Below, piece by piece: positions 1 to 64,000 of a stretch of DNA of 64,000 nucleotides. The stretch is taken from the NCBI RefSeq assembly GCF_025151215.1, contig NZ_CP102286.1:868001-932000 (forward strand). The letters are read 5' to 3'. The first letter of the stretch is position 1. Each line of letters begins with the position of its first letter. Position numbers and translations under genes: made by a program. The DNA comes from Parabacteroides merdae ATCC 43184 (GTDB lineage: Bacteria; Bacteroidota; Bacteroidia; Bacteroidales; Tannerellaceae). Under the pieces are notes generated by a model. That model saw only the letters and a program-made list of their open reading frames with translations, did no database searches and was not told the DNA's origin.

Positions 1-1212
1 GATTTTATGAAAGACATTTCTTGGATACAGAACCTGAAACTGCGTGCCAGCTATGGTGAAACAGGTAGCCAGGCGATTACAGCCTATCAGTCGTTGGCTA
101 GTTTCAGTACGACCAGTTATGTCCTGAACGGAAGTTCTGCAGTGGCTCTTGTTCCAGGTCGTGTACCGAATCCCGACTTGAAATGGGAAACAACTAAACA
201 GACGGATATAGGCATTGATTTGAGCGTATTGGGCGGACGTATATCTTTGGTTGCGGATTATTATTATAAAAAGACAGTCGATCTGCATTATGACAAGATC
301 CTTCCGTACTATACAGGTTATTCTTCACAGACACAGAACATCGGTAGTAAATCCAATAAAGGTTGGGAATTTTCTCTGAATACACAGAATTTAGTGGGTG
401 ACTTCAAGTGGTCTACTTCTTTGAATATCGCTTTGAATCGGGAAAAAGTGCTTGACCTTGGCGATGATGAATACTTTTATACAAATGGTTCCGGAGGTGC
501 TTTGGGAGCTGGTTTCAATGAAACTGGTATTGTGAAGGTCGGTGAGCCGTTGGGGAACTTCTACGGATATGTCTTTGACGGTATCTATCAGAATGAGGCA
601 GAAGCCAAGGCGTTGGGGCTGACAAAAGATGATGTCGGTAGCGTGAAGTTCAAGGATTTGAATGGTGATAACAAGATTACGACTGAAGACCGTACGATCA
701 TCGGTAATGCTAACCCGGACTTTATCTTTGGTATTGGTAATGACTTTTCGTATAAGAATTTTGATCTGAGCTTTATGTTTCAGGGAACCTATGGCAATGA
801 TGTCTATAATTTGTTGAAAGTGACTTTCAGCGAATTACCGAGCAACTCGAACAATACCGGAAATGCTTTTGCGTTTGTAAAGGATTCCTGGAGAGGTGAA
901 GGAACTTCGAATACGCAACAGGCATTTAACAAGGGTGTGGGTCCGTCTTCATCTCGTTTTGTGGAAGATGGATCTTATATTCGCTTGAAAAATTTGACGT
1001 TCGGCTATACTCTTCCTAAATCAGTTACATCCAAATGGGGCATTTCTAACTTACGTTTCTATCTGAGCGGACAGAACCTATTTACAATTACCGGCTATTC
1101 CGGTTATGACCCTGAAGTCAGTTCCCGTACAGGTAACTATAACTTAGGTTTTGACGGTGGTAGTTATCCGGCAACCCGCTCTTATACCTTCGGATTGAAT
1201 CTTACATTATAA
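1..1212 (+). CDS. SusC/RagA-family TonB-linked outer membrane protein, C-terminal part
   Basis: The reading frame is open from the first base, so the gene starts before the window; about 403 C-terminal residues are visible. They show the alternating short beta strands and Tyr/Asn/Gly-rich turns of a SusC-type barrel, including the family phrases NPDLKWETT, a calcium-type DLNGDNKIT loop and the closing strand YTFGLNLTL. SusC proteins import glycans across the outer membrane with energy from TonB and pair with a SusD lipoprotein, which follows 25 bp downstream. The plug and any carboxypeptidase-like or TonB-box segments lie outside. The substrate cannot be read from this part. Confidence 0.95.
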   Translation, partial: DFMKDISWIQNLKLRASYGETGSQAITAYQSLASFSTTSYVLNGSSAVALVPGRVPNPDLKWETTKQTDIGIDLSVLGGRISLVADYYYKKTVDLHYDKILPYYTGYSSQTQNIGSKSNKGWEFSLNTQNLVGDFKWSTSLNIALNREKVLDLGDDEYFYTNGSGGALGAGFNETGIVKVGEPLGNFYGYVFDGIYQNEAEAKALGLTKDDVGSVKFKDLNGDNKITTEDRTIIGNANPDFIFGIGNDFSYKNFDLSFMFQGTYGNDVYNLLKVTFSELPSNSNNTGNAFAFVKDSWRGEGTSNTQQAFNKGVGPSSSRFVEDGSYIRLKNLTFGYTLPKSVTSKWGISNLRFYLSGQNLFTITGYSGYDPEVSSRTGNYNLGFDGGSYPATRSYTFGLNLTL

Positions 1213-1237
1213 TTGAACCATTAATATAAAGACGAAA

Positions 1238-2719
1238 ATGAAAACATATATATATAAAGCAGTTGCAGGGGTGTGCTCCCTGATGCTATTGATGAGTAGT
1301 TGCGAGTCTTTCTTGTCGGAAGAACCGAAAGATTTCCTCTCGCCTGAAAACTTACCGAACACGGAGGCTGAATGCAATATGCTGCTGATGGGATCGCTGT
1401 CTTATTGGCGTAGCAACAACTTCGAACGTCATATTAACTTTATAGCCGAAGCAACGACTGATGCTGTTGTCAGTGCTACAGCCAATAATGTGGCTCGCGA
1501 TGAAATGAACTCTTTGACTTGGCAAAGCGATAACGAGAGCCTTTATAAGCCCTGGCAGCAATTTTATGCTTGTATCAATGCTTCTAACATCATGATCGAG
1601 AAAGTTCCGAATGCTTCGAAAGTTTCGGATGAGGTCAAGACACGTTATGTCGCAGCTGCCCGTTATATGCGTGCGATGTCCTATTTCTATCTGGTGCGTA
1701 TCTTTAATGATGTTATTTATCTGGACACGCCGGTGAATGACTTTACCAGTGCGAATAACATGACAAAGACACCGGCTAAAGAAATATATAATAAGATTGT
1801 TGAAGATTTGGAATATGCAGAAGCCAATCTTCCCGTAAAATGGGATTCTGGAACGGAACGTCCGACTGTCGCTGCCGCCAAGTCTTTGCTTTCATGGGTT
1901 TATATCACGATGGCCGGTGAACAGGTTAAAGACAATACCATGTGGGCGAAGGCGGCTTCCAAAGCGAAGGAAGTCATTGATAATGCCGCTACTTACGGTA
2001 TTAAGCTGGAAGAAAATTATGCCGATCTTTGGCTGGTCAACAATCGGTATAACAAAGAATCGATCTTTGCCCTGAATTTTGCAGATGGGTTAGGAGATAA
2101 CCAGTGTGGAGCCGAGTGGCGTCCGACCAGTATCGGGTCCGAATCAGGATGGGGATTCTTTTATACGAAACAATCCTATATCGATAAATTTGATGATAAG
2201 GATAAACGGAAAGCCGCTACCTTCTTGACCGAAATTGTCAGTACAGTTGATAATAAAACCTATACGACTGAGAATTTCGGTAGTCCGTATCCACATGGAA
2301 AGAAATGGTGTGATGGAGGTCGTGAAAATTTCTCACAGCGTAACAAGCGTACGGATATGTACATTCCTATCATCCGTTATGCCGATGTCTTGCTGATCTT
2401 TGCCGAAGCGGAAAACGAAGCCAATGGTCCGACGGCTGCAGCTTATGATGCCGTGAATCAACTGCGTGTACGTGCCGGTTTGGATAACTTGTCCGGTTTG
2501 TCTAAAGAGACTTTCCGTCAGGCAATCCAAAAAGAATGGACGTTAGAGACGACACACGAACGGATCTATCGTTTCAATTTGGTTCGCTGGGGCACTTATC
2601 TGACGGTAATGAAGGAATATTTCCAGAAAAATTTTCCTGAAAAGGTGAAGAATGTAACGGAAGAACGGTTGTATTTCCCTTGTCCGGAGCATGATTCATT
2701 GATCAATCCGAATTTGTAA
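1238..2719 (+). CDS. SusD/RagB-family starch-binding-like outer membrane lipoprotein
   Basis: A 493-residue protein with a lipoprotein signal ending in the lipobox LMSSC, so Cys22 should be lipidated. The SusD fold is recognisable from EIYNKIVEDLEYAE, the helix pair around AAKSLLSWVYITMAG and, near residue 378, RYADVLLIFAEAENEA followed by NQLRVRAGL. SusD proteins sit on top of the SusC barrel as a lid and bind the glycan. Spacing of 25 bp to the preceding SusC gene indicates one transcript. Downstream is a hairpin at 2750-2781 before the glycosidase genes. The ligand is not predictable from sequence, but neighbouring GH88 and GH2 genes suggest a glycan carrying uronic acids. Confidence 0.96.
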   Translation: MKTYIYKAVAGVCSLMLLMSSCESFLSEEPKDFLSPENLPNTEAECNMLLMGSLSYWRSNNFERHINFIAEATTDAVVSATANNVARDEMNSLTWQSDNESLYKPWQQFYACINASNIMIEKVPNASKVSDEVKTRYVAAARYMRAMSYFYLVRIFNDVIYLDTPVNDFTSANNMTKTPAKEIYNKIVEDLEYAEANLPVKWDSGTERPTVAAAKSLLSWVYITMAGEQVKDNTMWAKAASKAKEVIDNAATYGIKLEENYADLWLVNNRYNKESIFALNFADGLGDNQCGAEWRPTSIGSESGWGFFYTKQSYIDKFDDKDKRKAATFLTEIVSTVDNKTYTTENFGSPYPHGKKWCDGGRENFSQRNKRTDMYIPIIRYADVLLIFAEAENEANGPTAAAYDAVNQLRVRAGLDNLSGLSKETFRQAIQKEWTLETTHERIYRFNLVRWGTYLTVMKEYFQKNFPEKVKNVTEERLYFPCPEHDSLINPNL

Positions 2720-2749
2720 GAAAATTTTTGAGTAGGTTTAAATAATCTT

Positions 2750-2786
2750 GGGGTATGGAATGACTGATGATTTCATACCCCTTCTT
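2750..2786 (+). terminator. Hairpin between SusD and GH88 genes, weak terminator or attenuator
   Basis: GGGGTATG at 2750-2757 pairs perfectly with CATACCCC at 2774-2781 and is followed by TTCTT. The U-tract is poor, so it may only reduce read-through or stabilise the 3' end of the susCD mRNA, letting the transporter be made in excess over the enzymes. Confidence 0.45.
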
Positions 2787-2796
2787 ATAACACAAA

Positions 2797-4014
2797 ATGG
2801 ACAAAATGAAACTGAAAATTCTTTTTTTTGTTTTTCTGCTTGTCTGTAGTTCCTGTGCTTTGGACAAGAGGGATATTATCAGTTCGAATTTTGATTTTGC
2901 CGATATACAGTTGAAACATGCATTCGTGGAAATGGATTCGGTTTATAAAAGTACGGACAAGCTGCTTGCCAATCCTCGCAATATCGATCCGAACGGTTTC
3001 CTGCGCATGGTGGCATCCCATGATTGGACAAGCGGTTTTTTCCCAGGCGAACTTTGGTATATGTATGAATATACTAAAGATGATTTTTGGAAGGAGAAGG
3101 CCAGGAAACAGACTGAACTGCTTGAACAGGAGAAATGGAATGGGAGTACCCACGATATGGGCTTTAAAATGTATTGTAGCTATGGTAACGGTTATCGGTT
3201 GACTCAGGATTCTGGTTATAAGGATATTCTGTTGCAGTCTGCCTACACCCTGATCAGACGTTACAATCCAAAAGTGGGTTGTATCCGTTCCTGGGATCAT
3301 AACAGGGATAAATGGCAGTATCCCGTAATCATCGATAATATGATGAATCTGGAACTACTTTTCTGGGCTTTCCGTACGAATGGCGATTCCATTTTCTACC
3401 AGGTTGCAGTCGACCATGCCCGTACTACGATGAAGAATCATTTTCGTAAGGACTACAGTTCCTATCATGTTATCGACTATGATACGTTGACCGGCGCAGT
3501 CTTGCATAAAAACACCCATCAGGGGTATTCCGATGCTTCGGCTTGGTCGCGTGGACAAGCGTGGGGATTGTACGGCTATACGATGTGCTATCGAGAAACT
3601 GGATTGCCTGAATTTTTGGAACGTGCCAAACAAATTGCCTCTTATATTTTCTCCAATCCTACATTGCCGGACGATTTGATACCTTATTGGGATTATAATG
3701 CTCCAGGAATACCGGACGAGCCGCGTGATGTATCGGCGGCCACCGTTACGGCTTCTGCTCTTTACGAGTTGAGTATGTATGATGAAACGAATAGAACCGG
3801 ATATGTGGATAGGGCTGATAGGATATTGGAAAATCTGACGAACCGTTATCGGGCAAGTGTAGGGAAAGACTGTGGTTTCCTGCTTTTGCATAGTACCGGT
3901 TCCAAGACTCACGGTTCGGAAGTGGATGTGCCGATCGTATATGCGGATTATTACTATCTGGAAGCCTTGTTGCGAAAAGCCAAATTGGAAAAAGAAGGAA
4001 CTGCTCTCTTGTAA
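2797..4014 (+). CDS. GH88-family unsaturated glucuronyl hydrolase-like lipoprotein
   Basis: A 405-residue protein with lipobox VCSSC (Cys20), so probably exported and membrane-anchored. The (alpha/alpha)6 barrel motifs of family GH88 are present in order: DWTSGFFPGELWY, HDMGF, DNMMNLELLFWA and HQGYSDASAWSRGQAWGLYG. The two acidic residues expected for vinyl-ether hydration, Asp120 and Asp180, are spaced 60 residues apart, close to the Asp88/Asp149 pair of the Bacillus GL1 enzyme. GH88 enzymes remove delta-4,5-unsaturated uronic acids left by polysaccharide lyases. No lyase is in the window, so one may lie upstream or elsewhere. The downstream GH2 gene is 32 bp away and probably co-transcribed. 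Confidence 0.92.
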   Translation: MDKMKLKILFFVFLLVCSSCALDKRDIISSNFDFADIQLKHAFVEMDSVYKSTDKLLANPRNIDPNGFLRMVASHDWTSGFFPGELWYMYEYTKDDFWKEKARKQTELLEQEKWNGSTHDMGFKMYCSYGNGYRLTQDSGYKDILLQSAYTLIRRYNPKVGCIRSWDHNRDKWQYPVIIDNMMNLELLFWAFRTNGDSIFYQVAVDHARTTMKNHFRKDYSSYHVIDYDTLTGAVLHKNTHQGYSDASAWSRGQAWGLYGYTMCYRETGLPEFLERAKQIASYIFSNPTLPDDLIPYWDYNAPGIPDEPRDVSAATVTASALYELSMYDETNRTGYVDRADRILENLTNRYRASVGKDCGFLLLHSTGSKTHGSEVDVPIVYADYYYLEALLRKAKLEKEGTALL

Positions 4015-4046
4015 AATTAATTGAATTTTAAATTGAATATTAGAAT

Positions 4047-6527
4047 ATGAAGTACTTGTTTGTTGCATGCTTATTGTGTTTGTCCGTTCTGTCGGCTGTG
4101 GCGAAAGTGCCTGCTATGAATAAGATTCGGCTGACGAACAATTGGGAATATCTGAAAGGTGATTTGGGGGGAATCTGGGAGGCTGTACGTCCTGCCGCAC
4201 CCGGCAGTTCGGAGGCGGTTCCCATCTGGCAGCCTGTTACGTTACCTCATTGTTTTAATGCCGAAGATGCTGTTGATCCGGACGTGAATTATTATGAAGG
4301 TCCGGGATGGTATAAAACTTTGCTGGCGATAGACAATCCCTATCGGAACGGGCGGATCGTACTCGATTTCGACGGGGCGGGACAGAAGACGGATGTCTAT
4401 GTCTATACGACTCATGTCGGTAGCCATGTTGGCGGTTATGACAGTTGGAATGTCGATATTACGGATGCGGTAAAAGCATTTCTCGGCAGTAAAGATGCGG
4501 AACGTTTCAAAGGGAAAGTACCTTTGTCGATCCGTTGCGATAATTCACGTGATCTGGAAATGATACCATCCGATCTGGCTGATTTCAATATCTATGGTGG
4601 TCTGTACCGGTATTTGAACTTGGTGTACCTGCCTGAAGTTTCTTTTGAACAGATTCATTTGGAATCTTCCCTCTCTTCTAACTTGAAAGAAGGTATATTG
4701 AAGGTGAAAACTTCGTTTTATAATCCGGAAGATATAAGGAAGGCGGATGTGACCGTTTCCGTTTACGATGTGGACCGTAAACCAGTCTTCTCGAAAACAC
4801 TGGAAGGAATACTTCCTTTGGGTGACCAGCTTTTAGCAAAGATGAAGATCAAGAATCCGGTATTGTGGGACGTGGATGTGCCACAACTCTATACTTGCGA
4901 GTTGACTGTAAAGACACCGGATCAGACTTTCACGACGGAAGAACGCTTCGGTTTCCGCCATACGGAGTTTAAGGACAAAGGTCCATTCTTCCTGAACGGC
5001 AAACGTTTGCTGTTGCGAGGTACGCATCGCCATGAGGATCACGCTGGTGTGGCACAAGCCATGACGGAAGATATGATGCGTCGTGAAATGCGGATGATGA
5101 AAGATATGGGCGTGAACTTTATCCGTTTAGGACATTACCAACAATCTGAAATCATTCTGGACCTTTGCGACGAATTGGGCATTCTGGTATGGGAAGAAAT
5201 TCCTTGGTGTCGGGGCGGTCTTGGAGGCGATGTCTACAAAAAACAAGCCCGTCGGATGCTTGCTAATATGATCGTCCAGCATCATAATCATCCGGCTGTC
5301 ATCATCTGGGGGTTGGGTAATGAGAATGACTGGCCTAACGATTTCAATACGTTCGACAAGAGTGCGATCCGTGCTTTCATGAAAGAGTTGCACGACATGG
5401 CGCACCGTTTAGACGACACACGTATGACGGCGATCCGCCGGTGTGAATTTTGTAATGATATTGTTGATGTCTATTCACCTTCTATCTGGGCTGGTTGGTA
5501 TCGGGGTGTCTTTACCGATTATAAATCGATCTCAGAACAGGAGATGCAGAAGGTAAAACACTTCCTGCATGTAGAGTGGGGAGGTGACAGCCATGCCCGT
5601 CGTCATTCGGAAGATGCTTTTTATAATCTGAAGAACATCGAGGCAGGAAAGGGCGGTGATGAACGTGCCGGCGATGCTTCCTTATATGGTGGCGTTCCAC
5701 GTGCTTCGCGCGATGGCGATTGGTCGGAAAGTTATGTGGTCCGTCTGATCGACTGGCATCTGAAAGAGCAGGAGACGATGCCGTGGCTGACCGGTACAGC
5801 CTACTGGCCTTTTAAAGATTTTTCGACTCCGGTCCGTCCCGACAATCCTGTCCCTTATGTCAATCAGAAGGGGGTGGTTGAACGCGATTTTACTCCGAAA
5901 GAAAGCTACTATGTGTTCCAGTCTTACTGGACGGAGAAGCCGATGATCCATATCTACGGTCATACCTGGCCGGTTCGCTGGGGTGGAAAAGATGACCGCA
6001 AGGAAATCTTGGTATATTCTAACTGCGACGAAGTGGAGCTTTTTGTCAATGGTGTGAGCCAGGGTGTGAAACGGCGTAATAGTCAGGATTACCCGGCTGC
6101 CGGGTTGCGCTGGAATTGTGTTTATCAGGAAGGCATGAACGAAATACGGGCTGTCGGTGTAAAGAAAAAGGAGAAGAAGGAGGTTTCTGATGTCATTCGT
6201 CAGGAATACCAGACTGCTAAATGGGATAAAGAAGCCGCTTGCCAAGTGAGCTTGCTTTCCGAAGAGGGAGATACGGCTTTGGTACAGGTACAACTGATCG
6301 ATAAAAACGGCATCCGTTGTCTCAGCTCCAAAAAGCAGATTACGTTTGAGATTGCCGGAGATGGCAGCCTGATCTGCAATTTAGGAACTTCGACCGGTAG
6401 TCGTAAAGTACAGGCGTATAATGGTCGTGCCCTGATCCGTATCAAACGGAACGAGGGTAATAGCGTGGTTGCTGTTAAATCGGAAGGCCTGCCGACTGCA
6501 TTCCTGGAATTGAAGAGTCCCAAGTAG
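4047..6527 (+). CDS. Glycoside hydrolase family 2 protein, beta-galactosidase/beta-glucuronidase type
   Basis: An 826-residue enzyme with a cleavable signal peptide (MKYLFVACLLCLSVLSAVA). The order is sugar-binding jelly roll (about 25-200), immunoglobulin-like domain (200-310), TIM barrel (310-620) and extra C-terminal beta domains. The acid/base Glu lies in GLGNEN (about Glu426) and the nucleophile in HVEWGGD (about Glu510), the usual retaining GH2 pair. Exact sugar specificity (galactose, glucuronic acid or mannose) cannot be decided by eye. It closes the polysaccharide locus and is followed by a strong terminator at 6575. Export to the periplasm fits a role in trimming oligosaccharides imported by the SusC/D pair. 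Confidence 0.93.
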   Translation: MKYLFVACLLCLSVLSAVAKVPAMNKIRLTNNWEYLKGDLGGIWEAVRPAAPGSSEAVPIWQPVTLPHCFNAEDAVDPDVNYYEGPGWYKTLLAIDNPYRNGRIVLDFDGAGQKTDVYVYTTHVGSHVGGYDSWNVDITDAVKAFLGSKDAERFKGKVPLSIRCDNSRDLEMIPSDLADFNIYGGLYRYLNLVYLPEVSFEQIHLESSLSSNLKEGILKVKTSFYNPEDIRKADVTVSVYDVDRKPVFSKTLEGILPLGDQLLAKMKIKNPVLWDVDVPQLYTCELTVKTPDQTFTTEERFGFRHTEFKDKGPFFLNGKRLLLRGTHRHEDHAGVAQAMTEDMMRREMRMMKDMGVNFIRLGHYQQSEIILDLCDELGILVWEEIPWCRGGLGGDVYKKQARRMLANMIVQHHNHPAVIIWGLGNENDWPNDFNTFDKSAIRAFMKELHDMAHRLDDTRMTAIRRCEFCNDIVDVYSPSIWAGWYRGVFTDYKSISEQEMQKVKHFLHVEWGGDSHARRHSEDAFYNLKNIEAGKGGDERAGDASLYGGVPRASRDGDWSESYVVRLIDWHLKEQETMPWLTGTAYWPFKDFSTPVRPDNPVPYVNQKGVVERDFTPKESYYVFQSYWTEKPMIHIYGHTWPVRWGGKDDRKEILVYSNCDEVELFVNGVSQGVKRRNSQDYPAAGLRWNCVYQEGMNEIRAVGVKKKEKKEVSDVIRQEYQTAKWDKEAACQVSLLSEEGDTALVQVQLIDKNGIRCLSSKKQITFEIAGDGSLICNLGTSTGSRKVQAYNGRALIRIKRNEGNSVVAVKSEGLPTAFLELKSPK

Positions 6528-6574
6528 GGGTAGGTCGTTTTTTGATTGTAAACTGGAAAAAAACGTAGAGACGG

Positions 6575-6607
6575 CCCGCCGTGTTTTAATTTACGGCGGG
6601 ACTTTTT
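6575..6607 (+). terminator. Intrinsic terminator of the polysaccharide locus
   Basis: An 8-bp perfect stem CCCGCCGT (6575-6582) / ACGGCGGG (6593-6600) with a T-rich tail immediately after. It lies 48 bp past the GH2 stop codon. Confidence 0.8.
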
Positions 6608-6686
6608 ATCCGGGTTGCACTAAGTTAAAAGTAAGGGGTGGATTATGAACGGCTGCTTATTATAAAAAATAGGTGAGTGAATTGAA

Positions 6687-6716
6687 TTGCTGGATGTCTG
6701 GATTATATTATATTTG
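6687..6716 (+). promoter_or_regulatory. Bacteroidetes-type promoter of the uracil permease gene
   Basis: TTG at 6687-6689, a 19-bp spacer, then TATATTTG at 6709-6716 fits the Bacteroides -33/-7 consensus. Its position rules out translation starts upstream of 6738. Confidence 0.65.
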
Positions 6717-6737
6717 CAAAAAGTAAATAAAGAACGA

Positions 6738-7934
6738 ATGGATAATATGAAACCCCTGAACCCCATTCAGAAAACGGTTGTTGGCGTTCAGTTCCTTTTT
6801 GTGGCGTTTGGTGCGACTGTTCTCGTTCCTTTGCTGGTTGGCCTTGATCCTTCTACCGCCCTTTTTACTGCTGGTATCGGCACGTTGATCTTTCATTTGG
6901 TGACGAAAGGGAAAGTTCCTATTTTTCTGGGAAGCAGTTTCGCTTTTGTGGCGCCTATCATAAAGGCGACGGAATTGTATGGGTTGCCCGGTACGATGTC
7001 CGGCCTGGTGGCTGTGGGGACCGTCTATGGGTTGATGAGCTTGTTGGTCCGGTGGAGAGGAATCGGTTTTATCAAGCGGCTTTTTCCGCCGGTGGTGATC
7101 GGGCCGGTTATTATTCTGATCGGCCTCTCGCTGGCAGGCTCAGGTGTGAATATGGCAAAAGAGAACTGGCCGTTGGCGCTGGTAGCCCTGCTTTCCGCTA
7201 TTCTCGCCTCTATGTTGGGTCGGGGAATGTTGAGATTGATCCCTATCTTCTGTGGAATCATCGTCGGGTATCTGACTGCGAGTCTGTTCGGCTTGATCGA
7301 CTTCAAGCCTGTGATAGAAGCTCCTTGGTTTGCATTTCCGCAATTTGTAAAGCCTTCATTGTCGTGGGAAGCGGTTATTTTTATGATTCCGGTGACGATT
7401 GCTCCGGTGATCGAACATATAGGCGATGTGTACGCAATCAACGAGGTGACGGGCAAGGATTTCGTAAAAGATCCGGGACTTCACCGCACGATGTTGGGAG
7501 ACGGCCTGGCATGTATCGTCGCCGGATTGATCGGCGGTCCTCCCGTCACGACCTATTCGGAGGTGACAGGAGCTATTTCGCTGACAAAGATTACAGACCC
7601 GGCCGTTATCCGTATTGCTGCCGTAAGCGGTATCATCTTTTCTGTGTTTGGGAAGGTCAGCGCGTTGCTTAAATCGATTCCCGCCGCCGTGTTGGGGGGC
7701 ATCATGTTGCTGCTGTTCGGAACGATTGCCGCTGTCGGCATCAACAGCTTGATCCAGAATCGGACCAATCTGGGCGACACTCGCAACCTGATCATCGTCT
7801 CATTGATCCTGACTTTCGGGATTGGTGGTGCTGCCATTGAATTTGGCGGTTTCACGATGGCCGGTATCGGGCTTTCGGCTTTACTGGGAGTCTTTTTGAA
7901 CCTGGTGTTGCCTAAGAGCAAGACTCTACCGTAA
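6738..7934 (+). CDS. uraA: Uracil permease, NCS2 family
   Basis: A 398-residue multi-spanning membrane protein of the nucleobase-cation symporter 2 family, importing uracil by proton symport. The N-terminus GVQFLFVAFGATVLVP, the phrase GKVPIFLGSSFAFVAPI, the IEH motif in the middle and TTYSEVTG correspond to the UraA core, including the two Glu residues that bind uracil (IEH and TTYxE). The frame is open further upstream, but the promoter at 6687-6716 overlaps that part, so ATG 6738 is chosen. The gene stands alone between a terminator and the pot operon. Purine or xanthine specificity is possible but less likely. Confidence 0.9.
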   Translation: MDNMKPLNPIQKTVVGVQFLFVAFGATVLVPLLVGLDPSTALFTAGIGTLIFHLVTKGKVPIFLGSSFAFVAPIIKATELYGLPGTMSGLVAVGTVYGLMSLLVRWRGIGFIKRLFPPVVIGPVIILIGLSLAGSGVNMAKENWPLALVALLSAILASMLGRGMLRLIPIFCGIIVGYLTASLFGLIDFKPVIEAPWFAFPQFVKPSLSWEAVIFMIPVTIAPVIEHIGDVYAINEVTGKDFVKDPGLHRTMLGDGLACIVAGLIGGPPVTTYSEVTGAISLTKITDPAVIRIAAVSGIIFSVFGKVSALLKSIPAAVLGGIMLLLFGTIAAVGINSLIQNRTNLGDTRNLIIVSLILTFGIGGAAIEFGGFTMAGIGLSALLGVFLNLVLPKSKTLP

Positions 7935-8042
7935 TTTTCAATTTTCAACTCTCAATTATCAATTAATTGTTACCTTTGTGCCGCTTTTTACGTGAAGAAG
8001 CGGAAATATGTTTAATCAGTATTGGTAAAGGGGAATCTGTCT

Positions 8043-9449
8043 ATGCAAAAATCTGACTGCATCATTGGTGTGGAGCATGTGTCTAAATTCTTTGGAGACA
8101 AGGCCGTATTGAATGATGTGAATTTGTCTGTCCGTAAGGGCGAGTTTGTAACCATTCTGGGGCCGTCCGGTTGCGGGAAGACGACATTGTTGCGTCTGAT
8201 TGCCGGATTCCAGACAGCTTCTGAGGGTATAATAACCATTGCGGGGAAAGAAATTACGCAAACACCCCCTCATAAACGTCCAGTTAATACTGTATTTCAG
8301 AAATACGCTCTTTTCCCTCATCTGAATGTCTTCAATAACATCGCTTTCGGCTTGAAGCTGAAAAAACTTCCGGCTGTCGTGATCGAGAAAAAGGTGAAGC
8401 AGGCCCTCAAGATGGTAGGAATGACCGATTATGAGTACCGTGATGTGGATTCCCTTTCCGGCGGACAGCAACAACGTGTCGCGATTGCCAGAGCTATCGT
8501 GAACGAACCGGAAGTGCTCCTGCTGGACGAACCGCTGGCGGCTCTTGACCTCAAGATGCGCAAGGATATGCAGATGGAGTTGAAGGAAATGCATAAGTCT
8601 CTCGGAATCACCTTTATCTATGTTACTCACGATCAGGAAGAAGCACTCACCCTGAGCGATACGATCGTCGTGATGAGCGAAGGGAAGATCCAGCAGATCG
8701 GGACGCCTATTGACATTTATAACGAACCGATCAACTCCTTTGTCGCCGACTTTATCGGCGAAAGCAATATTCTGAACGGACTGATGATCAAAGATAAGTT
8801 GGTATCCTTTGCCGGGCATGAGTTCGAATGCGTAGACGAAGGTTTCGGCGAACGGACCCCGGTAGATGTCGTGCTCCGCCCGGAAGACATTTATATTTTC
8901 GAGCCGTCTGAAGCCGCCATGCTGACCGGGACGGTTACCTCTTCCATTTTCAAGGGCGTTCACTACGAGATGATGGTGCAGACGCCGGAAGGCTATGAGT
9001 TCATGGTACAGGACTACCATTGTTTCGATGCCGGGCAGGAAGTCGGTTTGCTGGTCAAACCATTTGATATCCATGTGATGAAAAAGGAACGTATCTGCAA
9101 TACGTTCGAAGGAAAGATGGTGGATGCCACGCATGTGGAATTTTTAGGCTGTACGTTCGAATGCCGAGAGGTATCCGGCATTGACTCGGAAGCACCCGTG
9201 CAGGTCGAAGTAGATTTTGACCGCGTCATTCTGGAAGACAACGAGGAAGACGGCCGTCTGACCGGTGAAGTGAAATTTATCCTCTACAAAGGCAACCATT
9301 ATCATCTGACGGTGTTTACCGACTGGGACGAAGATATCTTTGTCGATACGAATGATGTTTGGGACGATGGCGACCGGGTCGGAATCACGATCGCTCCCGA
9401 AAATATACGGATTGTTCAATCAACTAAAAAGGAAGGAAGTGATAAGTAA
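8043..9449 (+). CDS. potA: Spermidine/putrescine ABC transporter ATPase
   Basis: A 468-residue ABC ATPase. Walker [10 protein letters not shown] spans residues 40-48; the Q-loop, signature LSGGQQQR, Walker B LLLDEP and H-loop YVTHD follow in order. After residue 240 come C-terminal beta regions with [11 protein letters not shown] and [11 protein letters not shown], which look like two TOBE-type units, so the protein is about 100 residues longer than Escherichia PotA. ATG 8043 is preferred over an in-frame TTG at 8022; a purine stretch precedes it. It heads the potABCD operon and energises uptake through PotB and PotC. A possible -7 box, TACCTTTG, is at 7971-7978. Confidence 0.93.
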
Positions 9450-10239
9450 GATTTCAGCTTTTTTTATGCGGCGTAAGAACTGGACGATTCCTTATGCCCT
9501 GTTTTTGGCTGTCTTTGTCGTAATGCCCTTGTTGTTGATCGTATTATATGCGTTTACAGATGCCGACGGAGCGTTCACTTTTGCTAATTTCCGTAAGTTC
9601 ATGGTACACCCCGAAGCGATGAATACGTTCGTCTATTCGATCGGGATTGCTATTATCACCACACTTGCCTGTCTCATCCTTGGCTATCCGGCAGCTTATA
9701 TCCTGAGCCAGGAGCGTTTTAACACTTCCCGGACGATGGTCGTGCTATTCATCCTGCCGATGTGGGTGAATATCCTGATCCGTACGCTGGCTACGGTAGC
9801 ATTGTTCGATTTCCTAAACCTGCCGTTGGGAGAGGGGGCGTTGGTTTTCGGTATGGTGTATAACTTTCTCCCGTTCATGATCTATCCGATTTATAATACG
9901 TTGCAAAAGATGGACCGCAGCCTGATCGAGGCGGCCCAGGACTTGGGAGCCAATCCGTTTCAGGTCTTTATGAAAACGATTCTGCCTCTTTCGATGCCCG
10001 GCGTGATGAGCGGGATCGTCATGGTTTTCATGCCGACGGTTTCCACGTTTGCCATTGCCGAATTACTGACGATGAATAACATCAAACTGTTCGGTACGAC
10101 CGTGCAAGAAAATATCTATAACGGTATGTGGAATTATGGAGCGGCGCTTTCTCTTATTATGCTGTTGCTGATTGGTGTTACCATCCTCTTTACGAATGAA
10201 GAGGACAGTGCTTCGAACGAAGGGGGAGGTGTGATATGA
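9439..10239 (+). CDS. potB: Spermidine/putrescine ABC transporter permease
   Basis: About 266 residues with six predicted membrane segments. The inner-membrane-component EAA loop is visible as [21 protein letters not shown]. The start is uncertain: GTG 9439 follows the purine run AAGGAAGGA and overlaps potA by 11 bp, while ATG 9466 has no clear ribosome site. Translational coupling favours the GTG. The stop codon overlaps the potC start in ATGA. It forms the membrane channel with PotC. Confidence 0.9.
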
Positions 10240-11024
10240 TGACGAAATGGATGGCAAAAGGGTATTTGTGGCTACTGTTGGTGCTGCTATATTCCCCGAT
10301 TCTGATTATTATGATTTTCTCGTTTACCGAAGCGAAAGTCTTGGGAAACTGGACGGGATTTTCAACCAAATTGTATAGTTCGCTGTTTACAGGAGGCGTG
10401 CAGCGTTCGTTGGTGAGTGCGTTGTGGAATACGTTCGCCATTGCGATGATCGCGGCGACCGTCTCCACGCTGTTGGGTAGTATTGCGGCTATCGGTATTT
10501 TCAACCTGCGATCACGGACCCGCCAGGTAATGAATTTTGCTAATGCGATCCCGATGATGAATGCAGATATTATTACGGGCGTATCCCTTTTCCTGCTGTT
10601 CGTGAGTTTTGGCGTTTCACAGGGATTCACGACGGTCGTGCTGGCGCATATCACGTTCTGCACGCCCTATGTGGTGCTGAGTGTCATGCCACGCCTGAAA
10701 AAGATGAACCAGAATGTCTATGAGGCGGCGCTCGATTTGGGGGCGACTCCTTTCCAGGCGTTGCGCAAGGTGATCCTGCCGGAGATTCGTCCGGGCATGA
10801 TCAGCGGCTTTATACTGGCTTTTACGCTTTCGATCGATGATTTTGCTGTTACCATCTTTACGATCGGCAACGAGGGACTGGAAACCCTATCGACCTTTAT
10901 TTATGCGGATGCCCGCAAAGGGGGACTGACACCGGAGTTGCGTCCGCTGTCAACTATCATTTTCGTGACGGTGCTTGTCCTTTTGATTGTGATTAATAAA
11001 CGGGCGGAGAAGTCCAAAAGCTAA
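10236..11024 (+). CDS. potC: Spermidine/putrescine ABC transporter permease
   Basis: A 262-residue permease with six membrane segments and the EAA loop EAALDLGATPFQALRKVILPE. The start ATG overlaps the potB stop by 4 bp (ATGA), the classic arrangement for translational coupling. An ATG three bases on is a trivial alternative. Downstream potD begins after 16 bp, so all four subunits lie on one transcript. Confidence 0.92.
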   Translation: MMTKWMAKGYLWLLLVLLYSPILIIMIFSFTEAKVLGNWTGFSTKLYSSLFTGGVQRSLVSALWNTFAIAMIAATVSTLLGSIAAIGIFNLRSRTRQVMNFANAIPMMNADIITGVSLFLLFVSFGVSQGFTTVVLAHITFCTPYVVLSVMPRLKKMNQNVYEAALDLGATPFQALRKVILPEIRPGMISGFILAFTLSIDDFAVTIFTIGNEGLETLSTFIYADARKGGLTPELRPLSTIIFVTVLVLLIVINKRAEKSKS

Positions 11025-11040
11025 TGGAGAAAAGCAGGAA

Positions 11041-12369
11041 ATGAATAAACTGATTACAATAATAGCGAGTTGCCTCTTTCTTTTGACTTTCATGTCTTCA
11101 TGCAATCGTACGGATGAGGAGCGCAGTCATATTCTGAAAGTCTACAATTGGGCAGACTATATCGACGAGGATGTCTTGGCCGAATTTCCCGCTTGGTACA
11201 AGGAGCAGACCGGCGAAGATATCCGGATTATCTACCAGGTGTTCGATATCAATGAGATCATGCTTACCAAAATCGAACGCGGGCATGAAGATTTCGACCT
11301 GATCTGTCCGTCCGAATATATAATCGAACGGATGTTGAAGAAAAACCTTCTTGTCCCGATAGACCGCAATTTCGGAAAGACACCGGATTATCTGGATAAT
11401 GTCTCTCCCTATATCCGCGGGCAACTGAACAAGCTAAGCCAGCCGGGACGGAAAACGACCGACTATGTCGTCCCTTATATGTGGGGAACGGCTGGGATTT
11501 TGTATAACAAGCAGTTCGTGGAGGAGAAAGAGGTCGAAAGCTGGGAGTGTCTTTGGGATTCGAAGTTCAGAAACAAGATATTGATGAAAGACAGCTATCG
11601 TGACTCCTATGGTACGGCCATTATCTACGCCCATGCGAAGGAACTGGAAGATGGGACCGTGACGGTCGAGCAACTGATGAACGACAATTCTCCCGAAGCG
11701 ATCGCCATAGCCGAAGAACTTCTGAAAAAGATGAAACCCAACATTGCCGGTTGGGAAGCCGATTTCGGCAAGGAAATGATGACGAAAGGCAAAGCCTGGC
11801 TCAATTTTACCTGGAGCGGCGATGCGGTCTGGGCGATGGACGAAGCGGAGGCTGTCGGGGTGGAACTGGACTATGAAGTGCCCCGAGAAGGCAGCAATAT
11901 CTGGTATGACGGCTGGGCGATCCCTAAATATGCCCGTAATGTAAAGGCGGCCAGTTATTTTATTGATTATCTTTGTCGTCCGGACGTCGCTTTGCGGAAT
12001 ATGGATGCCATCGGTTACGTCAGTGCCATTGCGACTCCCGAAATTATGGAAGCCAAGATCGATTCGACAATCGAGACAGTTTCCGACTTGAGTTATTTCT
12101 TCGGTCCCGGTGCGGATAGCATCCGGATCAATCCGGTACAATACCCCGACCGCAAGGTGGTAGAACGTTGTGCCATGATCCGCGATTTCGGAGATCGGAC
12201 GGAACTTGTTTTGGAAATGTGGAGCCGCGTGAAAGGAGATAACTTGAATACAGGGATCGTCTTGCTGATCTTTGCCGTGTTCGGAGTGTTATTTGTCTGG
12301 CTGGTATATCGCAGGATACGTCAATATAAACAGCGGCAACGGCATCACCGGCGTCGTCGCCGCTGGTAG
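11041..12369 (+). CDS. potD: Polyamine-binding lipoprotein with a C-terminal membrane segment
   Basis: A 442-residue periplasmic solute-binding protein of the spermidine/putrescine family: it opens with the mature sequence LKVYNWADYIDEDVLAEF and carries the WxGD-type acidic ligand site in FTWSGDAVWAMDEAE. The signal ends in lipobox FMSSC (Cys21). Unusually, after the binding domain there is a hydrophobic helix (about 405-425, GIVLLIFAVFGVLFVWLVY) and then a very basic tail with many Arg and His. This would tether it at both ends, with the tail in the cytoplasm. It is the last gene of potABCD. Putrescine versus spermidine preference is not readable. Confidence 0.9.
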   Translation: MNKLITIIASCLFLLTFMSSCNRTDEERSHILKVYNWADYIDEDVLAEFPAWYKEQTGEDIRIIYQVFDINEIMLTKIERGHEDFDLICPSEYIIERMLKKNLLVPIDRNFGKTPDYLDNVSPYIRGQLNKLSQPGRKTTDYVVPYMWGTAGILYNKQFVEEKEVESWECLWDSKFRNKILMKDSYRDSYGTAIIYAHAKELEDGTVTVEQLMNDNSPEAIAIAEELLKKMKPNIAGWEADFGKEMMTKGKAWLNFTWSGDAVWAMDEAEAVGVELDYEVPREGSNIWYDGWAIPKYARNVKAASYFIDYLCRPDVALRNMDAIGYVSAIATPEIMEAKIDSTIETVSDLSYFFGPGADSIRINPVQYPDRKVVERCAMIRDFGDRTELVLEMWSRVKGDNLNTGIVLLIFAVFGVLFVWLVYRRIRQYKQRQRHHRRRRRW

Positions 12370-12422
12370 TAAATAGTTAGAATCAAAATTGTCGATTATC
12401 AATTGTCAATTAAAAGAAGGTC

Positions 12423-13055
12423 ATGGAAGGCATAAAAAATTTGGTTATAGATTTTGGCGGCGTGATTATCAATCTCACCCGTAATCGGTGCATCGAGGCA
12501 TTCGAGAGTTTGGGGGTCGCGAATATACGCGAGCAGATTGTCAATAACTACCAGCATAAGGATCTGTTCATGAAGATCGAGCTCGGTTCCATTACGGTAG
12601 CAGAGTTTCGCGAGGGTATCCGTCATCTGACCAGACAGCCTTTGACGGACGAACAGATAGATGCCGCCTGGATCGCCATGCTCGATGATGTTCCGGATTA
12701 TAAGCTGGATCTTTTGCTCGACCTCCGCAAGCGTTACAATACGATGCTGCTCAGCAATACGAACGAGATTCATTGGGACTGGTCGGAAAAGACCTGTTTT
12801 TCCTATAAAGGCTACCATGCTTCCGACTTTTTCAATCATATTTATCTTTCCTACCGCCTCCATCTGCTGAAACCCGATGCCGAAATTTTCGAATATGTCC
12901 TGCAAGATGCCGATATCCGTCCTGAAGAAACACTTTTCATAGATGATGCCGTCCCCAATTGCCGTACGGCGGAATCACTAGGATTCCATACCTATACGCC
13001 GCAACCTCGTGAAGACTGGTCGCATTTGTTTGGAATTATGAATCATAAATCATAA
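12423..13055 (+). CDS. HAD-superfamily phosphatase, YihX-like
   Basis: A 210-residue HAD subfamily IA hydrolase. The nucleophile Asp is in VIDFGGVI; as in YihX, the second Asp of the usual DxD is replaced by a small residue. Motif II is LLSNTNEIH, the Lys motif KPDAEIFEYVL and the acidic motif LFIDDAVPNC. YihX hydrolyses glucose-1-phosphate and related sugar phosphates; that substrate is inferred only. A good ribosome site AAGAAGG precedes ATG 12423. The gene runs convergent with the transporter on the other strand and their ends overlap by 6 bp. Confidence 0.85.
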   Translation: MEGIKNLVIDFGGVIINLTRNRCIEAFESLGVANIREQIVNNYQHKDLFMKIELGSITVAEFREGIRHLTRQPLTDEQIDAAWIAMLDDVPDYKLDLLLDLRKRYNTMLLSNTNEIHWDWSEKTCFSYKGYHASDFFNHIYLSYRLHLLKPDAEIFEYVLQDADIRPEETLFIDDAVPNCRTAESLGFHTYTPQPREDWSHLFGIMNHKS

Positions 13056-13736
13056 ATCTCTCACATTTAATATATTGTATGATGTCTCTACGTCATACAC
13101 ATCGTTACCGTCCACCTTCTTGATATAGTTTACAACACGGATGGTAACGGGAAGGATGATTACTTCATAGAGGGATTTCAGAACCGCCTGTGTCCCGATC
13201 ATAATGAAAAGTTCGCCTATCGGTATCAGTCCGGCGAAAGCGATCGGGAAAAAGATCATCGAATCGGCACTCTCGCCGACCAAAGTGGAGACGATGGCCC
13301 GTAAAGAGAAATTCTTTCCGGCTGAAGCAATCTTCATCTTACTCATCACGTAAGCATTCAGGAACGAACCGACAAGAAAAGCCATCAGGCTTGCTATGGC
13401 GATGCGCGGTGCCATTCCGAACACGAAGTTGAAACCTTCTTCGCCTTCCCAAAATGGGGCGGCAGGCAACATCACCGCCAATTGCGCAAATCCGATTACA
13501 AGGAAATTAGAAATGAATCCGCTCCAAATAATCAGGCGTGCCTTCTTGAATCCCCATACTTCGGCGATACAGTCATTGATGATATATGAGATCGGGAAAA
13601 CGATCAGTCCGGCAGTCGCTGTGATGCCGAATACCTGGATAACTTTGGTTTCTAACAGGTTTGAAGCTACCAGGCAGATATTGAACAGGATGCCTAACAG
13701 CATGAATGGTACGGTTACAGTAGATGTCTTCTGCAT
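13050..13736 (-). CDS. Queuosine precursor transporter, YhhQ/VUT family
   Basis: A 228-residue membrane protein with about six helices. VIVFPISYIINDCIAEVWG-like, WSGFISN and the late motif LVGESADSMIFFPIAF identify the YhhQ (DUF165) family that imports preQ0/preQ1 for tRNA queuosine. The family assignment is strong; the exact substrate is inferred. A -7 box TATCTTTG lies on this strand at 13810-13817, giving a 70-nt leader. I looked there for a preQ1 riboswitch and could not match one. The 3' end overlaps the convergent HAD gene. Confidence 0.88.
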   Translation of the reverse strand: MQKTSTVTVPFMLLGILFNICLVASNLLETKVIQVFGITATAGLIVFPISYIINDCIAEVWGFKKARLIIWSGFISNFLVIGFAQLAVMLPAAPFWEGEEGFNFVFGMAPRIAIASLMAFLVGSFLNAYVMSKMKIASAGKNFSLRAIVSTLVGESADSMIFFPIAFAGLIPIGELFIMIGTQAVLKSLYEVIILPVTIRVVNYIKKVDGNDVYDVETSYNILNVRDL

Positions 13737-13809
13737 ATTTCTTGTTTTTAACGAGGTTTATCAAGCACTCGGTGAATAATATAAAGGAACGTTTTTGGTA
13801 TTCCGAGGG

Positions 13810-13817
13810 CAAAGATA
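13810..13817 (-). promoter_or_regulatory. -7 promoter element of the queuosine precursor transporter gene
   Basis: TATCTTTG on the minus strand, 74 bp before the ATG. The leader contains a possible CTCGG/CCGAG pairing around an internal GGAA/TTCC hairpin, of unknown role. Confidence 0.5.
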
Positions 13818-13961
13818 GTGATATTTTTATTTATGCCTATTATATGTGACAGCCGAATGAGGCGATAAGCAGCCTTAAAACCGACAGAAAGAGAATCGCC
13901 ATTTCTCTGTCACTCTATCACATTTTGTCTTGTATGTGTTGATATCCATGTTGTGCAAGGT

Positions 13962-13988
13962 GTGATACATGCCGGATTCATGTATCAC
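13962..13988. repeat. Perfect 10-bp inverted repeat among TATCAC repeats
   Basis: GTGATACATG (13962-13971) and CATGTATCAC (13979-13988) with a 7-nt spacer CCGGATT. Further copies of the half site follow: TGTATCAC at 13992-13999 and a TGTGTCAC variant just after, with CTATCAC upstream near 13915. Looks like a dimeric protein-binding site with extra half sites. Confidence 0.7.
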
Positions 13989-14098
13989 GCCTGTATCACA
14001 CTGTGTCACACATCCGACTGGGATTTTAGCAATATATATATGATCTTTCTGCTAAGTATGTATCTTAATTACAAAGGATTAGTATGATATGGCTCCGA

Positions 14099-14191
14099 AC
14101 ACCCGGGTGTACCCTTTTCGGACATCCGGGTGTGGGGGGTGGTAACATCCGGGTGTAGAAAGCCGGAAGATGGGGGTGTTGTCAACCATTT
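14099..14191. repeat. Four 23-bp-spaced copies of an 11-bp motif
   Basis: CACCCGGGTGT at 14100, CATCCGGGTGT at 14123 and again at 14146, and a weaker GATGGGGGTGT at 14169: each starts exactly 23 bp after the last while the 12 intervening bases differ. The first copy extends to the 12-bp palindrome ACACCCGGGTGT (14099-14110). Constant phase with variable spacers suggests an array of protein-binding sites. Confidence 0.75.
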
Positions 14192-14321
14192 CTGCTTACT
14201 TTCCGCTCTTTTTCTGCTTGTCTTTAGTAAAAAAGTGCCTTAGGATGGTGAAATGGCTTCTGCATAAATGCATATCGGTACGTTTCCTTTCGTTTTGTGG
14301 ATAGATGTTTTCCTGCTTGAA

Positions 14322-14501
14322 TCAGAACCGGTTGCGCAGTTCCTCCGATGCCTTGTAGCGGACTAACGACATATAGCCGGCTCCCATCCGTAAGTTCGGC
14401 AAAATGCGATAATTGATTTCTCCTATGGTAAGGAACCATCCGGCTTCCCTGAAATCGTCTCGCGGACGGATATTTTTACATAAATACCTGATAATTCTGG
14501 A
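14322..14501 (-). pseudogene. C-terminal remnant of an outer-membrane beta-barrel-like protein
   Basis: A frame opens right after a stop codon and runs about 59 residues to TGA at 14322. There is no start codon near its beginning. The readable text REAGWFLTIGEINYRILPN, followed by RMGAGYMSLVRYKASEELRNRF, has the alternating pattern and C-terminal Phe typical of barrel proteins. Nothing upstream continues it, so the rest has been lost. Which family it belonged to is not clear. Confidence 0.45.
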
Positions 14502-14589
14502 TTATAATTCCCCTGAGAGGCTGTTTGGTTTTTGTGTCCAATGATTTGAGATGGCCGGGAGGACGTTTAAAGTTGCCGGTCGGGATATT

Positions 14590-16131
14590 TTAGTAGATGT
14601 TGGCCATGCTAACCAGTGGCTCGTACAGTTTCTCTATATCTTGGGCGTCCAGTTCGATGGTGAGCTGGTCACCGGGGAGTATGGTTTGTCCGGTGGGGGA
14701 GATGTCTTTGCGGTCGCGGTGGATATTCATGATTATGCAATGGTTGGGAAGTTCGAGCGTATCGACCTCCTTGCGGTCGAAATAGGCTCCGGCCATCACT
14801 TCCACGTCCAAAGTCAGCCGCTTCTGCTCACGGAAGGCCGGTTTGTTGATCATCTCTTCATAGAACATTACGTTGAACGGCTTTATTCCCAACAGTTCCG
14901 TGAAATAATAAGTGAGTCCTCCTACGACGATGGAAGGATAGAAAACTTCGAAATGCCCTGTGATCTCCGTAATCAGGATAATGGCTGTGATAGGAGTGCG
15001 CACGACGGCGACCAGGAAGGCGCCCATTCCGATCAGCATGACATAGCTCACACTTTCCATCCTGACGATCCCGTGTTGCACCAGGATGAGGGCATAGAGC
15101 TTACCGGTCAGTCCGCCTGTCACCAGAGTCGGGATAAAGTTCCCTCCCGGCAATCCGGAGGAGAAGGAAAAAACGGTAAATACCATGTGCAGGAACATCA
15201 TCCCTGCAATCCAATAGATATTGCTGTTGCCGCCTTCCGCCTGTTGCATCAGGAACTGCTCGCCTCCACCGGTCAGATCAGTGACCGTCAGCGAAATGAT
15301 GTATGCCATGCCCAGAAGACCTAACAGCTTGATATATTCGGGTTGCCGGATGGCCGGGTACATCCGTTTGGCGTATAGCATCAGCAGTGAATAGAGTTTG
15401 CCGAAAACCGATACGATGACGGCAAACAGGATATACAGCTTGATATGCAGTCCCATCGACAGGTCGGGCACGATGGCCTGTATGTCGTGGTACGGGTTGA
15501 TCGGGAAAATCGTACTGGCGATCGCTCCGGCGACGACACCGGCCAGGATCGTCGTGATAGCCGTTTTCGGAGCATCGAAGCGTTCGATCGATTCGATCAC
15601 CAGCGTAGCGGCGGCAAGAGGAGCGGCAAAGGCAGCTGCCAGTCCTGCGCCTGCGCCTGCGGCAAGGAGCTGTTTGCGTTCGCCGCTCAGGATATGTCCC
15701 CATTTGCTGACCAGGTCACCTATGTAGGAACCCATTTGTACAGAAGGTCCCTCGCGTCCCATCGAGAGACCGCTGCTGAGTGTCAGCACACCACCCGCAA
15801 ACTTAGCCAGCAGTTGGCGAAAGGAATGTGCATACTCGATGCGTCCATTGATAACGCCCCGTGTCTGCGAAATGCCTCCGCCTCCGATGTAAGGCCACCG
15901 TCTGGCCATCCGGGCGACGAAGCAGAGGATACCCCATAGGGCAAGGAATAAGACGATATGGTAATACCAGGGAGGCGAAGACTGGAAGAAGTTCTTCCGC
16001 ATATTGAAGAATAGTTGCAGCAGATAGTGGTAAGGAACCGCCACCAATCCGGTCAGCAGTCCTACGATCAGACTCACGAAATAGAGTCTGGCATCTACCA
16101 GCTTCAGTTTTACTATCCGATTAATCTTCAT
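14590..16131 (-). CDS. ClC-family chloride channel/antiporter with C-terminal RCK-type domain
   Basis: A 513-residue protein. The ClC signature GREGPSVQMGSYIG carries the gating Glu, and GLPGGNFIPTLVTGG is the second anion-binding loop. About ten to twelve membrane helices end near residue 400. The last 80 residues (CIIMNIHRDRKDISPTGQTI..LPGDQLTIELDAQDI) resemble a TrkA-C/RCK_C regulatory domain. It starts 46 bp after the stop of the preceding minus-strand gene, so the two may be co-transcribed. Whether it is a channel or an H+/Cl- exchanger cannot be decided here. Confidence 0.92.
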   Translation of the reverse strand: MKINRIVKLKLVDARLYFVSLIVGLLTGLVAVPYHYLLQLFFNMRKNFFQSSPPWYYHIVLFLALWGILCFVARMARRWPYIGGGGISQTRGVINGRIEYAHSFRQLLAKFAGGVLTLSSGLSMGREGPSVQMGSYIGDLVSKWGHILSGERKQLLAAGAGAGLAAAFAAPLAAATLVIESIERFDAPKTAITTILAGVVAGAIASTIFPINPYHDIQAIVPDLSMGLHIKLYILFAVIVSVFGKLYSLLMLYAKRMYPAIRQPEYIKLLGLLGMAYIISLTVTDLTGGGEQFLMQQAEGGNSNIYWIAGMMFLHMVFTVFSFSSGLPGGNFIPTLVTGGLTGKLYALILVQHGIVRMESVSYVMLIGMGAFLVAVVRTPITAIILITEITGHFEVFYPSIVVGGLTYYFTELLGIKPFNVMFYEEMINKPAFREQKRLTLDVEVMAGAYFDRKEVDTLELPNHCIIMNIHRDRKDISPTGQTILPGDQLTIELDAQDIEKLYEPLVSMANIY

Positions 16132-16177
16132 CTTCCCTTAAACAGGGAGCGAAGGCCGTTGGTTTAGCTTTCAATTC

Positions 16178-17038
16178 TCAAAAGCATCTGATATATCCCA
16201 ACGAATAAGTCTCGTACAGGTTATCCTTCATTCCGTGTGTATACCGGAAGGAGATTATGTTTTTCTTGATCTCGTATCTGAGGTTGTTGCGCCAATGTAT
16301 GGGGCGGTCACCGTTGTTTTCGTATCCGTAAAACCCGGCCAGGTTGGTGGCGAGCGTGAAGCCTCTGTATTTACCGGTGAACCCGACTCCGTATGAGATG
16401 GCGTCGTTCTGGCGATGCACCATGTCGTTCGTCATCCAGCAATAGAACCCGGCGAGCGCCTGCATACGGATCGAGGCCTTCCCGTCGGCACTTTTCCACA
16501 GGTTACGCCCCATGTTTACGTCGAACCAGTAGGAGGCGGCATCGGTAAAACGGGCGTCGCACAGGCGGCCTCCGCTGGCTGTCTTGATGTTGGCGCTAAT
16601 GGTCGCGTCTACCCATTTCTCGCTTTTCAGGACTTGGAAAAAGGAGCTGATAACGATGTCGCCGTTATATTTGATCGGGCTTTCCGTATCCACGGCAAAG
16701 CGTTCGTCACGCGTTTCCGGTGTCATCTTATATTTTTCCTTGAAGCACCAGTTCACTTCGATTCCCGCGCGCCCCCTGAAGAAGGGCAGCAGGGCACGCC
16801 CCACGATGTCCCAGGTCTTGTCACCCGTATAATAATGGTATTCGCCCCGTACTTCCACTTCGTACCGCTCGCTCACCTGTCCGTCCCTCATTTCCGGGAT
16901 CGGAAAGGCGTTCGGACCGAAATAGCGCGGAGAATATATGAGCAGTTCTGTTTTGTCGCGCCAACTGTCGGCATGGCTATAAGTGGCTGAAAAGACAAAT
17001 ACGAATGTTATCAATAATATTCGGGATAAATATTTCAT
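16178..17038 (-). CDS. Conserved outer-membrane protein of unknown function
   Basis: A 286-residue protein that begins with a clear signal peptide (MKYLSRILLITFVFVFSATY..SHA). ATG 17038 (or 17041) is chosen because the frame upstream runs through the promoter. The mature part has regular amphipathic strands, many aromatic residues and ends in ...GYIRCF, consistent with a beta barrel of roughly 10-12 strands. I do not recognise a specific family, although the layout resembles DUF2490-type barrels. It precedes clc on the same strand by 46 bp. Confidence 0.75.
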   Translation of the reverse strand: MKYLSRILLITFVFVFSATYSHADSWRDKTELLIYSPRYFGPNAFPIPEMRDGQVSERYEVEVRGEYHYYTGDKTWDIVGRALLPFFRGRAGIEVNWCFKEKYKMTPETRDERFAVDTESPIKYNGDIVISSFFQVLKSEKWVDATISANIKTASGGRLCDARFTDAASYWFDVNMGRNLWKSADGKASIRMQALAGFYCWMTNDMVHRQNDAISYGVGFTGKYRGFTLATNLAGFYGYENNGDRPIHWRNNLRYEIKKNIISFRYTHGMKDNLYETYSLGYIRCF

Positions 17039-17064
17039 CATGGATGTATTTTTTCTTAAGGCCA

Positions 17065-17100
17065 CAAAAGTACATATTTCATATTGATTTAGTACATTTG
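17065..17100. promoter_or_regulatory. Divergent -7 boxes between the outer-membrane gene and the ThuA gene
   Basis: Minus strand TACTTTTG at 17065-17072 serves the outer-membrane gene; plus strand TACATTTG at 17093-17100 serves the ThuA gene. Both fit TAnnTTTG. The 90-bp intergenic region is thus shared. Confidence 0.6.
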
Positions 17101-17131
17101 CCTCAAACAAATCTTTAAACCATAAAGTACC

Positions 17132-18046
17132 ATGAGACATTTACATTTTGGGAAGCTGTTTTTTGTTGTCTTTTCCCTCTTGTTAGCCTATACGGTTTCG
17201 GCGCGTAAACCGATTAAAACATTACTGATCACAGGACAAAACAACCATAACTGGCAGGTGAGCCATGTTGTGCTGAAACAAATCCTGGAAAATTCCGGTC
17301 GTTTTGATGTGGACTTTGTCATCTCTCCCGAACAGGGCAAGGATATGTCCGGTTTTGTGCTCGACTTTAGCCCTTACCAGTTGGTAGTGCTGGACTATAA
17401 CGGAGATTCGTGGCCGGAGGAGACGAACCGCCGCTTCCTGGAATATGTGCAGAACGGCGGTGGTGTTGTCATTTATCATGCAGCCGACAATGCTTTCTCC
17501 AAATGGCCGGAGTTCAATAGGATCTGTGCTTTGGGTGGTTGGGAAGGACGTAATGAGAATTCCGGCCCTTATGTGTATTGGAAGGACGGAAAACTGGTCA
17601 AGGACAGTTCGGCGGGTCCGGGTGGTTCTCATGGACGCCAGCACGAATATGTGCTGAACGGGCGTGACAAGGTGCATCCGGTTGTGAAGGGCCTGCCTTT
17701 AAAATGGCGTCATGCCAAAGATGAACTTTACGACCGTATGCGGGGACCGGGCAATATCCGGGATATTTTGTACACGGCCTATTCGGATAAGGAAACAAAC
17801 GGTTCCGGTCGTGAAGAACCGCTGGTATTTACGGTCGATTACGGGAATGCTCGCATCTTCCATACGATGCTTGGCCATGCCGGTGCTACTACGGAAGATA
17901 ATATAGCAATGCAATGTACGGGCTTCCAGGTGCTTTTGCTTCGTGGCGCCGAATGGGCGGCAACCGGAAAAGTAACCCAGAAAGTCCCGAAAGATTTCCC
18001 GACGGAGACTACTTGTTCTTATCGGAAAGATTATAAGGAGAATTGA
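17132..18046 (+). CDS. ThuA-like domain protein, exported
   Basis: A 304-residue protein with a signal peptide cleaved near residue 24 (VSA-RK). The class I glutamine-amidotransferase-like ThuA fold is indicated by KTLLITGQNNHNW at the start of the domain, YQLVVLDYNGD, the GGGVVIYHAADNAF loop and HTMLGHAG near the end. ThuA-like proteins are linked to carbohydrate metabolism (trehalose utilisation in Sinorhizobium), but the reaction is not established for this type. The stop codon lies inside a perfect hairpin shared with the convergent cysK gene. Confidence 0.85.
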   Translation: MRHLHFGKLFFVVFSLLLAYTVSARKPIKTLLITGQNNHNWQVSHVVLKQILENSGRFDVDFVISPEQGKDMSGFVLDFSPYQLVVLDYNGDSWPEETNRRFLEYVQNGGGVVIYHAADNAFSKWPEFNRICALGGWEGRNENSGPYVYWKDGKLVKDSSAGPGGSHGRQHEYVLNGRDKVHPVVKGLPLKWRHAKDELYDRMRGPGNIRDILYTAYSDKETNGSGREEPLVFTVDYGNARIFHTMLGHAGATTEDNIAMQCTGFQVLLLRGAEWAATGKVTQKVPKDFPTETTCSYRKDYKEN

Positions 18047-18065
18047 CAATTATCAATTGTCAATT
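18041..18065. terminator. Bidirectional hairpin between ThuA gene and cysK
   Basis: AATTGACAATT (18041-18051) and AATTGTCAATT (18055-18065) form an 11-bp perfect stem with a 3-nt loop, between two convergent genes. It is AT-rich with no GC core, so it is a weak terminator by bacterial standards; similar sequences recur between other genes here. Confidence 0.5.
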
Positions 18066-18066
18066 C

Positions 18067-19008
18067 TTAAAGCGGATATTCCTCGAACGCATACAATGCT
18101 GTAGACAAATATCTCTCGCCCGTATCCGGTAATAATGCTACAATCGTTTTCCCTTCGTTCTCCGGGAGACGGGCCAGTTGCACGGCGGCATATACGGCTG
18201 CTCCGGAAGAAATGCCGACCAACAGGCCTTCCTTTTGTGCCAGTTCGCGTGATGTGCGGATGGCGTCGTCTCCTTCTACCTGGATGATTTCATCGACCAC
18301 CGAGCTGTCGTAGGTTTTAGGGATAAAGCCCGCGCCGATCCCCTGTATCTTGTGCGGTCCGGGTTTACCGCCTGAGAGCACAGCCGAGTCGGTCGGTTCT
18401 ACAGCGACGATTTTGACATCCGGATTGTGCGCTTTCAGTCCTTTGCCAACGCCGCTTACCGTACCGCCCGTTCCGACTCCTGCGACGAAGATATCGACTT
18501 TGCCGTCCGTATCGCGCCAGATTTCCTGTGCGGTTGTTTTAGCATGCCGGGCAGGGTTTGCCGGGTTTTCAAACTGTTGCAGGATAATGGAGCCGGGTGT
18601 TTCATCACGCAATGCTTCCGCTTTGGCGATGGCACCTTTCATCCCTTCCGTTCCGGGAGTGAGGATCAGGTTGGCTCCTAATGCTTTCAGTAGGTTACGA
18701 CGTTCCAGGCTCATGGTTTCGGGCATTGTCAGTACCAATTTATAACCTTTGGCGGCCGAGACGAAAGCCAGTCCTACGCCGGTGTTCCCGCTGGTCGGCT
18801 CTATGATTGTTGCTCCCGGTTTCAGCAAGCCCTTTTCTTCCGCATCTTCGATCATTGCCAATGCAATGCGGTCTTTTACGCTACCTGCCGGGTTGAAATA
18901 TTCCAGCTTTCCGATTACTTTCGCTTTCAGCCCTTTACTTGCGTTGAAGTTTGAGAACTCCAACAACGGTGTATTGCCTATGAGGTCAGTCAGTTTTTTT
19001 GCTATCAT
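18067..19008 (-). CDS. cysK: Cysteine synthase A (O-acetylserine sulfhydrylase)
   Basis: A 313-residue PLP enzyme that makes cysteine from O-acetylserine and sulfide. The PLP lysine is Lys45 in [11 protein letters not shown]; the substrate loop is EPTSGNTG and the phosphate cup is [12 protein letters not shown]. Length is normal for the family. It begins only 12 bp after the menF stop on the same strand and so probably shares its transcript, an odd metabolic partner. Confidence 0.96.
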
Positions 19009-19020
19009 GGGTTATATTAT

Positions 19021-20142
19021 TTATGATTTGTCAATTGAATTGATCAGTCGCTTCATTGTTTGCATTTTTGCTTCCGTTTCAAGCCATTCGCTTTCTATCT
19101 CCGAAGAAGCAAGAATGCCTCCGCCTGCATATAAAACAAATGATCCGGGCAAGATGTTCATGCAGCGCAAGTTTACATACAGATCGCTCTTCCCTTCGGG
19201 GGCCAACCAACCGATAAAGCCTGAATAATAGCTCCGGTCGTAGCCTTCGTTCTCCCGGATAAAGCGATACGTCTCTTCTTTGGGCAGTCCGCAGACGGCA
19301 GGCGTGGGATGGAGCCGTTTCAACAGTTCGCCGAGTTTTTTATTATCGGGCAGTGGAAAGCTGAAGTCGCTTCTCAAATGCGACAGTTCGCCGGCGCGTA
19401 CCGGGATCGGAGGAGTTTCTGTCGGTTTGATACCTAATGCTTGCAGTTGTTTGCGTATGTAAAAGGCTACATATTCCTGTTCTTCCCTGTTTTTGTCGTC
19501 CCATTCTATCGGTAGTTCCCCGTTTTGGAGAGGTTGGGTGCCGGCAAGGGCGACCGTATGCCATTTTCCTTTCTCGCCGGAGAGGATGATTTCAGGCGTA
19601 CATCCGAGCCATGTGCCTGTCGCGGGAGTATGGCAGAGATAAACATATGAATATTTGTACCGTCCGGTTGCCTTGAGGAAAGCGGCGGCAGGGGAGAAGT
19701 TGGCTCTGTCTGCCGGAATCGTCTGGCAGCGCGACAGCACGAGTTTCTCGAACTGCTTTCGGCGTAGCGGTTCGATGAAGGCATTGAAACGACGGCTGTA
19801 GTCTTCCTTCGGGTTTTCGGGGAAGGAGACAAGCGTTTCACTATGATGGAATTCCTGTTCCGCAGGCATCGAGTATGAAACTTTTGTTTCCTCATCGGGC
19901 GGAAGTTTCTGGATGTCCGGCCGGATCAGTACGATTGGGTGCTGTTTGCTTACATGGAAGGGAGCAATGACGAAACCACTCTGTTCGTCCAGTTCCTCGA
20001 TATGATAAAGAATACGTGCAGAACCGGAGGTCTGCATGGCGAAACGAGGCGATTCTCCTGGTATCCGCCAGAGTGCAAAACTCCGGTTCTTTCTGATCAA
20101 TGTGTCGACTACGTTACAAATCCTTAATTCGTCTGGTGTCAT
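19021..20142 (-). CDS. menF: Isochorismate synthase (menaquinone biosynthesis)
   Basis: A 373-residue chorismate-binding enzyme that converts chorismate to isochorismate, the first step to menaquinone. Family landmarks are KLVLSRCQ, the GCTPEIIL strand, the HPTPAVCGLPKE loop, YSGFIGW, and a C-terminal AGGGI..SxxExEWLETEAK stretch that contributes Mg2+ ligands. Its start overlaps the stop of the HAD/hotdog gene by 4 bp, supporting a joint role. menD, menB, menC and menE do not follow; they must be elsewhere. Confidence 0.93.
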   Translation of the reverse strand: MTPDELRICNVVDTLIRKNRSFALWRIPGESPRFAMQTSGSARILYHIEELDEQSGFVIAPFHVSKQHPIVLIRPDIQKLPPDEETKVSYSMPAEQEFHHSETLVSFPENPKEDYSRRFNAFIEPLRRKQFEKLVLSRCQTIPADRANFSPAAAFLKATGRYKYSYVYLCHTPATGTWLGCTPEIILSGEKGKWHTVALAGTQPLQNGELPIEWDDKNREEQEYVAFYIRKQLQALGIKPTETPPIPVRAGELSHLRSDFSFPLPDNKKLGELLKRLHPTPAVCGLPKEETYRFIRENEGYDRSYYSGFIGWLAPEGKSDLYVNLRCMNILPGSFVLYAGGGILASSEIESEWLETEAKMQTMKRLINSIDKS

Positions 20143-21371
20143 TTCTTTTTTAATATGCTGTTGACTACACGGATGGATGATACCAATTTATCTGTGGATG
20201 TGAATACATCGACGTTCCAAACGTGCGAAGAGCGTCCTTTGTGAATGATGGTTCCGACGGCGCGAACGGTATCTCCTTCATGGGCAGATGACATATGGTT
20301 GCCACTGACTTGCATACCGACCACGATTTCGTCTGGTTTGGCCAGGATCATCGATCCTAACCCGGCAACCGTTTCGGCCAATGCGAGTGTCGCCCCGCCA
20401 TGTAGGATGCCGAATGGCTGGCGGGTGCGTTCGTCTACCGGCATGGTCGCTTCTACACGGTCTTCGGATGCATATGTATATTGGATGCCGAGGTTTCCCA
20501 TTAGAGCGTGTCTGGCACGCATATTCAACTGGTCGAGCGGTACTTCCGTCGGACGTATTTCAGCCAGGATTGTCCGTTCGACGGCCACGGCTACGCCTTC
20601 TTCTTCGTTGGTGAGTGTCGTCTTGTCCACACAAGCCTTCACCGAATCTTCCGCATTTCCCATCGCGATCCCGACACCGGCAAGTTGCAACATGGTCACG
20701 TCGCAAACGCCGTCGCCGATCGCGATCACTTCTTCCGGCGATACGGACAGTTTGGTCATCAGCACGCCCAAAGTGTTTCCCTTGTCGATGAACTGGGGAA
20801 CGACTTCTAAGAAATAAGGTTCCGACCTGAATGCATCCAGCACACCGTCGAGGCGTTTTTTCCAATGATTCTCCAAACCGATGAGCGCTTCTTCGTCGTC
20901 ACTTGCCAGCATACATTTGCAGGGCGGGAAATCGACGGCTTCGGCAAAGTTGTCGACACCGACAATCTGCATCTTGTTCAGGTTGGCTTCTTGGATGACA
21001 TACTTGTTATCCGGTTTGTCCGTCAGGATGAAGTCTTTGTGATAGGTGAAGATGGCAAAGTCGTTTTTCTTTGCTTTCTTTTCGAAATAGGGGATCCATT
21101 CCGGATCGATGCGCTTCTCGAATAATAGTTCACCGGTCTGCACGTTGATGATCTGACCGCCGTTGTAAGAAAGAATGTAACCTCCGTAATGATTCAGTTC
21201 CAGCTTTTCAGCGATGGGCATGACTCCATTAGTCGGTCTTCCTGATGCCAATACGATATGTACCCCCATTTGCTGTACCTTCAGAAGGGCAGCCAGGGTA
21301 CGGGGGCTGATCTCTTTCTGATTGTTGAGCAGCGTCCCGTCTACGTCGAGAACTAATAATTTATACTTCAT
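20139..21371 (-). CDS. HAD phosphatase / hotdog thioesterase fusion, probable DHNA-CoA hydrolase
   Basis: A 410-residue two-domain protein. Residues 1-270 are a Cof-type (IIB) HAD phosphatase with DVDGTL at 9-14 and a late GDGVCD motif. Residues 275-410 are a PaaI/YdiI-type hotdog thioesterase with HGGATLALAE (His324, Glu333). Such fusions are known from Bacteroides fragilis and Porphyromonas (BF1314, PG1653), where the hotdog part hydrolyses 1,4-dihydroxynaphthoyl-CoA in menaquinone synthesis. The 4-bp overlap with menF agrees. The HAD motif has Cys where most relatives have Asn (GDGxND), so its activity is less certain. Confidence 0.92.
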   Translation of the reverse strand: MKYKLLVLDVDGTLLNNQKEISPRTLAALLKVQQMGVHIVLASGRPTNGVMPIAEKLELNHYGGYILSYNGGQIINVQTGELLFEKRIDPEWIPYFEKKAKKNDFAIFTYHKDFILTDKPDNKYVIQEANLNKMQIVGVDNFAEAVDFPPCKCMLASDDEEALIGLENHWKKRLDGVLDAFRSEPYFLEVVPQFIDKGNTLGVLMTKLSVSPEEVIAIGDGVCDVTMLQLAGVGIAMGNAEDSVKACVDKTTLTNEEEGVAVAVERTILAEIRPTEVPLDQLNMRARHALMGNLGIQYTYASEDRVEATMPVDERTRQPFGILHGGATLALAETVAGLGSMILAKPDEIVVGMQVSGNHMSSAHEGDTVRAVGTIIHKGRSSHVWNVDVFTSTDKLVSSIRVVNSILKKK

Positions 21372-21399
21372 GGCCTCTCTGTATTTTTTGTTAATGATA

Positions 21400-21407
21400 C
21401 AAATATA
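21400..21407 (-). promoter_or_regulatory. -7 promoter element of the HAD/hotdog-menF-cysK operon
   Basis: TATATTTG on the minus strand, 29 bp before the ATG at 21371. No other promoter is seen before menF or cysK. Confidence 0.55.
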
Positions 21408-21503
21408 CGATATTTGAATTAAAAAGGGTATAAAATCGAAATAGATGCGGTAGTAGTTTCGATTTGGACTAATGGCTTTTTTACGAATATGACAATAAGA
21501 GGA

Positions 21504-23426
21504 TCATGTCGGGGAAGGAGGTTGAACGGTGATCACCTGTCCGTTTTCCCAGATATATTCGTATAATTCCTTGTAGAAAGCATGCCGTGTTAGTGTCGGT
21601 GCGTCTCCCAAGATCATCAGTTTCATGCGGGCGCGGGTGATGGCGACGTTCATGCGGCGCAGGTCACCGAGGAAACCGATCCGGCCTTTGTCGTTGGCTC
21701 GTACGAGACTGATCATGATCACATCGCGTTCCTGTCCCTGGAAGCCGTCTACCGTGTGAGCGGTTATCAGGCGGCGGAAAGGTTTGAAGAAAGTGTCGCG
21801 CTTGATCAGTCCGCGGATATACTGAACCTGCGATTTGTAAGGTGAAATCAGACCGAAGTCGATGCTTTCATCCAATACCCGTTCTTTGCCGATCTTTTCG
21901 ATATATTTCTGTAAGGTCGAAACGAGCAGTGTAGCTTCGTCTCTATTGATACGGCTCATGCTGTCGTCGAGCCGGTCTTCTTCGAAATGGCAATCCGCCG
22001 TATCGAGCCAGACGACAGGCGTATCGAATTCCAAGATGCCGCGATGCTTGACTTCCGGTGCGGATTGTAGCTCGTCATGATAGAACCAACGGGAAGGAAA
22101 GCGCATGATGTCCTCGTTCATCCGGTACTGCGTTTTCAGAAGCGAGACTGTTTCGGGCTTCCGGTCGGTTATTTTTTGCATCAAGGTGTGGTCTAAGCCG
22201 CCGCGTGCCGCTTCTATACATTTGATGGTAGGAGGGAGCTGGTGATGGTCGCCCGCTAAGATGACCCGATCCGCTTTGCCGATTGCGATCCAGCAGGCTG
22301 CTTCGAGTGCTTGGGCGGCCTCGTCGATAAAGAGAGTTGTGAAGTTACGGTTGGTCAATACCCGGTTCGCCGATCCGACCAGCGTGCAGGCCACGACACG
22401 CGCCTCGTCGAACAATTCCGTGTCGATCTTCACTTCCAGTTCCGTCGCCCGGAAACGGAGACGGGAGAGACGGTTGCGTGCTGTTTCTTTTTCACCGTGG
22501 CTCTTTTTGCGGAGATTGGATTGTATCTCGCGGATCGCCTTGCGGATTCCCCATAGTTCGGCATAGTCGGGATGCGATTCGAAACGCCGTTCATAGGTGA
22601 AGGAAAGCATCTTGTCGTTTATGCGTGTCGGGTTACCGATGCGTAGGACATGAATGCCACGATCGACTAGTTTTTCGGATATCCAGTCTACGGCCGTATT
22701 GCTTTGGGCACAGACCATTACCTGATTTTCCCGGTGCAGAGTCTCATAGATCGCTTCAACCAAAGTGGTCGTTTTGCCTGTTCCGGGAGGACCGTGCACG
22801 ATTGACACATCCTTTGCCGCCAATACATGGTTGACCGCCTCTTCCTGCGACAGGTTCAGCCAGGGAAAACGCATAGGAAAAAATGTGCGCCGGCCGACGG
22901 GCGTTTTGCCTAACAGGACGTCCCGTAGGTAAGCTAACCGGTTTCCTTTCGCTTGGATAACGGTGGACAGGGCGTTGAACATTGTCTTGTAGCTGGTCTC
23001 GTCGAAATAAAGTTGGATGCCGATTTCACCAGCCTTCTGTATATCCGTAAGTGCGTTAGGAGAGGGCAGTACTACGACCATTCGGTCGTCTTGTACGTAA
23101 CTGATGACGGTCGAGAAGTTCAGGTATTCGGGGTTTCCGCTTCCGTTTGTCGTGAAGAAGCAGACCGGACGACCATATTCGAAATTGTGTTCGGTCTCTT
23201 TATCCTCCAGCCGTTCGATTTCTACGACGAGCTGGTTCAAGGAATTATAGTAACTCTTTCCTGGTACGACAGGATACCAGCACAGTCCTTGTTGGATGCG
23301 GCGATGTATTCCGGTCCGTTCGATTTGTTGGCGGTACATCTCTTTTTCATATTCGAATTCTTTCTGCAGAAGATCGTACTGATGTTGCAGGTCTGCGGTC
23401 GGAGTCTTGAATTGAGTTGTCATCAT
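21504..23426 (-). CDS. Superfamily 1 DNA/RNA helicase, UPF1/IGHMBP2-like
   Basis: About 640 residues. Motif I HGPPGTGKTTTL, motif II FIDEAAQALEAA, motif III AGDHHQLPPT, motif V HTVDGFQGQERDVIM and motif VI NVAITRARMKL are all intact, so an active ATPase is expected. An N-terminal coiled segment and an oligonucleotide-binding-like region precede. A TTG upstream at 23447 coincides with the -7 box (23445-23452), so ATG 23426 or 23423 is the real start. The physiological substrate of bacterial members is unknown; this type occurs widely as a single chromosomal gene in Bacteroidales. Confidence 0.9.
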   Translation of the reverse strand: MMTTQFKTPTADLQHQYDLLQKEFEYEKEMYRQQIERTGIHRRIQQGLCWYPVVPGKSYYNSLNQLVVEIERLEDKETEHNFEYGRPVCFFTTNGSGNPEYLNFSTVISYVQDDRMVVVLPSPNALTDIQKAGEIGIQLYFDETSYKTMFNALSTVIQAKGNRLAYLRDVLLGKTPVGRRTFFPMRFPWLNLSQEEAVNHVLAAKDVSIVHGPPGTGKTTTLVEAIYETLHRENQVMVCAQSNTAVDWISEKLVDRGIHVLRIGNPTRINDKMLSFTYERRFESHPDYAELWGIRKAIREIQSNLRKKSHGEKETARNRLSRLRFRATELEVKIDTELFDEARVVACTLVGSANRVLTNRNFTTLFIDEAAQALEAACWIAIGKADRVILAGDHHQLPPTIKCIEAARGGLDHTLMQKITDRKPETVSLLKTQYRMNEDIMRFPSRWFYHDELQSAPEVKHRGILEFDTPVVWLDTADCHFEEDRLDDSMSRINRDEATLLVSTLQKYIEKIGKERVLDESIDFGLISPYKSQVQYIRGLIKRDTFFKPFRRLITAHTVDGFQGQERDVIMISLVRANDKGRIGFLGDLRRMNVAITRARMKLMILGDAPTLTRHAFYKELYEYIWENGQVITVQPPSPT

Positions 23427-23444
23427 TCTTTGTTTAATCGGGCG

Positions 23445-23452
23445 CAAACTTA
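23445..23452 (-). promoter_or_regulatory. -7 promoter element of the SF1 helicase gene
   Basis: TAAGTTTG on the minus strand, 19 bp before ATG 23426. It gives a very short leader and decides the translation start. Confidence 0.55.
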
Positions 23453-23557
23453 CATAAAAAAACGCAATCGGATAGGGGTTTTTCTCCTTTCCGATGTCAT
23501 TAAATCAAATGGATGGTTATCTTTGTTTGTTAATTGGAAGGGTTAAAATAACTGAGT

Positions 23558-24220
23558 ATGAAAAATAAAGTCCTATATGCGATAGTGTCTTTGTTGGTTC
23601 TGACAGGATGCGGATCGATGAAGAATATGAGCCGGGAAGACCGGGCTGGCGTAGGGGCCCAGATAGGCGCTTTTGTCGGATGGCTTTTCGGCGGAGCGGT
23701 CGGAAATTCCATAGACGATGATATCGGAGGTGACATAGGGGCGTTTGTCGGGACGGCGGTCGGAGGAATCGCCGGTGCGCAGATTGCTGCAAATACAGGC
23801 GACGAGATAAGAGTGGAGAAGAGGAATTCGGGGAATTATACACCGTCTTCGCATGTTCTCCTTCCCGATTTGCAGATCGAAGATATCTTATTGGAAGAGG
23901 ACAGTGTCACCCGCGACGATAAGATCAATGCAGGTGAGACCTGCCGTATCTCCCTCGTGATTGTGAACAACAGCTTTCAGGATGCTTTGGACGTGGAACC
24001 GATAGTGAAAGTTGAGAAGGGCAGGTATTTGAAACTGTCCGAACCTGTCAAGATAGCCAAAATCACCCGTGATGACCGTATCATCTATAATGTTATGGTG
24101 CAGGCCTCCCCGAAGTTGCGTACAGGTGAAGCTGTGTTCAGCGTCCGTCTGAAAGAAGGGCGTGGCAACGGCACGGAAGAGGAAACCTTTACGGTTAAAA
24201 CTGTCGGTGGTGACAAATGA
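23558..24220 (+). CDS. Glycine-zipper lipoprotein of unknown function
   Basis: A 220-residue lipoprotein (lipobox VLTGC, Cys18). Residues 30-80 form two Gly/Ala zipper hairpins (GAQIGAFVGWLFGGAVG and GAFVGTAVGGIAGAQIA), which usually insert in or associate with membranes. Residues 100-215 form a beta-rich, CARDB-like domain (LPDLQIEDI..NAGETCRISLVIVNNS). A -7 box TATCTTTG lies at 23519-23526. Function is not known; a role at the cell envelope is likely. The end lies 4 bp from the convergent small gene. Confidence 0.8.
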   Translation: MKNKVLYAIVSLLVLTGCGSMKNMSREDRAGVGAQIGAFVGWLFGGAVGNSIDDDIGGDIGAFVGTAVGGIAGAQIAANTGDEIRVEKRNSGNYTPSSHVLLPDLQIEDILLEEDSVTRDDKINAGETCRISLVIVNNSFQDALDVEPIVKVEKGRYLKLSEPVKIAKITRDDRIIYNVMVQASPKLRTGEAVFSVRLKEGRGNGTEEETFTVKTVGGDK

Positions 24221-24224
24221 GATC

Positions 24225-24515
24225 TTATCTGATGAGAGAATAAAACAGCCATACTGAAAGGAGGACGAATAAGACAAATATGGCTAAAAGTAATTTTATT
24301 TTGGATAGATGGTTGGCATCTGCTTTTTCTTTCTCTATAGTCTTTTTTCGAATTTCTTTCATTTCTTCAACGGATGTATCGGGTAGTTTGGTACTGCTCC
24401 CGATTTTCATGAGCCTGTTTCGGGTTTCCTTTAGGCGTTCTTTGCTTAATTTCCGGAGCTCGCGGTTTTCTTTGTCCCGTTGTAACATATCATTTATGCA
24501 GCCTAAAGTTCCCAT
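24225..24515 (-). CDS. Small coiled-coil protein with C-terminal membrane anchor
   Basis: A 96-residue protein: a Lys/Glu/Arg-rich helical stretch (residues 10-70) followed by one membrane helix (LLLAIFVLFVLLSVWLFYSL) at the C-terminus. No known domain is recognised. Good coding character and its snug fit against the neighbouring gene support it being real. A tail-anchored inner-membrane protein is the simplest reading. Confidence 0.65.
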   Translation of the reverse strand: MGTLGCINDMLQRDKENRELRKLSKERLKETRNRLMKIGSSTKLPDTSVEEMKEIRKKTIEKEKADANHLSKIKLLLAIFVLFVLLSVWLFYSLIR

Positions 24516-24645
24516 AATTTATTAATTATTTATTAGATGAAACAAATGTACATTTTTCTGTCGGGTATTCCTTTATTTAATAAAGAAATAGTTCAAATTA
24601 TCTATGTTCCGCAATCGAAATACCTATGTTTTGAAAAGGATGTCT

Positions 24646-24653
24646 TATCTTTG
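24646..24653 (+). promoter_or_regulatory. -7 promoter element of the cysteine desulfidase gene
   Basis: TATCTTTG, 29 bp before ATG 24683. The -33 region is not clear. Confidence 0.5.
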
Positions 24654-24682
24654 CAATCATAAAGTCAAAGAAGTCTATATTC

Positions 24683-25975
24683 ATGGATAAAACAACTCAA
24701 ACACAAATCATCAAACTAATACATCAGGAAGTGATTCCCGCTATCGGTTGTACGGAACCGGTTGCGGTCGCATTGGCTGCCGCTAAGGCTGCCGAGGTTT
24801 TAGGCTGTAAACCGGAGAAAACGGAAGTATTTCTGAGCGCCAACATCCTGAAGAATGCGATGGGTGTCGGAATTCCTGGAACCGGAATGGTCGGGTTACC
24901 TATAGCGGTTGCTTTGGGTACGTTGATCGGCAAGTCTGCTTATGGTCTTGAAGTATTGCGTGACCTGACACCTGAAGCGCTTGCTGAAGGAAAGCAGGTG
25001 ATCGAAGATAAACGGATTCATATCGCTTTAAAGGATAATGTCGACAAGCTCTATATCGAAGTGATTTGTTCAGCCGGAGATGAAACTTCGCGGGTGATAA
25101 TCTGCCATGAACATACGAATGTCGTGTATGTGGAGAAGAATGGTGTGGTATTGACAGACCGGAGGAAAGAAGGTGTTTCCTGTGATGCTTCGGGCGATGA
25201 AGACGAATTGAGACTCTCTTTCTCTACTGTGTATGAGTTTGCGATGGAAATGCCGCTCGATGAGATCCGCTTTATCCTGGAAACTGCCGATCTGAACCGG
25301 AAAGCAGCCGAGGCTTCACTGAAGGGAAATTTCGGACATACGGTCAGCAAGACCGTTTCCGGTGTATACGGACGTAAATATATGGGAGACTCTGCCTATA
25401 CCCATATGCTGGCAATGACGGCTGCTGCCTGTGATGCCCGCATGGATGGCGCCATGATCCCGGTGATGAGTAACTCCGGTAGTGGAAACCAGGGGATTGC
25501 AGCGACACTTCCCGTCCTTTCTTTTGCCGAAGACATCGAATGTTCGGAAGAACAGTTAATCCGTGCCCTGATGTTAAGCCATCTGATGGTCATCTATATC
25601 AAGCAAAGCTTGGGACGCTTGTCCGCCCTTTGCGGTTGTGTGGTGGCCGCCACGGGAGCCAGTTGCGGCATTACCTATCTGATGGGAGGCGATAAAGTGC
25701 AGATTTCCTATGCAATCAAGAATATGATCGGCAATATTACCGGTATGATATGCGATGGGGCGAAGCCCAGTTGTGCCATGAAAGTTTCCAGCGGTGTTTC
25801 GACTGCTATGCTGTCTGCGTTGATGGCAATGGAAAACAAGGTGGTGACTCCGGTCGAGGGCATTATTGATGAGAATGTCGACAAGTCGATCATTAACCTG
25901 ACTTCTATCGGTTCCAAAGGAATGGAAGCCACCGATAAGCTGGTATTGGATATTATGACCGGAAAATCCTGCTAA
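24683..25975 (+). CDS. L-cysteine desulfidase family protein (CyuA/YhaM, UPF0597)
   Basis: A 430-residue protein of the serine-dehydratase-alpha-like family that degrades cysteine to pyruvate, sulfide and ammonia using an iron-sulfur cluster. The N-terminal PAIGCTEPVA motif holds conserved Cys23. The late part shows NSGSGNQGIAATLPV and several conserved Cys residues (LCGCVVAATGASCGITY, MICDGAKPSCAMK) that would ligate the cluster. Length matches the family. It starts a pair with the AlkZ-like gene 10 bp downstream. Sulfide production from cysteine in the gut is the expected consequence. Confidence 0.9.
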   Translation: MDKTTQTQIIKLIHQEVIPAIGCTEPVAVALAAAKAAEVLGCKPEKTEVFLSANILKNAMGVGIPGTGMVGLPIAVALGTLIGKSAYGLEVLRDLTPEALAEGKQVIEDKRIHIALKDNVDKLYIEVICSAGDETSRVIICHEHTNVVYVEKNGVVLTDRRKEGVSCDASGDEDELRLSFSTVYEFAMEMPLDEIRFILETADLNRKAAEASLKGNFGHTVSKTVSGVYGRKYMGDSAYTHMLAMTAAACDARMDGAMIPVMSNSGSGNQGIAATLPVLSFAEDIECSEEQLIRALMLSHLMVIYIKQSLGRLSALCGCVVAATGASCGITYLMGGDKVQISYAIKNMIGNITGMICDGAKPSCAMKVSSGVSTAMLSALMAMENKVVTPVEGIIDENVDKSIINLTSIGSKGMEATDKLVLDIMTGKSC

Positions 25976-25985
25976 CGGTAAGAAT

Positions 25986-27056
25986 ATGTTGACCGATATT
26001 CGTCTGTTGAGCCATCAATTGGCAAAGCCCCGGTTTAGGAGTCCGAAGGAATTGGTTGCCTGGATGGGAGCTGTCCAAGCACAGGAATATACGATGGCGA
26101 AATGGGCGGTCGGGACTCGCTTGAAGTCTTCTTCGTTGCGGGTGGTGGACGATGCGCTTGCAAAGGGGGAAATCCTGCGTACCCATATATTACGACCGAC
26201 CTGGCATTTCATCGTAGCAGAGGATATCCGCTGGATGTTGCAATTGTCGGGAGGTCGTATACGGACAGCCTTCGATTCTTATGCAAGAAGCCGGAAGATG
26301 GAGATAACCGAAAGCTTCTATACGAAAGGTTGTAGATTGCTGGAACAATTGTTGGGTGGAAACAAGAGTTTGACAAAACAGGAGTTGATGGATGGGTTCG
26401 GTCGGGCAGGGGTCGAGACAGACAATCACTTGATACATTATTTTCTGGTCCGTGCTGAAACGGATGGCCTTGTGTGCAGCGGGGTAGATAAAAACAAGAA
26501 GCCGACCTATGCTCTGTTGGAAGAACGTGTGCCTCCGATGAAAGAACTCAGCCGCGAAGAGGCGCTCGCCCGATTGGCTACCCTATATTTTCAAAGCCAT
26601 TCCCCGGCTACATTGTCTGATTTTGTCTGGTGGTCCGGCTTGGCGGCAACTGAGGCTCGACATGCGGTTGCATTGATCGAAACCGATCTGCTAACCGAAA
26701 AGTTTGATTCGGAAACTTTTTACCTGCATGTTACCTGTGACTTGAAGGCCTGTTGCCGGAAAGTGTTGCATCTGTTACCCTCGTATGATGAATATCTGAT
26801 CAGCTATAAAGACCGGACGACCGTTATGCTACGCGAACATCATCATAAGGCATTCAATACTTTCGGTATCTTTTACCCCGTGATCCTGTATGAGGGCCGG
26901 ATCGTTGGCAATTGGAAAAAAGATTCGAAGAAGAAAGCTCTTACTGTCGAAACTTCTTTGTTCGATGAATCTCTCGATCTCCCGGAAGATTTGCTGAAAA
27001 AGGCAGTCGATTATTATTGCTCTTTCCACGCTCAAAAGTCGGGATTCCACACTTGA
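25986..27056 (+). CDS. AlkZ-like winged-helix DNA glycosylase family protein
   Basis: A 356-residue protein of the HTH_42 (YcaQ/AlkZ) family, made of tandem winged helices. Near the N-terminus GAVQAQEYTMAKWAV contains Gln31-Ala-Gln33, matching the catalytic QxQ motif of AlkZ, which unhooks azinomycin interstrand crosslinks. A conserved HILRPTWHFI motif follows. The family role in bulky N7-alkyl-guanine repair is established for a few members; for this one it is inferred. It follows the cysteine desulfidase gene by 10 bp and is likely on the same transcript, ending at the terminator at 27285. Confidence 0.85.
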   Translation: MLTDIRLLSHQLAKPRFRSPKELVAWMGAVQAQEYTMAKWAVGTRLKSSSLRVVDDALAKGEILRTHILRPTWHFIVAEDIRWMLQLSGGRIRTAFDSYARSRKMEITESFYTKGCRLLEQLLGGNKSLTKQELMDGFGRAGVETDNHLIHYFLVRAETDGLVCSGVDKNKKPTYALLEERVPPMKELSREEALARLATLYFQSHSPATLSDFVWWSGLAATEARHAVALIETDLLTEKFDSETFYLHVTCDLKACCRKVLHLLPSYDEYLISYKDRTTVMLREHHHKAFNTFGIFYPVILYEGRIVGNWKKDSKKKALTVETSLFDESLDLPEDLLKKAVDYYCSFHAQKSGFHT

Positions 27057-27284
27057 TTGTGGAATTTTTACACACTTTCCCCAATCCACTCCACACTTCC
27101 CCAATTTCTTTTGTATTATATGTATTATTTTTATTGGTTTGTATATCAGTGGTTTGTTTTAAAATATATCTTTATTTCTATTTCTGGCACGTCCTTTGCT
27201 ATTTATTTGTCAGAATTAGATATTATCCTTCCCGAGATATTGTTTTCTGATTAGATATTTGATTAGAAAAAGCTTATCGATTTT

Positions 27285-27322
27285 AAATCCGCTTCGCCTG
27301 TGAAGGTAAAGCGGATTTTTTA
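27285..27322. terminator. Bidirectional terminator between AlkZ-like gene and corA
   Basis: AAATCCGCTT (27285-27294) pairs perfectly with AAGCGGATTT (27309-27318), with T-runs on both strands. It lies between convergent genes. The 230 bp before it are very AT-rich and hold no gene that I can support. Confidence 0.85.
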
Positions 27323-27324
27323 AT

Positions 27325-28251
27325 TTAGAACCATTTGATCTTTCTGAAAATGAAAAATGATAAAGCTGATAGTGTGATGGAGATCATGACGATGATGGCA
27401 AAGCCATGCGGCATATTTTCTCCGTAGATCGGGACGTTCATACCGTAGAAGCTGGCGATGAGGGTGGGAACCATCAGGATTATGGAGATAGAGGTCATGC
27501 GCTTCATGATGGTGTTCACGTTGTTGGAAATGATGGAGGCGAATGCGTCCATCGTACCGGTCAGGATATCGCTATAGATATTGACCGTGAGGTGCGCCTG
27601 TTTTAATTCTGTTTCCACATCTTCCACCAGTTCGTTGTCCATATAGACCGGTTCTTGGAAGATGCTTTGCAGTTTGGTAAGCATCACTTCATTACCACGG
27701 ATGGATGTGTTGAAGTAAACCATGCTCTTTTCCAGCTTCATCAGACGAAGCAAGTCTTCATTACGGATACTTTTTTCCAGTGCCTTTTCGGCATGCGCCA
27801 CCTCGTTGTTGATTTGTTTCAGGTATTTCAGGAACCATACGGCGGACGAATGGATCAGACGCAGAATCAGGTCATATTTGTGACGTACGACGACCTCTTT
27901 GCGGCGGGTGTATCGGATAAAGTCCGGTATCAGTTCCGTCTTGTAGTAGCAAACAGATATGATGATTTCATTGTTCGTCATAATCCCCAGAGGGATGGTC
28001 GTGAAAGGGATTCCTTGTTCCTGGCTCTGTACCGGGATTCGAATGATGGTCAATAGCCAATTCCCTTCATATTCGATACGCGGGCGTTCGTCTGTATCGG
28101 CAATGTCGCTTAAGAAAGATTCGGGAACATTGAATTGGTTTGTCAGGTAATGGATATCTTCCGGTGTAGGGCATTCTACATTGACCCAGCTGTTTGGAAG
28201 CCACTGGTCTTTTTCCACAAAGCCGGCTTCACAATAAAGAAAAGTTCTCAT
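27325..28251 (-). CDS. CorA-family divalent cation transporter
   Basis: A 308-residue CorA/MIT protein. The cytoplasmic domain is followed by two membrane helices; the first ends in the pore motif YGMNVP (GMN near residue 270), and the protein ends with positive residues (FRKIKWF). It imports Mg2+ or related cations as a pentamer. A strong ribosome site AAAGGAGG precedes the ATG, unusual for this phylum. A -7 box (TATCTTTG, 28382-28389, minus strand) gives a leader of about 125 nt. A second, different CorA homologue is at 56056. Confidence 0.92.
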   Translation of the reverse strand: MRTFLYCEAGFVEKDQWLPNSWVNVECPTPEDIHYLTNQFNVPESFLSDIADTDERPRIEYEGNWLLTIIRIPVQSQEQGIPFTTIPLGIMTNNEIIISVCYYKTELIPDFIRYTRRKEVVVRHKYDLILRLIHSSAVWFLKYLKQINNEVAHAEKALEKSIRNEDLLRLMKLEKSMVYFNTSIRGNEVMLTKLQSIFQEPVYMDNELVEDVETELKQAHLTVNIYSDILTGTMDAFASIISNNVNTIMKRMTSISIILMVPTLIASFYGMNVPIYGENMPHGFAIIVMISITLSALSFFIFRKIKWF

Positions 28252-28381
28252 TATTGCCTCCTTTCGTTTTTGTCAACGTACAGAGGCCTTGCTGTTTACC
28301 CCTGCGCGTTATTTGTTACTTACTGTTTTTATTTCTCGCGGAATACTGTCGTCCATAATTTATCATTACTTTTTACGGCTG

Positions 28382-28389
28382 CAAAGATA
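28382..28389 (-). promoter_or_regulatory. -7 promoter element of corA
   Basis: TATCTTTG on the minus strand. The 125-nt leader that follows could hold cation-responsive structure, but I do not recognise a known Mg2+ riboswitch. Confidence 0.45.
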
Positions 28390-28430
28390 GAAAAATCCGG
28401 TAATAAATGTATATCGGAGGCGGATTTTTG

Positions 28431-29774
28431 TCAAGTCCGTGAGACTGCATATTTGCGATAATGGTAATAGGCAATGCCGGCTAAGTCTGCTAGAAACCAA
28501 CCGATAGGAATAGACCACCAAATACCGGTGACCCCAATAGTGGGAATGGATGCCAGCCAATAAGAAAGGACGACACGTGTACCTAAAGACAGAATGGTAA
28601 GCACGACAGACATTCCCGGCATACGGATGGCCCGGTAATAACCATAAAGGAGGAACAAGATTCCGATGCCTAAATAAAAAACTCCTTCGATACGCAGGTA
28701 TTCTGTTCCGATGCGAAGTATCTCAGCCTCATCCGGACGGACGAAAATAAGCATCAACGGCTTGGCAAAAAAGAAAACTAACAGCGAGATGATAAGGGAA
28801 AAGACGATCGTTATAAGAAATGCGCTACGCACTCCCCGGCGGATGCGATCCCCTTTCCGCGCTCCGAAATTCTGGGCAATGAAGGTGGAAAAAGCATTCC
28901 CGAACTCCTGAACGGGCATATAGGCGAAAGAGTCGATCTTGACTGCTGCAGCGAATGCGGCCATGACAACCGTACCAAAACTATTTACCAATCCTTGCAC
29001 CATCAATATTCCGAAGTTCATCACAGATTGTTGGACGCAAGTCAGTGTGGAGAAAGAAGTGATTTCTCTCAGGCTGGAACGGTCGAAGCGCATATCTTCC
29101 CGGTGTAATCGTAGCTCGGGGCGGATTTTATAGGTATACAGCAAGATACCGGATGCCGCCGTTCCCTGTGCGATAACCGTTGCGACTGCCGCTCCTTCGA
29201 TGCCTTGATCCAGGACAAGAATAAGAAACAAATCAAGCCCGATATTCAAAACGACCGATACAGCCAGAAACCATAAAGGTGTTACAGAATCGCCTACAGC
29301 CCGAAGCAACGCTGCATAAAAATTATACAGGAAAGTAAAGACTATTCCCCAGAAAATGATCCACAGATAGTTACGCATCAACGAATAAATATCATAGGGA
29401 ACTTGTAACCATCGTAAAATCGGATCGAGCCATAGGAACACGGCAACATTCAGCAAGATGGTTACCGTGCCGATCAGCAGGAAAGAAACATAGATGCTAC
29501 GTCGCAGGGCGGACAGGTCTCCGGCTCCGTATTGCAGTGAGAAAACCGTGCCGCTTCCCATCGATAACCCCAGCAGGATAGAGATCAGGAAAACCATCAA
29601 GGTATAGGCGGAACCGACCGCTGCCAACGCATTTGCGCCGATACATTGTCCTACGATCAGTGTATCGGCTATGTTATAGCATTGTTGTAAAAGCGATCCT
29701 GCCAGCATCGGCAATGTGAATTGTAGCAGGGTGGTGGTTATACCTCCTTGTGTAAGGTCTCCTTTCCGTAACAT
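28431..29774 (-). CDS. MATE-family multidrug/metabolite efflux transporter
   Basis: A 447-residue protein with twelve predicted membrane helices in two homologous halves. The N-terminus has the MATE phrase TLPMLAGSLLQQCYNIADTLIVGQ, and the second half opens with the parallel GLVNSFGTVVMAAFAAAVKIDSFAYMP. Drives efflux of cationic compounds by Na+ or H+ exchange; the substrate is unknown. A -7 box TATTTTTG lies on the minus strand at 29814-29821. Confidence 0.92.
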   Translation of the reverse strand: MLRKGDLTQGGITTTLLQFTLPMLAGSLLQQCYNIADTLIVGQCIGANALAAVGSAYTLMVFLISILLGLSMGSGTVFSLQYGAGDLSALRRSIYVSFLLIGTVTILLNVAVFLWLDPILRWLQVPYDIYSLMRNYLWIIFWGIVFTFLYNFYAALLRAVGDSVTPLWFLAVSVVLNIGLDLFLILVLDQGIEGAAVATVIAQGTAASGILLYTYKIRPELRLHREDMRFDRSSLREITSFSTLTCVQQSVMNFGILMVQGLVNSFGTVVMAAFAAAVKIDSFAYMPVQEFGNAFSTFIAQNFGARKGDRIRRGVRSAFLITIVFSLIISLLVFFFAKPLMLIFVRPDEAEILRIGTEYLRIEGVFYLGIGILFLLYGYYRAIRMPGMSVVLTILSLGTRVVLSYWLASIPTIGVTGIWWSIPIGWFLADLAGIAYYHYRKYAVSRT

Positions 29775-29904
29775 TGTCAGCTCTTTTTATTCGTATAGTT
29801 TTGTATGGATCTGCAAAAATACGAATTAATCGGATAATCGTTCCTTCGGATCTCCGTAACCTGTCGGAGTGGTGCTGAGCTTTTGTTTTTGGGTAAAATG
29901 AACG

Positions 29905-30849
29905 CTAATCAAGCATCAAACTCATATAAGCTTCCCGGCTCTGATAGTCGAGCAACAGGCGGGTGAGCGATTGGGTGTCCATCTTTTTTAGTTCGCCGAT
30001 GTTATGAACGGAGTTTGCGTGAGTGAAGGCCCAGTGATGGATGAGGCGGTCGCGGTCCAAGACACGTGCCATACCTAAAGGGAAAGTTCCTGGTCCGGTG
30101 AAAGGAGTACGGCAGACGGCCTTTTCCACCTTGCTCTGTGTTGTAGCTTCCTGTAAGAGCAGGTTCTTGATGTTGTCGTTGTCATACATCAATTCTTTGA
30201 CATAGATATAGTCGCCGACAGGATAGAAAAAGATCATTCCGATCGGTTCTTCTTGAATGTTCAAGGCGGTCAGCATTTGTCCTCCGGACATCTGTAATTC
30301 GCGCAGGATAGTAACGAAATCGTCATAACCGTGCAGCACATAGCAAATACGTTCTCTCTGCTTCTTATTAAAAAAATTGTAGAGAGACTCCATCGAAGGT
30401 ACTTCGGGCGGTACAACCAAAACACCCTGTTCCAGTACTATTTCAGAAGGGCGGATATACGTTTCTTCTGAATAGTCGAAAGCTTCCGTATATCCTAAAT
30501 CGCGGTAATAGTCGAACAGCCATGGATCGGCCGGGATAATGACTGTTAAGGCCACTTTCCGGCTTTCCATCACTTCGAATGCTTTCTGTATCAGTTGGCG
30601 CATAAGTCCCTGACCTCGTTCGGAGGGAAGAGTGCAGGCTCCATATATATAGTTTACGGATATCTCCTTTCCGTAGTAAGTCATGACATACGGAAGCATT
30701 TGAAGGGCGGAAACGATTTTTCCGTTTTTCTCTATAAACAGGGCGTTTTCTTTTTTGTAAACCCGATCGAAGAATAGTTTGATAAATTCTTCGCTGTCGT
30801 TGAAAGAAGTACGCCACAGGTCGATCAATTGAGATTTGTTGTTATCCAT
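29905..30849 (-). CDS. GNAT-family N-acetyltransferase, Eis-like layout
   Basis: A 314-residue protein with a GNAT core in residues 1-130: the acetyl-CoA loop is CTLPSERGQGLMRQLIQKAFE. The remaining 180 residues may form a second, degenerate acetyltransferase and a sterol-carrier-like end, as in Eis-type enzymes. The acceptor is unknown. It starts 9 bp after the stop of the DUF2156 gene on the same strand and is probably its operon partner. Confidence 0.85.
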   Translation of the reverse strand: MDNNKSQLIDLWRTSFNDSEEFIKLFFDRVYKKENALFIEKNGKIVSALQMLPYVMTYYGKEISVNYIYGACTLPSERGQGLMRQLIQKAFEVMESRKVALTVIIPADPWLFDYYRDLGYTEAFDYSEETYIRPSEIVLEQGVLVVPPEVPSMESLYNFFNKKQRERICYVLHGYDDFVTILRELQMSGGQMLTALNIQEEPIGMIFFYPVGDYIYVKELMYDNDNIKNLLLQEATTQSKVEKAVCRTPFTGPGTFPLGMARVLDRDRLIHHWAFTHANSVHNIGELKKMDTQSLTRLLLDYQSREAYMSLMLD

Positions 30850-30858
30850 CGTTCAATA

Positions 30859-31767
30859 TTATTTTGCAGGTTTCTTTATTGCCGCGGATTTTTCCAATAG
30901 GATGAACGGGTTATACGAAAGTTTAGCCTGGCGCAGACCGGGAATACCCAAGTCTTCCTCTCGGTTCACATAGGTGTATTTTTCCGGAAGGTGAGAGGCG
31001 AATTCTTTGTTGATAACAGCATAAGCCCCCTCATAGTTCACATTCGCCTTTTCTACGTGGACGCCGAAAGTATTATGGTTGATCGGGGCACCAAAAGTGA
31101 AAGCGACAATCTGATGGTCTACGCAAATGGCTCCTCCAATAAGTCCCAATTCGTCATAATGGTTCAAGGCGTAGATTATAGAACGGCGTTCGTCGTTCAG
31201 ATCCTCCTCGTCATTATCTTCCCGGTTGGCTTTGTACCATTTACATTCGAGCTGAAGGCATTCGGGAACCAGTTCTGGTGTGATAGGAATATATTCGTAG
31301 GCAAACTTCTTATTGAATTTGTTGATATGATTGCGTTTCGCCTGGTATTTTTTCCCTTTTAGGGTTGCCAGGTCTTCACGCAAGTAGATGTAATCGAAAT
31401 AATTCCGTTCGGGGATGTAGAAAAATCCGCCGGGAATTGCCTTTTCGAGTTCTTCTTTGGCATCTGGCGTTACGCCTAACATACAGAGCGGGTGGCCTTG
31501 TTCGAGCGAGTCGGCTTCCAACAGGTCGATTGCTTGTTTCAGGTTGCCTTGACCTGTAGGAGTCATATAAGCGACTCTCGTTTTGTTTTCGATCCAGAAA
31601 CGGATCAGCAAGCTGCCGTTGACAATGGCGAACTCGCTATCGTAGAGAAACCGCCAACTGCAGATGTTGGCAAATGAATAATCGCAATTTTTATAATTGC
31701 TCGGTATCGTAAAGGATGTTATAATATCTCTATCTTCGATTTCAATTGGTTTAAACGGTATCTTCAT
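30859..31767 (-). CDS. DUF2156 (LPG-synthase C-terminal-like) protein, intact copy
   Basis: A 302-residue protein of the DUF2156 family, which has a tandem GNAT-like fold related to the catalytic part of phosphatidylglycerol lysyltransferases. Visible landmarks are YSFANICSWRF near the N-terminus, KGKKYQAKRNHINKFNKKF in the middle and EDLGIPGLRQAKLSYNP near the C-terminus. There is no membrane domain, so the acceptor need not be a lipid. Its first 133 codons and its promoter region lie inside the 1,784-bp tandem duplication, but this copy stays whole because the unit starts within it (31369). Confidence 0.82.
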   Translation of the reverse strand: MKIPFKPIEIEDRDIITSFTIPSNYKNCDYSFANICSWRFLYDSEFAIVNGSLLIRFWIENKTRVAYMTPTGQGNLKQAIDLLEADSLEQGHPLCMLGVTPDAKEELEKAIPGGFFYIPERNYFDYIYLREDLATLKGKKYQAKRNHINKFNKKFAYEYIPITPELVPECLQLECKWYKANREDNDEEDLNDERRSIIYALNHYDELGLIGGAICVDHQIVAFTFGAPINHNTFGVHVEKANVNYEGAYAVINKEFASHLPEKYTYVNREEDLGIPGLRQAKLSYNPFILLEKSAAIKKPAK

Positions 31768-31930
31768 CTTTTTCTTTTTTGATGTGCAAATATAAAACTA
31801 ATAAAAATGGCTGAATGTTTTATCTTTAATAAAAACAATCGATTTTGTTTATTGCGTGATAAACCCTATAAATGCTATTAATAGCAATTTAACTAAATAT
31901 AAAAATGATAGTGTATATTAAACTAACATC

Positions 31931-31938
31931 TATCTTTA
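31931..31938 (+). promoter_or_regulatory. -7-like element of the first AraC-type gene (repeated at 33715-33722)
   Basis: TATCTTTA, one base off TAnnTTTG, upstream of ATG 31982. It sits beside the upstream in-frame ATG 31940, which is therefore unlikely to be used. The duplication copies it. Confidence 0.45.
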
Positions 31939-31981
31939 AATGTTCGAAGTGAAATGGTTTTTATTTAAAAGTGAGAAGGAA

Positions 31982-32788
31982 ATGAATGCTGATAAAATAT
32001 TACCGATCGACCTCTATCATGCCGTGTCGATTGCAAATTTGACATTGGAAAGTGCTTTAAAGGTCATTCACGTCGAAGCTGGGCAGGATCATGAACTGTT
32101 GCCTTTGGAACCGGGAACTCTTGCTGTGATCTGCCGGGGAGGAAAGTTCGAATGCAAAGCACTTGGAAAGGAAATCTCCATAGTTGCCGGACAGGTGTTC
32201 CTGGCGTCTGTGGAAGATGTGAGTGAGATATCCCGTTTTTCGGAGACAGGTTTTGAAGGGATCGTGATCTATGCCGGTAGCGATCTGCTGATCAATCGGC
32301 AACGTCTGATGTTCCGGACGATTACACCGGACGAACTGAAGGAGTCCGGGCTTTATATCCAGCTGATGCAGTCACAAATCGAGCGAATGAGCGATGTCCG
32401 TGTCAAAGTGGTGGAATCGCTTTTGCGCGCCCTTATTTTCTTCCTCCAGCAGGAAGGGCATCTGGCGGACGACCGGGATAGCGAGGTTCCGCCTTTCTTC
32501 CACGATTTCGCTTTGCTGATTAGGCGTTATCATCATTATCCGGTTTATTATTTTGCCGAGAAGTTGGGAATGACTTCGGCGGAACTGAATAACAAATGTA
32601 AATTGCATTCCGGTATTTCGGCTGCGGAATGGATCAGCCAGTATGTATTGCTTGAGGCGAAAGACTTACTGATTAAAACTCGACTGAGATCTTCCCGCAT
32701 TGCTATGATGCTTAATTTCTCTAATTATGATACCTTTGCGCGTTGGTTCAGGCGGCATACGGGAGAGTTGCCAGGGAACTGGAGGTAG
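31982..32788 (+). CDS. AraC-type transcription regulator A, copy 1
   Basis: A 268-residue regulator: an N-terminal cupin-like sensor half and a C-terminal AraC helix-turn-helix pair (from about residue 185; YYFAEKLGMTSAELNNKCK is the first helix-turn-helix and SSRIAMMLNFSNYDTFARWFRRHTG the second). ATG 31982 follows the ribosome-like GAGAAGGAA, whereas an in-frame ATG at 31940 sits on the promoter. The protein is identical to copy 2 at 33766. The regulator B gene follows by 30 bp. Targets are unknown; the nearby efflux genes are candidates. Confidence 0.88.
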   Translation: MNADKILPIDLYHAVSIANLTLESALKVIHVEAGQDHELLPLEPGTLAVICRGGKFECKALGKEISIVAGQVFLASVEDVSEISRFSETGFEGIVIYAGSDLLINRQRLMFRTITPDELKESGLYIQLMQSQIERMSDVRVKVVESLLRALIFFLQQEGHLADDRDSEVPPFFHDFALLIRRYHHYPVYYFAEKLGMTSAELNNKCKLHSGISAAEWISQYVLLEAKDLLIKTRLRSSRIAMMLNFSNYDTFARWFRRHTGELPGNWR

Positions 32789-32818
32789 TGGAATTTGAAA
32801 ATTGAAAATTAAGATACC

Positions 32819-33343
32819 ATGAAATGGACATTTGAGAATGCGAAAATAAAGGGGCGGATCGTCTTGACCGATTCGCTCCATGAAGACCCGGATCTTCTGA
32901 AAGACAAAACGCTGTATAAATTTATATGGGTGGATTCCGGCGAAGTGGAGTTGGATATCGATCATCAGCATGTTGTTTTGAAGAAGGAACAGCTCGTTCC
33001 GCTTTCCCATTTGCATCATTTGGAGTTTCTGCGCATCGAAGGCAAATGCTATGCTTTGATGTTCAACGGCAATTTCTACTGTATACATGGCAACGATCAT
33101 GAGGTCTCGTGCAACGGGTTGCTGTTTCACGGTTCATCGCATGTGCTGACTTCAGGTCTTCACGCAAGTAGATGTAATCGAAATAATTCCGTTCGGGGAT
33201 GTAGAAAAATCCGCCGGGAATTGCCTTTTCGAGTTCTTCTTTGGCATCTGGCGTTACGCCTAACATACAGAGCGGGTGGCCTTGTTCGAGCGAGTCGGCT
33301 TCCAACAGGTCGATTGCTTGTTTCAGGTTGCCTTGACCTGTAG
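32819..33343 (+). pseudogene. AraC-type regulator B, truncated copy made by the duplication
   Basis: The first 111 codons (to 33152) equal those of the intact regulator B at 34603. At the joint the frame enters sequence antisense to the DUF2156 gene and adds about 63 foreign residues. The DNA-binding half is lost. If made, the protein would be a sensor-domain fragment, possibly able to interfere with the full regulator by dimerising with it; that is speculation. Confidence 0.9.
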
Positions 33344-33551
33344 GAGTCATATAAGCGACTCTCGTTTTGTTTTCGATCCAGAAACGGATCAGCAAGCTGC
33401 CGTTGACAATGGCGAACTCGCTATCGTAGAGAAACCGCCAACTGCAGATGTTGGCAAATGAATAATCGCAATTTTTATAATTGCTCGGTATCGTAAAGGA
33501 TGTTATAATATCTCTATCTTCGATTTCAATTGGTTTAAACGGTATCTTCAT
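33153..33551 (-). pseudogene. DUF2156 gene fragment, 5' part only
   Basis: The first 133 codons and the upstream region of the DUF2156 gene, in the second duplication unit. The frame runs on past the joint to 33063 through 29 codons antisense to the truncated regulator B. The catalytic C-terminal half is absent. Confidence 0.9.
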
Positions 33552-33765
33552 CTTTTTCTTTTTTGATGTGCAAATATAAAACTAATAAAAATGGCTGAAT
33601 GTTTTATCTTTAATAAAAACAATCGATTTTGTTTATTGCGTGATAAACCCTATAAATGCTATTAATAGCAATTTAACTAAATATAAAAATGATAGTGTAT
33701 ATTAAACTAACATCTATCTTTAAATGTTCGAAGTGAAATGGTTTTTATTTAAAAGTGAGAAGGAA

Positions 33766-34572
33766 ATGAATGCTGATAAAATATTACCGATCGACCTCTA
33801 TCATGCCGTGTCGATTGCAAATTTGACATTGGAAAGTGCTTTAAAGGTCATTCACGTCGAAGCTGGGCAGGATCATGAACTGTTGCCTTTGGAACCGGGA
33901 ACTCTTGCTGTGATCTGCCGGGGAGGAAAGTTCGAATGCAAAGCACTTGGAAAGGAAATCTCCATAGTTGCCGGACAGGTGTTCCTGGCGTCTGTGGAAG
34001 ATGTGAGTGAGATATCCCGTTTTTCGGAGACAGGTTTTGAAGGGATCGTGATCTATGCCGGTAGCGATCTGCTGATCAATCGGCAACGTCTGATGTTCCG
34101 GACGATTACACCGGACGAACTGAAGGAGTCCGGGCTTTATATCCAGCTGATGCAGTCACAAATCGAGCGAATGAGCGATGTCCGTGTCAAAGTGGTGGAA
34201 TCGCTTTTGCGCGCCCTTATTTTCTTCCTCCAGCAGGAAGGGCATCTGGCGGACGACCGGGATAGCGAGGTTCCGCCTTTCTTCCACGATTTCGCTTTGC
34301 TGATTAGGCGTTATCATCATTATCCGGTTTATTATTTTGCCGAGAAGTTGGGAATGACTTCGGCGGAACTGAATAACAAATGTAAATTGCATTCCGGTAT
34401 TTCGGCTGCGGAATGGATCAGCCAGTATGTATTGCTTGAGGCGAAAGACTTACTGATTAAAACTCGACTGAGATCTTCCCGCATTGCTATGATGCTTAAT
34501 TTCTCTAATTATGATACCTTTGCGCGTTGGTTCAGGCGGCATACGGGAGAGTTGCCAGGGAACTGGAGGTAG
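33766..34572 (+). CDS. AraC-type transcription regulator A, copy 2
   Basis: Identical in sequence to copy 1 (31982-32788), including the upstream -7-like element and ribosome site. This copy precedes the intact regulator B by 30 bp and so retains the ancestral arrangement. Two full copies of regulator A should raise its dose. Confidence 0.88.
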   Translation: MNADKILPIDLYHAVSIANLTLESALKVIHVEAGQDHELLPLEPGTLAVICRGGKFECKALGKEISIVAGQVFLASVEDVSEISRFSETGFEGIVIYAGSDLLINRQRLMFRTITPDELKESGLYIQLMQSQIERMSDVRVKVVESLLRALIFFLQQEGHLADDRDSEVPPFFHDFALLIRRYHHYPVYYFAEKLGMTSAELNNKCKLHSGISAAEWISQYVLLEAKDLLIKTRLRSSRIAMMLNFSNYDTFARWFRRHTGELPGNWR

Positions 34573-34602
34573 TGGAATTTGAAAATTGAAAATTAAGATA
34601 CC

Positions 34603-35439
34603 ATGAAATGGACATTTGAGAATGCGAAAATAAAGGGGCGGATCGTCTTGACCGATTCGCTCCATGAAGACCCGGATCTTCTGAAAGACAAAACGCTGTA
34701 TAAATTTATATGGGTGGATTCCGGCGAAGTGGAGTTGGATATCGATCATCAGCATGTTGTTTTGAAGAAGGAACAGCTCGTTCCGCTTTCCCATTTGCAT
34801 CATTTGGAGTTTCTGCGCATCGAAGGCAAATGCTATGCTTTGATGTTCAACGGCAATTTCTACTGTATACATGGCAACGATCATGAGGTCTCGTGCAACG
34901 GGTTGCTGTTTCACGGTTCATCGCATGTGCTGACTTTTGTCCTTTCGGAAGATGAACGGCGGAAGATCGACACGCTGACGAGGATCATGCAAGAGGAGTT
35001 TCTCAGTACCGATCACCTGCAAGACGAGATGCTCCGGGTATTGTTGAAACGGTTTATCATATTATGTACGCGAATAGCGGAAGATCGGCAGGGAGCTGTT
35101 CGGGAGAACAGCCTCCAGTTCGAGACGATCCGCAAATTCTATGTCCTGGTCGATACCTATTTTAAGGAGAAAAAACAGGTGCAGGAATATGCGGACATGC
35201 TGAACAAATCCCCGAAGACACTGGCAAATATCCTTTCCGCCTATCAGCAGCCTTCCGCCATCCGTATCATCCATAACCGCATTCAGGCAGAAGCCCGGCG
35301 TTTACTGCTTTATACGGCTAAAAGCTCTAAAGAGATCGCTTTGATGCTAGGATTCGAAGACCAGGCTGCGTTCAGCCGTTTCTTTAAGAACGCAGCCGGA
35401 CTAAGCGCGACCGAATATCGCCACCAATATAAAAAATGA
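34603..35439 (+). CDS. AraC-type transcription regulator B, intact
   Basis: A 278-residue AraC regulator. The N-terminal half is a cupin-like domain (SLHEDPDLLKDKTLYKFIW..VELDIDHQHVVLKKEQLVP); the C-terminal 100 residues are the DNA-binding domain, with QEYADMLNKSPKTLANIL and the conserved second helix SSKEIALMLGFEDQAAFSRFFKNAAG. It follows regulator A by 30 bp. Its end overlaps by 39 bp the frame-shifted extension of cusB on the other strand; with the ancestral cusB stop (35489) the genes would not touch. Confidence 0.9.
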   Translation: MKWTFENAKIKGRIVLTDSLHEDPDLLKDKTLYKFIWVDSGEVELDIDHQHVVLKKEQLVPLSHLHHLEFLRIEGKCYALMFNGNFYCIHGNDHEVSCNGLLFHGSSHVLTFVLSEDERRKIDTLTRIMQEEFLSTDHLQDEMLRVLLKRFIILCTRIAEDRQGAVRENSLQFETIRKFYVLVDTYFKEKKQVQEYADMLNKSPKTLANILSAYQQPSAIRIIHNRIQAEARRLLLYTAKSSKEIALMLGFEDQAAFSRFFKNAAGLSATEYRHQYKK

Positions 35440-35488
35440 TAATAGTGGCGATGACGGGCTGGTCGCTTGTCCGGGTTGTAGTATCCGC

Positions 35489-37143
35489 TTATTGCCGGTA
35501 TTTGCAACAACCCGGCAGTTGGTCGTAGACGTTTGATCCGCTTTATAAGTATCTGTGTCGTGCCCCGCTTTGGCAATAGCTTTGCTAATAGCGTCCACAG
35601 ATGTTTTGGACGGATTGTATTGTAGATGTATCATCTGTTTTTCCTTATCCCAATGAACCGACGAAACGCCGTTTACACTTTTGGCTGCTGTTTCGATGCG
35701 TTGTTTACACATGTCGCAGGAACCTTTTACCCCGAACATGGCATGCTCGCCTGCCGGTTCCGGTTGTGCTGCGGATGTACCGTGCGCGGCATACCCTTCG
35801 TGACCGCTCATCGTATGCCCTACATGGCCGCTCATCGGTTGTGCTTCGCCGTCATTGTTCATCATCGACTGTTTCCCTTCCAGTTGGGCACTGGCATCTA
35901 TCGAGAAAACACCGTTCGTTACGACTTCTTCTCCTTCGGATAATCCTTTTAATATCACGTATGCGTTGCCGAGGGAAGGACCAAGTTCTACTTCACGCAT
36001 CAGGAAGGTCGGAGTGGAGGTGTCCGGTTGCTTGACATAAACGATGGAACGTTTGCCGGTCCAGAGAACAGCAGTTTGCGGCACGGTGATCCGGTCTTTA
36101 TATCCTTGAAGCGGGGCGCTGACCTCGGCGGTCGCATACATCTCCGGCTTCAGTTCCATATGGCTGTTGGGGACTTCTACCCGGACACGTGCCGTACGGG
36201 TGGACGGGTTGATGATCGGATCGATAAACGCGATCCGGCCCGTATAGGTCTTGCCGGGAAGAGCCTGCAAGGTGAAATGAACCTGGTCGCCTCTGTTCAG
36301 GAAAGGCAGGTCAACTTCGAAAGTGTCGAACATCGCCCATACGCTCGACAGGTTCGCTATGTCGAACAGGACAGCTCCGGAGGCGACATAATCGCCCTGG
36401 TTTACGCGTTTGGTCATGACGATTCCGCTTACGTTCGCTTTGATCTCGACGAGTGGGGAAACGCTACCGGACTGTTCGATCGCTTCTATCTGGGCGTTCG
36501 TCATTTTCCAGAGACGGAGTTTCTCGTGGGCTGCCTGGATCAGGGCGGGCTGCTTCATCTTGATGGCTTCCAACAGTTCCTGCTGGGCGGTGAACAGTTC
36601 GGGTGAATAAAGGACGGCAAGTGTTTGTCCGGCTCGTACGCTCTCACCGGTAAAATTGATGTTGAGTTGTTCGATACGTCCGCCTACATGCGCTGTCTGT
36701 GACTGTAAGCTTTGTTCGTTCGGGGCGATCTTGCCATACAGGCGGACTGTCTTGACCGGGTTTTTCCTGCTGACCTTTGAAGTCTGCACGTCTGCCAGGG
36801 CGGCCGCCTCTTCCGATAACTGGATTGCTTTCGGGTCGGAGTTCTCTCCGCCGCCGCTTCCTTTACGGACCGGGATCAAGTCCATCGCGCAGATCGGGCA
36901 TTTGCCGGGTTTATCCTGGCGTATCTGGGGGTGCATGGAGCAGGTCCAGACGCCCGTCTCGTCCTGTACGAGGTCGTGACTGTGTCCTTCGTGCATCTCA
37001 TGCCCCTCATGGGTAGCCGGAGCGGGGCTTTCAGACGAGCTGAACAACAACCAGCCGACTAATAAGCCGGCACAGGCTACTATTATATATTGAACCGGTT
37101 TGCTTTTTATTATTTCATTTATCTTTTTCATCTTGTTATTCAT
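35489..37143 (-). pseudogene. cusB: Copper/silver RND efflux adaptor with C-terminal HMA domain, frameshifted near its end
   Basis: A membrane-fusion (adaptor) protein linking a RND pump to an outer-membrane channel. Order: N-terminal membrane anchor; Met/His-rich stretch; heavy-metal-binding domain WTCSMHPQIRQDKPGKCPICAMDL; barrel-sandwich and beta-barrel domains (residues 110-400); a Met/His linker; and a C-terminal HMA domain with GSCDMCKQRIE. At about 35530 one base seems lost: reading on in frame gives 35 unrelated residues to 35401, whereas the shifted frame gives VYDQLPGCCKYRQ and a stop at 35489, the ending expected for such proteins. The core is intact, so it may still work. Confidence 0.8.
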
Positions 37144-38625
37144 TTACGGAGGTTGATACTAATTTCTCTAAACTCGCGATCAGCGTGTTGTATCCGGCAA
37201 CCGCTTCGCTCTTTTTAAGGCTGTAATCCAGTAACTGGCGTTCCAGTTGGATGATGTCCGTGAGGGAAGTCGTCCCTGCCGAAAATTCGCGGATCATCAA
37301 CTGGTAGGTCGACCGGGACAAGTCTTGCTGTTTGGCGTACAGGTCTATTTTGCGCGAGGCATTGGCCAGTTGTTGCTTTAAGGCGATATATTCGGCATGT
37401 AGCTGGTTGAGCGTGTCTTCGTACTTCAGTTCGCTTGCCTCACGGTAATGCCGGCTCTCCCGCTGCTGGGCGTTATATTTCGGCGGAAGATCGGGATGCT
37501 GATCTTAATCATCGGCATGACCATATCCATGCCGTTCATATTGCTCATCCCTGACATCCGGGCCATCTCTTCTGAATTCTTAGCCATGATGGAATATTGC
37601 AGTCCGATGCCGAACATGGGAAGGCTCATCTTCTTGTCCATCTCCGCCTTTGCCTTATACGCGTTTGCCTCCGCTTCGAGCATGGAGAGCATCGGGTTGG
37701 AGAGGATGATGCTGTCCAGGACCGCATTGTCTTCTATGGAAAACAGTTTTTGTGCCAGCGAATCGGAAGTTTGTACCGGCAGATCCTGATCCCGGTTCAG
37801 CAGGCTGTTGAACCGGGCTTCGGCTGCTTTCCTGTTCGATCGGAGAGCTTCGAGGTTGTTTTCCAGTTCGACCATTTCGATCTGGATGCGAAGTACGTCG
37901 GACATGCTGCCGGATGAACCGCTCCCCATCGTACCACCTGCCATCGAACCGCCCGTACCCGACATCGTTGTATTTCCGCCCGGTGTCGCAGAGGCCGTGG
38001 AAGGAGAGGTCCCCATGTTTTCCATACCGCCCATACTGTTGTTTGCCGGTGTCTGGGGAACGGGAGATGCGACCGGAGGCGCAACGGATGGTGTCGGCCT
38101 GCCCAGAACGGACGAAGCTGTATAACGGCTCAGCGCCAACAGCTCCAACTGCTTTAACAGTTCGAGGTTCGCTGCTGTGTTCTTATACTGCTCATTCAGA
38201 TTGTTCAATTGATACCACTGGCTTTTGACTTCGTAGAACAGGTTGTTGCGGGTTTCCCTGAATTGTTCGTAAGCCATGCGTGCCATCTCGGTCGCTTCGT
38301 TGCGGGCTGCTTTGCGGGTTCCGAACCAGGGGAACATCTGCATCAGGGTGAAGTCGGCTACCTGTTTGCCGGATAGCTGCTCCATCGGTTTGAAGAAGAA
38401 GCCCATTTCGAGTTCGGGATCGGAGAAAGCTCCCGCCTGCGGTATCTTTTCCAGGGATGCTTTGTAAAGGGCAAAGCTGGAATTTACCGACGGATTGTAC
38501 CGGGCGGCCGTTTCCAGGTAATGGGAAAGGCTGTCGGTCGTTTGTGCCTGTGATGGGAGATACCAAAGTGCCGATAGCAGGATGGCGGCCCAACGTAAGA
38601 CGGCTATATGCTTTTTTATTCTCAT
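37136..38625 (-). pseudogene. cusC: TolC-type outer membrane efflux channel, frameshifted
   Basis: The first part (38625 to 37426) encodes a signal peptide and 370 residues of a CusC/TolC-like channel. At 37478-37480 an A-run appears one base short: the frame then ends at 37426, while the next frame continues as KYNAQQRESRHYREASELK and runs through AGTTSLTDIIQLERQLLDYS to a stop at 37136. Restoring one base gives a normal length of about 496. A Gly/Met/Ser-rich insert (residues 195-240, with repeated SMGGM, GSMAGGTMG) is unusual for the family. It overlaps cusB start by a few bases, indicating one operon. Confidence 0.88.
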
Positions 38626-38675
38626 TCTACTAATATTTTATTTATATAAGAAAGTTTCAACTTTTTTCTCGGCGT

Positions 38676-38732
38676 GAAAATTTATTTTCATGCAATGGAA
38701 AATTTTTTTTCATCCGAAGAAAATTTATTTTC
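38676..38732. repeat. Left attachment-site repeats
   Basis: GAAAATTTATTTTC occurs at 38676-38689 and 38719-38732 and once more at the right end (51589-51602). Around the second copy the match to the right end extends to TG and TGAGGAA with two mismatches. The 38719 copy is therefore the likely left junction. Confidence 0.65.
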
Positions 38733-39012
38733 ATGCTGAGGAACTATTAGGGGAAAGGGCATTAGGGAGAGGATTGCGGGTAAGTAAATGGAAATGAGAG
38801 CGATTTGCGCCATATCTCGGTGATTTGCACAGAGGGGTTAAGTGCAGAAGATGTGGATTTATGCAGAAGTTCCGTTACCAAATCGTTAGTCCATTCCTTG
38901 AATGGTAACGAAGAGGTAAGATGAAGGTAATTGACAGAAGAGTATTCGGTAACTCACCTTTCTGTCGTTACGGTGCTTATGCTTTGTATTACAATGTTTT
39001 GCGTAGCTAAAA

Positions 39013-39055
39013 ACGCTTCTGTAACGGGTAATTTTGCCAATAAAAATAGAAGCGT
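39013..39055 (+). promoter_or_regulatory. Hairpin abutting the integrase start codon
   Basis: ACGCTTCT (39013-39020) and AGAAGCGT (39048-39055) form a perfect 8-bp inverted repeat enclosing the -7 box; the right arm ends at the base before ATG 39056. It could be an integrase or repressor binding site. Confidence 0.5.
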
Positions 39056-40285
39056 ATGCAAAGAGAAAAATTCAAGATTTTGCTCTACCTGAAAAAGAGC
39101 GGATTGGACAAGTTGGGGCAAGCTCCGATAATGGGGCGTATAACCTACGGGCGAACCATCGCCCAATTCAGTTGTAAGCTTTCATGTGCCCCCGATTTGT
39201 GGAACGCTCGTGAGAGCAGACTGAATGGCAAGAGTCGTGAGGCAGTGGTTACGAATGGCAAGTTGGAGCGTTTGCTCCTCTCTGTACAGTCGGCTTATAG
39301 AGTTCTTTATGAACGAGGTGCGGTCTTTACTGCAACAGACATCAAGGAGCTGTTCCAAGGAAGTATGCAAACTCAAATCACCTTTTTGGAGCGATACGAC
39401 CGAATGGTTAAAGATATGGAACAAAAGGTGGGCATCGAAATAAAGGCTACAACTATGAGTAGTTACCACACTGTTCGCAAGCACTTACAAGTCTTTATTG
39501 GTGAGAAGTACCATACGGCAGATATTCCTTTCGGACAGATGGAAGAAGATTTCTTGGAATGCTTGCAACACTACTCTGTCGGAAAGCTGGGACATTCGCA
39601 AGGTCATTATCGTAAGATGGCTTTGGCAGTGAAGAAACTCTGCCGTTTGGCATATCGTGAGGGCTTGACAGAGCGACAACTGTTTGCTCACATAGAGATA
39701 GAGCGAGGAGAGAACAAACAACCTCGTGCCTTGGATAGGGCTTCGTTGGATAAGTTGCTGGGATTGACCTTTGAGCCTTATGAAGTGGAGCTGGAAACCG
39801 CCCGTAATCTCTTTCTCTTCTCCTGCTATACGGGTGTTGCCTATTGCGATATGGTCGCCCTTAATAGGGAACATCTTTTTACGGACGATGAAGGGGCGTT
39901 GTGGCTGAAGTTTCGCAGGCAAAAGACGAATACCCTTTGCCGAGTGAAGCTCCTATCCGAAGCGGTTCGTATGATAGAGCGGTATCAGTCCGAGGAGCGC
40001 AACACTCTTTTTGCGCCTATTACTTATTCAGCTTATCTCGTTCAGCTCAAAGCCCTGCAACTTCGGGCTGGTATCTCTATTCCCCTTTCGGCACACGTCG
40101 GTCGCCACACCTTTGCGACCTTGATTACTTTGGAACGAGGTGTTCCCATCGAAACGGTCAGTCGAATGTTGGGACACAGCAACATCCAAACGACCGAGCG
40201 ATACGCCCACGTTACCCCGAAGAAACTCTTTGATGAGTTCGGGCGATTTCTCTCTTTCACTGAAAACCTAACCTTAACCTTGTAA
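39056..40285 (+). CDS. int: Tyrosine recombinase (integrase) of the mobile element
   Basis: A 409-residue Bacteroides-type tyrosine integrase with an N-terminal arm-binding domain, a SAM-like core-binding domain (100-220) and the catalytic domain. HVGRHTF supplies His347 and Arg350 and TTERYAHVT the nucleophile Tyr383. In the first Arg box the sequence is CYTGVAYCDMV; the usual Arg is absent, as is known for IntDOT-like enzymes. It lies at the left end pointing inward and ends 5 bp before the second integrase. Confidence 0.93.
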   Translation: MQREKFKILLYLKKSGLDKLGQAPIMGRITYGRTIAQFSCKLSCAPDLWNARESRLNGKSREAVVTNGKLERLLLSVQSAYRVLYERGAVFTATDIKELFQGSMQTQITFLERYDRMVKDMEQKVGIEIKATTMSSYHTVRKHLQVFIGEKYHTADIPFGQMEEDFLECLQHYSVGKLGHSQGHYRKMALAVKKLCRLAYREGLTERQLFAHIEIERGENKQPRALDRASLDKLLGLTFEPYEVELETARNLFLFSCYTGVAYCDMVALNREHLFTDDEGALWLKFRRQKTNTLCRVKLLSEAVRMIERYQSEERNTLFAPITYSAYLVQLKALQLRAGISIPLSAHVGRHTFATLITLERGVPIETVSRMLGHSNIQTTERYAHVTPKKLFDEFGRFLSFTENLTLTL

Positions 40286-40290
40286 GACCT

Positions 40291-41524
40291 ATGCGTAGTA
40301 CATTCAAAATCTTATTCTATATCAATAAGAACAAGACCAAAGCAGACGGAACAACAGCAATCCTTTGTCGTATCACCATTGACGGAGCGAACGTGGTGAT
40401 AACCACAGGCGAAAACGTTGCTCCTAACGATTGAAGTGTGAAGCGAGGGGAAACAACGGATAAGAAGATAAACCAACGCCTGCAAGCATCGAAAGGAAAC
40501 TTATATTCCAACCCTTCTGGAAACAACGGATAAGAAGATAAACCAACGCCTGCAAGCCTTTCGGGAGGAAATCGAACAAGGGTACAATACTTTGCTCTAC
40601 AAATATGGAGCGGTGAGTGCCGAACTTCTGAAGAACTACTTACAAGGCATCGGGAGAACTCCAATGACACTTCTTGCCCTTAGTGCGAAAGAACTCAAAG
40701 CCCAACAAGAAAGCAAGAGCGAGGGAACGTATAGCAACAATCGAATTTCCGATAAACAGCTTGATGCTTTTGTGCGAAGTCGTGGCGAAGAGGATATTCT
40801 TTTAACAGCTCTTACGATGGATTTCTTTGATGATTATCGGTTTCATTTGAAGAAAGAGGGCTATGCTCCTGCCACGATAAACAAGCATCTCTGTTGGCTG
40901 AGCCGATTGATGTATAGAGCCGTCAGTCAGGGGACAATACGCTTCAATCCGTTTGAAGAAGCGAAGTATGAAGCCGTGGAGCGCAAACCTCGGTTTCTGA
41001 GTAAAGGCGACGTAGCAAAACTCTTGGCATTTCCCTTGCAAGACGAAGGAGCGGAACTAAGCCGAAGAATGTTTCTTTTCTCCGTCTTTACGGGTTTGGC
41101 ATTTGCCGACTTACAGAGCCTGCGAGTTTCGCAAATCGAAAAGAACAACGAGGGGAAGCGGTATATCCGCAAGGCAAGACAGAAGACGGAGGTGGAGAGC
41201 CTAATACCTCTGCATCCGATAGCGGAGCAGATACTTTCGCTTTACACTAAGGAGGAGAGCAAGGGGGATTATAAGATTTTCCCCGATACGATGAGCAAGG
41301 GCAAACTACTAACCCATCTCAAAGCCGTTGGTTGGGCTTGTGGCATTCGCACTCCGCTGACTTGGCATGTCGGAAGACATAGCTTCGGTACGCTGACTTT
41401 GGAGGCAGGCATTCCGATAGAGAGCATCGCCAAGATGATGGGGCATTCGTCTATTGCCAGCACGCAAATCTACGCCCAAATCACTGACCAAAAGATTGCA
41501 AGAGATATGGAGAGGGTGATGTAA
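40291..41524 (+). pseudogene. Second tyrosine integrase, inactivated in its 5' part
   Basis: From ATG 40291 the frame reads MRSTFKILFYINKNKTKADG as in other element integrases, but meets TGA at 40432 where relatives have Trp (N-D-W). A 39-bp sequence is then repeated 70 bp apart (40449-40487, 40519-40557), shifting the frame by one. Removing 70 bp restores the link to the long frame that encodes the core and catalytic domains, with TGLAFADL, HVGRHSFGT and the Tyr in STQIYAQIT. The catalytic half is intact but lacks a normal start. Confidence 0.88.
40449..40557 (+). repeat. 39-bp direct repeat inside the broken integrase
   Basis: GGAAACAACGGATAAG... (39 bp) at 40449-40487 recurs at 40519-40557, separated by 31 bp not found in either copy. 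The 70-bp gain explains the frameshift. Confidence 0.9.
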
Positions 41525-41550
41525 CAAAGAGAGCAGATAACTTGAATATA

Positions 41551-41589
41551 GAAAAGAGCTTGTTCCAGTTAATGAAACAAGCTTTTCTT
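41551..41589 (+). terminator. Terminator after the integrase genes
   Basis: GAAAAGAGCTTGTT (41551-41564) pairs with AACAAGCTTTTC (41576-41587) with one bulged base, followed by TT. It separates the integrases from the convergent cargo operon. Confidence 0.7.
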
Positions 41590-41621
41590 ATAGCAAATAA
41601 TTTATAATGATTTCTTTTGCA

Positions 41622-42161
41622 TTATCCCTTAGATGTTTTGATATGCAATTTTATTTTCTTCATCGCCCAGTCGTAATGACTGGCAGCTGTCGAAACGCAG
41701 TAAGCTCCGAGTGGGGAAGTCCCTGTCCAAGCGAGTGTTCCTTTGGCAAAGAGTTCATCGTTGGAGAATTGCTCTATCAGTGCCATTACATCTTTGTGGC
41801 TCTCTCTTAACTTTGCTTTAGCTTCCTCCAATGGCGTATTTTGGTGCTTCTTCCAAAACCCAACGTTCATTGCCGGATAGGTTTTCCAATTATACGGTTC
41901 TGGTAAAAAAGGCTTGCGTTCGTCGTTACTGTTGGCTTTTACCCAATTTAGTAACAACTGATGCCATTCATACAGATGCACAAGCACATCTCGCAGGTTT
42001 TTGTCCCTGCTCCAATGTGTTTCTTTCCCGGCCGTTGCCATTTCCTCGGCAAAGGCTGCTTTCTGCTGTTCTTCGCTCATACTGTCGATGAGTTTCCACA
42101 TCTTGTCGAATTGTCCGTTGGCGGATGCTGTCAAATCCGCTTTTGTCGTTGCTCTTGCCAT
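41622..42161 (-). CDS. ClbS/DfsB-family four-helix-bundle protein
   Basis: A 179-residue protein of the ClbS/DfsB (DUF1706) family: ATTKADLTASANGQFDKMW at the start, the EWHQLLLNWV helix and a C-terminal CVSTAASHYDWAMKKIK with conserved aromatic and acidic residues. ClbS of colibactin producers hydrolyses the cyclopropane warhead of colibactin; DfsB is implicated in biofilm and toxin resistance elsewhere. Resistance to an electrophilic natural product is a reasonable guess. Last gene of a minus-strand operon of five; it starts 8 bp after VOC protein 1 ends. Confidence 0.88.
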   Translation of the reverse strand: MARATTKADLTASANGQFDKMWKLIDSMSEEQQKAAFAEEMATAGKETHWSRDKNLRDVLVHLYEWHQLLLNWVKANSNDERKPFLPEPYNWKTYPAMNVGFWKKHQNTPLEEAKAKLRESHKDVMALIEQFSNDELFAKGTLAWTGTSPLGAYCVSTAASHYDWAMKKIKLHIKTSKG

Positions 42162-42169
42162 AGTCTTTA

Positions 42170-42526
42170 TTACTCATTATATAGTTGATAAAACTCCAGC
42201 CAATGCCCGTCGGGGTCTTCAAAAGTCAGCAACTTGCCGTATGGCTCTTCTCTGATGTTGCCGATGATCTTCACATTTTTGCTTTTCAATTCATCTCTGG
42301 CAAGTTCGATATCCTCCACCTCAAACATAATCCTTGTTTTACTCGCAACGACTTCACCTTTGCTCTCCGGTCTTTTCAGGATGGCAAACGATGTCTCACC
42401 CAAAGCGAACTCTATCCAGTCGCCATCGACAACTTTTATATCAAATCCGATATTGCGATAGAATTCTTGAGACCTCTGCAAATCGCTGACATAAATCCAG
42501 CAGGCATATATTCTTTTAATCTTCAT
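42170..42526 (-). CDS. VOC-family (glyoxalase/bleomycin-resistance-like) protein 1
   Basis: A 118-residue protein with two beta-alpha-beta-beta-beta units: RIYACWIYVSDLQRSQEFYR opens the first and FEVEDIELARDELKSKNVKI the second; EDPDGHWLEFYQL is the closing strand with a metal-ligand-type Glu. Members may be dioxygenases, isomerases or drug-binding proteins; no choice is possible here. ATG 42526 is favoured over 42550 because the DUF3795 gene ends at 42529. Confidence 0.85.
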   Translation of the reverse strand: MKIKRIYACWIYVSDLQRSQEFYRNIGFDIKVVDGDWIEFALGETSFAILKRPESKGEVVASKTRIMFEVEDIELARDELKSKNVKIIGNIREEPYGKLLTFEDPDGHWLEFYQLYNE

Positions 42527-42528
42527 TC

Positions 42529-42945
42529 TTATCGTGTTCTTTTTCCGCACTCAGTGCAAACCTTGTCATGCAATGAGACGATGCCTCCGCATTCCATGCA
42601 GGTGTATCGAGCGGAGTGTATTTTCAGGAAATTACATATTCCTTCTTCCCTTACAATCTCACTATTTTCGACCAGACTTTCTTCGTAACGGCTGTTATAA
42701 CTTTTTTCGAGGTTTCTTATAAGTCTACAAGGGAAGTCACCACACTGATAGCAATAAGTAATCTCTTTCAGCTGCACGCAGTCTTTTATCCTGCATTTTC
42801 GGCAATGCACTGGTTTACTTTTGTTTTCTTGCATACATCCACTGCAAGGCTTCTGTATTTTCCTCGTATGACAATGCTTATAGCATACCGTACAGTTCAT
42901 GCCACAGGGAGCGAACATTTCTATGTCAATGCTGCCAATTCTCAT
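42529..42945 (-). CDS. DUF3795 cysteine-rich protein
   Basis: A 138-residue protein with 17 Cys residues or so. The first half has the DUF3795 pattern CGMNCTVCYKHC..CSGCMQENK and CRIKDC..CYQCGDFPC; the end has a zinc ribbon (CMECGGIVSLHDKVCTECGK). Metal or zinc binding is very likely; function unknown. It overlaps the GNAT gene start by 20 bp. Confidence 0.8.
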   Translation of the reverse strand: MRIGSIDIEMFAPCGMNCTVCYKHCHTRKIQKPCSGCMQENKSKPVHCRKCRIKDCVQLKEITYCYQCGDFPCRLIRNLEKSYNSRYEESLVENSEIVREEGICNFLKIHSARYTCMECGGIVSLHDKVCTECGKRTR

Positions 42946-43498
42946 ATCTGTCTTTTCTTTTTCTCCATTCTTCTAGTGTGAGTTTGGTGAAATGTTCTGT
43001 GCGAACGTCATTCATCAATGGGACGGGCTTGTTGTATTCCGTATGGCTGTAAGTGAATCCGCATTTCTCTTGCACTCGTTTTGATTTCTCGTTGCCATCA
43101 AAATATCCGCACCAAACGGTAGTCATCTGCAAATCCTCAAAGGCATATCGAATCAATTCGCTGACGGCTTCGGGAATCAGGCCTTGCCCCCAATATGGCT
43201 CGCTAATCCAATAGCCAATCTCACATTCGCTGCCCGCCATCTTTGCGGAGCGAATCTCACTCCTTGCTGTCATGATTCCTACGCTACCGATTGTTTCGCC
43301 TGTCTCCTTCAGAACAACAGCGTATGTCTCCGGAGCAGATAACACGCCCTTGATGATTTCGCGGCTGTTCCCAATACTCGTGTGCGGCGGCCAACCTGCG
43401 ATGGGACCGATATTCGGATTGCAGGCATATTTGTAGAGTGCTTCGGCATCGCTTTCCTGCCACGGTCTTAAAATCAAGCGTTTGGTCTGTAATTCCAT
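42926..43498 (-). CDS. GNAT N-acetyltransferase, RimJ/RimL type
   Basis: A 190-residue acetyltransferase starting TKRLILRPWQESDAEALYKY, with the acetyl-CoA segment YWGQGLIPEAVSELIRYAF. Such enzymes acetylate ribosomal proteins, toxins or small molecules; the acceptor is not known. Within the detoxification operon it may act on an incoming compound. The 3' end overlaps the DUF3795 gene by 20 bp. Confidence 0.88.
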   Translation of the reverse strand: MELQTKRLILRPWQESDAEALYKYACNPNIGPIAGWPPHTSIGNSREIIKGVLSAPETYAVVLKETGETIGSVGIMTARSEIRSAKMAGSECEIGYWISEPYWGQGLIPEAVSELIRYAFEDLQMTTVWCGYFDGNEKSKRVQEKCGFTYSHTEYNKPVPLMNDVRTEHFTKLTLEEWRKRKDRYENWQH

Positions 43499-43560
43499 AT
43501 TTCTTATTGATAAAATTCTTTTCTTTTATCGTCTGCTCTTTGGTCATTGCACCAAACAAA

Positions 43561-43980
43561 TTACATAACGAGGCTTCCCTCGCTGTCAATCTCCCAAAAA
43601 GGATTGTAGGCTACCTCGAACACATAGCCGTCCAAATCTTTGAAATAGCCGCTGTAACCGCCCCAAAACACTTTCTGTGCAGGCTTCACAACGGTTGCTC
43701 CGAGCCGTTCGGCTTCCTGCATCACGGTATCGACTTCTTCCTCCGATGTGGCATTATAGCTGATTGTCATACCCGAAAAGGATGCCTGCTGATAATTTAG
43801 CGTTGTGTCTTTTTCCAATTCTTGCAGTGGATATAATCCTAAAACTATCCCACCCAAAGGAAACAATGCGTAGGCTTCTTGACTTTGTTGCGATTTCTTC
43901 CAGCCTAAGCCCTCGTAGAAAGCCAAGGCCTTTTGGAAGTCTTTTACTCCCAATGTGATTAAAGTGAATTTCTGTCTCAT
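43561..43980 (-). CDS. VOC-family (glyoxalase/bleomycin-resistance-like) protein 2
   Basis: A 139-residue VOC protein (MRQKFTLITLGVKDFQKALA; later EEVDTVMQEAERLGATVVKP and WGGYSGYFKDLDGYVFEVAY). It differs from VOC protein 1 in sequence. It is the first gene of the minus-strand cargo operon, 62 bp ahead of the GNAT gene. Substrate unknown. Confidence 0.85.
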   Translation of the reverse strand: MRQKFTLITLGVKDFQKALAFYEGLGWKKSQQSQEAYALFPLGGIVLGLYPLQELEKDTTLNYQQASFSGMTISYNATSEEEVDTVMQEAERLGATVVKPAQKVFWGGYSGYFKDLDGYVFEVAYNPFWEIDSEGSLVM

Positions 43981-44077
43981 AAGTTGTGCATTATTGAAAT
44001 TGAATCCGCCACAAAGTTACTTATTCATAGCAAGAAAGAAGAATGAAACGGCCAGAAAATCATCTACTTCAGAAACT

Positions 44078-44365
44078 CTATCCCCGATAATTCTCTTGCA
44101 GTAATCTGTTGATATCTGAGAGTCGATAGAGTATTTTCCCTGCGATTTGGGTGTAGGGAATAATGCCTCTGTCCCGATAGTCCTGCAAAGTGCGAGGACT
44201 AACGAAAAGGTGTTCGCAGACCTCCCGCCCCGTAAGGTATATTTCTCCCCCGAAGAGCGGACAGTGCGTTTGGGCTATCTCCCGAATACGTTTACTTACT
44301 TCCTTAATGCCCGAAATGAGTTCTTTCATCTCGGGTGTTTCTTTGTTAATCGTTTCGTATTCCAT
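44078..44365 (-). CDS. Helix-turn-helix protein, excisionase-like (1)
   Basis: A 95-residue protein with a MerR/Xis-type winged helix: YLTGREVCEHLFVSPRTLQDYRDRGIIPYTQIAGKILYRLSDI. Such small pairs are typical of Bacteroides mobile elements, where they control excision and transfer. It follows the second HTH gene by 8 bp on the same strand. Confidence 0.85.
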   Translation of the reverse strand: MEYETINKETPEMKELISGIKEVSKRIREIAQTHCPLFGGEIYLTGREVCEHLFVSPRTLQDYRDRGIIPYTQIAGKILYRLSDINRLLQENYRG

Positions 44366-44373
44366 AGTCGTGG

Positions 44374-44646
44374 TTATTTGCGGTTGGACTTGGCGAGGAG
44401 TGCTTCCACATCCTCACGTTTGTAATAGCACTTGTGTCCGATTTGGATAAAGGGCAGCACGGACGTATCCCGATAGTGCTGGAGCGTTCGCTTGCTGATG
44501 TTCAGTATTCGGCACACGTCCCCGTTGTGTAACAGGTCGGGGAGTTCGGGCTTCATTCCGAAGTGTTCTCGCATACAAAGAGCCAGCTCTTCAATGCTCT
44601 TTTTCAGTTCCTCCCACGCGGAGGTGTCGATGGCGGTAAATCTCAT
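44374..44646 (-). CDS. Helix-turn-helix protein, excisionase-like (2)
   Basis: A 90-residue paralogue of the adjacent gene: LLHNGDVCRILNISKRTLQHYRDTSVLPFIQIGHKCYYKREDVEALL. ATG 44646 is chosen; the frame is open far upstream, but that part has no similarity to a protein. Probably co-transcribed with gene (1), and together they may act as directionality factors for the integrase. Confidence 0.85.
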   Translation of the reverse strand: MRFTAIDTSAWEELKKSIEELALCMREHFGMKPELPDLLHNGDVCRILNISKRTLQHYRDTSVLPFIQIGHKCYYKREDVEALLAKSNRK

Positions 44647-45403
44647 ATCAATATCGTTTTTAATTGTCGTTTTTCTCTTTTCGGTGCAAATGTATGCGAG
44701 CGAAATCCTTGTTCCAAGAACCGATGAAATCAAGGGAAACAGCAGGAAATCGCAGGCAAATGTACAAGCACAAACCGCCTGTTTCACCCCCTTTTCTCTA
44801 AGTGTGTACTTGTGGCTTCGATATGATGTGAAATGTCCACACGACACAACGGGAAAAAGATACCGAGCGACCGTAAGATTGCTCGGTATCTTTTCTTTGA
44901 TTACTCGGCATCTTTTGGGGGTTCTCTCGCCAATGATAATTCTCGCTTGCATATCCCTCGAAGAAAAAGGGTGCAGGTATTAGCAATCCGATGAAGTCGT
45001 TTACAGAGCCTTTCTCCTCTCTGTTCTTTGCTTTTTGAGCCTTTTCGTTCTGTTTTCTCCCATTTTTACTACTCATTTTCGGAGCATTTCTCTGTACCTC
45101 GAAGCAACAGACACACCAGCCTTGGGACTCTGTGTTCGCCTCTGTAACTTGGTTTCAGCATCCGTTTTCGGATGAAAGTTCAAAACCAAGCAAACAGAAG
45201 AAGTACGAACAATGAAAAGAAACAAGCAAACGAGAAATGCCATAGATACTTTCTTCTTTCACTGTGAAAGGGTATATACGGTGAAAGGAAAAAAGCAGGG
45301 AATGGCTTTTTGTTTTGCGTGCGACAAGGTGCGTCCTCCGTGATCCGACAGCCTTTCCCTTTCACCGTTTATAACTCAAATCCCATTTATTCAATAACCA
45401 CTT
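44647..45403. other. Gene-poor spacer between the HTH pair and the primase-like gene
   Basis: No gene that I can support. A 92-codon minus-strand frame (44798-45076) lacks recognisable features. The spacer includes the divergent promoters of the HTH pair and the primase gene and an inverted repeat, 45273-45288 with 45358-45373. Confidence 0.55.
45273..45373. repeat. Inverted repeat upstream of the primase-like gene
   Basis: TATATACGGTGAAAGG (45273-45288) and CCTTTCACCGTTTATA (45358-45373) match over 15 of 16 bases as inverted repeats, 69 bp apart. The right arm is 30 bp from the primase start. Confidence 0.55.
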
Positions 45404-46348
45404 ATGAAACCAAGATATTACGATTTACAACATATCAAAGAGATACCGATAGGCGACTACCTGCACGCCTGTGGTATTGAACCTGCCAAACGGTACAACG
45501 GCTATGCTCTTTATCACGCACCTTACCGAGAAGACCACAATGCCAGCCTGAAAGTGGACTTTCGGCAAAACCTGTGGCATGATTACGGCACAAACCAAGG
45601 TGGAAGCATCATCGACCTTGTGATGCGAATGCAAGGATGCAGTGCCTATAAAGCAATGGCGCATCTTGCCGAAAGAAAAGCGACACCTTTCACTTCCTTT
45701 TCCTTTCATCGTGAAGCTCACATAGGGCAGAGAAGGGATGAACAGCAACCCAATAATACAAGGCGTATCCTCTCCATCAGCGAAACGTTGCCCCTGCATC
45801 TGCAAAGCTATCTCCGAGAGGTACGCGGGATAGACCTTGCCGTGGCAAGTCCTTATCTCCGTCATATTCGTTACGAAGTGGGAGGACGAGAGTACTCTGC
45901 CATCGGCTTCCCAAATCGCGCAGGAGGGTATGAGCTTCGGGGCGACAAGACATTCAAGGGAACGATTGCCCCAAAGGATATATCCGTGATTGCAGGAAGA
46001 GCGAGCAACGCTCCTCTCTGTATCTTCGAGGGCTTTGTGGACTTCCTTTCCCTTCTCACGATGAAAGGGGAAGAAACCATTTCGCCTTCCATCGTTCTGA
46101 ACTCCGTGAGCAATATCCATAGAGCCGTTGCCTATCTCCACGAGAACGGCATCGACTCCGTTCGGGCATTCCTCGACAACGATGAAGCAGGACGAAAAGC
46201 CCTCCAATCTCTTCGCTCAGCAGGCATCAAGGTAGAAGATATGAGCCGACACTATGCCCGATACAAAGACCTCAACGAGTACCACGTTGCCCAAAGAACA
46301 GGGCAAAAACAGGTGATACCATCTCGTAAACGAGGACTTGGACGATAA
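45404..46348 (+). CDS. Primase-like protein with degenerate zinc finger and Toprim domain
   Basis: A 314-residue protein found with mobilizable Bacteroides elements. The N-terminal 80 residues resemble a CHC2 primase finger (YHAPYREDHNASLKV, then NQGGSIIDLVMRMQG) but have lost most Cys ligands. The Toprim domain shows CIFEGFVDFLSLL (catalytic Glu) and AFLDNDEAGRKAL (DxD). Presumably it primes the complementary strand after transfer. It lies 331 bp ahead of the relaxase gene on the same strand. Confidence 0.85.
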   Translation: MKPRYYDLQHIKEIPIGDYLHACGIEPAKRYNGYALYHAPYREDHNASLKVDFRQNLWHDYGTNQGGSIIDLVMRMQGCSAYKAMAHLAERKATPFTSFSFHREAHIGQRRDEQQPNNTRRILSISETLPLHLQSYLREVRGIDLAVASPYLRHIRYEVGGREYSAIGFPNRAGGYELRGDKTFKGTIAPKDISVIAGRASNAPLCIFEGFVDFLSLLTMKGEETISPSIVLNSVSNIHRAVAYLHENGIDSVRAFLDNDEAGRKALQSLRSAGIKVEDMSRHYARYKDLNEYHVAQRTGQKQVIPSRKRGLGR

Positions 46349-46424
46349 GGCAAAAGAGAGCAAATAACATTATTCCATCATCAGGTATCCAAAGATTCAG
46401 GAAATAAAATGTATGCGAATAAAC

Positions 46425-46514
46425 GGCTTTGTTTCGATAGCTACGGCAGTTCCTCAGAACCGCAAGTTTGCAGAGCCAACTTAGAAACAAAGCCTCCGTG
46501 CATTCAGAGAATGC
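46425..46514 (+). other. Candidate origin of transfer (oriT)
   Basis: Upstream of the relaxase gene, GGCTTTGTTTC (46425-46435) and GAAACAAAGCC (46484-46494) form a perfect 11-bp inverted repeat. Inside are smaller ones (GTTC/GAAC at 46449-46460; GCAA/TTGC at 46462-46471), and just after lies GCATTC-AGA-GAATGC (46500-46514). Nested repeats next to a MobV gene are typical of oriT. The nick site is not identified. The rest of 46349-46679 holds no gene. Confidence 0.5.
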
Positions 46515-46679
46515 AAGCTCCTCAAGGGCGAACTTCGGACGAGACGAAATGGTCATTTCAAGAAATGCCATAGCTCATTAGGGCATTTTCTTCACGCTGC
46601 ACTCCGTTACCGCTAAAAATACCCTCCTGAGCCAAGGGACTTCGCCCCTTTGGATACCCCTTAAAACAAACTTCAAACA

Positions 46680-47936
46680 ATGGGCTACGCCGTACTACAT
46701 ATAGACAAGGCGAGGAGCAACGACTCGGGAAATACCGCTCATATAGCGCGGACATATACCCCGAGTAACGTCGATCCTTCTCGCACACGCCTGAACAGGG
46801 AATTGGTGCAATTCCCTGCAAATGTGACCAACCGTAGCGAAGCGATAGAACATCGTATCGCCACGGCAGGTATCTACCGAAAGGTTGCAAAGAACCAAGT
46901 CAAAGCCTTGCGCTTTATCCTGTCGAGTTCTCCTGAGGATATGGCTCGTATAGAGCAGGAAGGACTCCTGTACGAGTGGTGTGATGAATCGATGGATTGG
47001 CTTCGCTCCACTTTTGGAGCAGACAATGTGGTCGCTGCCACGCTACATGCAGACGAGGATACTCCCCATATTCACGCCACGGTCGTTCCGATTGTCACGG
47101 GCGAAAGAAGGAAAGCCAAAGAGGAAGCCGAGAACGGAAAACGGAAGTACAAGACGAAGAAGAACAAGGTACGGCTTTGTGCCGATGATGTGCTTACGCC
47201 CAAGAAACTGGAGCAGTATCAGACGGACTATGCCAAGCGAGTGCAACGGTTCGGATTGGAACGGGGCGTGCACGGCTCGGAAGCCAAGCACCGGACCACG
47301 ATGGAGTATTACAAGGAAATTCTCAAATCCACGAAAGAGAAGGAAACTCAAAAGGCGGAACTCACAGCCAAGATAAAGGAGCTGGAGAAGCAGGCAGGCA
47401 AGCTACGTATGAAAGGAACGCTATATTCTATCTTTGGCAACTCCGAACTTGACAAAGCAGAGAAGCGTATTGCAGACTTGGAGCAGGAAGCCGAACGGCA
47501 ACGGTATCTTTCTCAAAAGGAGAAGAATGAAATCCGAAAGGAAGTCGTTCTCTTGCAGGACACAATCAAGGGAAGGGACAGAGTCATTGCCGAATTGAAA
47601 GAAACCGTGCAGGTTTATGAGGAAGAGCGGAATTGGATAAAACGCTTCTTCAGTGGCTTCTACCAACTCTTGAATATCCGTCTGATGCTCCGAAAGATGG
47701 GTTTCTCTGATGACAGAATAGCGGAGATGTATCGCACGGAGACGCCCCTGCGAGGCACGGCTAAAGCCTATTCGGGATTATACAAGAGAGAGTTTACGGA
47801 AGAGGACAGCGAAATCCGTATCATCAAGGACGAGAAGAAACGACCTCTTTTGACCATCAACGGGCTTCCCATTACCGATTGGTGCGAACAGAAATGGAAA
47901 CAGCTAATCAATCGCAACCGCTCGCAACGACTGTAA
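46680..47936 (+). CDS. mob: MobV-family relaxase
   Basis: A 418-residue mobilization relaxase (Mob_Pre). Motif I NTAHIARTYTP holds His21, which aligns with the His22 nucleophile of MobM of pMV158. Motif III HADEDTPHIHATVVP gives the metal-binding His123, His130 and His132. The C-terminal half is a long coiled coil (residues 205-310). It would nick oriT and lead single-stranded transfer with help from a resident conjugative element. A basic start and good coding bias support ATG 46680. Confidence 0.92.
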   Translation: MGYAVLHIDKARSNDSGNTAHIARTYTPSNVDPSRTRLNRELVQFPANVTNRSEAIEHRIATAGIYRKVAKNQVKALRFILSSSPEDMARIEQEGLLYEWCDESMDWLRSTFGADNVVAATLHADEDTPHIHATVVPIVTGERRKAKEEAENGKRKYKTKKNKVRLCADDVLTPKKLEQYQTDYAKRVQRFGLERGVHGSEAKHRTTMEYYKEILKSTKEKETQKAELTAKIKELEKQAGKLRMKGTLYSIFGNSELDKAEKRIADLEQEAERQRYLSQKEKNEIRKEVVLLQDTIKGRDRVIAELKETVQVYEEERNWIKRFFSGFYQLLNIRLMLRKMGFSDDRIAEMYRTETPLRGTAKAYSGLYKREFTEEDSEIRIIKDEKKRPLLTINGLPITDWCEQKWKQLINRNRSQRL

Positions 47937-48062
47937 TTGCTTTTTTCTTTCACCGACAAGAAGAAAAACAAGAAAAGACGCTCACATACCCTCATAAATG
48001 CTTACCTTTACAAGCAAATAAATGTAAACTACGCATTTTAAGCAATTCTGTACTTATTGATT

Positions 48063-48977
48063 ATGGCAATGCGAGTAAGTCTTAAGGAATTAATCCAAAG
48101 TTCAATTGTTTTGCAGTATCATCTACCTCATGATATTGCAGATAAGCACATTTCATGCTCATGTATTTCAACAGAAAAAGATTATTGTTTACATCAAAAT
48201 GGGACCAATATTGATATAGCAAACATAATCTATAATGGAATAGTTGAGTATGCTTATAGTGATAATGAAATAGATTTAACTCAGCTTGACAAGCTCCAAA
48301 TAAGAGCATTGTTAAGCAAACTAAAATTTGACCCAAGTGCTTCAGAAAGTATTCAGCTGGGGTATGGTTTTCAAGGCGAAGTTATGCTTCATCTTCTCCT
48401 TAGTCATTTTTTTCATGCAGAAAAGGCACTTGCTAGAGGATATTTATACTCTGCTTTAGAAAATGCTGAGACTAAAGGTTATGATTCATATTTGATGGTA
48501 GAAGACAATCAAACAATATTTCTACTTTTTGGAGAAGCAAAATTTTACTTGGATGGATATAAAAAGTCGTTAGACTCTATATTTGATAATATTAACAAAA
48601 CTCTTTCTGATTCTTACTTCAATCGGAATTTTATTGCGATGGAAAACCACTATGAACATATTGAGCCGAAGAGTAGAATTCGACAAATTATTGATCAATG
48701 GCGAGCTGACCCATTGATAAATATGGCAAAAGAAGCCAGTCGACACAATATGCACCTTGTATATCCGATGCTAGTTATCTTTGATGATAAAATGACTGTA
48801 TACGATGATCTCATAATGGGTATAATATCATATATTCAAACCAAATATAGTGCTGTGCAACCTACACTAACAATCCCATATACAATCTTTTTCTTGTTTT
48901 TTCATGTGGATAATAGTCGTATTATTAAGACACAAGTTTTGCAATGGATAAATCAAAAGCAGCAGCTGATGCCGTAA
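48063..48977 (+). CDS. hamA: Hachiman defence protein HamA (DUF1837 nuclease)
   Basis: A 304-residue DUF1837 protein. The core reads GYGFQGEVMLHLLLSHFF, then ARGYLYSALENAETKGYDSY, then LLFGEAKFYLDGYKKSLDSI. Asp141 (GYD) and Glu158-x-Lys160 (GEAK) form a PD-(D/E)xK-type nuclease site. In Hachiman systems HamA is the DNA-cutting effector held and released by HamB. ATG 48063 is preferred over a TTG six bases earlier. The 3' end overlaps hamB by 34 bp. DNA here is much more AT-rich than the host flanks, pointing to transfer. Confidence 0.93.
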   Translation: MAMRVSLKELIQSSIVLQYHLPHDIADKHISCSCISTEKDYCLHQNGTNIDIANIIYNGIVEYAYSDNEIDLTQLDKLQIRALLSKLKFDPSASESIQLGYGFQGEVMLHLLLSHFFHAEKALARGYLYSALENAETKGYDSYLMVEDNQTIFLLFGEAKFYLDGYKKSLDSIFDNINKTLSDSYFNRNFIAMENHYEHIEPKSRIRQIIDQWRADPLINMAKEASRHNMHLVYPMLVIFDDKMTVYDDLIMGIISYIQTKYSAVQPTLTIPYTIFFLFFHVDNSRIIKTQVLQWINQKQQLMP

Positions 48978-51256
48978 AGCTTATTAACCAAGCTAAGGAA
49001 GATTCAAATTTGCAGCCTTTAATGATTAAGGCTGTTTGTTCTTTTTTCGACATTATGAAAGGAAAAGAGTTATCTCAGGCGGATAGACTCTTCTTGCATT
49101 ATCTTGCTAACCAAGCAGGTCTCCCCCAGTATTATTATCCGATGCTGAATGTTGGAGAATACGTTGATGAAGAGGTTACTTTGCAGACCTTTTCAAATTA
49201 TATCAATGAAAGCAGCTTGATAGTTGGCGAAGGTGTCATGTTGCATCGCTACCAGAAAGAACTCTTGGAAAGATTCAAGAGAGGGCAGAGAAATCGTATT
49301 TTTCTGAGTGCTTCAACATCTTTCGGAAAAACATTCTTGATATACGAGATTGTAAGGAAGATGGAATATACTAATGTTGCATTTATTTTCCCCACCCTTT
49401 CTCTCCTTTCTGAGAACTTGTTTAAGATTCATTTATCGCCTGAATATAAGTGGGTAAAGGATAACTATGTGATTCATACACTCAGTGATAAAGAGGAAAT
49501 AAGCGGACGGAATCTTTTTATTTTTACTCCAGAACGATTCTTGTCTTTTTTGGATAAGAACAAAGAAATTCAATTGGATTTTGTATTTGTAGATGAGATA
49601 TATAAGCTTGATAATGGTTTTATCATAGACGAGGTGTCTCAAGAGAATGAGCGAGATGTGGCGTACAGGATAGCTTTGCACGAATTGCTAAAGACCCCGC
49701 ATGTTGATTCTTTACTTACAGGTCCATATATAGCACTTCCGACCAAAGATAAAAAAGATGCACAATTCTCATTTAAAACTTTCCTTGACTATTATGATTT
49801 TGCTATTGTCAACTACAATCACTACGAAATAGTGAATAAGGTGGAGGTCTTTGCAGAAACAGCATCAACCATTGAGATTGATAACACGTTTCACTTGACA
49901 TTTACAAATAAGACTAAGAGTGCTCGCATTGTCCAACTTGTTACACAACTTTTGAATCGAGGAGAAAATGCTATAGTCTATTGCAGTACAAAAGCTTCGA
50001 CGGAAAAATATGCTAAAATTTTAATTAGTAAAAATAATTACATCAAAGATGTTGATTCCGAAAAAGTAATCAGGCTTACAAACCATATAGATAGTTTATT
50101 TGCGAATGGGAGGGGAGCACAATGGATTGTTTCAAAAGCATTAAAAAAAGGAATTGGTATACACCACGGTTCAGTTCCAAAGTATATACAGCAGGAAATT
50201 ATTTCACTGTTTAATCAGAATATTTTAAAGATCCTAATATGTACTACTACTATCACAGAGGGGGTAAATACCACAGCTAAAAACGTGATAGTGCTTTCTG
50301 GAAAAAAAGGAACGAAAGACTTAAAAAAGTTTGATGCACAGAACATAGAGGGGCGAGCTGGTAGATTTATGCAGCATTATCAAGGGCGGGTCTTTATTCT
50401 AGATAAAAATTTTGCGGATCGAATGAACGAAGAGGACGAATTGTTGCAACATAAATTTTTTGACAAGAATATTGATAAAAAAGATGTGGATATTGTTCTA
50501 TCAGATTCCAATTATCTCACAATCGAGCAAGAAAATAGGAAAAAGCAGTTAGAGGCTATCAAAGAAAGTGGAATAATGCCTAAAGCATGTTTTGAGGAGT
50601 TTAGAACAATATCATATGATGACAAGATTTATTTGTACAATACAATTGCTCGCTTTTCAACAACAGATCATGAAAAGATAACAGAGTTAATAAGACGTTA
50701 CGTTGGCCAAAGGAAGTCTTATCTTCCAGGTCTTGAACTTATATGTCAAACTATCCGTCCAATTATCAAAAATGACAATTTACGTTTTTATGTAGAGAAC
50801 GGAAATGATCAGTCTGGTAACTGTTATCTTGTTGGTATGATTTCTGCTTTTATTTCTAAAGGATTTTCAGGCTCGGTAAATTATCATATTAGAAAAGAAG
50901 GGGATGTGGATAAGGGAGTTAGAAAGGCTGCTAATTTTGTTTTTAATATGCTCCGTTACCAAGTAGTAAAATATTTCGGTTTATTTAATTTGCTCTACAA
51001 ACAATTTGAATCAACTCGCAAGGGTGTAAATGTTGATGAAGTTAATGGCATTGAAGCGTTATTACTCAGGCTTGAATATAGTGCAGATACAAGATTAGGA
51101 AGACAGGTTAGTGACATTGGTGCATCTTTTAATGTGGTGAAATACTATGATGTAAAAGAGAATAATCCAGATGATCGCGAGCTTATTGGAAAATATTATA
51201 ACCAGCTGGATGATTATGAGAAATACAATGTCGCAAGAATAGATCAGATATTATAA
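48944..51256 (+). CDS. hamB: Hachiman defence protein HamB (superfamily 2 helicase)
   Basis: A 770-residue helicase. Motif I is STSFGKT (Lys129), motif II is VDEIYKLD (Asp217, Glu218; DEIY rather than DEAH), motif VI is IEGRAGRF (Arg471, Arg474). An N-terminal helical region precedes the RecA-like pair, and 250 residues of C-terminal helical domain follow. HamB surveys DNA for damage or abnormal ends and unleashes HamA, stopping phage growth. The 34-bp overlap with hamA couples their translation. No third gene belongs to the system here. Confidence 0.93.
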   Translation: MDKSKAAADAVKLINQAKEDSNLQPLMIKAVCSFFDIMKGKELSQADRLFLHYLANQAGLPQYYYPMLNVGEYVDEEVTLQTFSNYINESSLIVGEGVMLHRYQKELLERFKRGQRNRIFLSASTSFGKTFLIYEIVRKMEYTNVAFIFPTLSLLSENLFKIHLSPEYKWVKDNYVIHTLSDKEEISGRNLFIFTPERFLSFLDKNKEIQLDFVFVDEIYKLDNGFIIDEVSQENERDVAYRIALHELLKTPHVDSLLTGPYIALPTKDKKDAQFSFKTFLDYYDFAIVNYNHYEIVNKVEVFAETASTIEIDNTFHLTFTNKTKSARIVQLVTQLLNRGENAIVYCSTKASTEKYAKILISKNNYIKDVDSEKVIRLTNHIDSLFANGRGAQWIVSKALKKGIGIHHGSVPKYIQQEIISLFNQNILKILICTTTITEGVNTTAKNVIVLSGKKGTKDLKKFDAQNIEGRAGRFMQHYQGRVFILDKNFADRMNEEDELLQHKFFDKNIDKKDVDIVLSDSNYLTIEQENRKKQLEAIKESGIMPKACFEEFRTISYDDKIYLYNTIARFSTTDHEKITELIRRYVGQRKSYLPGLELICQTIRPIIKNDNLRFYVENGNDQSGNCYLVGMISAFISKGFSGSVNYHIRKEGDVDKGVRKAANFVFNMLRYQVVKYFGLFNLLYKQFESTRKGVNVDEVNGIEALLLRLEYSADTRLGRQVSDIGASFNVVKYYDVKENNPDDRELIGKYYNQLDDYEKYNVARIDQIL

Positions 51257-51588
51257 CATTTGATAGGAGGTTTGAAGATATATGATGGATATAATCTCAA
51301 CTTTAGAAAGCTCAATAAGAGTCGGAATGAATTATTAGTTCAGATCATATATAAGGAAGGATACTTTATACCAAAACATTGAGGTCTCAATATAATGAAT
51401 CAAAAGAGTTCTCTCTTTTTGGCGAAATTTTGTATATTTGCGACCGAAATGGTGAGCGTTCTTTGGCTATTCAAAACAATGTACCTCAAAGCACTCCGCT
51501 CATTTCTAAATCGTTACCTGTCCGTATCACCCCAAACGGTAACCTCTTACTTCTCAGCCAGATAGCCCGAAACTTAAAAAATGACTCG
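51257..51588. other. Right-end spacer of the mobile element
   Basis: No gene that I support. It holds subterminal motifs AAATCGTTA (51508-51516) and GGTAAC (51538-51543) like those at the left end, and a TATATTTG box at 51433-51440 without a suitable gene behind it. Confidence 0.6.
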
Positions 51589-51602
51589 GAAAATTTATTT
51601 TC
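51589..51602. repeat. Right attachment-site repeat, overlapping the cusA stop codon
   Basis: GAAAATTTATTTTC, identical to the left copies. The cusA stop (51595-51597, minus strand) lies inside, so integration recreated the end of the gene. Confidence 0.65.
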
Positions 51603-54600
51603 CTGGTGAGGAATTTTCTGCTGCGTTGCGGGCCTTTTCCTCTTTCTTCAGCAGCCCTTCCCGCCACCAGCATTGGAATACGGGGACGACAAACATGGTC
51701 ATCGACTGGATCAGCATGCCGCCGAAAGTCGGGATTGCCATCGGAACCATAATATCGGCTCCCTTTCCGGTCGAGGTGAGGACGGGGAGCAGGGCGATCA
51801 GGGTGGTCGCGGTTGTCATGGCTGCGGGACGTACACGTTTGAGTCCTGCTGTCACGACGGCTTCACGTATGGCGTGCCTGGTCTGCGGGTCCTTTTCCAG
51901 GAAGACGTGATGGATGTAAGTTCCCATCAGCACACCGTCGTCTGTCGCCACTCCGAAAAGGGCGATGAAGCCGACCCATACGGCTACGCTCAGGTTAATG
52001 GTATGCATCTGGAACAGGTCCCGCATATTGACTCCCGCCAGCGAAAAGTTCATGAACCAGTCCTGACCGTACAGCCAGAGCAGGATAAAGCCGCCGGCAA
52101 AAGCCACGAATACACCGGAGAAATGAATCAACGAGGCCGTAAGGGTCTTGAACTGGAAATACAGAACCAGGAGGACGATCAGCAGGGCCAGGGGAACGAC
52201 GATCATCAGCCGGGCGGTGGCACGTTCCTGTTGTTCGTAGTTTCCGGCAAACTTGTAGGAAACGCCTTTTGTTAGTTTCAACTCTCCGTTTTGTATCTTT
52301 CCTTCGATCACTTTTGTCGCTTCTTTTACAACATCCACTTCCGCTTTTCCCTGTTTCTTGTCGAAGATCACGTAGCCGACCAGGAAGGTGTTCTCACTCT
52401 GGATCATCTGGGCGCCTCGGGCATATTCGATATCGGCGAGTTCTTTCAATGGGATCTGGGCGCCGGTGGCTGTCGGAACCAGGAGCATGGACAATGCTTC
52501 CGGATTATCACGCAGTTCGCGGGCATAGCGGAGGCGCACGGGGAAACGCTCGCAGCCTTCGATCGTCTTCGTCAGGATCATGCCGCCGACGGCTGCACTT
52601 AGTATCTCCTGTAAATCTTCGACGTTCACTCCGTACCGGGCCATGTTATCCCGGTTCAGCTTAATCTCCAGATAAGGTGCTCCGACCGCCCGGTCATAGA
52701 ATACGGACGAAGGGATCACGGAAGGAACGTCTTTGAGCGCCTGTTCGATCGCCTTTCCGCTCTGCTCGATCGTTTCCAGATCCGGCCCGTATATCTTCAA
52801 TCCCATCGGAGCGCGCATACCGGTCGAGAGCATGACAAGGCGTGCCTCTATCGGTTGCAGTTTCGGGGCGGATGTGAGTCCGGGCAGGTGGGTGACGTTG
52901 ACAATTTGCTGCCAGATATCGTCGGTGTTCTTGATTTCGGGACGCCATTGCCGGAAATAGTCTCCTTTGCGGTCCGGTATCAGGCTATCTGCCGGAATCA
53001 GGCGGAAGCCGTCTGCCGGATTGTAAGTGCCTCCGTTTCTCAGGAGATATTCTCCTTTCCGGTTCACTTTGAAACGTTCCCGCTTTCCGTCTTCGTTCAG
53101 GATATATTCGGGACGATAGTTGATCGTATTCTCGAACATCTGGGCGGGAGCCGGATCGAGTGCCGAGTTTACCCGTCCCCATTTGCCGATTGCCGTTTCC
53201 ACTTCGGGGATGGCTGCCAGGCGTTTGTCCAGCGCTTCGATATAATTCAGGTTTTGCTCGATTCCTGTATGGGGCATGCTGGTCGGCATCAACAGGAATG
53301 AACCTTCGTTGAGGCTGGGCATGAACTCTTGCCCGATCCGTTTCCAGATCAGGATGCCGCATAGGATAGTCGCGATCGGTAGCAGCATGAACTTCCACCG
53401 GTTATTCAGACACCAGCGAAGGATACGTTCGTAGTAGATCACCAGTAACCAGAGCAGTGCAAGAATGATGGCGATACATCCTGTTACGAAAAGAAGATTG
53501 ACGATAATGCCTTTCTGGGGGCCCATCGGCAACCATTCTTCTGCCAAGAAGTAGGTGGCGACGACAAGTGCGATACCGATATTGATATAGTTACTTATTC
53601 CGGGTTTCTTCCAACGGTGAGCAAGCAGGTTGTTAAGTCCGACGGCTGTAAGTCCGAGTGCCGGAATATTACTGTACAGGACAGACAAGAGGACACCTGC
53701 TGCAATCAGTATGTAGTTGAGCACTTTCCGTATCCGCTTTGAGTCGATCCGTACCGAAAACAATATATAGGATAAGGTCGGCAGCAAGATCAATCCCAAT
53801 ACGAAAGCAGAGGCCAGCGCATAGGTTTTCGTGTAGGCGAGGGGAGAGAACATTTTTCCTTCTTGTGCCTCCATTGCAAAAACGGGCAGGAAACTGACGA
53901 TAGTCGTGATCATCGCCGTGGCAATGGTCCCCGACACTTCACTGACCGCCTTATAAATAAGGTTTACCATCGCTTTCCCTTTGCGGATGCCTCTGTTTTC
54001 CGGCATCTCCATATACCGGATGATGCTTTCGACAAACACGACGCCGACGTCCACCATCACGCCGATAGGGAGCATGCTGGCTATCACGACGGATGCCCGG
54101 AGGTTGAGGACCAGCACGATGATAACGATGATACAGATCAGTATTTCGTGGGATAAAGATGTTTCGAGCGTGCCGATTGTCTCTTTGATCAAGCCTGTCC
54201 GGTCGTAAAAAGGTACGACGGTGATTTTGGAGACAGTCCCGTCGGGCAAGGTTTTCTGGGGAAGTCCGGGCGCCATCTCCTTGATTTTGTCTTTTATATT
54301 ATTAATGACTTCCAAAGGGTTGGAACCATATCGGGCGATCACGACACCGCCGACTGCTTCGACACCTTCTTTATCCAGCCCGCCGCGCCGCGTACCTGGA
54401 CCGATATTTACAAACGCTACATCGGAGATGCGTACCGGCACACCGTCACGACGGCTTTTTCCAGGTCGGATACATCTTTGATGTAGCCCAGGCCGCGGAT
54501 CAGATATTCGACCTTATTGATCTCCATTGTCTCGGCGCCGATATCGAGATCGCTTTTCTTGATCGCCCCCATAATATCCATAACGGAAACATTAAAGGTG

Positions 54601-55213
54601 CGCATGGCATCCGGATTCAGCTCGATCTGGTACTCTTTTACAAAACCTCCGGCTGATGCCACTTCCGACATTCCTTCGGCGGTCGAAAGGCTGTATTTGA
54701 CATAGTAGTCCTGTATGGTACGCAGCTCTTCCGCATTCCATCCTCCTGTCGGTTTTCCGGTTGCCGGATCGCGTCCTTCCAACGTGTACCAGTAGATTTG
54801 TCCTAAAGCGGTTGCATCCGGACCCAACACTGGTTGTACGCCTTCGGGCAGCGTGCCGGGGGGAAGGGAGTTGAGCTTTTCGAGAATCCGCGAACGGCTC
54901 CAGTAGAATTCTATATTATCATCAAAAATAATATAGATGAAGGACATGCCGAACATGGAAGAGCTACGGATCGATTTGACTCCGGGAATCCCCAATAGGG
55001 AAGTGGTTAGCGGATAGGTGATCTGATCCTGGATATCTTTGGGCGAACGTCCCATCCATTCGGTCGCTACGATCTGTTGATTATCGCCGATGTCGGGAAT
55101 CGCGTCTACCGGAATCGGATTGCGGGGAATGATCCCTCCGTGCCAGTTAAATGGAGAAGTCGAGATGCCCCATACGACTACCAGCACTAAGATCAAAAAA
55201 AAACGATAAACAT
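51595..55213 (-). pseudogene. cusA: Copper/silver RND efflux pump, multiply damaged
   Basis: A heavy-metal RND proton antiporter. The three Met residues that bind Cu/Ag in CusA have counterparts: LVMLSTGM, AAVGGMILTKTIEG and GAQMIQSEN. Three lesions are seen. First, at 54441-54449 the text jumps frame between KAVVTV and GVPVRISDV, as if 10 bp were lost between GTGACGGTG repeats. Second, near 54060 SMLPIG joins directly to VMVDVGVVF, missing about 28 residues of two membrane helices. Third, the 5' end has no proper start; a 9-base A-run at 55195-55203 separates ATG 55213 from the reading frame. A working pump is very unlikely. Confidence 0.88.
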
Positions 55214-55459
55214 GTTCAAAATACTTATATCGAGGGAAAGGTAATAAATCCCCGGTTATTGGATAATTTGTTAGCTATTTCATTCTTAGTTCGATAGCTT
55301 TTTACATACGATTTAATTTATTGTGTTAAAGAACGGAATACTAACATTTTCTTTAAATAAAATGGAAAGTTTAGCTATTGTGCTATAATTACTTTTCGTA
55401 TCTTCACCGAGAAATAAATTTTGGTTCTACGTTTTTTTAATTATTAAGTTGCTGGAAAT

Positions 55460-56059
55460 ATGGTAATAGCTTATTTAAGAGTAGGAACTTCAAACAAGGA
55501 ACTTCTAGAAGAACAGAAAGATGAGATTGAACGTTATGCTTCGAATCATGATATGAATGTCGATAAGTGGATTACGGATGTCACTGTCGACAAAGGGAGG
55601 GAAGATGAACGTAATCTCGCTAGGGGACTGGATCGTATGCAAAAAGGCGATAGTCTGATCTTTTCGGATATTTCCCGCTTGGGACGAACTTTGTCGGAAG
55701 TTATGGATATTATGGGACGCTGCATGGAAAAAGGCGTTCAGATCTATAGTATAAGAGACCGGTATATCCTAGACCAGGCATTGGATTTGCCAGTTATGGG
55801 AAACGTGTTCAAGTTGGTGACGGAGATCGAACACAGTTTGATGTCAATCCGTACCAAAGAGGCATTGAATCATAAGAAGAGCGCGGGAGGCCCGTTAGGC
55901 CGTCCGAAAGGATCGGCTGCAAAACAGTCTTTCCTGGATGCGAATAAAGAAGAGGTGATCAGCATGCTTGAACGCGGAGACACTGTTTTCGAAATTTGTA
56001 AACGTTTTAATGTTTCCAGAAATACCTATTATATGTTCAAACGGAACTACGGACTCTAA
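55460..56059 (+). CDS. Serine site-specific recombinase, Mpi-like DNA invertase family
   Basis: A 199-residue small serine recombinase similar in length and layout to the Bacteroides multiple promoter invertase Mpi. The N-terminus reads MVIAYLRVGTSNK, where the nucleophile Ser of the RVST motif is Gly9; Ser11 is two residues on. The second Arg cluster (FSDISRLGRTLSEVM), the E helix and the C-terminal HTH (TVFEICKRFNVSRNTYYMFKR) look normal. It may be catalytically dead or use Ser11. No clear invertible segment was found in the 250 bp upstream. Its end overlaps the convergent corA by 4 bp. Confidence 0.85.
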   Translation: MVIAYLRVGTSNKELLEEQKDEIERYASNHDMNVDKWITDVTVDKGREDERNLARGLDRMQKGDSLIFSDISRLGRTLSEVMDIMGRCMEKGVQIYSIRDRYILDQALDLPVMGNVFKLVTEIEHSLMSIRTKEALNHKKSAGGPLGRPKGSAAKQSFLDANKEEVISMLERGDTVFEICKRFNVSRNTYYMFKRNYGL

Positions 56060-57138
56060 AACCAATCCTTTTTCCGCATGTATAGCCAGGTCGAGATTGC
56101 TGTCAGTAGCATGAGTGACCAGGCTATACCATATCCGTATTGCCAGTCCAATTCTGGCATCATCTTGAAGTTCATCCCCCATATACCAGCCAGGAATGTC
56201 AGCGGGATGAAGATCGTGGATACGATTGTCAGGCGTTTCATGATCGCATTCATGCGCAGGTCGTTATTGGATATGTAGAGATCGACCAGGGAAGATATGA
56301 TTTCCCGGCAGCTTTCGGTTGTCTGGATGATGAACTGCAACTGGTCGGATAAGTCGTTATAGATGGGAAGGATGTCGGAGCTTATGATTCCGTTTTCGGT
56401 GCGCAGCAGTTTGGCAAATTGCTCTTTCAGTGGTTGGCTGTTCTTGCGGATAACCATATATTCTTTCCGACGTTGTTGGATAAGCAGCCCCATATTACCT
56501 TGGTCGTTTTTGATATCGAGCAGGGTCTCTTCTATATCCTCAAGCATTTCCTCCACTTTGGAGGCCGATTCCACTAAATTGGCAATGATCGTATTTAAAA
56601 GGAATGCCAGGAGTAGTCCGCTGTTTTTTCGGCGAATATTCAGCATATCGGATTCGATGGCTTTGTAGGCTTTTTCGAATACAGGATTGTTGCTTTCCGT
56701 GAAGCTGATGACTACGTTTCCCGTGATTAGGATGCTGATATGTTCGGAGTTGATCTCCATATTGGTGTCGTAGTAGGAAGAATTGAGTACGATAAGCATG
56801 TGTTTGTCATACTCTTCTATCTTGACTACGTGTTGGGGAGTCAGAATATCTTTGGCGTCCAGGTTATGCATCCCGAATTCATTGACGATACGCGTGACCG
56901 CCTCCGAATCAGTCAGACCGCTAACCTGGAACCAGTTGATACTATTTCCGTCGACAAATTTTTTGAACGACGTTTCGTTTGTCTTGATCTCCCGTGTGTG
57001 CAGAGTGTCGGTATTGTACTGTGTGAGGCTGATCCGGGTAACGGTATCATGCTCGCCGGCATAGAAATATCGGTCGGCAAGATGCCGGTTGGAAATATGC
57101 TTACGCTTGTGTGGATGTACATATTCTCTTCGCCTCAT
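56056..57138 (-). CDS. corA: CorA-family magnesium/cobalt transporter
   Basis: A 360-residue CorA with a long N-terminal cytoplasmic domain, a coiled helix (IEETLLDIKNDQGN), and two C-terminal membrane helices; the pore motif is IWGMNF near residue 322, and the protein ends in MRKKDWF. It is distinct from the 308-residue homologue at 27325. It begins 12 bp after the mutS2 stop on the same strand. Confidence 0.93.
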   Translation of the reverse strand: MRRREYVHPHKRKHISNRHLADRYFYAGEHDTVTRISLTQYNTDTLHTREIKTNETSFKKFVDGNSINWFQVSGLTDSEAVTRIVNEFGMHNLDAKDILTPQHVVKIEEYDKHMLIVLNSSYYDTNMEINSEHISILITGNVVISFTESNNPVFEKAYKAIESDMLNIRRKNSGLLLAFLLNTIIANLVESASKVEEMLEDIEETLLDIKNDQGNMGLLIQQRRKEYMVIRKNSQPLKEQFAKLLRTENGIISSDILPIYNDLSDQLQFIIQTTESCREIISSLVDLYISNNDLRMNAIMKRLTIVSTIFIPLTFLAGIWGMNFKMMPELDWQYGYGIAWSLMLLTAISTWLYMRKKDWF

Positions 57139-57150
57139 ATCTGTTTGTTC

Positions 57151-59628
57151 TTATTCGAGTTCTACAACCGTAATACCCGCACCTCCGAATTGGACATGTT
57201 CGTCGTGATACTGGCGGACGCCCGGAACAGTGTGCAGGTAATCGCGTATCAGCTGCCGAAGTATGCCTGTCCCTGTCCCGTGCAGAATACGGATGCGAGC
57301 GGCACCAACCTGTATGGCATCGTCCACAAAGTAAGTAACGGCCTGTAAGGCTTCGTCCCCTCTCATACCTCTAACATCTATCTCCTGCTTGAAGTTCAAT
57401 TTCTTTTCATGCATATCGTCCGCTGTCTGGACACTGACAAAAGTACTTTTTTGGATCTCTTTCTTGATTTGTCCTTTGCTGACCTTCTCCAGTTGTTCCA
57501 ACTTGACTGTGCTCTTAATCATGCCGAATGCTACAACTGCCTGCTTTCCTTGAACTTCCATAACGGTTCCGGCTGAGACTTGTCCTTTGAGGCGGACGTT
57601 GTCGCCAGCTTCTATGACATCACGGTTGAAGACCTGCTTGGAGGCCGGCGCGTTTTGTTTCTGCTTTTTACGTTCTTTGCGTTCTTGCAACTTCGCCATT
57701 TTACGGGCGATCTTGCCGTCCTCTTCTTCGGCTGCTATCACAGAAGCCTTGAATTCTTCCAAGGCTTTGCGGGCAAGCTTGGTCTGTTCCTTTTCCGCCT
57801 GTGCCTCTTTGATTTCGCGGATCGTGTTTTCGATCTTTGCGTTGGCTTCGGAAAGGATACGCTGTGCCTCTTCCTTGGCGTTACGCATGATCTCTTTCCG
57901 TTGTTTGTTTACGGCTTCCAAATCCTGCTCGTAGCGGGCGGTAATATCTTCCAGCTTCTTTTCTTGTTGGCGGATATTCTGTCGCTTGCTTTCCCAATAG
58001 CGTTTGTCACGAACGATATCCTGTAGATATTTATCCATATTGATATAGTCGGAGCCGACATTAGCAGATGCATCCGCAATGACATCTTCCGGTAGGCCGA
58101 TCTTCCGGGCGATCTCGACGGCGAAAGAACTTCCCGGATTACCGATCGACAGCTTAAAGAGCGGTTGCATCAGGTGGCGGTCATAGAGCATGGCGCCGTT
58201 AACGATCCCTTCCGTGTCTTTAGCGAAATGCTTCAAGTTCTGGTAGTGAGTCGTGATAACGCCGTAGCTGTGATTCCGGTTGAAACGGTCCAACAGGGCT
58301 TCGGCAATCGCACCTCCGATCTGGGGCTCCGTACCACTACCGAACTCGTCAATCAAGATTAGAGTTTTGCTGTTACAGTTCTTGACGAAAAATTTCATGT
58401 TCGTCAAGTGTGAACTGTAGGTACTCAAGTCGTTTTCAATACTTTGCTCATCTCCGATGTCAATGAACAGGTTTTCGAACAATCCCGTTTTCGAGCTTTC
58501 ATATACGGGGATCAACAGGCCGCATTGCAACATATATTGCAGCAATCCGACCGTTTTCAGGCAAACGGATTTACCACCTGCGTTCGGCCCGGAGATAATC
58601 AGCAGGCGTTTTTTCTCTTCCAGGAGAATATCCAACGGGACAATCTGCTTGTTTTGTTTCTGTAACGAGAGGAAAAGCAGGGGATGCGCAGCGTGTATCC
58701 AGTCGATCTGCTGTTTGTCCTCGATGACCGGCTTGATTCCGTTTATCTGCTCGGCAAACAATGCTTTGGCGCGGATGAAGTCAATCTCGGCCAAGAACTC
58801 ATAGGATTGCAGGATATCGGGGATTAACGGACGGATGAAATTTGTAAATTCCGTCAGGATCTTCATGATCTCCCTGCGTTCGTCGCCTTCCAGCTCGCGG
58901 ATGCGGTTATTTGCCTCCACGACGACTTCCGGCTCGATGAAAACAGTCTTGCCGCTAGCCGATTCATCGTGCACGATCCCTTTGATCTTCCGTTTGAAAG
59001 CCGGAGCGACCGGGATCATCAGGCGCCCATCGCGCATGGTGGGAGTAATATCTTTATCTATTATACCTTCCGATTGTGCGGCGCGTAATATCGACTGCAA
59101 GCTGCGGGAGATACCGCTCATGGTAGCCGTGATCTCTTTTCGTATCTGCGCCAGTGAAGAAGAGGCATTGTCCTTCACCCGTCCGAATTTGTCGAGTATC
59201 GCGTCGATCTTTCCGATTAACTGCGGGAATACCTGAATATCGCCGGCAAGGGCGGTCAATGCCGGGTATTTGATCTCTTCTCCCTCTTCCAGGGAAGGGC
59301 GAAAGAAGCGGATAATATCGTTGATTGTCTGGAGCGAACGTTTCAGGTCGAATAGCTCTTTTTCATCTAGCCAGGTTCCTTCGGGGCGTATCCGCTTCAA
59401 CGAATAACGCACATCAAAAAAATAACTGGCGGGAAACTCGTCTTCTCCGTGCAGGATACGAACAAACTCGTCAGTTTGTTCCAGACGTCGAGTTACGGTT
59501 TGATAATCGGCAGAGAATTCCATCTCTGCCACCCGTTCTTCTCCGAGCGGGCTTAAACATTTCTCTGAAATTAAACGACGGACTTTATCGAAGCCCGTTT
59601 TTTGTTCGAAATTTTGCGGATATATCAC
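57151..59628 (-). CDS. mutS2: MutS2 ATPase with C-terminal Smr domain
   Basis: An 825-residue MutS2. Core clamp/lever helices lead to the ATPase with Walker A SGPNAGGKS (about residue 346), Walker B LILIDEFGSGTEP and the conserved STYSSHLTNM. A charged coiled coil (520-640) and a KOW-like segment follow, then the Smr nuclease domain (from about 745, DVRGMRGDEALQAV and LHGTGTGILRQLI). MutS2 suppresses recombination and, in some bacteria, rescues collided ribosomes; which role applies is open. No mismatch-recognition domain is present, as expected. Confidence 0.95.
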   Translation of the reverse strand: MIYPQNFEQKTGFDKVRRLISEKCLSPLGEERVAEMEFSADYQTVTRRLEQTDEFVRILHGEDEFPASYFFDVRYSLKRIRPEGTWLDEKELFDLKRSLQTINDIIRFFRPSLEEGEEIKYPALTALAGDIQVFPQLIGKIDAILDKFGRVKDNASSSLAQIRKEITATMSGISRSLQSILRAAQSEGIIDKDITPTMRDGRLMIPVAPAFKRKIKGIVHDESASGKTVFIEPEVVVEANNRIRELEGDERREIMKILTEFTNFIRPLIPDILQSYEFLAEIDFIRAKALFAEQINGIKPVIEDKQQIDWIHAAHPLLFLSLQKQNKQIVPLDILLEEKKRLLIISGPNAGGKSVCLKTVGLLQYMLQCGLLIPVYESSKTGLFENLFIDIGDEQSIENDLSTYSSHLTNMKFFVKNCNSKTLILIDEFGSGTEPQIGGAIAEALLDRFNRNHSYGVITTHYQNLKHFAKDTEGIVNGAMLYDRHLMQPLFKLSIGNPGSSFAVEIARKIGLPEDVIADASANVGSDYINMDKYLQDIVRDKRYWESKRQNIRQQEKKLEDITARYEQDLEAVNKQRKEIMRNAKEEAQRILSEANAKIENTIREIKEAQAEKEQTKLARKALEEFKASVIAAEEEDGKIARKMAKLQERKERKKQKQNAPASKQVFNRDVIEAGDNVRLKGQVSAGTVMEVQGKQAVVAFGMIKSTVKLEQLEKVSKGQIKKEIQKSTFVSVQTADDMHEKKLNFKQEIDVRGMRGDEALQAVTYFVDDAIQVGAARIRILHGTGTGILRQLIRDYLHTVPGVRQYHDEHVQFGGAGITVVELE

Positions 59629-59643
59629 TTTCTTGTAAATGCT

Positions 59644-61062
59644 TTATTTTACTTCGACCGTCACGGACCGGCGAATGGTCGGGCGGACGATGATTTCCAT
59701 TTTGTTTTTACCCCTTTTGATATCGAACGTACAGGCATTGTTTCCGGATGGGTTGATATACGGGGCGTAATAATATAAATATGAGTAGGTGGTCTTGTTA
59801 CCGGGTTTCTGGATCGCATCGGCTACTTGTGAGTATTTGAATGTGTCCCAGAACATACAACGTTTGAAACCGTTGGCATCCGTAAACTGGGTTTTCGGAT
59901 CGCGGTATTTCATCGTGTTAGTAATAAATCCTTTGTAAGCAGCGGAGAATTCTTCTGCCGTGTAATTCATTTTCTGGTCGTTGATTTTCTCTACAATATC
60001 ACGGGGGCGTAATCCGGCTGCATAGGCAGGTGAGTTTTTGTCGACATCGGCGATCTGTTCCATACGGTCGATATCGTAACTCAGCCCCGTGTAGTTGTAG
60101 GTTTTCTGATTGACCTTGAACGGCACGTTACGCTGATATTTGACGTACGGATATTGCATGCACATCAATGGTGCATGGATACGGGCATATTCATCCAGGC
60201 GGTATGAGTCTTCCAACAGCTCATTTGCTTCGCATTCCCACAGGATGCGGCCCGGTACGTCACGTTGGTCGATCAGGCGGAAACCGAACTGGAGCAGGTA
60301 CTCCGCTTCCGCTTCTGCAGACATCGAGTTCAGGAACGGGAATGTCTCCATCTTGCTGTGATTGAAGTTGTAGCGATAGATCGGCTCTTTTTCGACCAGG
60401 ATCTTGTTCGCTCCTTTATAGTTCGGATTCTTATCGAAGAAATAGAAGGTCTGTACTATGATGTCGGGACGGTCTGTGTCGACTGTCATTCCTTTCTTGG
60501 TCAACTCCTTTTCGATGCTTTCGTTGATAGCCGTTTCCAGTTTGCTGTTATTCTCGTCTATGGCAGAGAAGGCAAAAGTCTTGAACTTTCCTAAATCTAC
60601 AGGGTCGGCTGTCACGGTTGTCTTGAATGGACAGACAAATTCCCGTTCGCTGGTCGTTTCGAGGCTGTACATAGAAAAAGCGGTGGCCAATTGTTCTTCG
60701 GTAATCGCATTCCCTTTTTTGCATTCTTTTTTGACAAGCACCTGTTTAGCAGGGTTCGCCAGATTGCCGATCGTCAGTAATACCTCGTTTTTCCCGGCGG
60801 GATTCAGCATTTCACCGATCTCTTCCGACGAAATATCTGTCGTTTGCACACCGTCGATAGCTATAATGATATCATTGGTTTTAACTCCTGCGAGTTCTGC
60901 CGGCGAATAAGGGATGACACTGGTTATGACCGGTTTGTTTTTCCCCCAGTGGTCGCTTTGACTGATATCGTATGTAATTCCTAATCGGCATATATTCCGG
61001 TTTTGGGCAAAACCGGTAAGAAATGCAAATAGCAGTAAAACTGACAAAATCGCTCTCTTCAT
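59644..61062 (-). CDS. Exported PDZ / DUF4136-like protein
   Basis: A 472-residue protein with a signal peptide (MKRAILSVLLLFAFLTGFA). Residues 30-110 form a PDZ domain (VIPYSPAELAGVKTNDIIIAIDG). Residues 150-300 resemble DUF4136 (VDLGKFKTFAF..DRPDIIVQTFYF). A second PDZ-like repeat lies at 330-390 (VDKNSPAYAAGLRPRDIVEKIND). No protease residues are seen. ATG 61062 is preferred, as upstream codons precede the signal peptide. Possibly an envelope scaffold; function unknown. Confidence 0.82.
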   Translation of the reverse strand: MKRAILSVLLLFAFLTGFAQNRNICRLGITYDISQSDHWGKNKPVITSVIPYSPAELAGVKTNDIIIAIDGVQTTDISSEEIGEMLNPAGKNEVLLTIGNLANPAKQVLVKKECKKGNAITEEQLATAFSMYSLETTSEREFVCPFKTTVTADPVDLGKFKTFAFSAIDENNSKLETAINESIEKELTKKGMTVDTDRPDIIVQTFYFFDKNPNYKGANKILVEKEPIYRYNFNHSKMETFPFLNSMSAEAEAEYLLQFGFRLIDQRDVPGRILWECEANELLEDSYRLDEYARIHAPLMCMQYPYVKYQRNVPFKVNQKTYNYTGLSYDIDRMEQIADVDKNSPAYAAGLRPRDIVEKINDQKMNYTAEEFSAAYKGFITNTMKYRDPKTQFTDANGFKRCMFWDTFKYSQVADAIQKPGNKTTYSYLYYYAPYINPSGNNACTFDIKRGKNKMEIIVRPTIRRSVTVEVK

Positions 61063-61294
61063 AATTAATTTCTTAATTGTTTTATTAATCTTATTATTTG
61101 TACTATGATAATAAATCATCTTTTACTACACAAAGGTAAAGATATTTTCGTTCTATAAGAACAGTTGGCAGTATATTTGATGTTATATTGGTGATTGATA
61201 TCGACAAGAATAATGCCGACAGGCAGATAGTATGACCGATATAGGTATGATATCTTACTGACAATTAGATAGTAATGAAAATATATAATTGATT

Positions 61295-61897
61295 ATGAAC
61301 AAGATGAATTTTAATAGCAAGAAGGAAACTGCTGACAAAAAAGAACGCCAGGGTGCTGATGACGCGACAAAATTGCAGGATGAACAGGTAAATGCGGCAG
61401 AAGAAAATGCCACATCTGACAATGTGACGGATGAAGGTCCGGAGCAGAAGGAGCTGGAAGAATTGAAGAAGAAATATGACGAACTGAATGATTCCCACCT
61501 GCGCTTGATGGCTGAGTTCGATAACTACCGTAAACGTACATTGCGCGAAAAGTCCGAGCTGATCAAGAACGGTGGCGAAAGTGCTTTGACTCACCTGCTC
61601 CCTGTTGTCGACGATTTCGAACGTGCTTTGCAGAATATCCGTTCGGCTGAAGATATAAAGGCTGTTACGGAAGGAGTGGAACTTATCTATTCGAAATTCA
61701 TGTCTTACCTGTCTCATCAGAATGTAAAACCGATCGAAACTGTCGGTGAACCGTTCGATGCTGAAACGTCTGAAGCAGTCGCCATGATTCCTGCACCGGA
61801 ACCCGATATGAAGGGCAAGGTTCTGGATTATGTGCAGACCGGTTATACTTTGAACGATAAGGTGATTCGCCACGCTAAAGTTGTGGTAGGCGAATAA
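61295..61897 (+). CDS. grpE: Nucleotide exchange factor GrpE
   Basis: A 200-residue GrpE. A charged, disordered N-terminus is followed by the long coiled coil (ELEELKKKYDELNDSHLRLM) and the beta domain with LVIP-type text (HLLPVVDDFERAL, then NVKPIETVGEPFDAETSEAV and QTGYTLNDKVIRHAKVVVG). It exchanges nucleotide on DnaK. dnaJ follows 42 bp downstream; dnaK is not adjacent. ATG 61295 is chosen over an upstream TTG. Confidence 0.96.
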   Translation: MNKMNFNSKKETADKKERQGADDATKLQDEQVNAAEENATSDNVTDEGPEQKELEELKKKYDELNDSHLRLMAEFDNYRKRTLREKSELIKNGGESALTHLLPVVDDFERALQNIRSAEDIKAVTEGVELIYSKFMSYLSHQNVKPIETVGEPFDAETSEAVAMIPAPEPDMKGKVLDYVQTGYTLNDKVIRHAKVVVGE

Positions 61898-61939
61898 TAC
61901 GACAGGATAATGAGCAAATAACAACAGACAGATACGAAG

Positions 61940-63097
61940 ATGGTTAAAAGAGATTATTATGAAGTGCTGGGCGTCGAGAAGACTGCCTCGGTAGAGGAAA
62001 TAAAGAAAGCTTACCGTAAAAAGGCGATTCAGTACCACCCTGACAAGAATCCGGGTGACAAGCAGGCTGAAGAGAACTTCAAGGAAGCTGCTGAAGCGTA
62101 TGATGTACTGAGCGATCCTCAGAAACGCCAGCGTTATGACCAGTTCGGTCATGCCGGAGTGGGAGGGGCTTCGCAGGGCGGTGGCTTTGGCGGAGGAATG
62201 TCTATGGACGATATTTTCTCACAGTTTGGAGACATCTTTGGCGGACATTTTGGTGGCTTTGGCGGTTTTGGTGGTTTTGGTGGCGGTTCACGTGGCGGTC
62301 GCCGGGTAAATCGTGGTTCGGATTTGCGTGTGAAAGTAAAGTTGAACCTGAAAGAGATCGCTACCGGAGTCGAAAAGAAGATCAAGGTTAAGAAATATGT
62401 GACCTGTTCCAAATGTCATGGCAGCGGTGCGGAGGACGATCACAGTTCCAAGACTTGTGAAACCTGTCATGGCAGCGGTGTTGTCACCCGTGTGGCCAAT
62501 ACGATCTTAGGACAGATGCAGACACAGACAACCTGTCCGACCTGTGGAGGCGAAGGGAAGATTATCACCAAGAAATGTAGCGAGTGCAATGGTGAAGGAA
62601 TCGTGCGCGACGACGAGGTGATCACGATCAATATCCCGGCCGGTGTGGCGGAAGGCATGCAGCTCTCCATGAGTGGGAAGGGGAATGCGGCCCGTCATGG
62701 AGGTATTAACGGTGATTTGCTGATCTTGGTCGAAGAAGAGCCGCATCCGGAACTGATACGTGACGAGAACGACATTCTGTATAACCTGTTACTGAGTGTG
62801 CCTCAAGCGGCTTTGGGTGGCACAGTTGAAGTTCCGACCATCGATGGTAAGGCTAAAGTCAAAATCGAGCCAGGGACTCAACCGGGGAAAGTACTCCGTT
62901 TGCGAAACAAAGGGCTTCCCTCTGTTAACAGTTATGGAACGGGAGACCTGCTTGTAAACGTAAGTGTTTATATTCCGGAAACGTTGTCTGCGTCAGAGAA
63001 AGATATCATGAACGGCTTGGAGAATTCTCCTAATTTCCAACCGAAGAAATCTGTCAAGGAGAAGATTTTCGATAAGTTCAGACATATGTTCGATTAA
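61940..63097 (+). CDS. dnaJ: Chaperone DnaJ
   Basis: A 385-residue type I J-protein. The J domain (5-70) has the HPD motif in [11 protein letters not shown] Gly/Phe-rich linker follows, then four zinc-finger repeats [24 protein letters not shown] and CSECNGEG, and the substrate-binding C-terminal domains. It stimulates DnaK ATPase. Paired with grpE and ended by a strong terminator at 63119. Confidence 0.97.
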
Positions 63098-63118
63098 CAT
63101 TTTGTGGCGTTTGGGAAT

Positions 63119-63155
63119 AAAAAGGCTGTGTCAAGAATTGCGACACAGCCTTTTT
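63119..63155 (+). terminator. Intrinsic terminator after dnaJ
   Basis: AAAAAGGCTGTGTC (63119-63132) pairs perfectly with GACACAGCCTTTTT (63142-63155): a 14-bp stem ending in a T-run. Confidence 0.92.
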
Positions 63156-63569
63156 ATTTCCGCCATACTGATTGGCTTCCGGTCGTAAATGGAAAAGGCC
63201 TTGTTTCAAAACATGTATGTTTTGAACTCGATATCTTCTGGATGTGAAAAGAAGTATTATCCATTTATAGAAAGATAGTTGTTTTGTGGAATAAACACTG
63301 GTGCTTTGAAACAGCTGGTCAAATCTATTTTATGAATTATGTGATAATACTTGGTAAAAAGATTATCTTTGTAACCGAATTATATAAATACTCCGATGAA
63401 AATATTCAAGTAAGCCGGTTTCTATATATCGTAAATATCTTTCTGATGTAATTGCCAATTGTTCATTTTCGATTGTCGATTCTTTATTCCGGCCTTATCC
63501 TGTGCCATCCTTCGGCACGTTTGTGATTTTATCTTTTTTAGTTTATAATCTTTTAATTCAAAGAAAACT
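63156..63569. other. Long leader region of the ABC-F gene
   Basis: No protein gene of normal size. A -7 box TATCTTTG at 63364-63371 would give a 190-nt leader containing a 5-codon open frame (63396-63413, MKIFK) and a small hairpin GTGCC/GGCAC (63502-63518). Such leaders sometimes regulate ABC-F genes, but this is unproven here. Confidence 0.45.
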
Positions 63570-64000
63570 ATGTGTATATCCGTACATCAGCTATGCTATG
63601 TTCATGCTGACAAAGAACCTCTTTTTCAAAACATAAACCTGATAGTCAATACAGGACAGCGTCTTGCGCTGGTGGGGAATAACGGTACGGGCAAATCGAC
63701 TTTGTTGCGTATCATTGAAGGGAACCTGAAACCTTCATCGGGGGAGGTAGTGTGTTCTTCACGCCCTTATTATATTCCACAACATTTCGGACAGTTCGAC
63801 AACCTGACTGTGGCGGAAGCTCTGCGGGTGGACGATCGGATAAAGGCGCTCCATGCCATTCTTGAAGGTGACGCCTCGGCAGAAAACTTTACCTGTCTGA
63901 ATGACGACTGGAATGTGGAAGAACGTTGTCTTTCTGCACTTGCCTCTTGGAATCTGGAGCATCTGCAACTGTCCCAGCCGATGTGCTCGTTGAGCGGAGG
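63570..64000 (+). CDS. ABC-F family ATPase, N-terminal part
   Basis: The frame starts at ATG 63570 (MCISVHQLCYVHADKEPLF) and runs off the window after about 143 residues. Walker A is GNNGTGKSTLL; the ABC signature LSGG is the last thing visible. The spacing between them and the lack of membrane parts fit an ABC-F protein, which acts on ribosomes (translation factor or antibiotic protection). The second ATPase half is beyond the window, so the subgroup is not decided. Confidence 0.85.
   Translation, partial: MCISVHQLCYVHADKEPLFQNINLIVNTGQRLALVGNNGTGKSTLLRIIEGNLKPSSGEVVCSSRPYYIPQHFGQFDNLTVAEALRVDDRIKALHAILEGDASAENFTCLNDDWNVEERCLSALASWNLEHLQLSQPMCSLSG

Follow-up and report, generated by a model that had tools for sequence, protein, structure and literature searches.

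A predicted mobilizable element carrying Hachiman genes lies between units of a 22-bp host repeat array in Parabacteroides merdae, and its relatives often adjoin DNA of similar period

Mobilizable transposons of the MTnPi1 type, known from Prevotella intermedia as MTnPi1, MTnPi2 and MTnPi3, carry two tandem, unlike tyrosine integrases, a primase-family protein, a relaxase and varied cargo. In the portion of the description available, the members share a similar short att sequence of 11 bp, excision of the MTnPi1 type has been shown by PCR, and arrays are not mentioned as targets (PMC4755523). The closest described array, going by an excerpt of its description, is the BrickBuilt MITE of Porphyromonas gingivalis, which consists of dispersed intergenic short tandem repeats with a leader and a tail and for which insertion of a full-length element is "yet to be detected" according to its authors; its unit is 23 nt long, whereas the arrays considered here have a unit of 22 bp (PMC4596501). 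The closest described behaviour, likewise judged from part of the source, is that of IS elements targeting REP sequences, which like the element below are mobile DNA using dispersed intergenic palindromic repeats, but which act through transposases, whereas here a tyrosine-recombinase mobilizable element meets repeats of differing sequence (PMC1525189). Our literature search returned no report of such array targeting, which with its narrow search terms is weak evidence of absence.

We analysed a window of 64,000 nucleotides from the genome of Parabacteroides merdae ATCC 43184 (G000). The segment from 38740 to 51587 on the + strand, 12,848 bp long as delimited by comparison with relative loci, is to judge from its genes an integrative mobilizable element, the mobility being a prediction from gene content. 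Domain matches identify intA (39056..40285, +), coding for a tyrosine recombinase of 409 aa with arm-binding and SAM-like domains, and intB (40592..41524, +), coding for a second tyrosine recombinase with 310 aa open. The N-terminal part of intB (about 40291-40530) aligns with relatives in a different frame, so that the gene is interrupted here; an intB ORF of at least 385 aa was found in 35 of 45 scored sequences (window included), some of the others being cut by contig ends. A first cargo block on the - strand (41622..43980) encodes DUF1706/DinB-like, VOC, small cysteine-rich, GNAT and VOC proteins, the cysteine-rich one having no match in NCBIfam. Beyond it lie genes for two HTH_17 proteins (44078..44952, -; domain matches) with a putative excisionase-like role, a primase-like protein with DnaG zinc ribbon and Toprim domains (45404..46348, +) and a MobV relaxase (46680..47936, +). 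The genes of the anti-phage defence system Hachiman, hamA (48057..48977, +; Pfam HamA, PADLOC E = 5.1e-132) and hamB, coding for the helicase (48944..51256, +; PADLOC 1188 bits), are adjacent and overlapping, as is usual for Hachiman, and sit between MobV and the right end of the element. This interval measures about 3.5 kb with Hachiman here and about 90 bp at most in six directly compared relatives; nothing is unusual about the Hachiman pair but its location on a mobilizable element.

Both ends could be located in eight relatives, all of which contained matches to intA and intB (the latter in two pieces in L060). The primase was matched in six of them (not in L060 and L066), MobV in seven (not in L066) and either HTH protein in four. 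The cargo of the relatives varies, and includes ABC transporter genes in L039, VapE-like genes in L054 and L062 and an IS110-type transposase in L060. As far as the available text of PMC4755523 allows a comparison, the architecture matches that of the MTnPi1-type transposons; the likeness is one of architecture and not of compared sequences, and the Hachiman cargo and the MobV assignment come from the present element. An IntA of more than 52% identity occurred in no other genome of the genus (38 genomes, own included), and the element therefore probably originated outside the genus. A second, shorter IntA relative (48% identity, residues 1-352 matched) is encoded in the source genome itself, at G000:C1:1068085-1069140. 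A near-match search of plasmids gave one match, covering 2% of the query, and a search of viral_contigs gave three loci.

The left end was placed with the help of 45 relative loci, 39 of which gave a match. Twenty-four of these matches start at 38739-38742, four at 38735-38738, nine further left (38697-38733), where the flanks resemble each other, and two only at 38840. At the right end, 6 of 15 matched loci finish at 51580-51586 and the other 9 stop earlier, at 51482-51536. The element starts with GGAACTAT at most aligned junctions. Its right end reads AAAAAAT followed by 5-6 variable bases, with GG next in eight of nine right ends; the pattern gave 11 matches, from which L072 and L075 were excluded as sharing sequence beyond it. 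Common to both junctions is only GGAA (38740-38743 and 51588-51591). The spacer at the left junction, ATGCTGA (38733..38739), agrees in six of seven bases with the ATGCTAA of the empty site described below, and the coupling bases at the right junction, GACTC (51583..51587), are unlike the empty site and are taken to be element-borne. No tRNA that could serve as target was found in the window by ARAGORN, and no known RNA family reached the gathering threshold in 38500-51800.

What surrounds the element is a host repeat. The sequence-only reading had noted a 14-bp sequence, GAAAATTTATTTTC, on either side of the integrase-bearing segment, and exact copies do lie at 38719-38732 and 51589-51602, with the stop codon of cusA (51595-51597, minus strand) falling within the right one; these copies are not, however, the boundary of the element. 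The 14-mer is the unit of a 22-bp tandem palindromic array of the host. The window contains the 14-mer exactly once more, at 38676, and with one mismatch at 38698; with up to two mismatches there are 8 matches against 1.72 expected. Across the 4.38 Mb of the source genome the 14-mer occurs exactly 9 times, and 30 times if one mismatch is allowed (6 times for the reversed control). Several copies form pairs with a spacing of 22 bp, and the 14-mer is thus a dispersed host repeat unit. Units 1-3 (38676-38689, 38698-38711 and 38719-38732; together 38676..38732), spaced by steps of 21-22 bp with one step of 21, represent host DNA left of the element, and the same units occur in G012, another genome of the genus. 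Unit 4, with the cusA stop codon (51588..51602), belongs to the host DNA on the right, and a partial unit, GGAATTTTC, follows within the cusA 3' end (51610..51618) and is also present in G012. This comparison places the element between units 3 and 4. Elsewhere in the window, at 14093-14192, there is a G+C-rich repeat with a period of about 23 around CATCCGGGTGT.

The genes on the two sides belong to a metal-pump operon, cus. In the window cusA (51595..55196, -) consists of two overlapping ORFs (948 + 259 aa), and cusC (37136..38625, -; two ORFs of 399 + 61 aa) and cusB (35401..37143, -) lie beyond the left 14-bp copy in the orientation of cusA, as had been proposed from the sequence. In a comparison of 38 genomes of the genus, the source genome counted in, the cusA end closest to that of the window (97%) came from G012, and there the locus (L010) crosses the site as GTGAAAATTTATTTTCATGCAATGGAAAATTTATTTTCATCCGAAGAAAATTTAGTTTCATGCTAAGGAAACTTTATTTTCCCGGTGAGGAATTTTC and then runs into cusA, with four units and no element. 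The three genes are contiguous in G012 (L174; cusA 1277 aa, cusC 495 aa, cusB 553 aa), with the array alone between cusA and cusC. The proposal that a mobile element parts cusA from cusC and cusB is thereby borne out, the separation being absent from the element-free relative. Five further loci (L011-L015) matched both flanks and gave no match to the element. The last CusA codons (ENSSPGK-stop) are encoded by array DNA both in G000 and in element-free G012, and CusA ends differently in L011-L014, with tails unrelated to this peptide. The frames of cusA and cusC are interrupted in the source genome and open in G012, so the operon may already be non-functional, or sequence errors may be present; the three interrupted frames near one another (cusA, cusC and intB) would fit decay as well as sequence error. 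Near these genes, a serine-recombinase-like protein (55460-56059, recognised by eye from the translation) adjoins the cusA start, and two copies of the N-terminal part of an AraC-like regulator lie about 1.8 kb apart, at 32666-33343 and 34450-35439, with identical 154-aa minus-strand ORFs across the duplicated part.

These data bear on the idea, also part of the sequence-only reading, that the cusA 3' end is a gene-end attachment site and the 14-bp sequence a duplicated att core. Two exact copies flanking the segment, one of them with the stop codon, speak for such a site. The 14-mer is, however, a unit of a dispersed array, four units are already there at the empty site, and the element begins eight bases past the left copy. 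Moreover, the ends of close relatives lie elsewhere, beside other sequences: homologous islands share the start of the element and adjoin other repeats or none, so the 14-mer does not mark island ends either. We rejected the 14-bp sequence as an att core on these grounds, and regard a protein-gene attachment site as scarcely credible; the target is the array.

Arrays of this kind are widespread in genomes with and without the element. Counts of a two-unit pattern (GAA-N8-TTC) against a reversed control were 19 against 3 in G000, 69 against 3 in G012, 62 against 2 in G378, 58 against 5 in B. pyogenes (G096 and G431, counted once, being identical in count and in the places listed), 188 against 1 and 161 against 1 in Porphyromonas uenonis, 25 against 15 in P. 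canoris, 13 against 4 in C. felis and 3 against 1 in G434. No excess of the two-unit pattern was seen in G433 (0 against 11), G435 (2 against 3), G436 (0 against 2) and G437 (1 against 8), so that arrays in these genomes, if any, are of other sequence. A three-unit pattern occurred in 32 of 393 genomes of the order, some with repeats of another kind, and its reversed control in 17 of 393; the highest counts were 101, 35, 30, 27 and 24 for the pattern and at most 6 for the control. All four genomes with a near-full left end of the element were among the 32 (Fisher p = 4e-5, kinship ignored). Of twenty array stretches in G012, 10 lie between co-directional ORFs, 3 between convergent and 2 between divergent ones, and 5 inside an ORF of at least 80 aa, two of these five being single units; the arrays, 15 of the 20 being located between ORFs, share with REP/BIME sequences the trait of a dispersed intergenic palindromic repeat. 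By eye, spacers 1 and 3 are reverse complements of each other in arrays L138 and L143 of G012 and, with one mismatch, in L004 of G000, and the whole array could in these cases fold as a larger hairpin.

A second empty site was found in P. uenonis. The element at L062 in strain 60-3 is absent at L160 in strain DSM 23387, where the array is uninterrupted and the alignment extends through base 698 of the 700-bp L062 flank; G378 has a longer array at the same site (L161). For the P. uenonis elements at L081 and L061, matching loci without the element exist, with alignments ending 51-297 bases before the junction, and these are not clean empty sites. By eye, a shared leader precedes the first unit at L061, L062 and L081, three unlinked arrays, which suggests that leader and array have spread together in P. 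uenonis. One could suppose that the element or its recombinases build the arrays by repeated insertion and excision, given that arrays adjoin many insertions and that the spacers differ between units. Yet arrays are present at the empty sites, they occupy many loci in G012, whose best IntA match is 50% only, and their sequence tracks the host and not the element, and we consider such an origin very improbable.

We also quantified the periodicity of the host DNA at the left junctions of relatives. For this analysis we took 51 sequences (45 loci, L087, L098, L101-L103 and the window) and excluded eight (L071, L073, L076, L077, L079, L080, L082 and L083) in which no left end aligned from the first three bases. 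L081-L083 had matched at 29-30% only, probably through the second integrase, and L085, L086 and L097 are duplicates of L048, L081 and L061, respectively. In 66-bp flanks, 24 of the 43 junctions adjoined host DNA that reached an identity of 0.5 at lags 21-23, a level attained by 1.47% of 70,954 windows of AT-matched background, and five control lag triplets gave 0, 2, 2, 0 and 2 of the 43 junctions. The discovery set of 38 junctions, which includes the window, contributed 19, and the five sites found later all exceeded the threshold (L087 0.84, L098 0.58, L101 0.73, L102 1.00 and L103 0.80). The threshold of 0.5 was chosen after the data had been seen, six thresholds having been computed, and the p-values presuppose independent observations, which related genomes and overlapping windows are not; L101 and L051 have similar arrays, and 3 of the 43 sites come from P. 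uenonis.

An earlier measure, based on 88-bp flanks of the 38 junctions, gave a mean identity of 0.450 at lag 22, 0.356 at lag 21 and 0.319 at lag 23, and of 0.24-0.31 at the remaining lags within 12-40; the background at lag 22 was 0.256 over 33,155 windows, and 12 of the 38 junctions reached 0.5 at lag 22 alone. A scan of periods 12-60 across all of this DNA, including the junction arrays themselves, returned 15 stretches with a period of 22, 12 with 44, 6 with 21 and at most 3 with any other. The remaining 19 of the 43 junctions were below 0.5, which indicates that an array is not required, and among the nine elements with a located right end the left flank reached 0.5 in two only (the window and L062).

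The family-wide excess could be due to a recombinase that merely prefers A+T-rich or bent intergenic DNA and does not recognise the 22-bp spacing. The flanks are A+T-rich, and 19 insertions lie below the array threshold, which speaks for such a preference. Against this, the excess persists over an A+T-matched background and is seen specifically at lags 21-23, and a G at -22 is over-represented in sites labelled non-array as well (10 of 13; 29 of the 43 junctions overall). We judge this explanation unlikely, if less so than the two above.

The reading that we prefer, and hold to be quite probable, is that a Hachiman-bearing element of the MTnPi1 type entered the spacer between units 3 and 4 of a pre-existing 22-bp palindromic array, located between cusA and cusC, through its tyrosine recombinase or recombinases, acting at a degenerate core with G marks. 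Of the 43 junctions, 23 have GG at -22 or -23, against 0-6 for other offset pairs tested; 15 of the 24 array sites have it and 9, the window included, do not, unit 3 of the window having a G at -21. Exchange across non-identical coupling bases is characteristic of CTnDOT- and Tn916-type elements. The present element shares with these the unlike coupling bases at its two ends, the left resembling the empty site and the right not, and differs in that its junctions have GGAA only in common and its targets are repeat arrays; in P. uenonis it is ambiguous which element end carries the bases of the target. By analogy, IntA, perhaps together with IntB, would recombine a circular form, its ends abutting as AAAAAAT-N5/6-GGAACT, with a chromosomal core in which the crossover is preceded at about 22 bp by G or GG and followed by GG, and strands would be exchanged across 5-7 non-identical bases. 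A 22-bp array would offer such a core at every unit, and, being mostly intergenic and recurring at many loci, it would make a relatively harmless landing pad.

The junction arrays themselves differ in sequence, being GGAACTTTTTAGTTCCAGCGGA in P. uenonis, GGAAAAATATTTTCGTAGGTAA in P. canoris and GGAGCTTTTTAGCAAAACATCA in Capnocytophaga felis. Even elements whose IntA is 89-92% identical to that of the window (L041, L044, L048, L050, L051 and L101-L103) lie beside arrays of unlike sequence, the units of which share little except the G marks and a middle rich in A+T. The simplest reading would be a degenerate core whose marks are spaced by about 22 bp, the marks not being universal. For relatives with an IntA identity of about 45-51% (L089-L093, L099, L100 and L156-L158) and for L155 (58%), the best repeat upstream was not a 22-bp repeat; a 22-bp repeat was found about at the expected left end of L154 (59%), and upstream of L088 (69%) at a position not fixed relative to the element end. 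Array targeting may be limited to the close clade. In two of the 50% relatives, L156 and L157, the DNA upstream of intA resembles by eye the 3' end of another integrase gene, which hints at a different target in their clade.

We put forward more tentatively, as a possibility that we would not yet favour, that the recombinases of one clade recognise the geometry of the repeat and not its sequence, and that arrays and elements co-evolve. The geometry in question would be that of G marks separated by about two helical turns and flanking a palindromic, A+T-rich middle, and the unlike 22-bp arrays of many Bacteroidota would then all be usable as landing pads.

The findings link the paired-integrase mobilizable transposons with the dispersed short tandem repeats of the Bacteroidota, so far described separately, and give these repeats a testable role as insertion sites. 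They also carry a warning for annotation, in that identical short repeats around an island may be host repeats and not att sites. Insertion into arrays suggests a route into many genera that needs no conserved target sequence and does little damage to genes, and it predicts where the defence-carrying elements of this integrase clade are located. If it is the geometry that is read, array-rich genomes would collect such elements together with their defence cargo.
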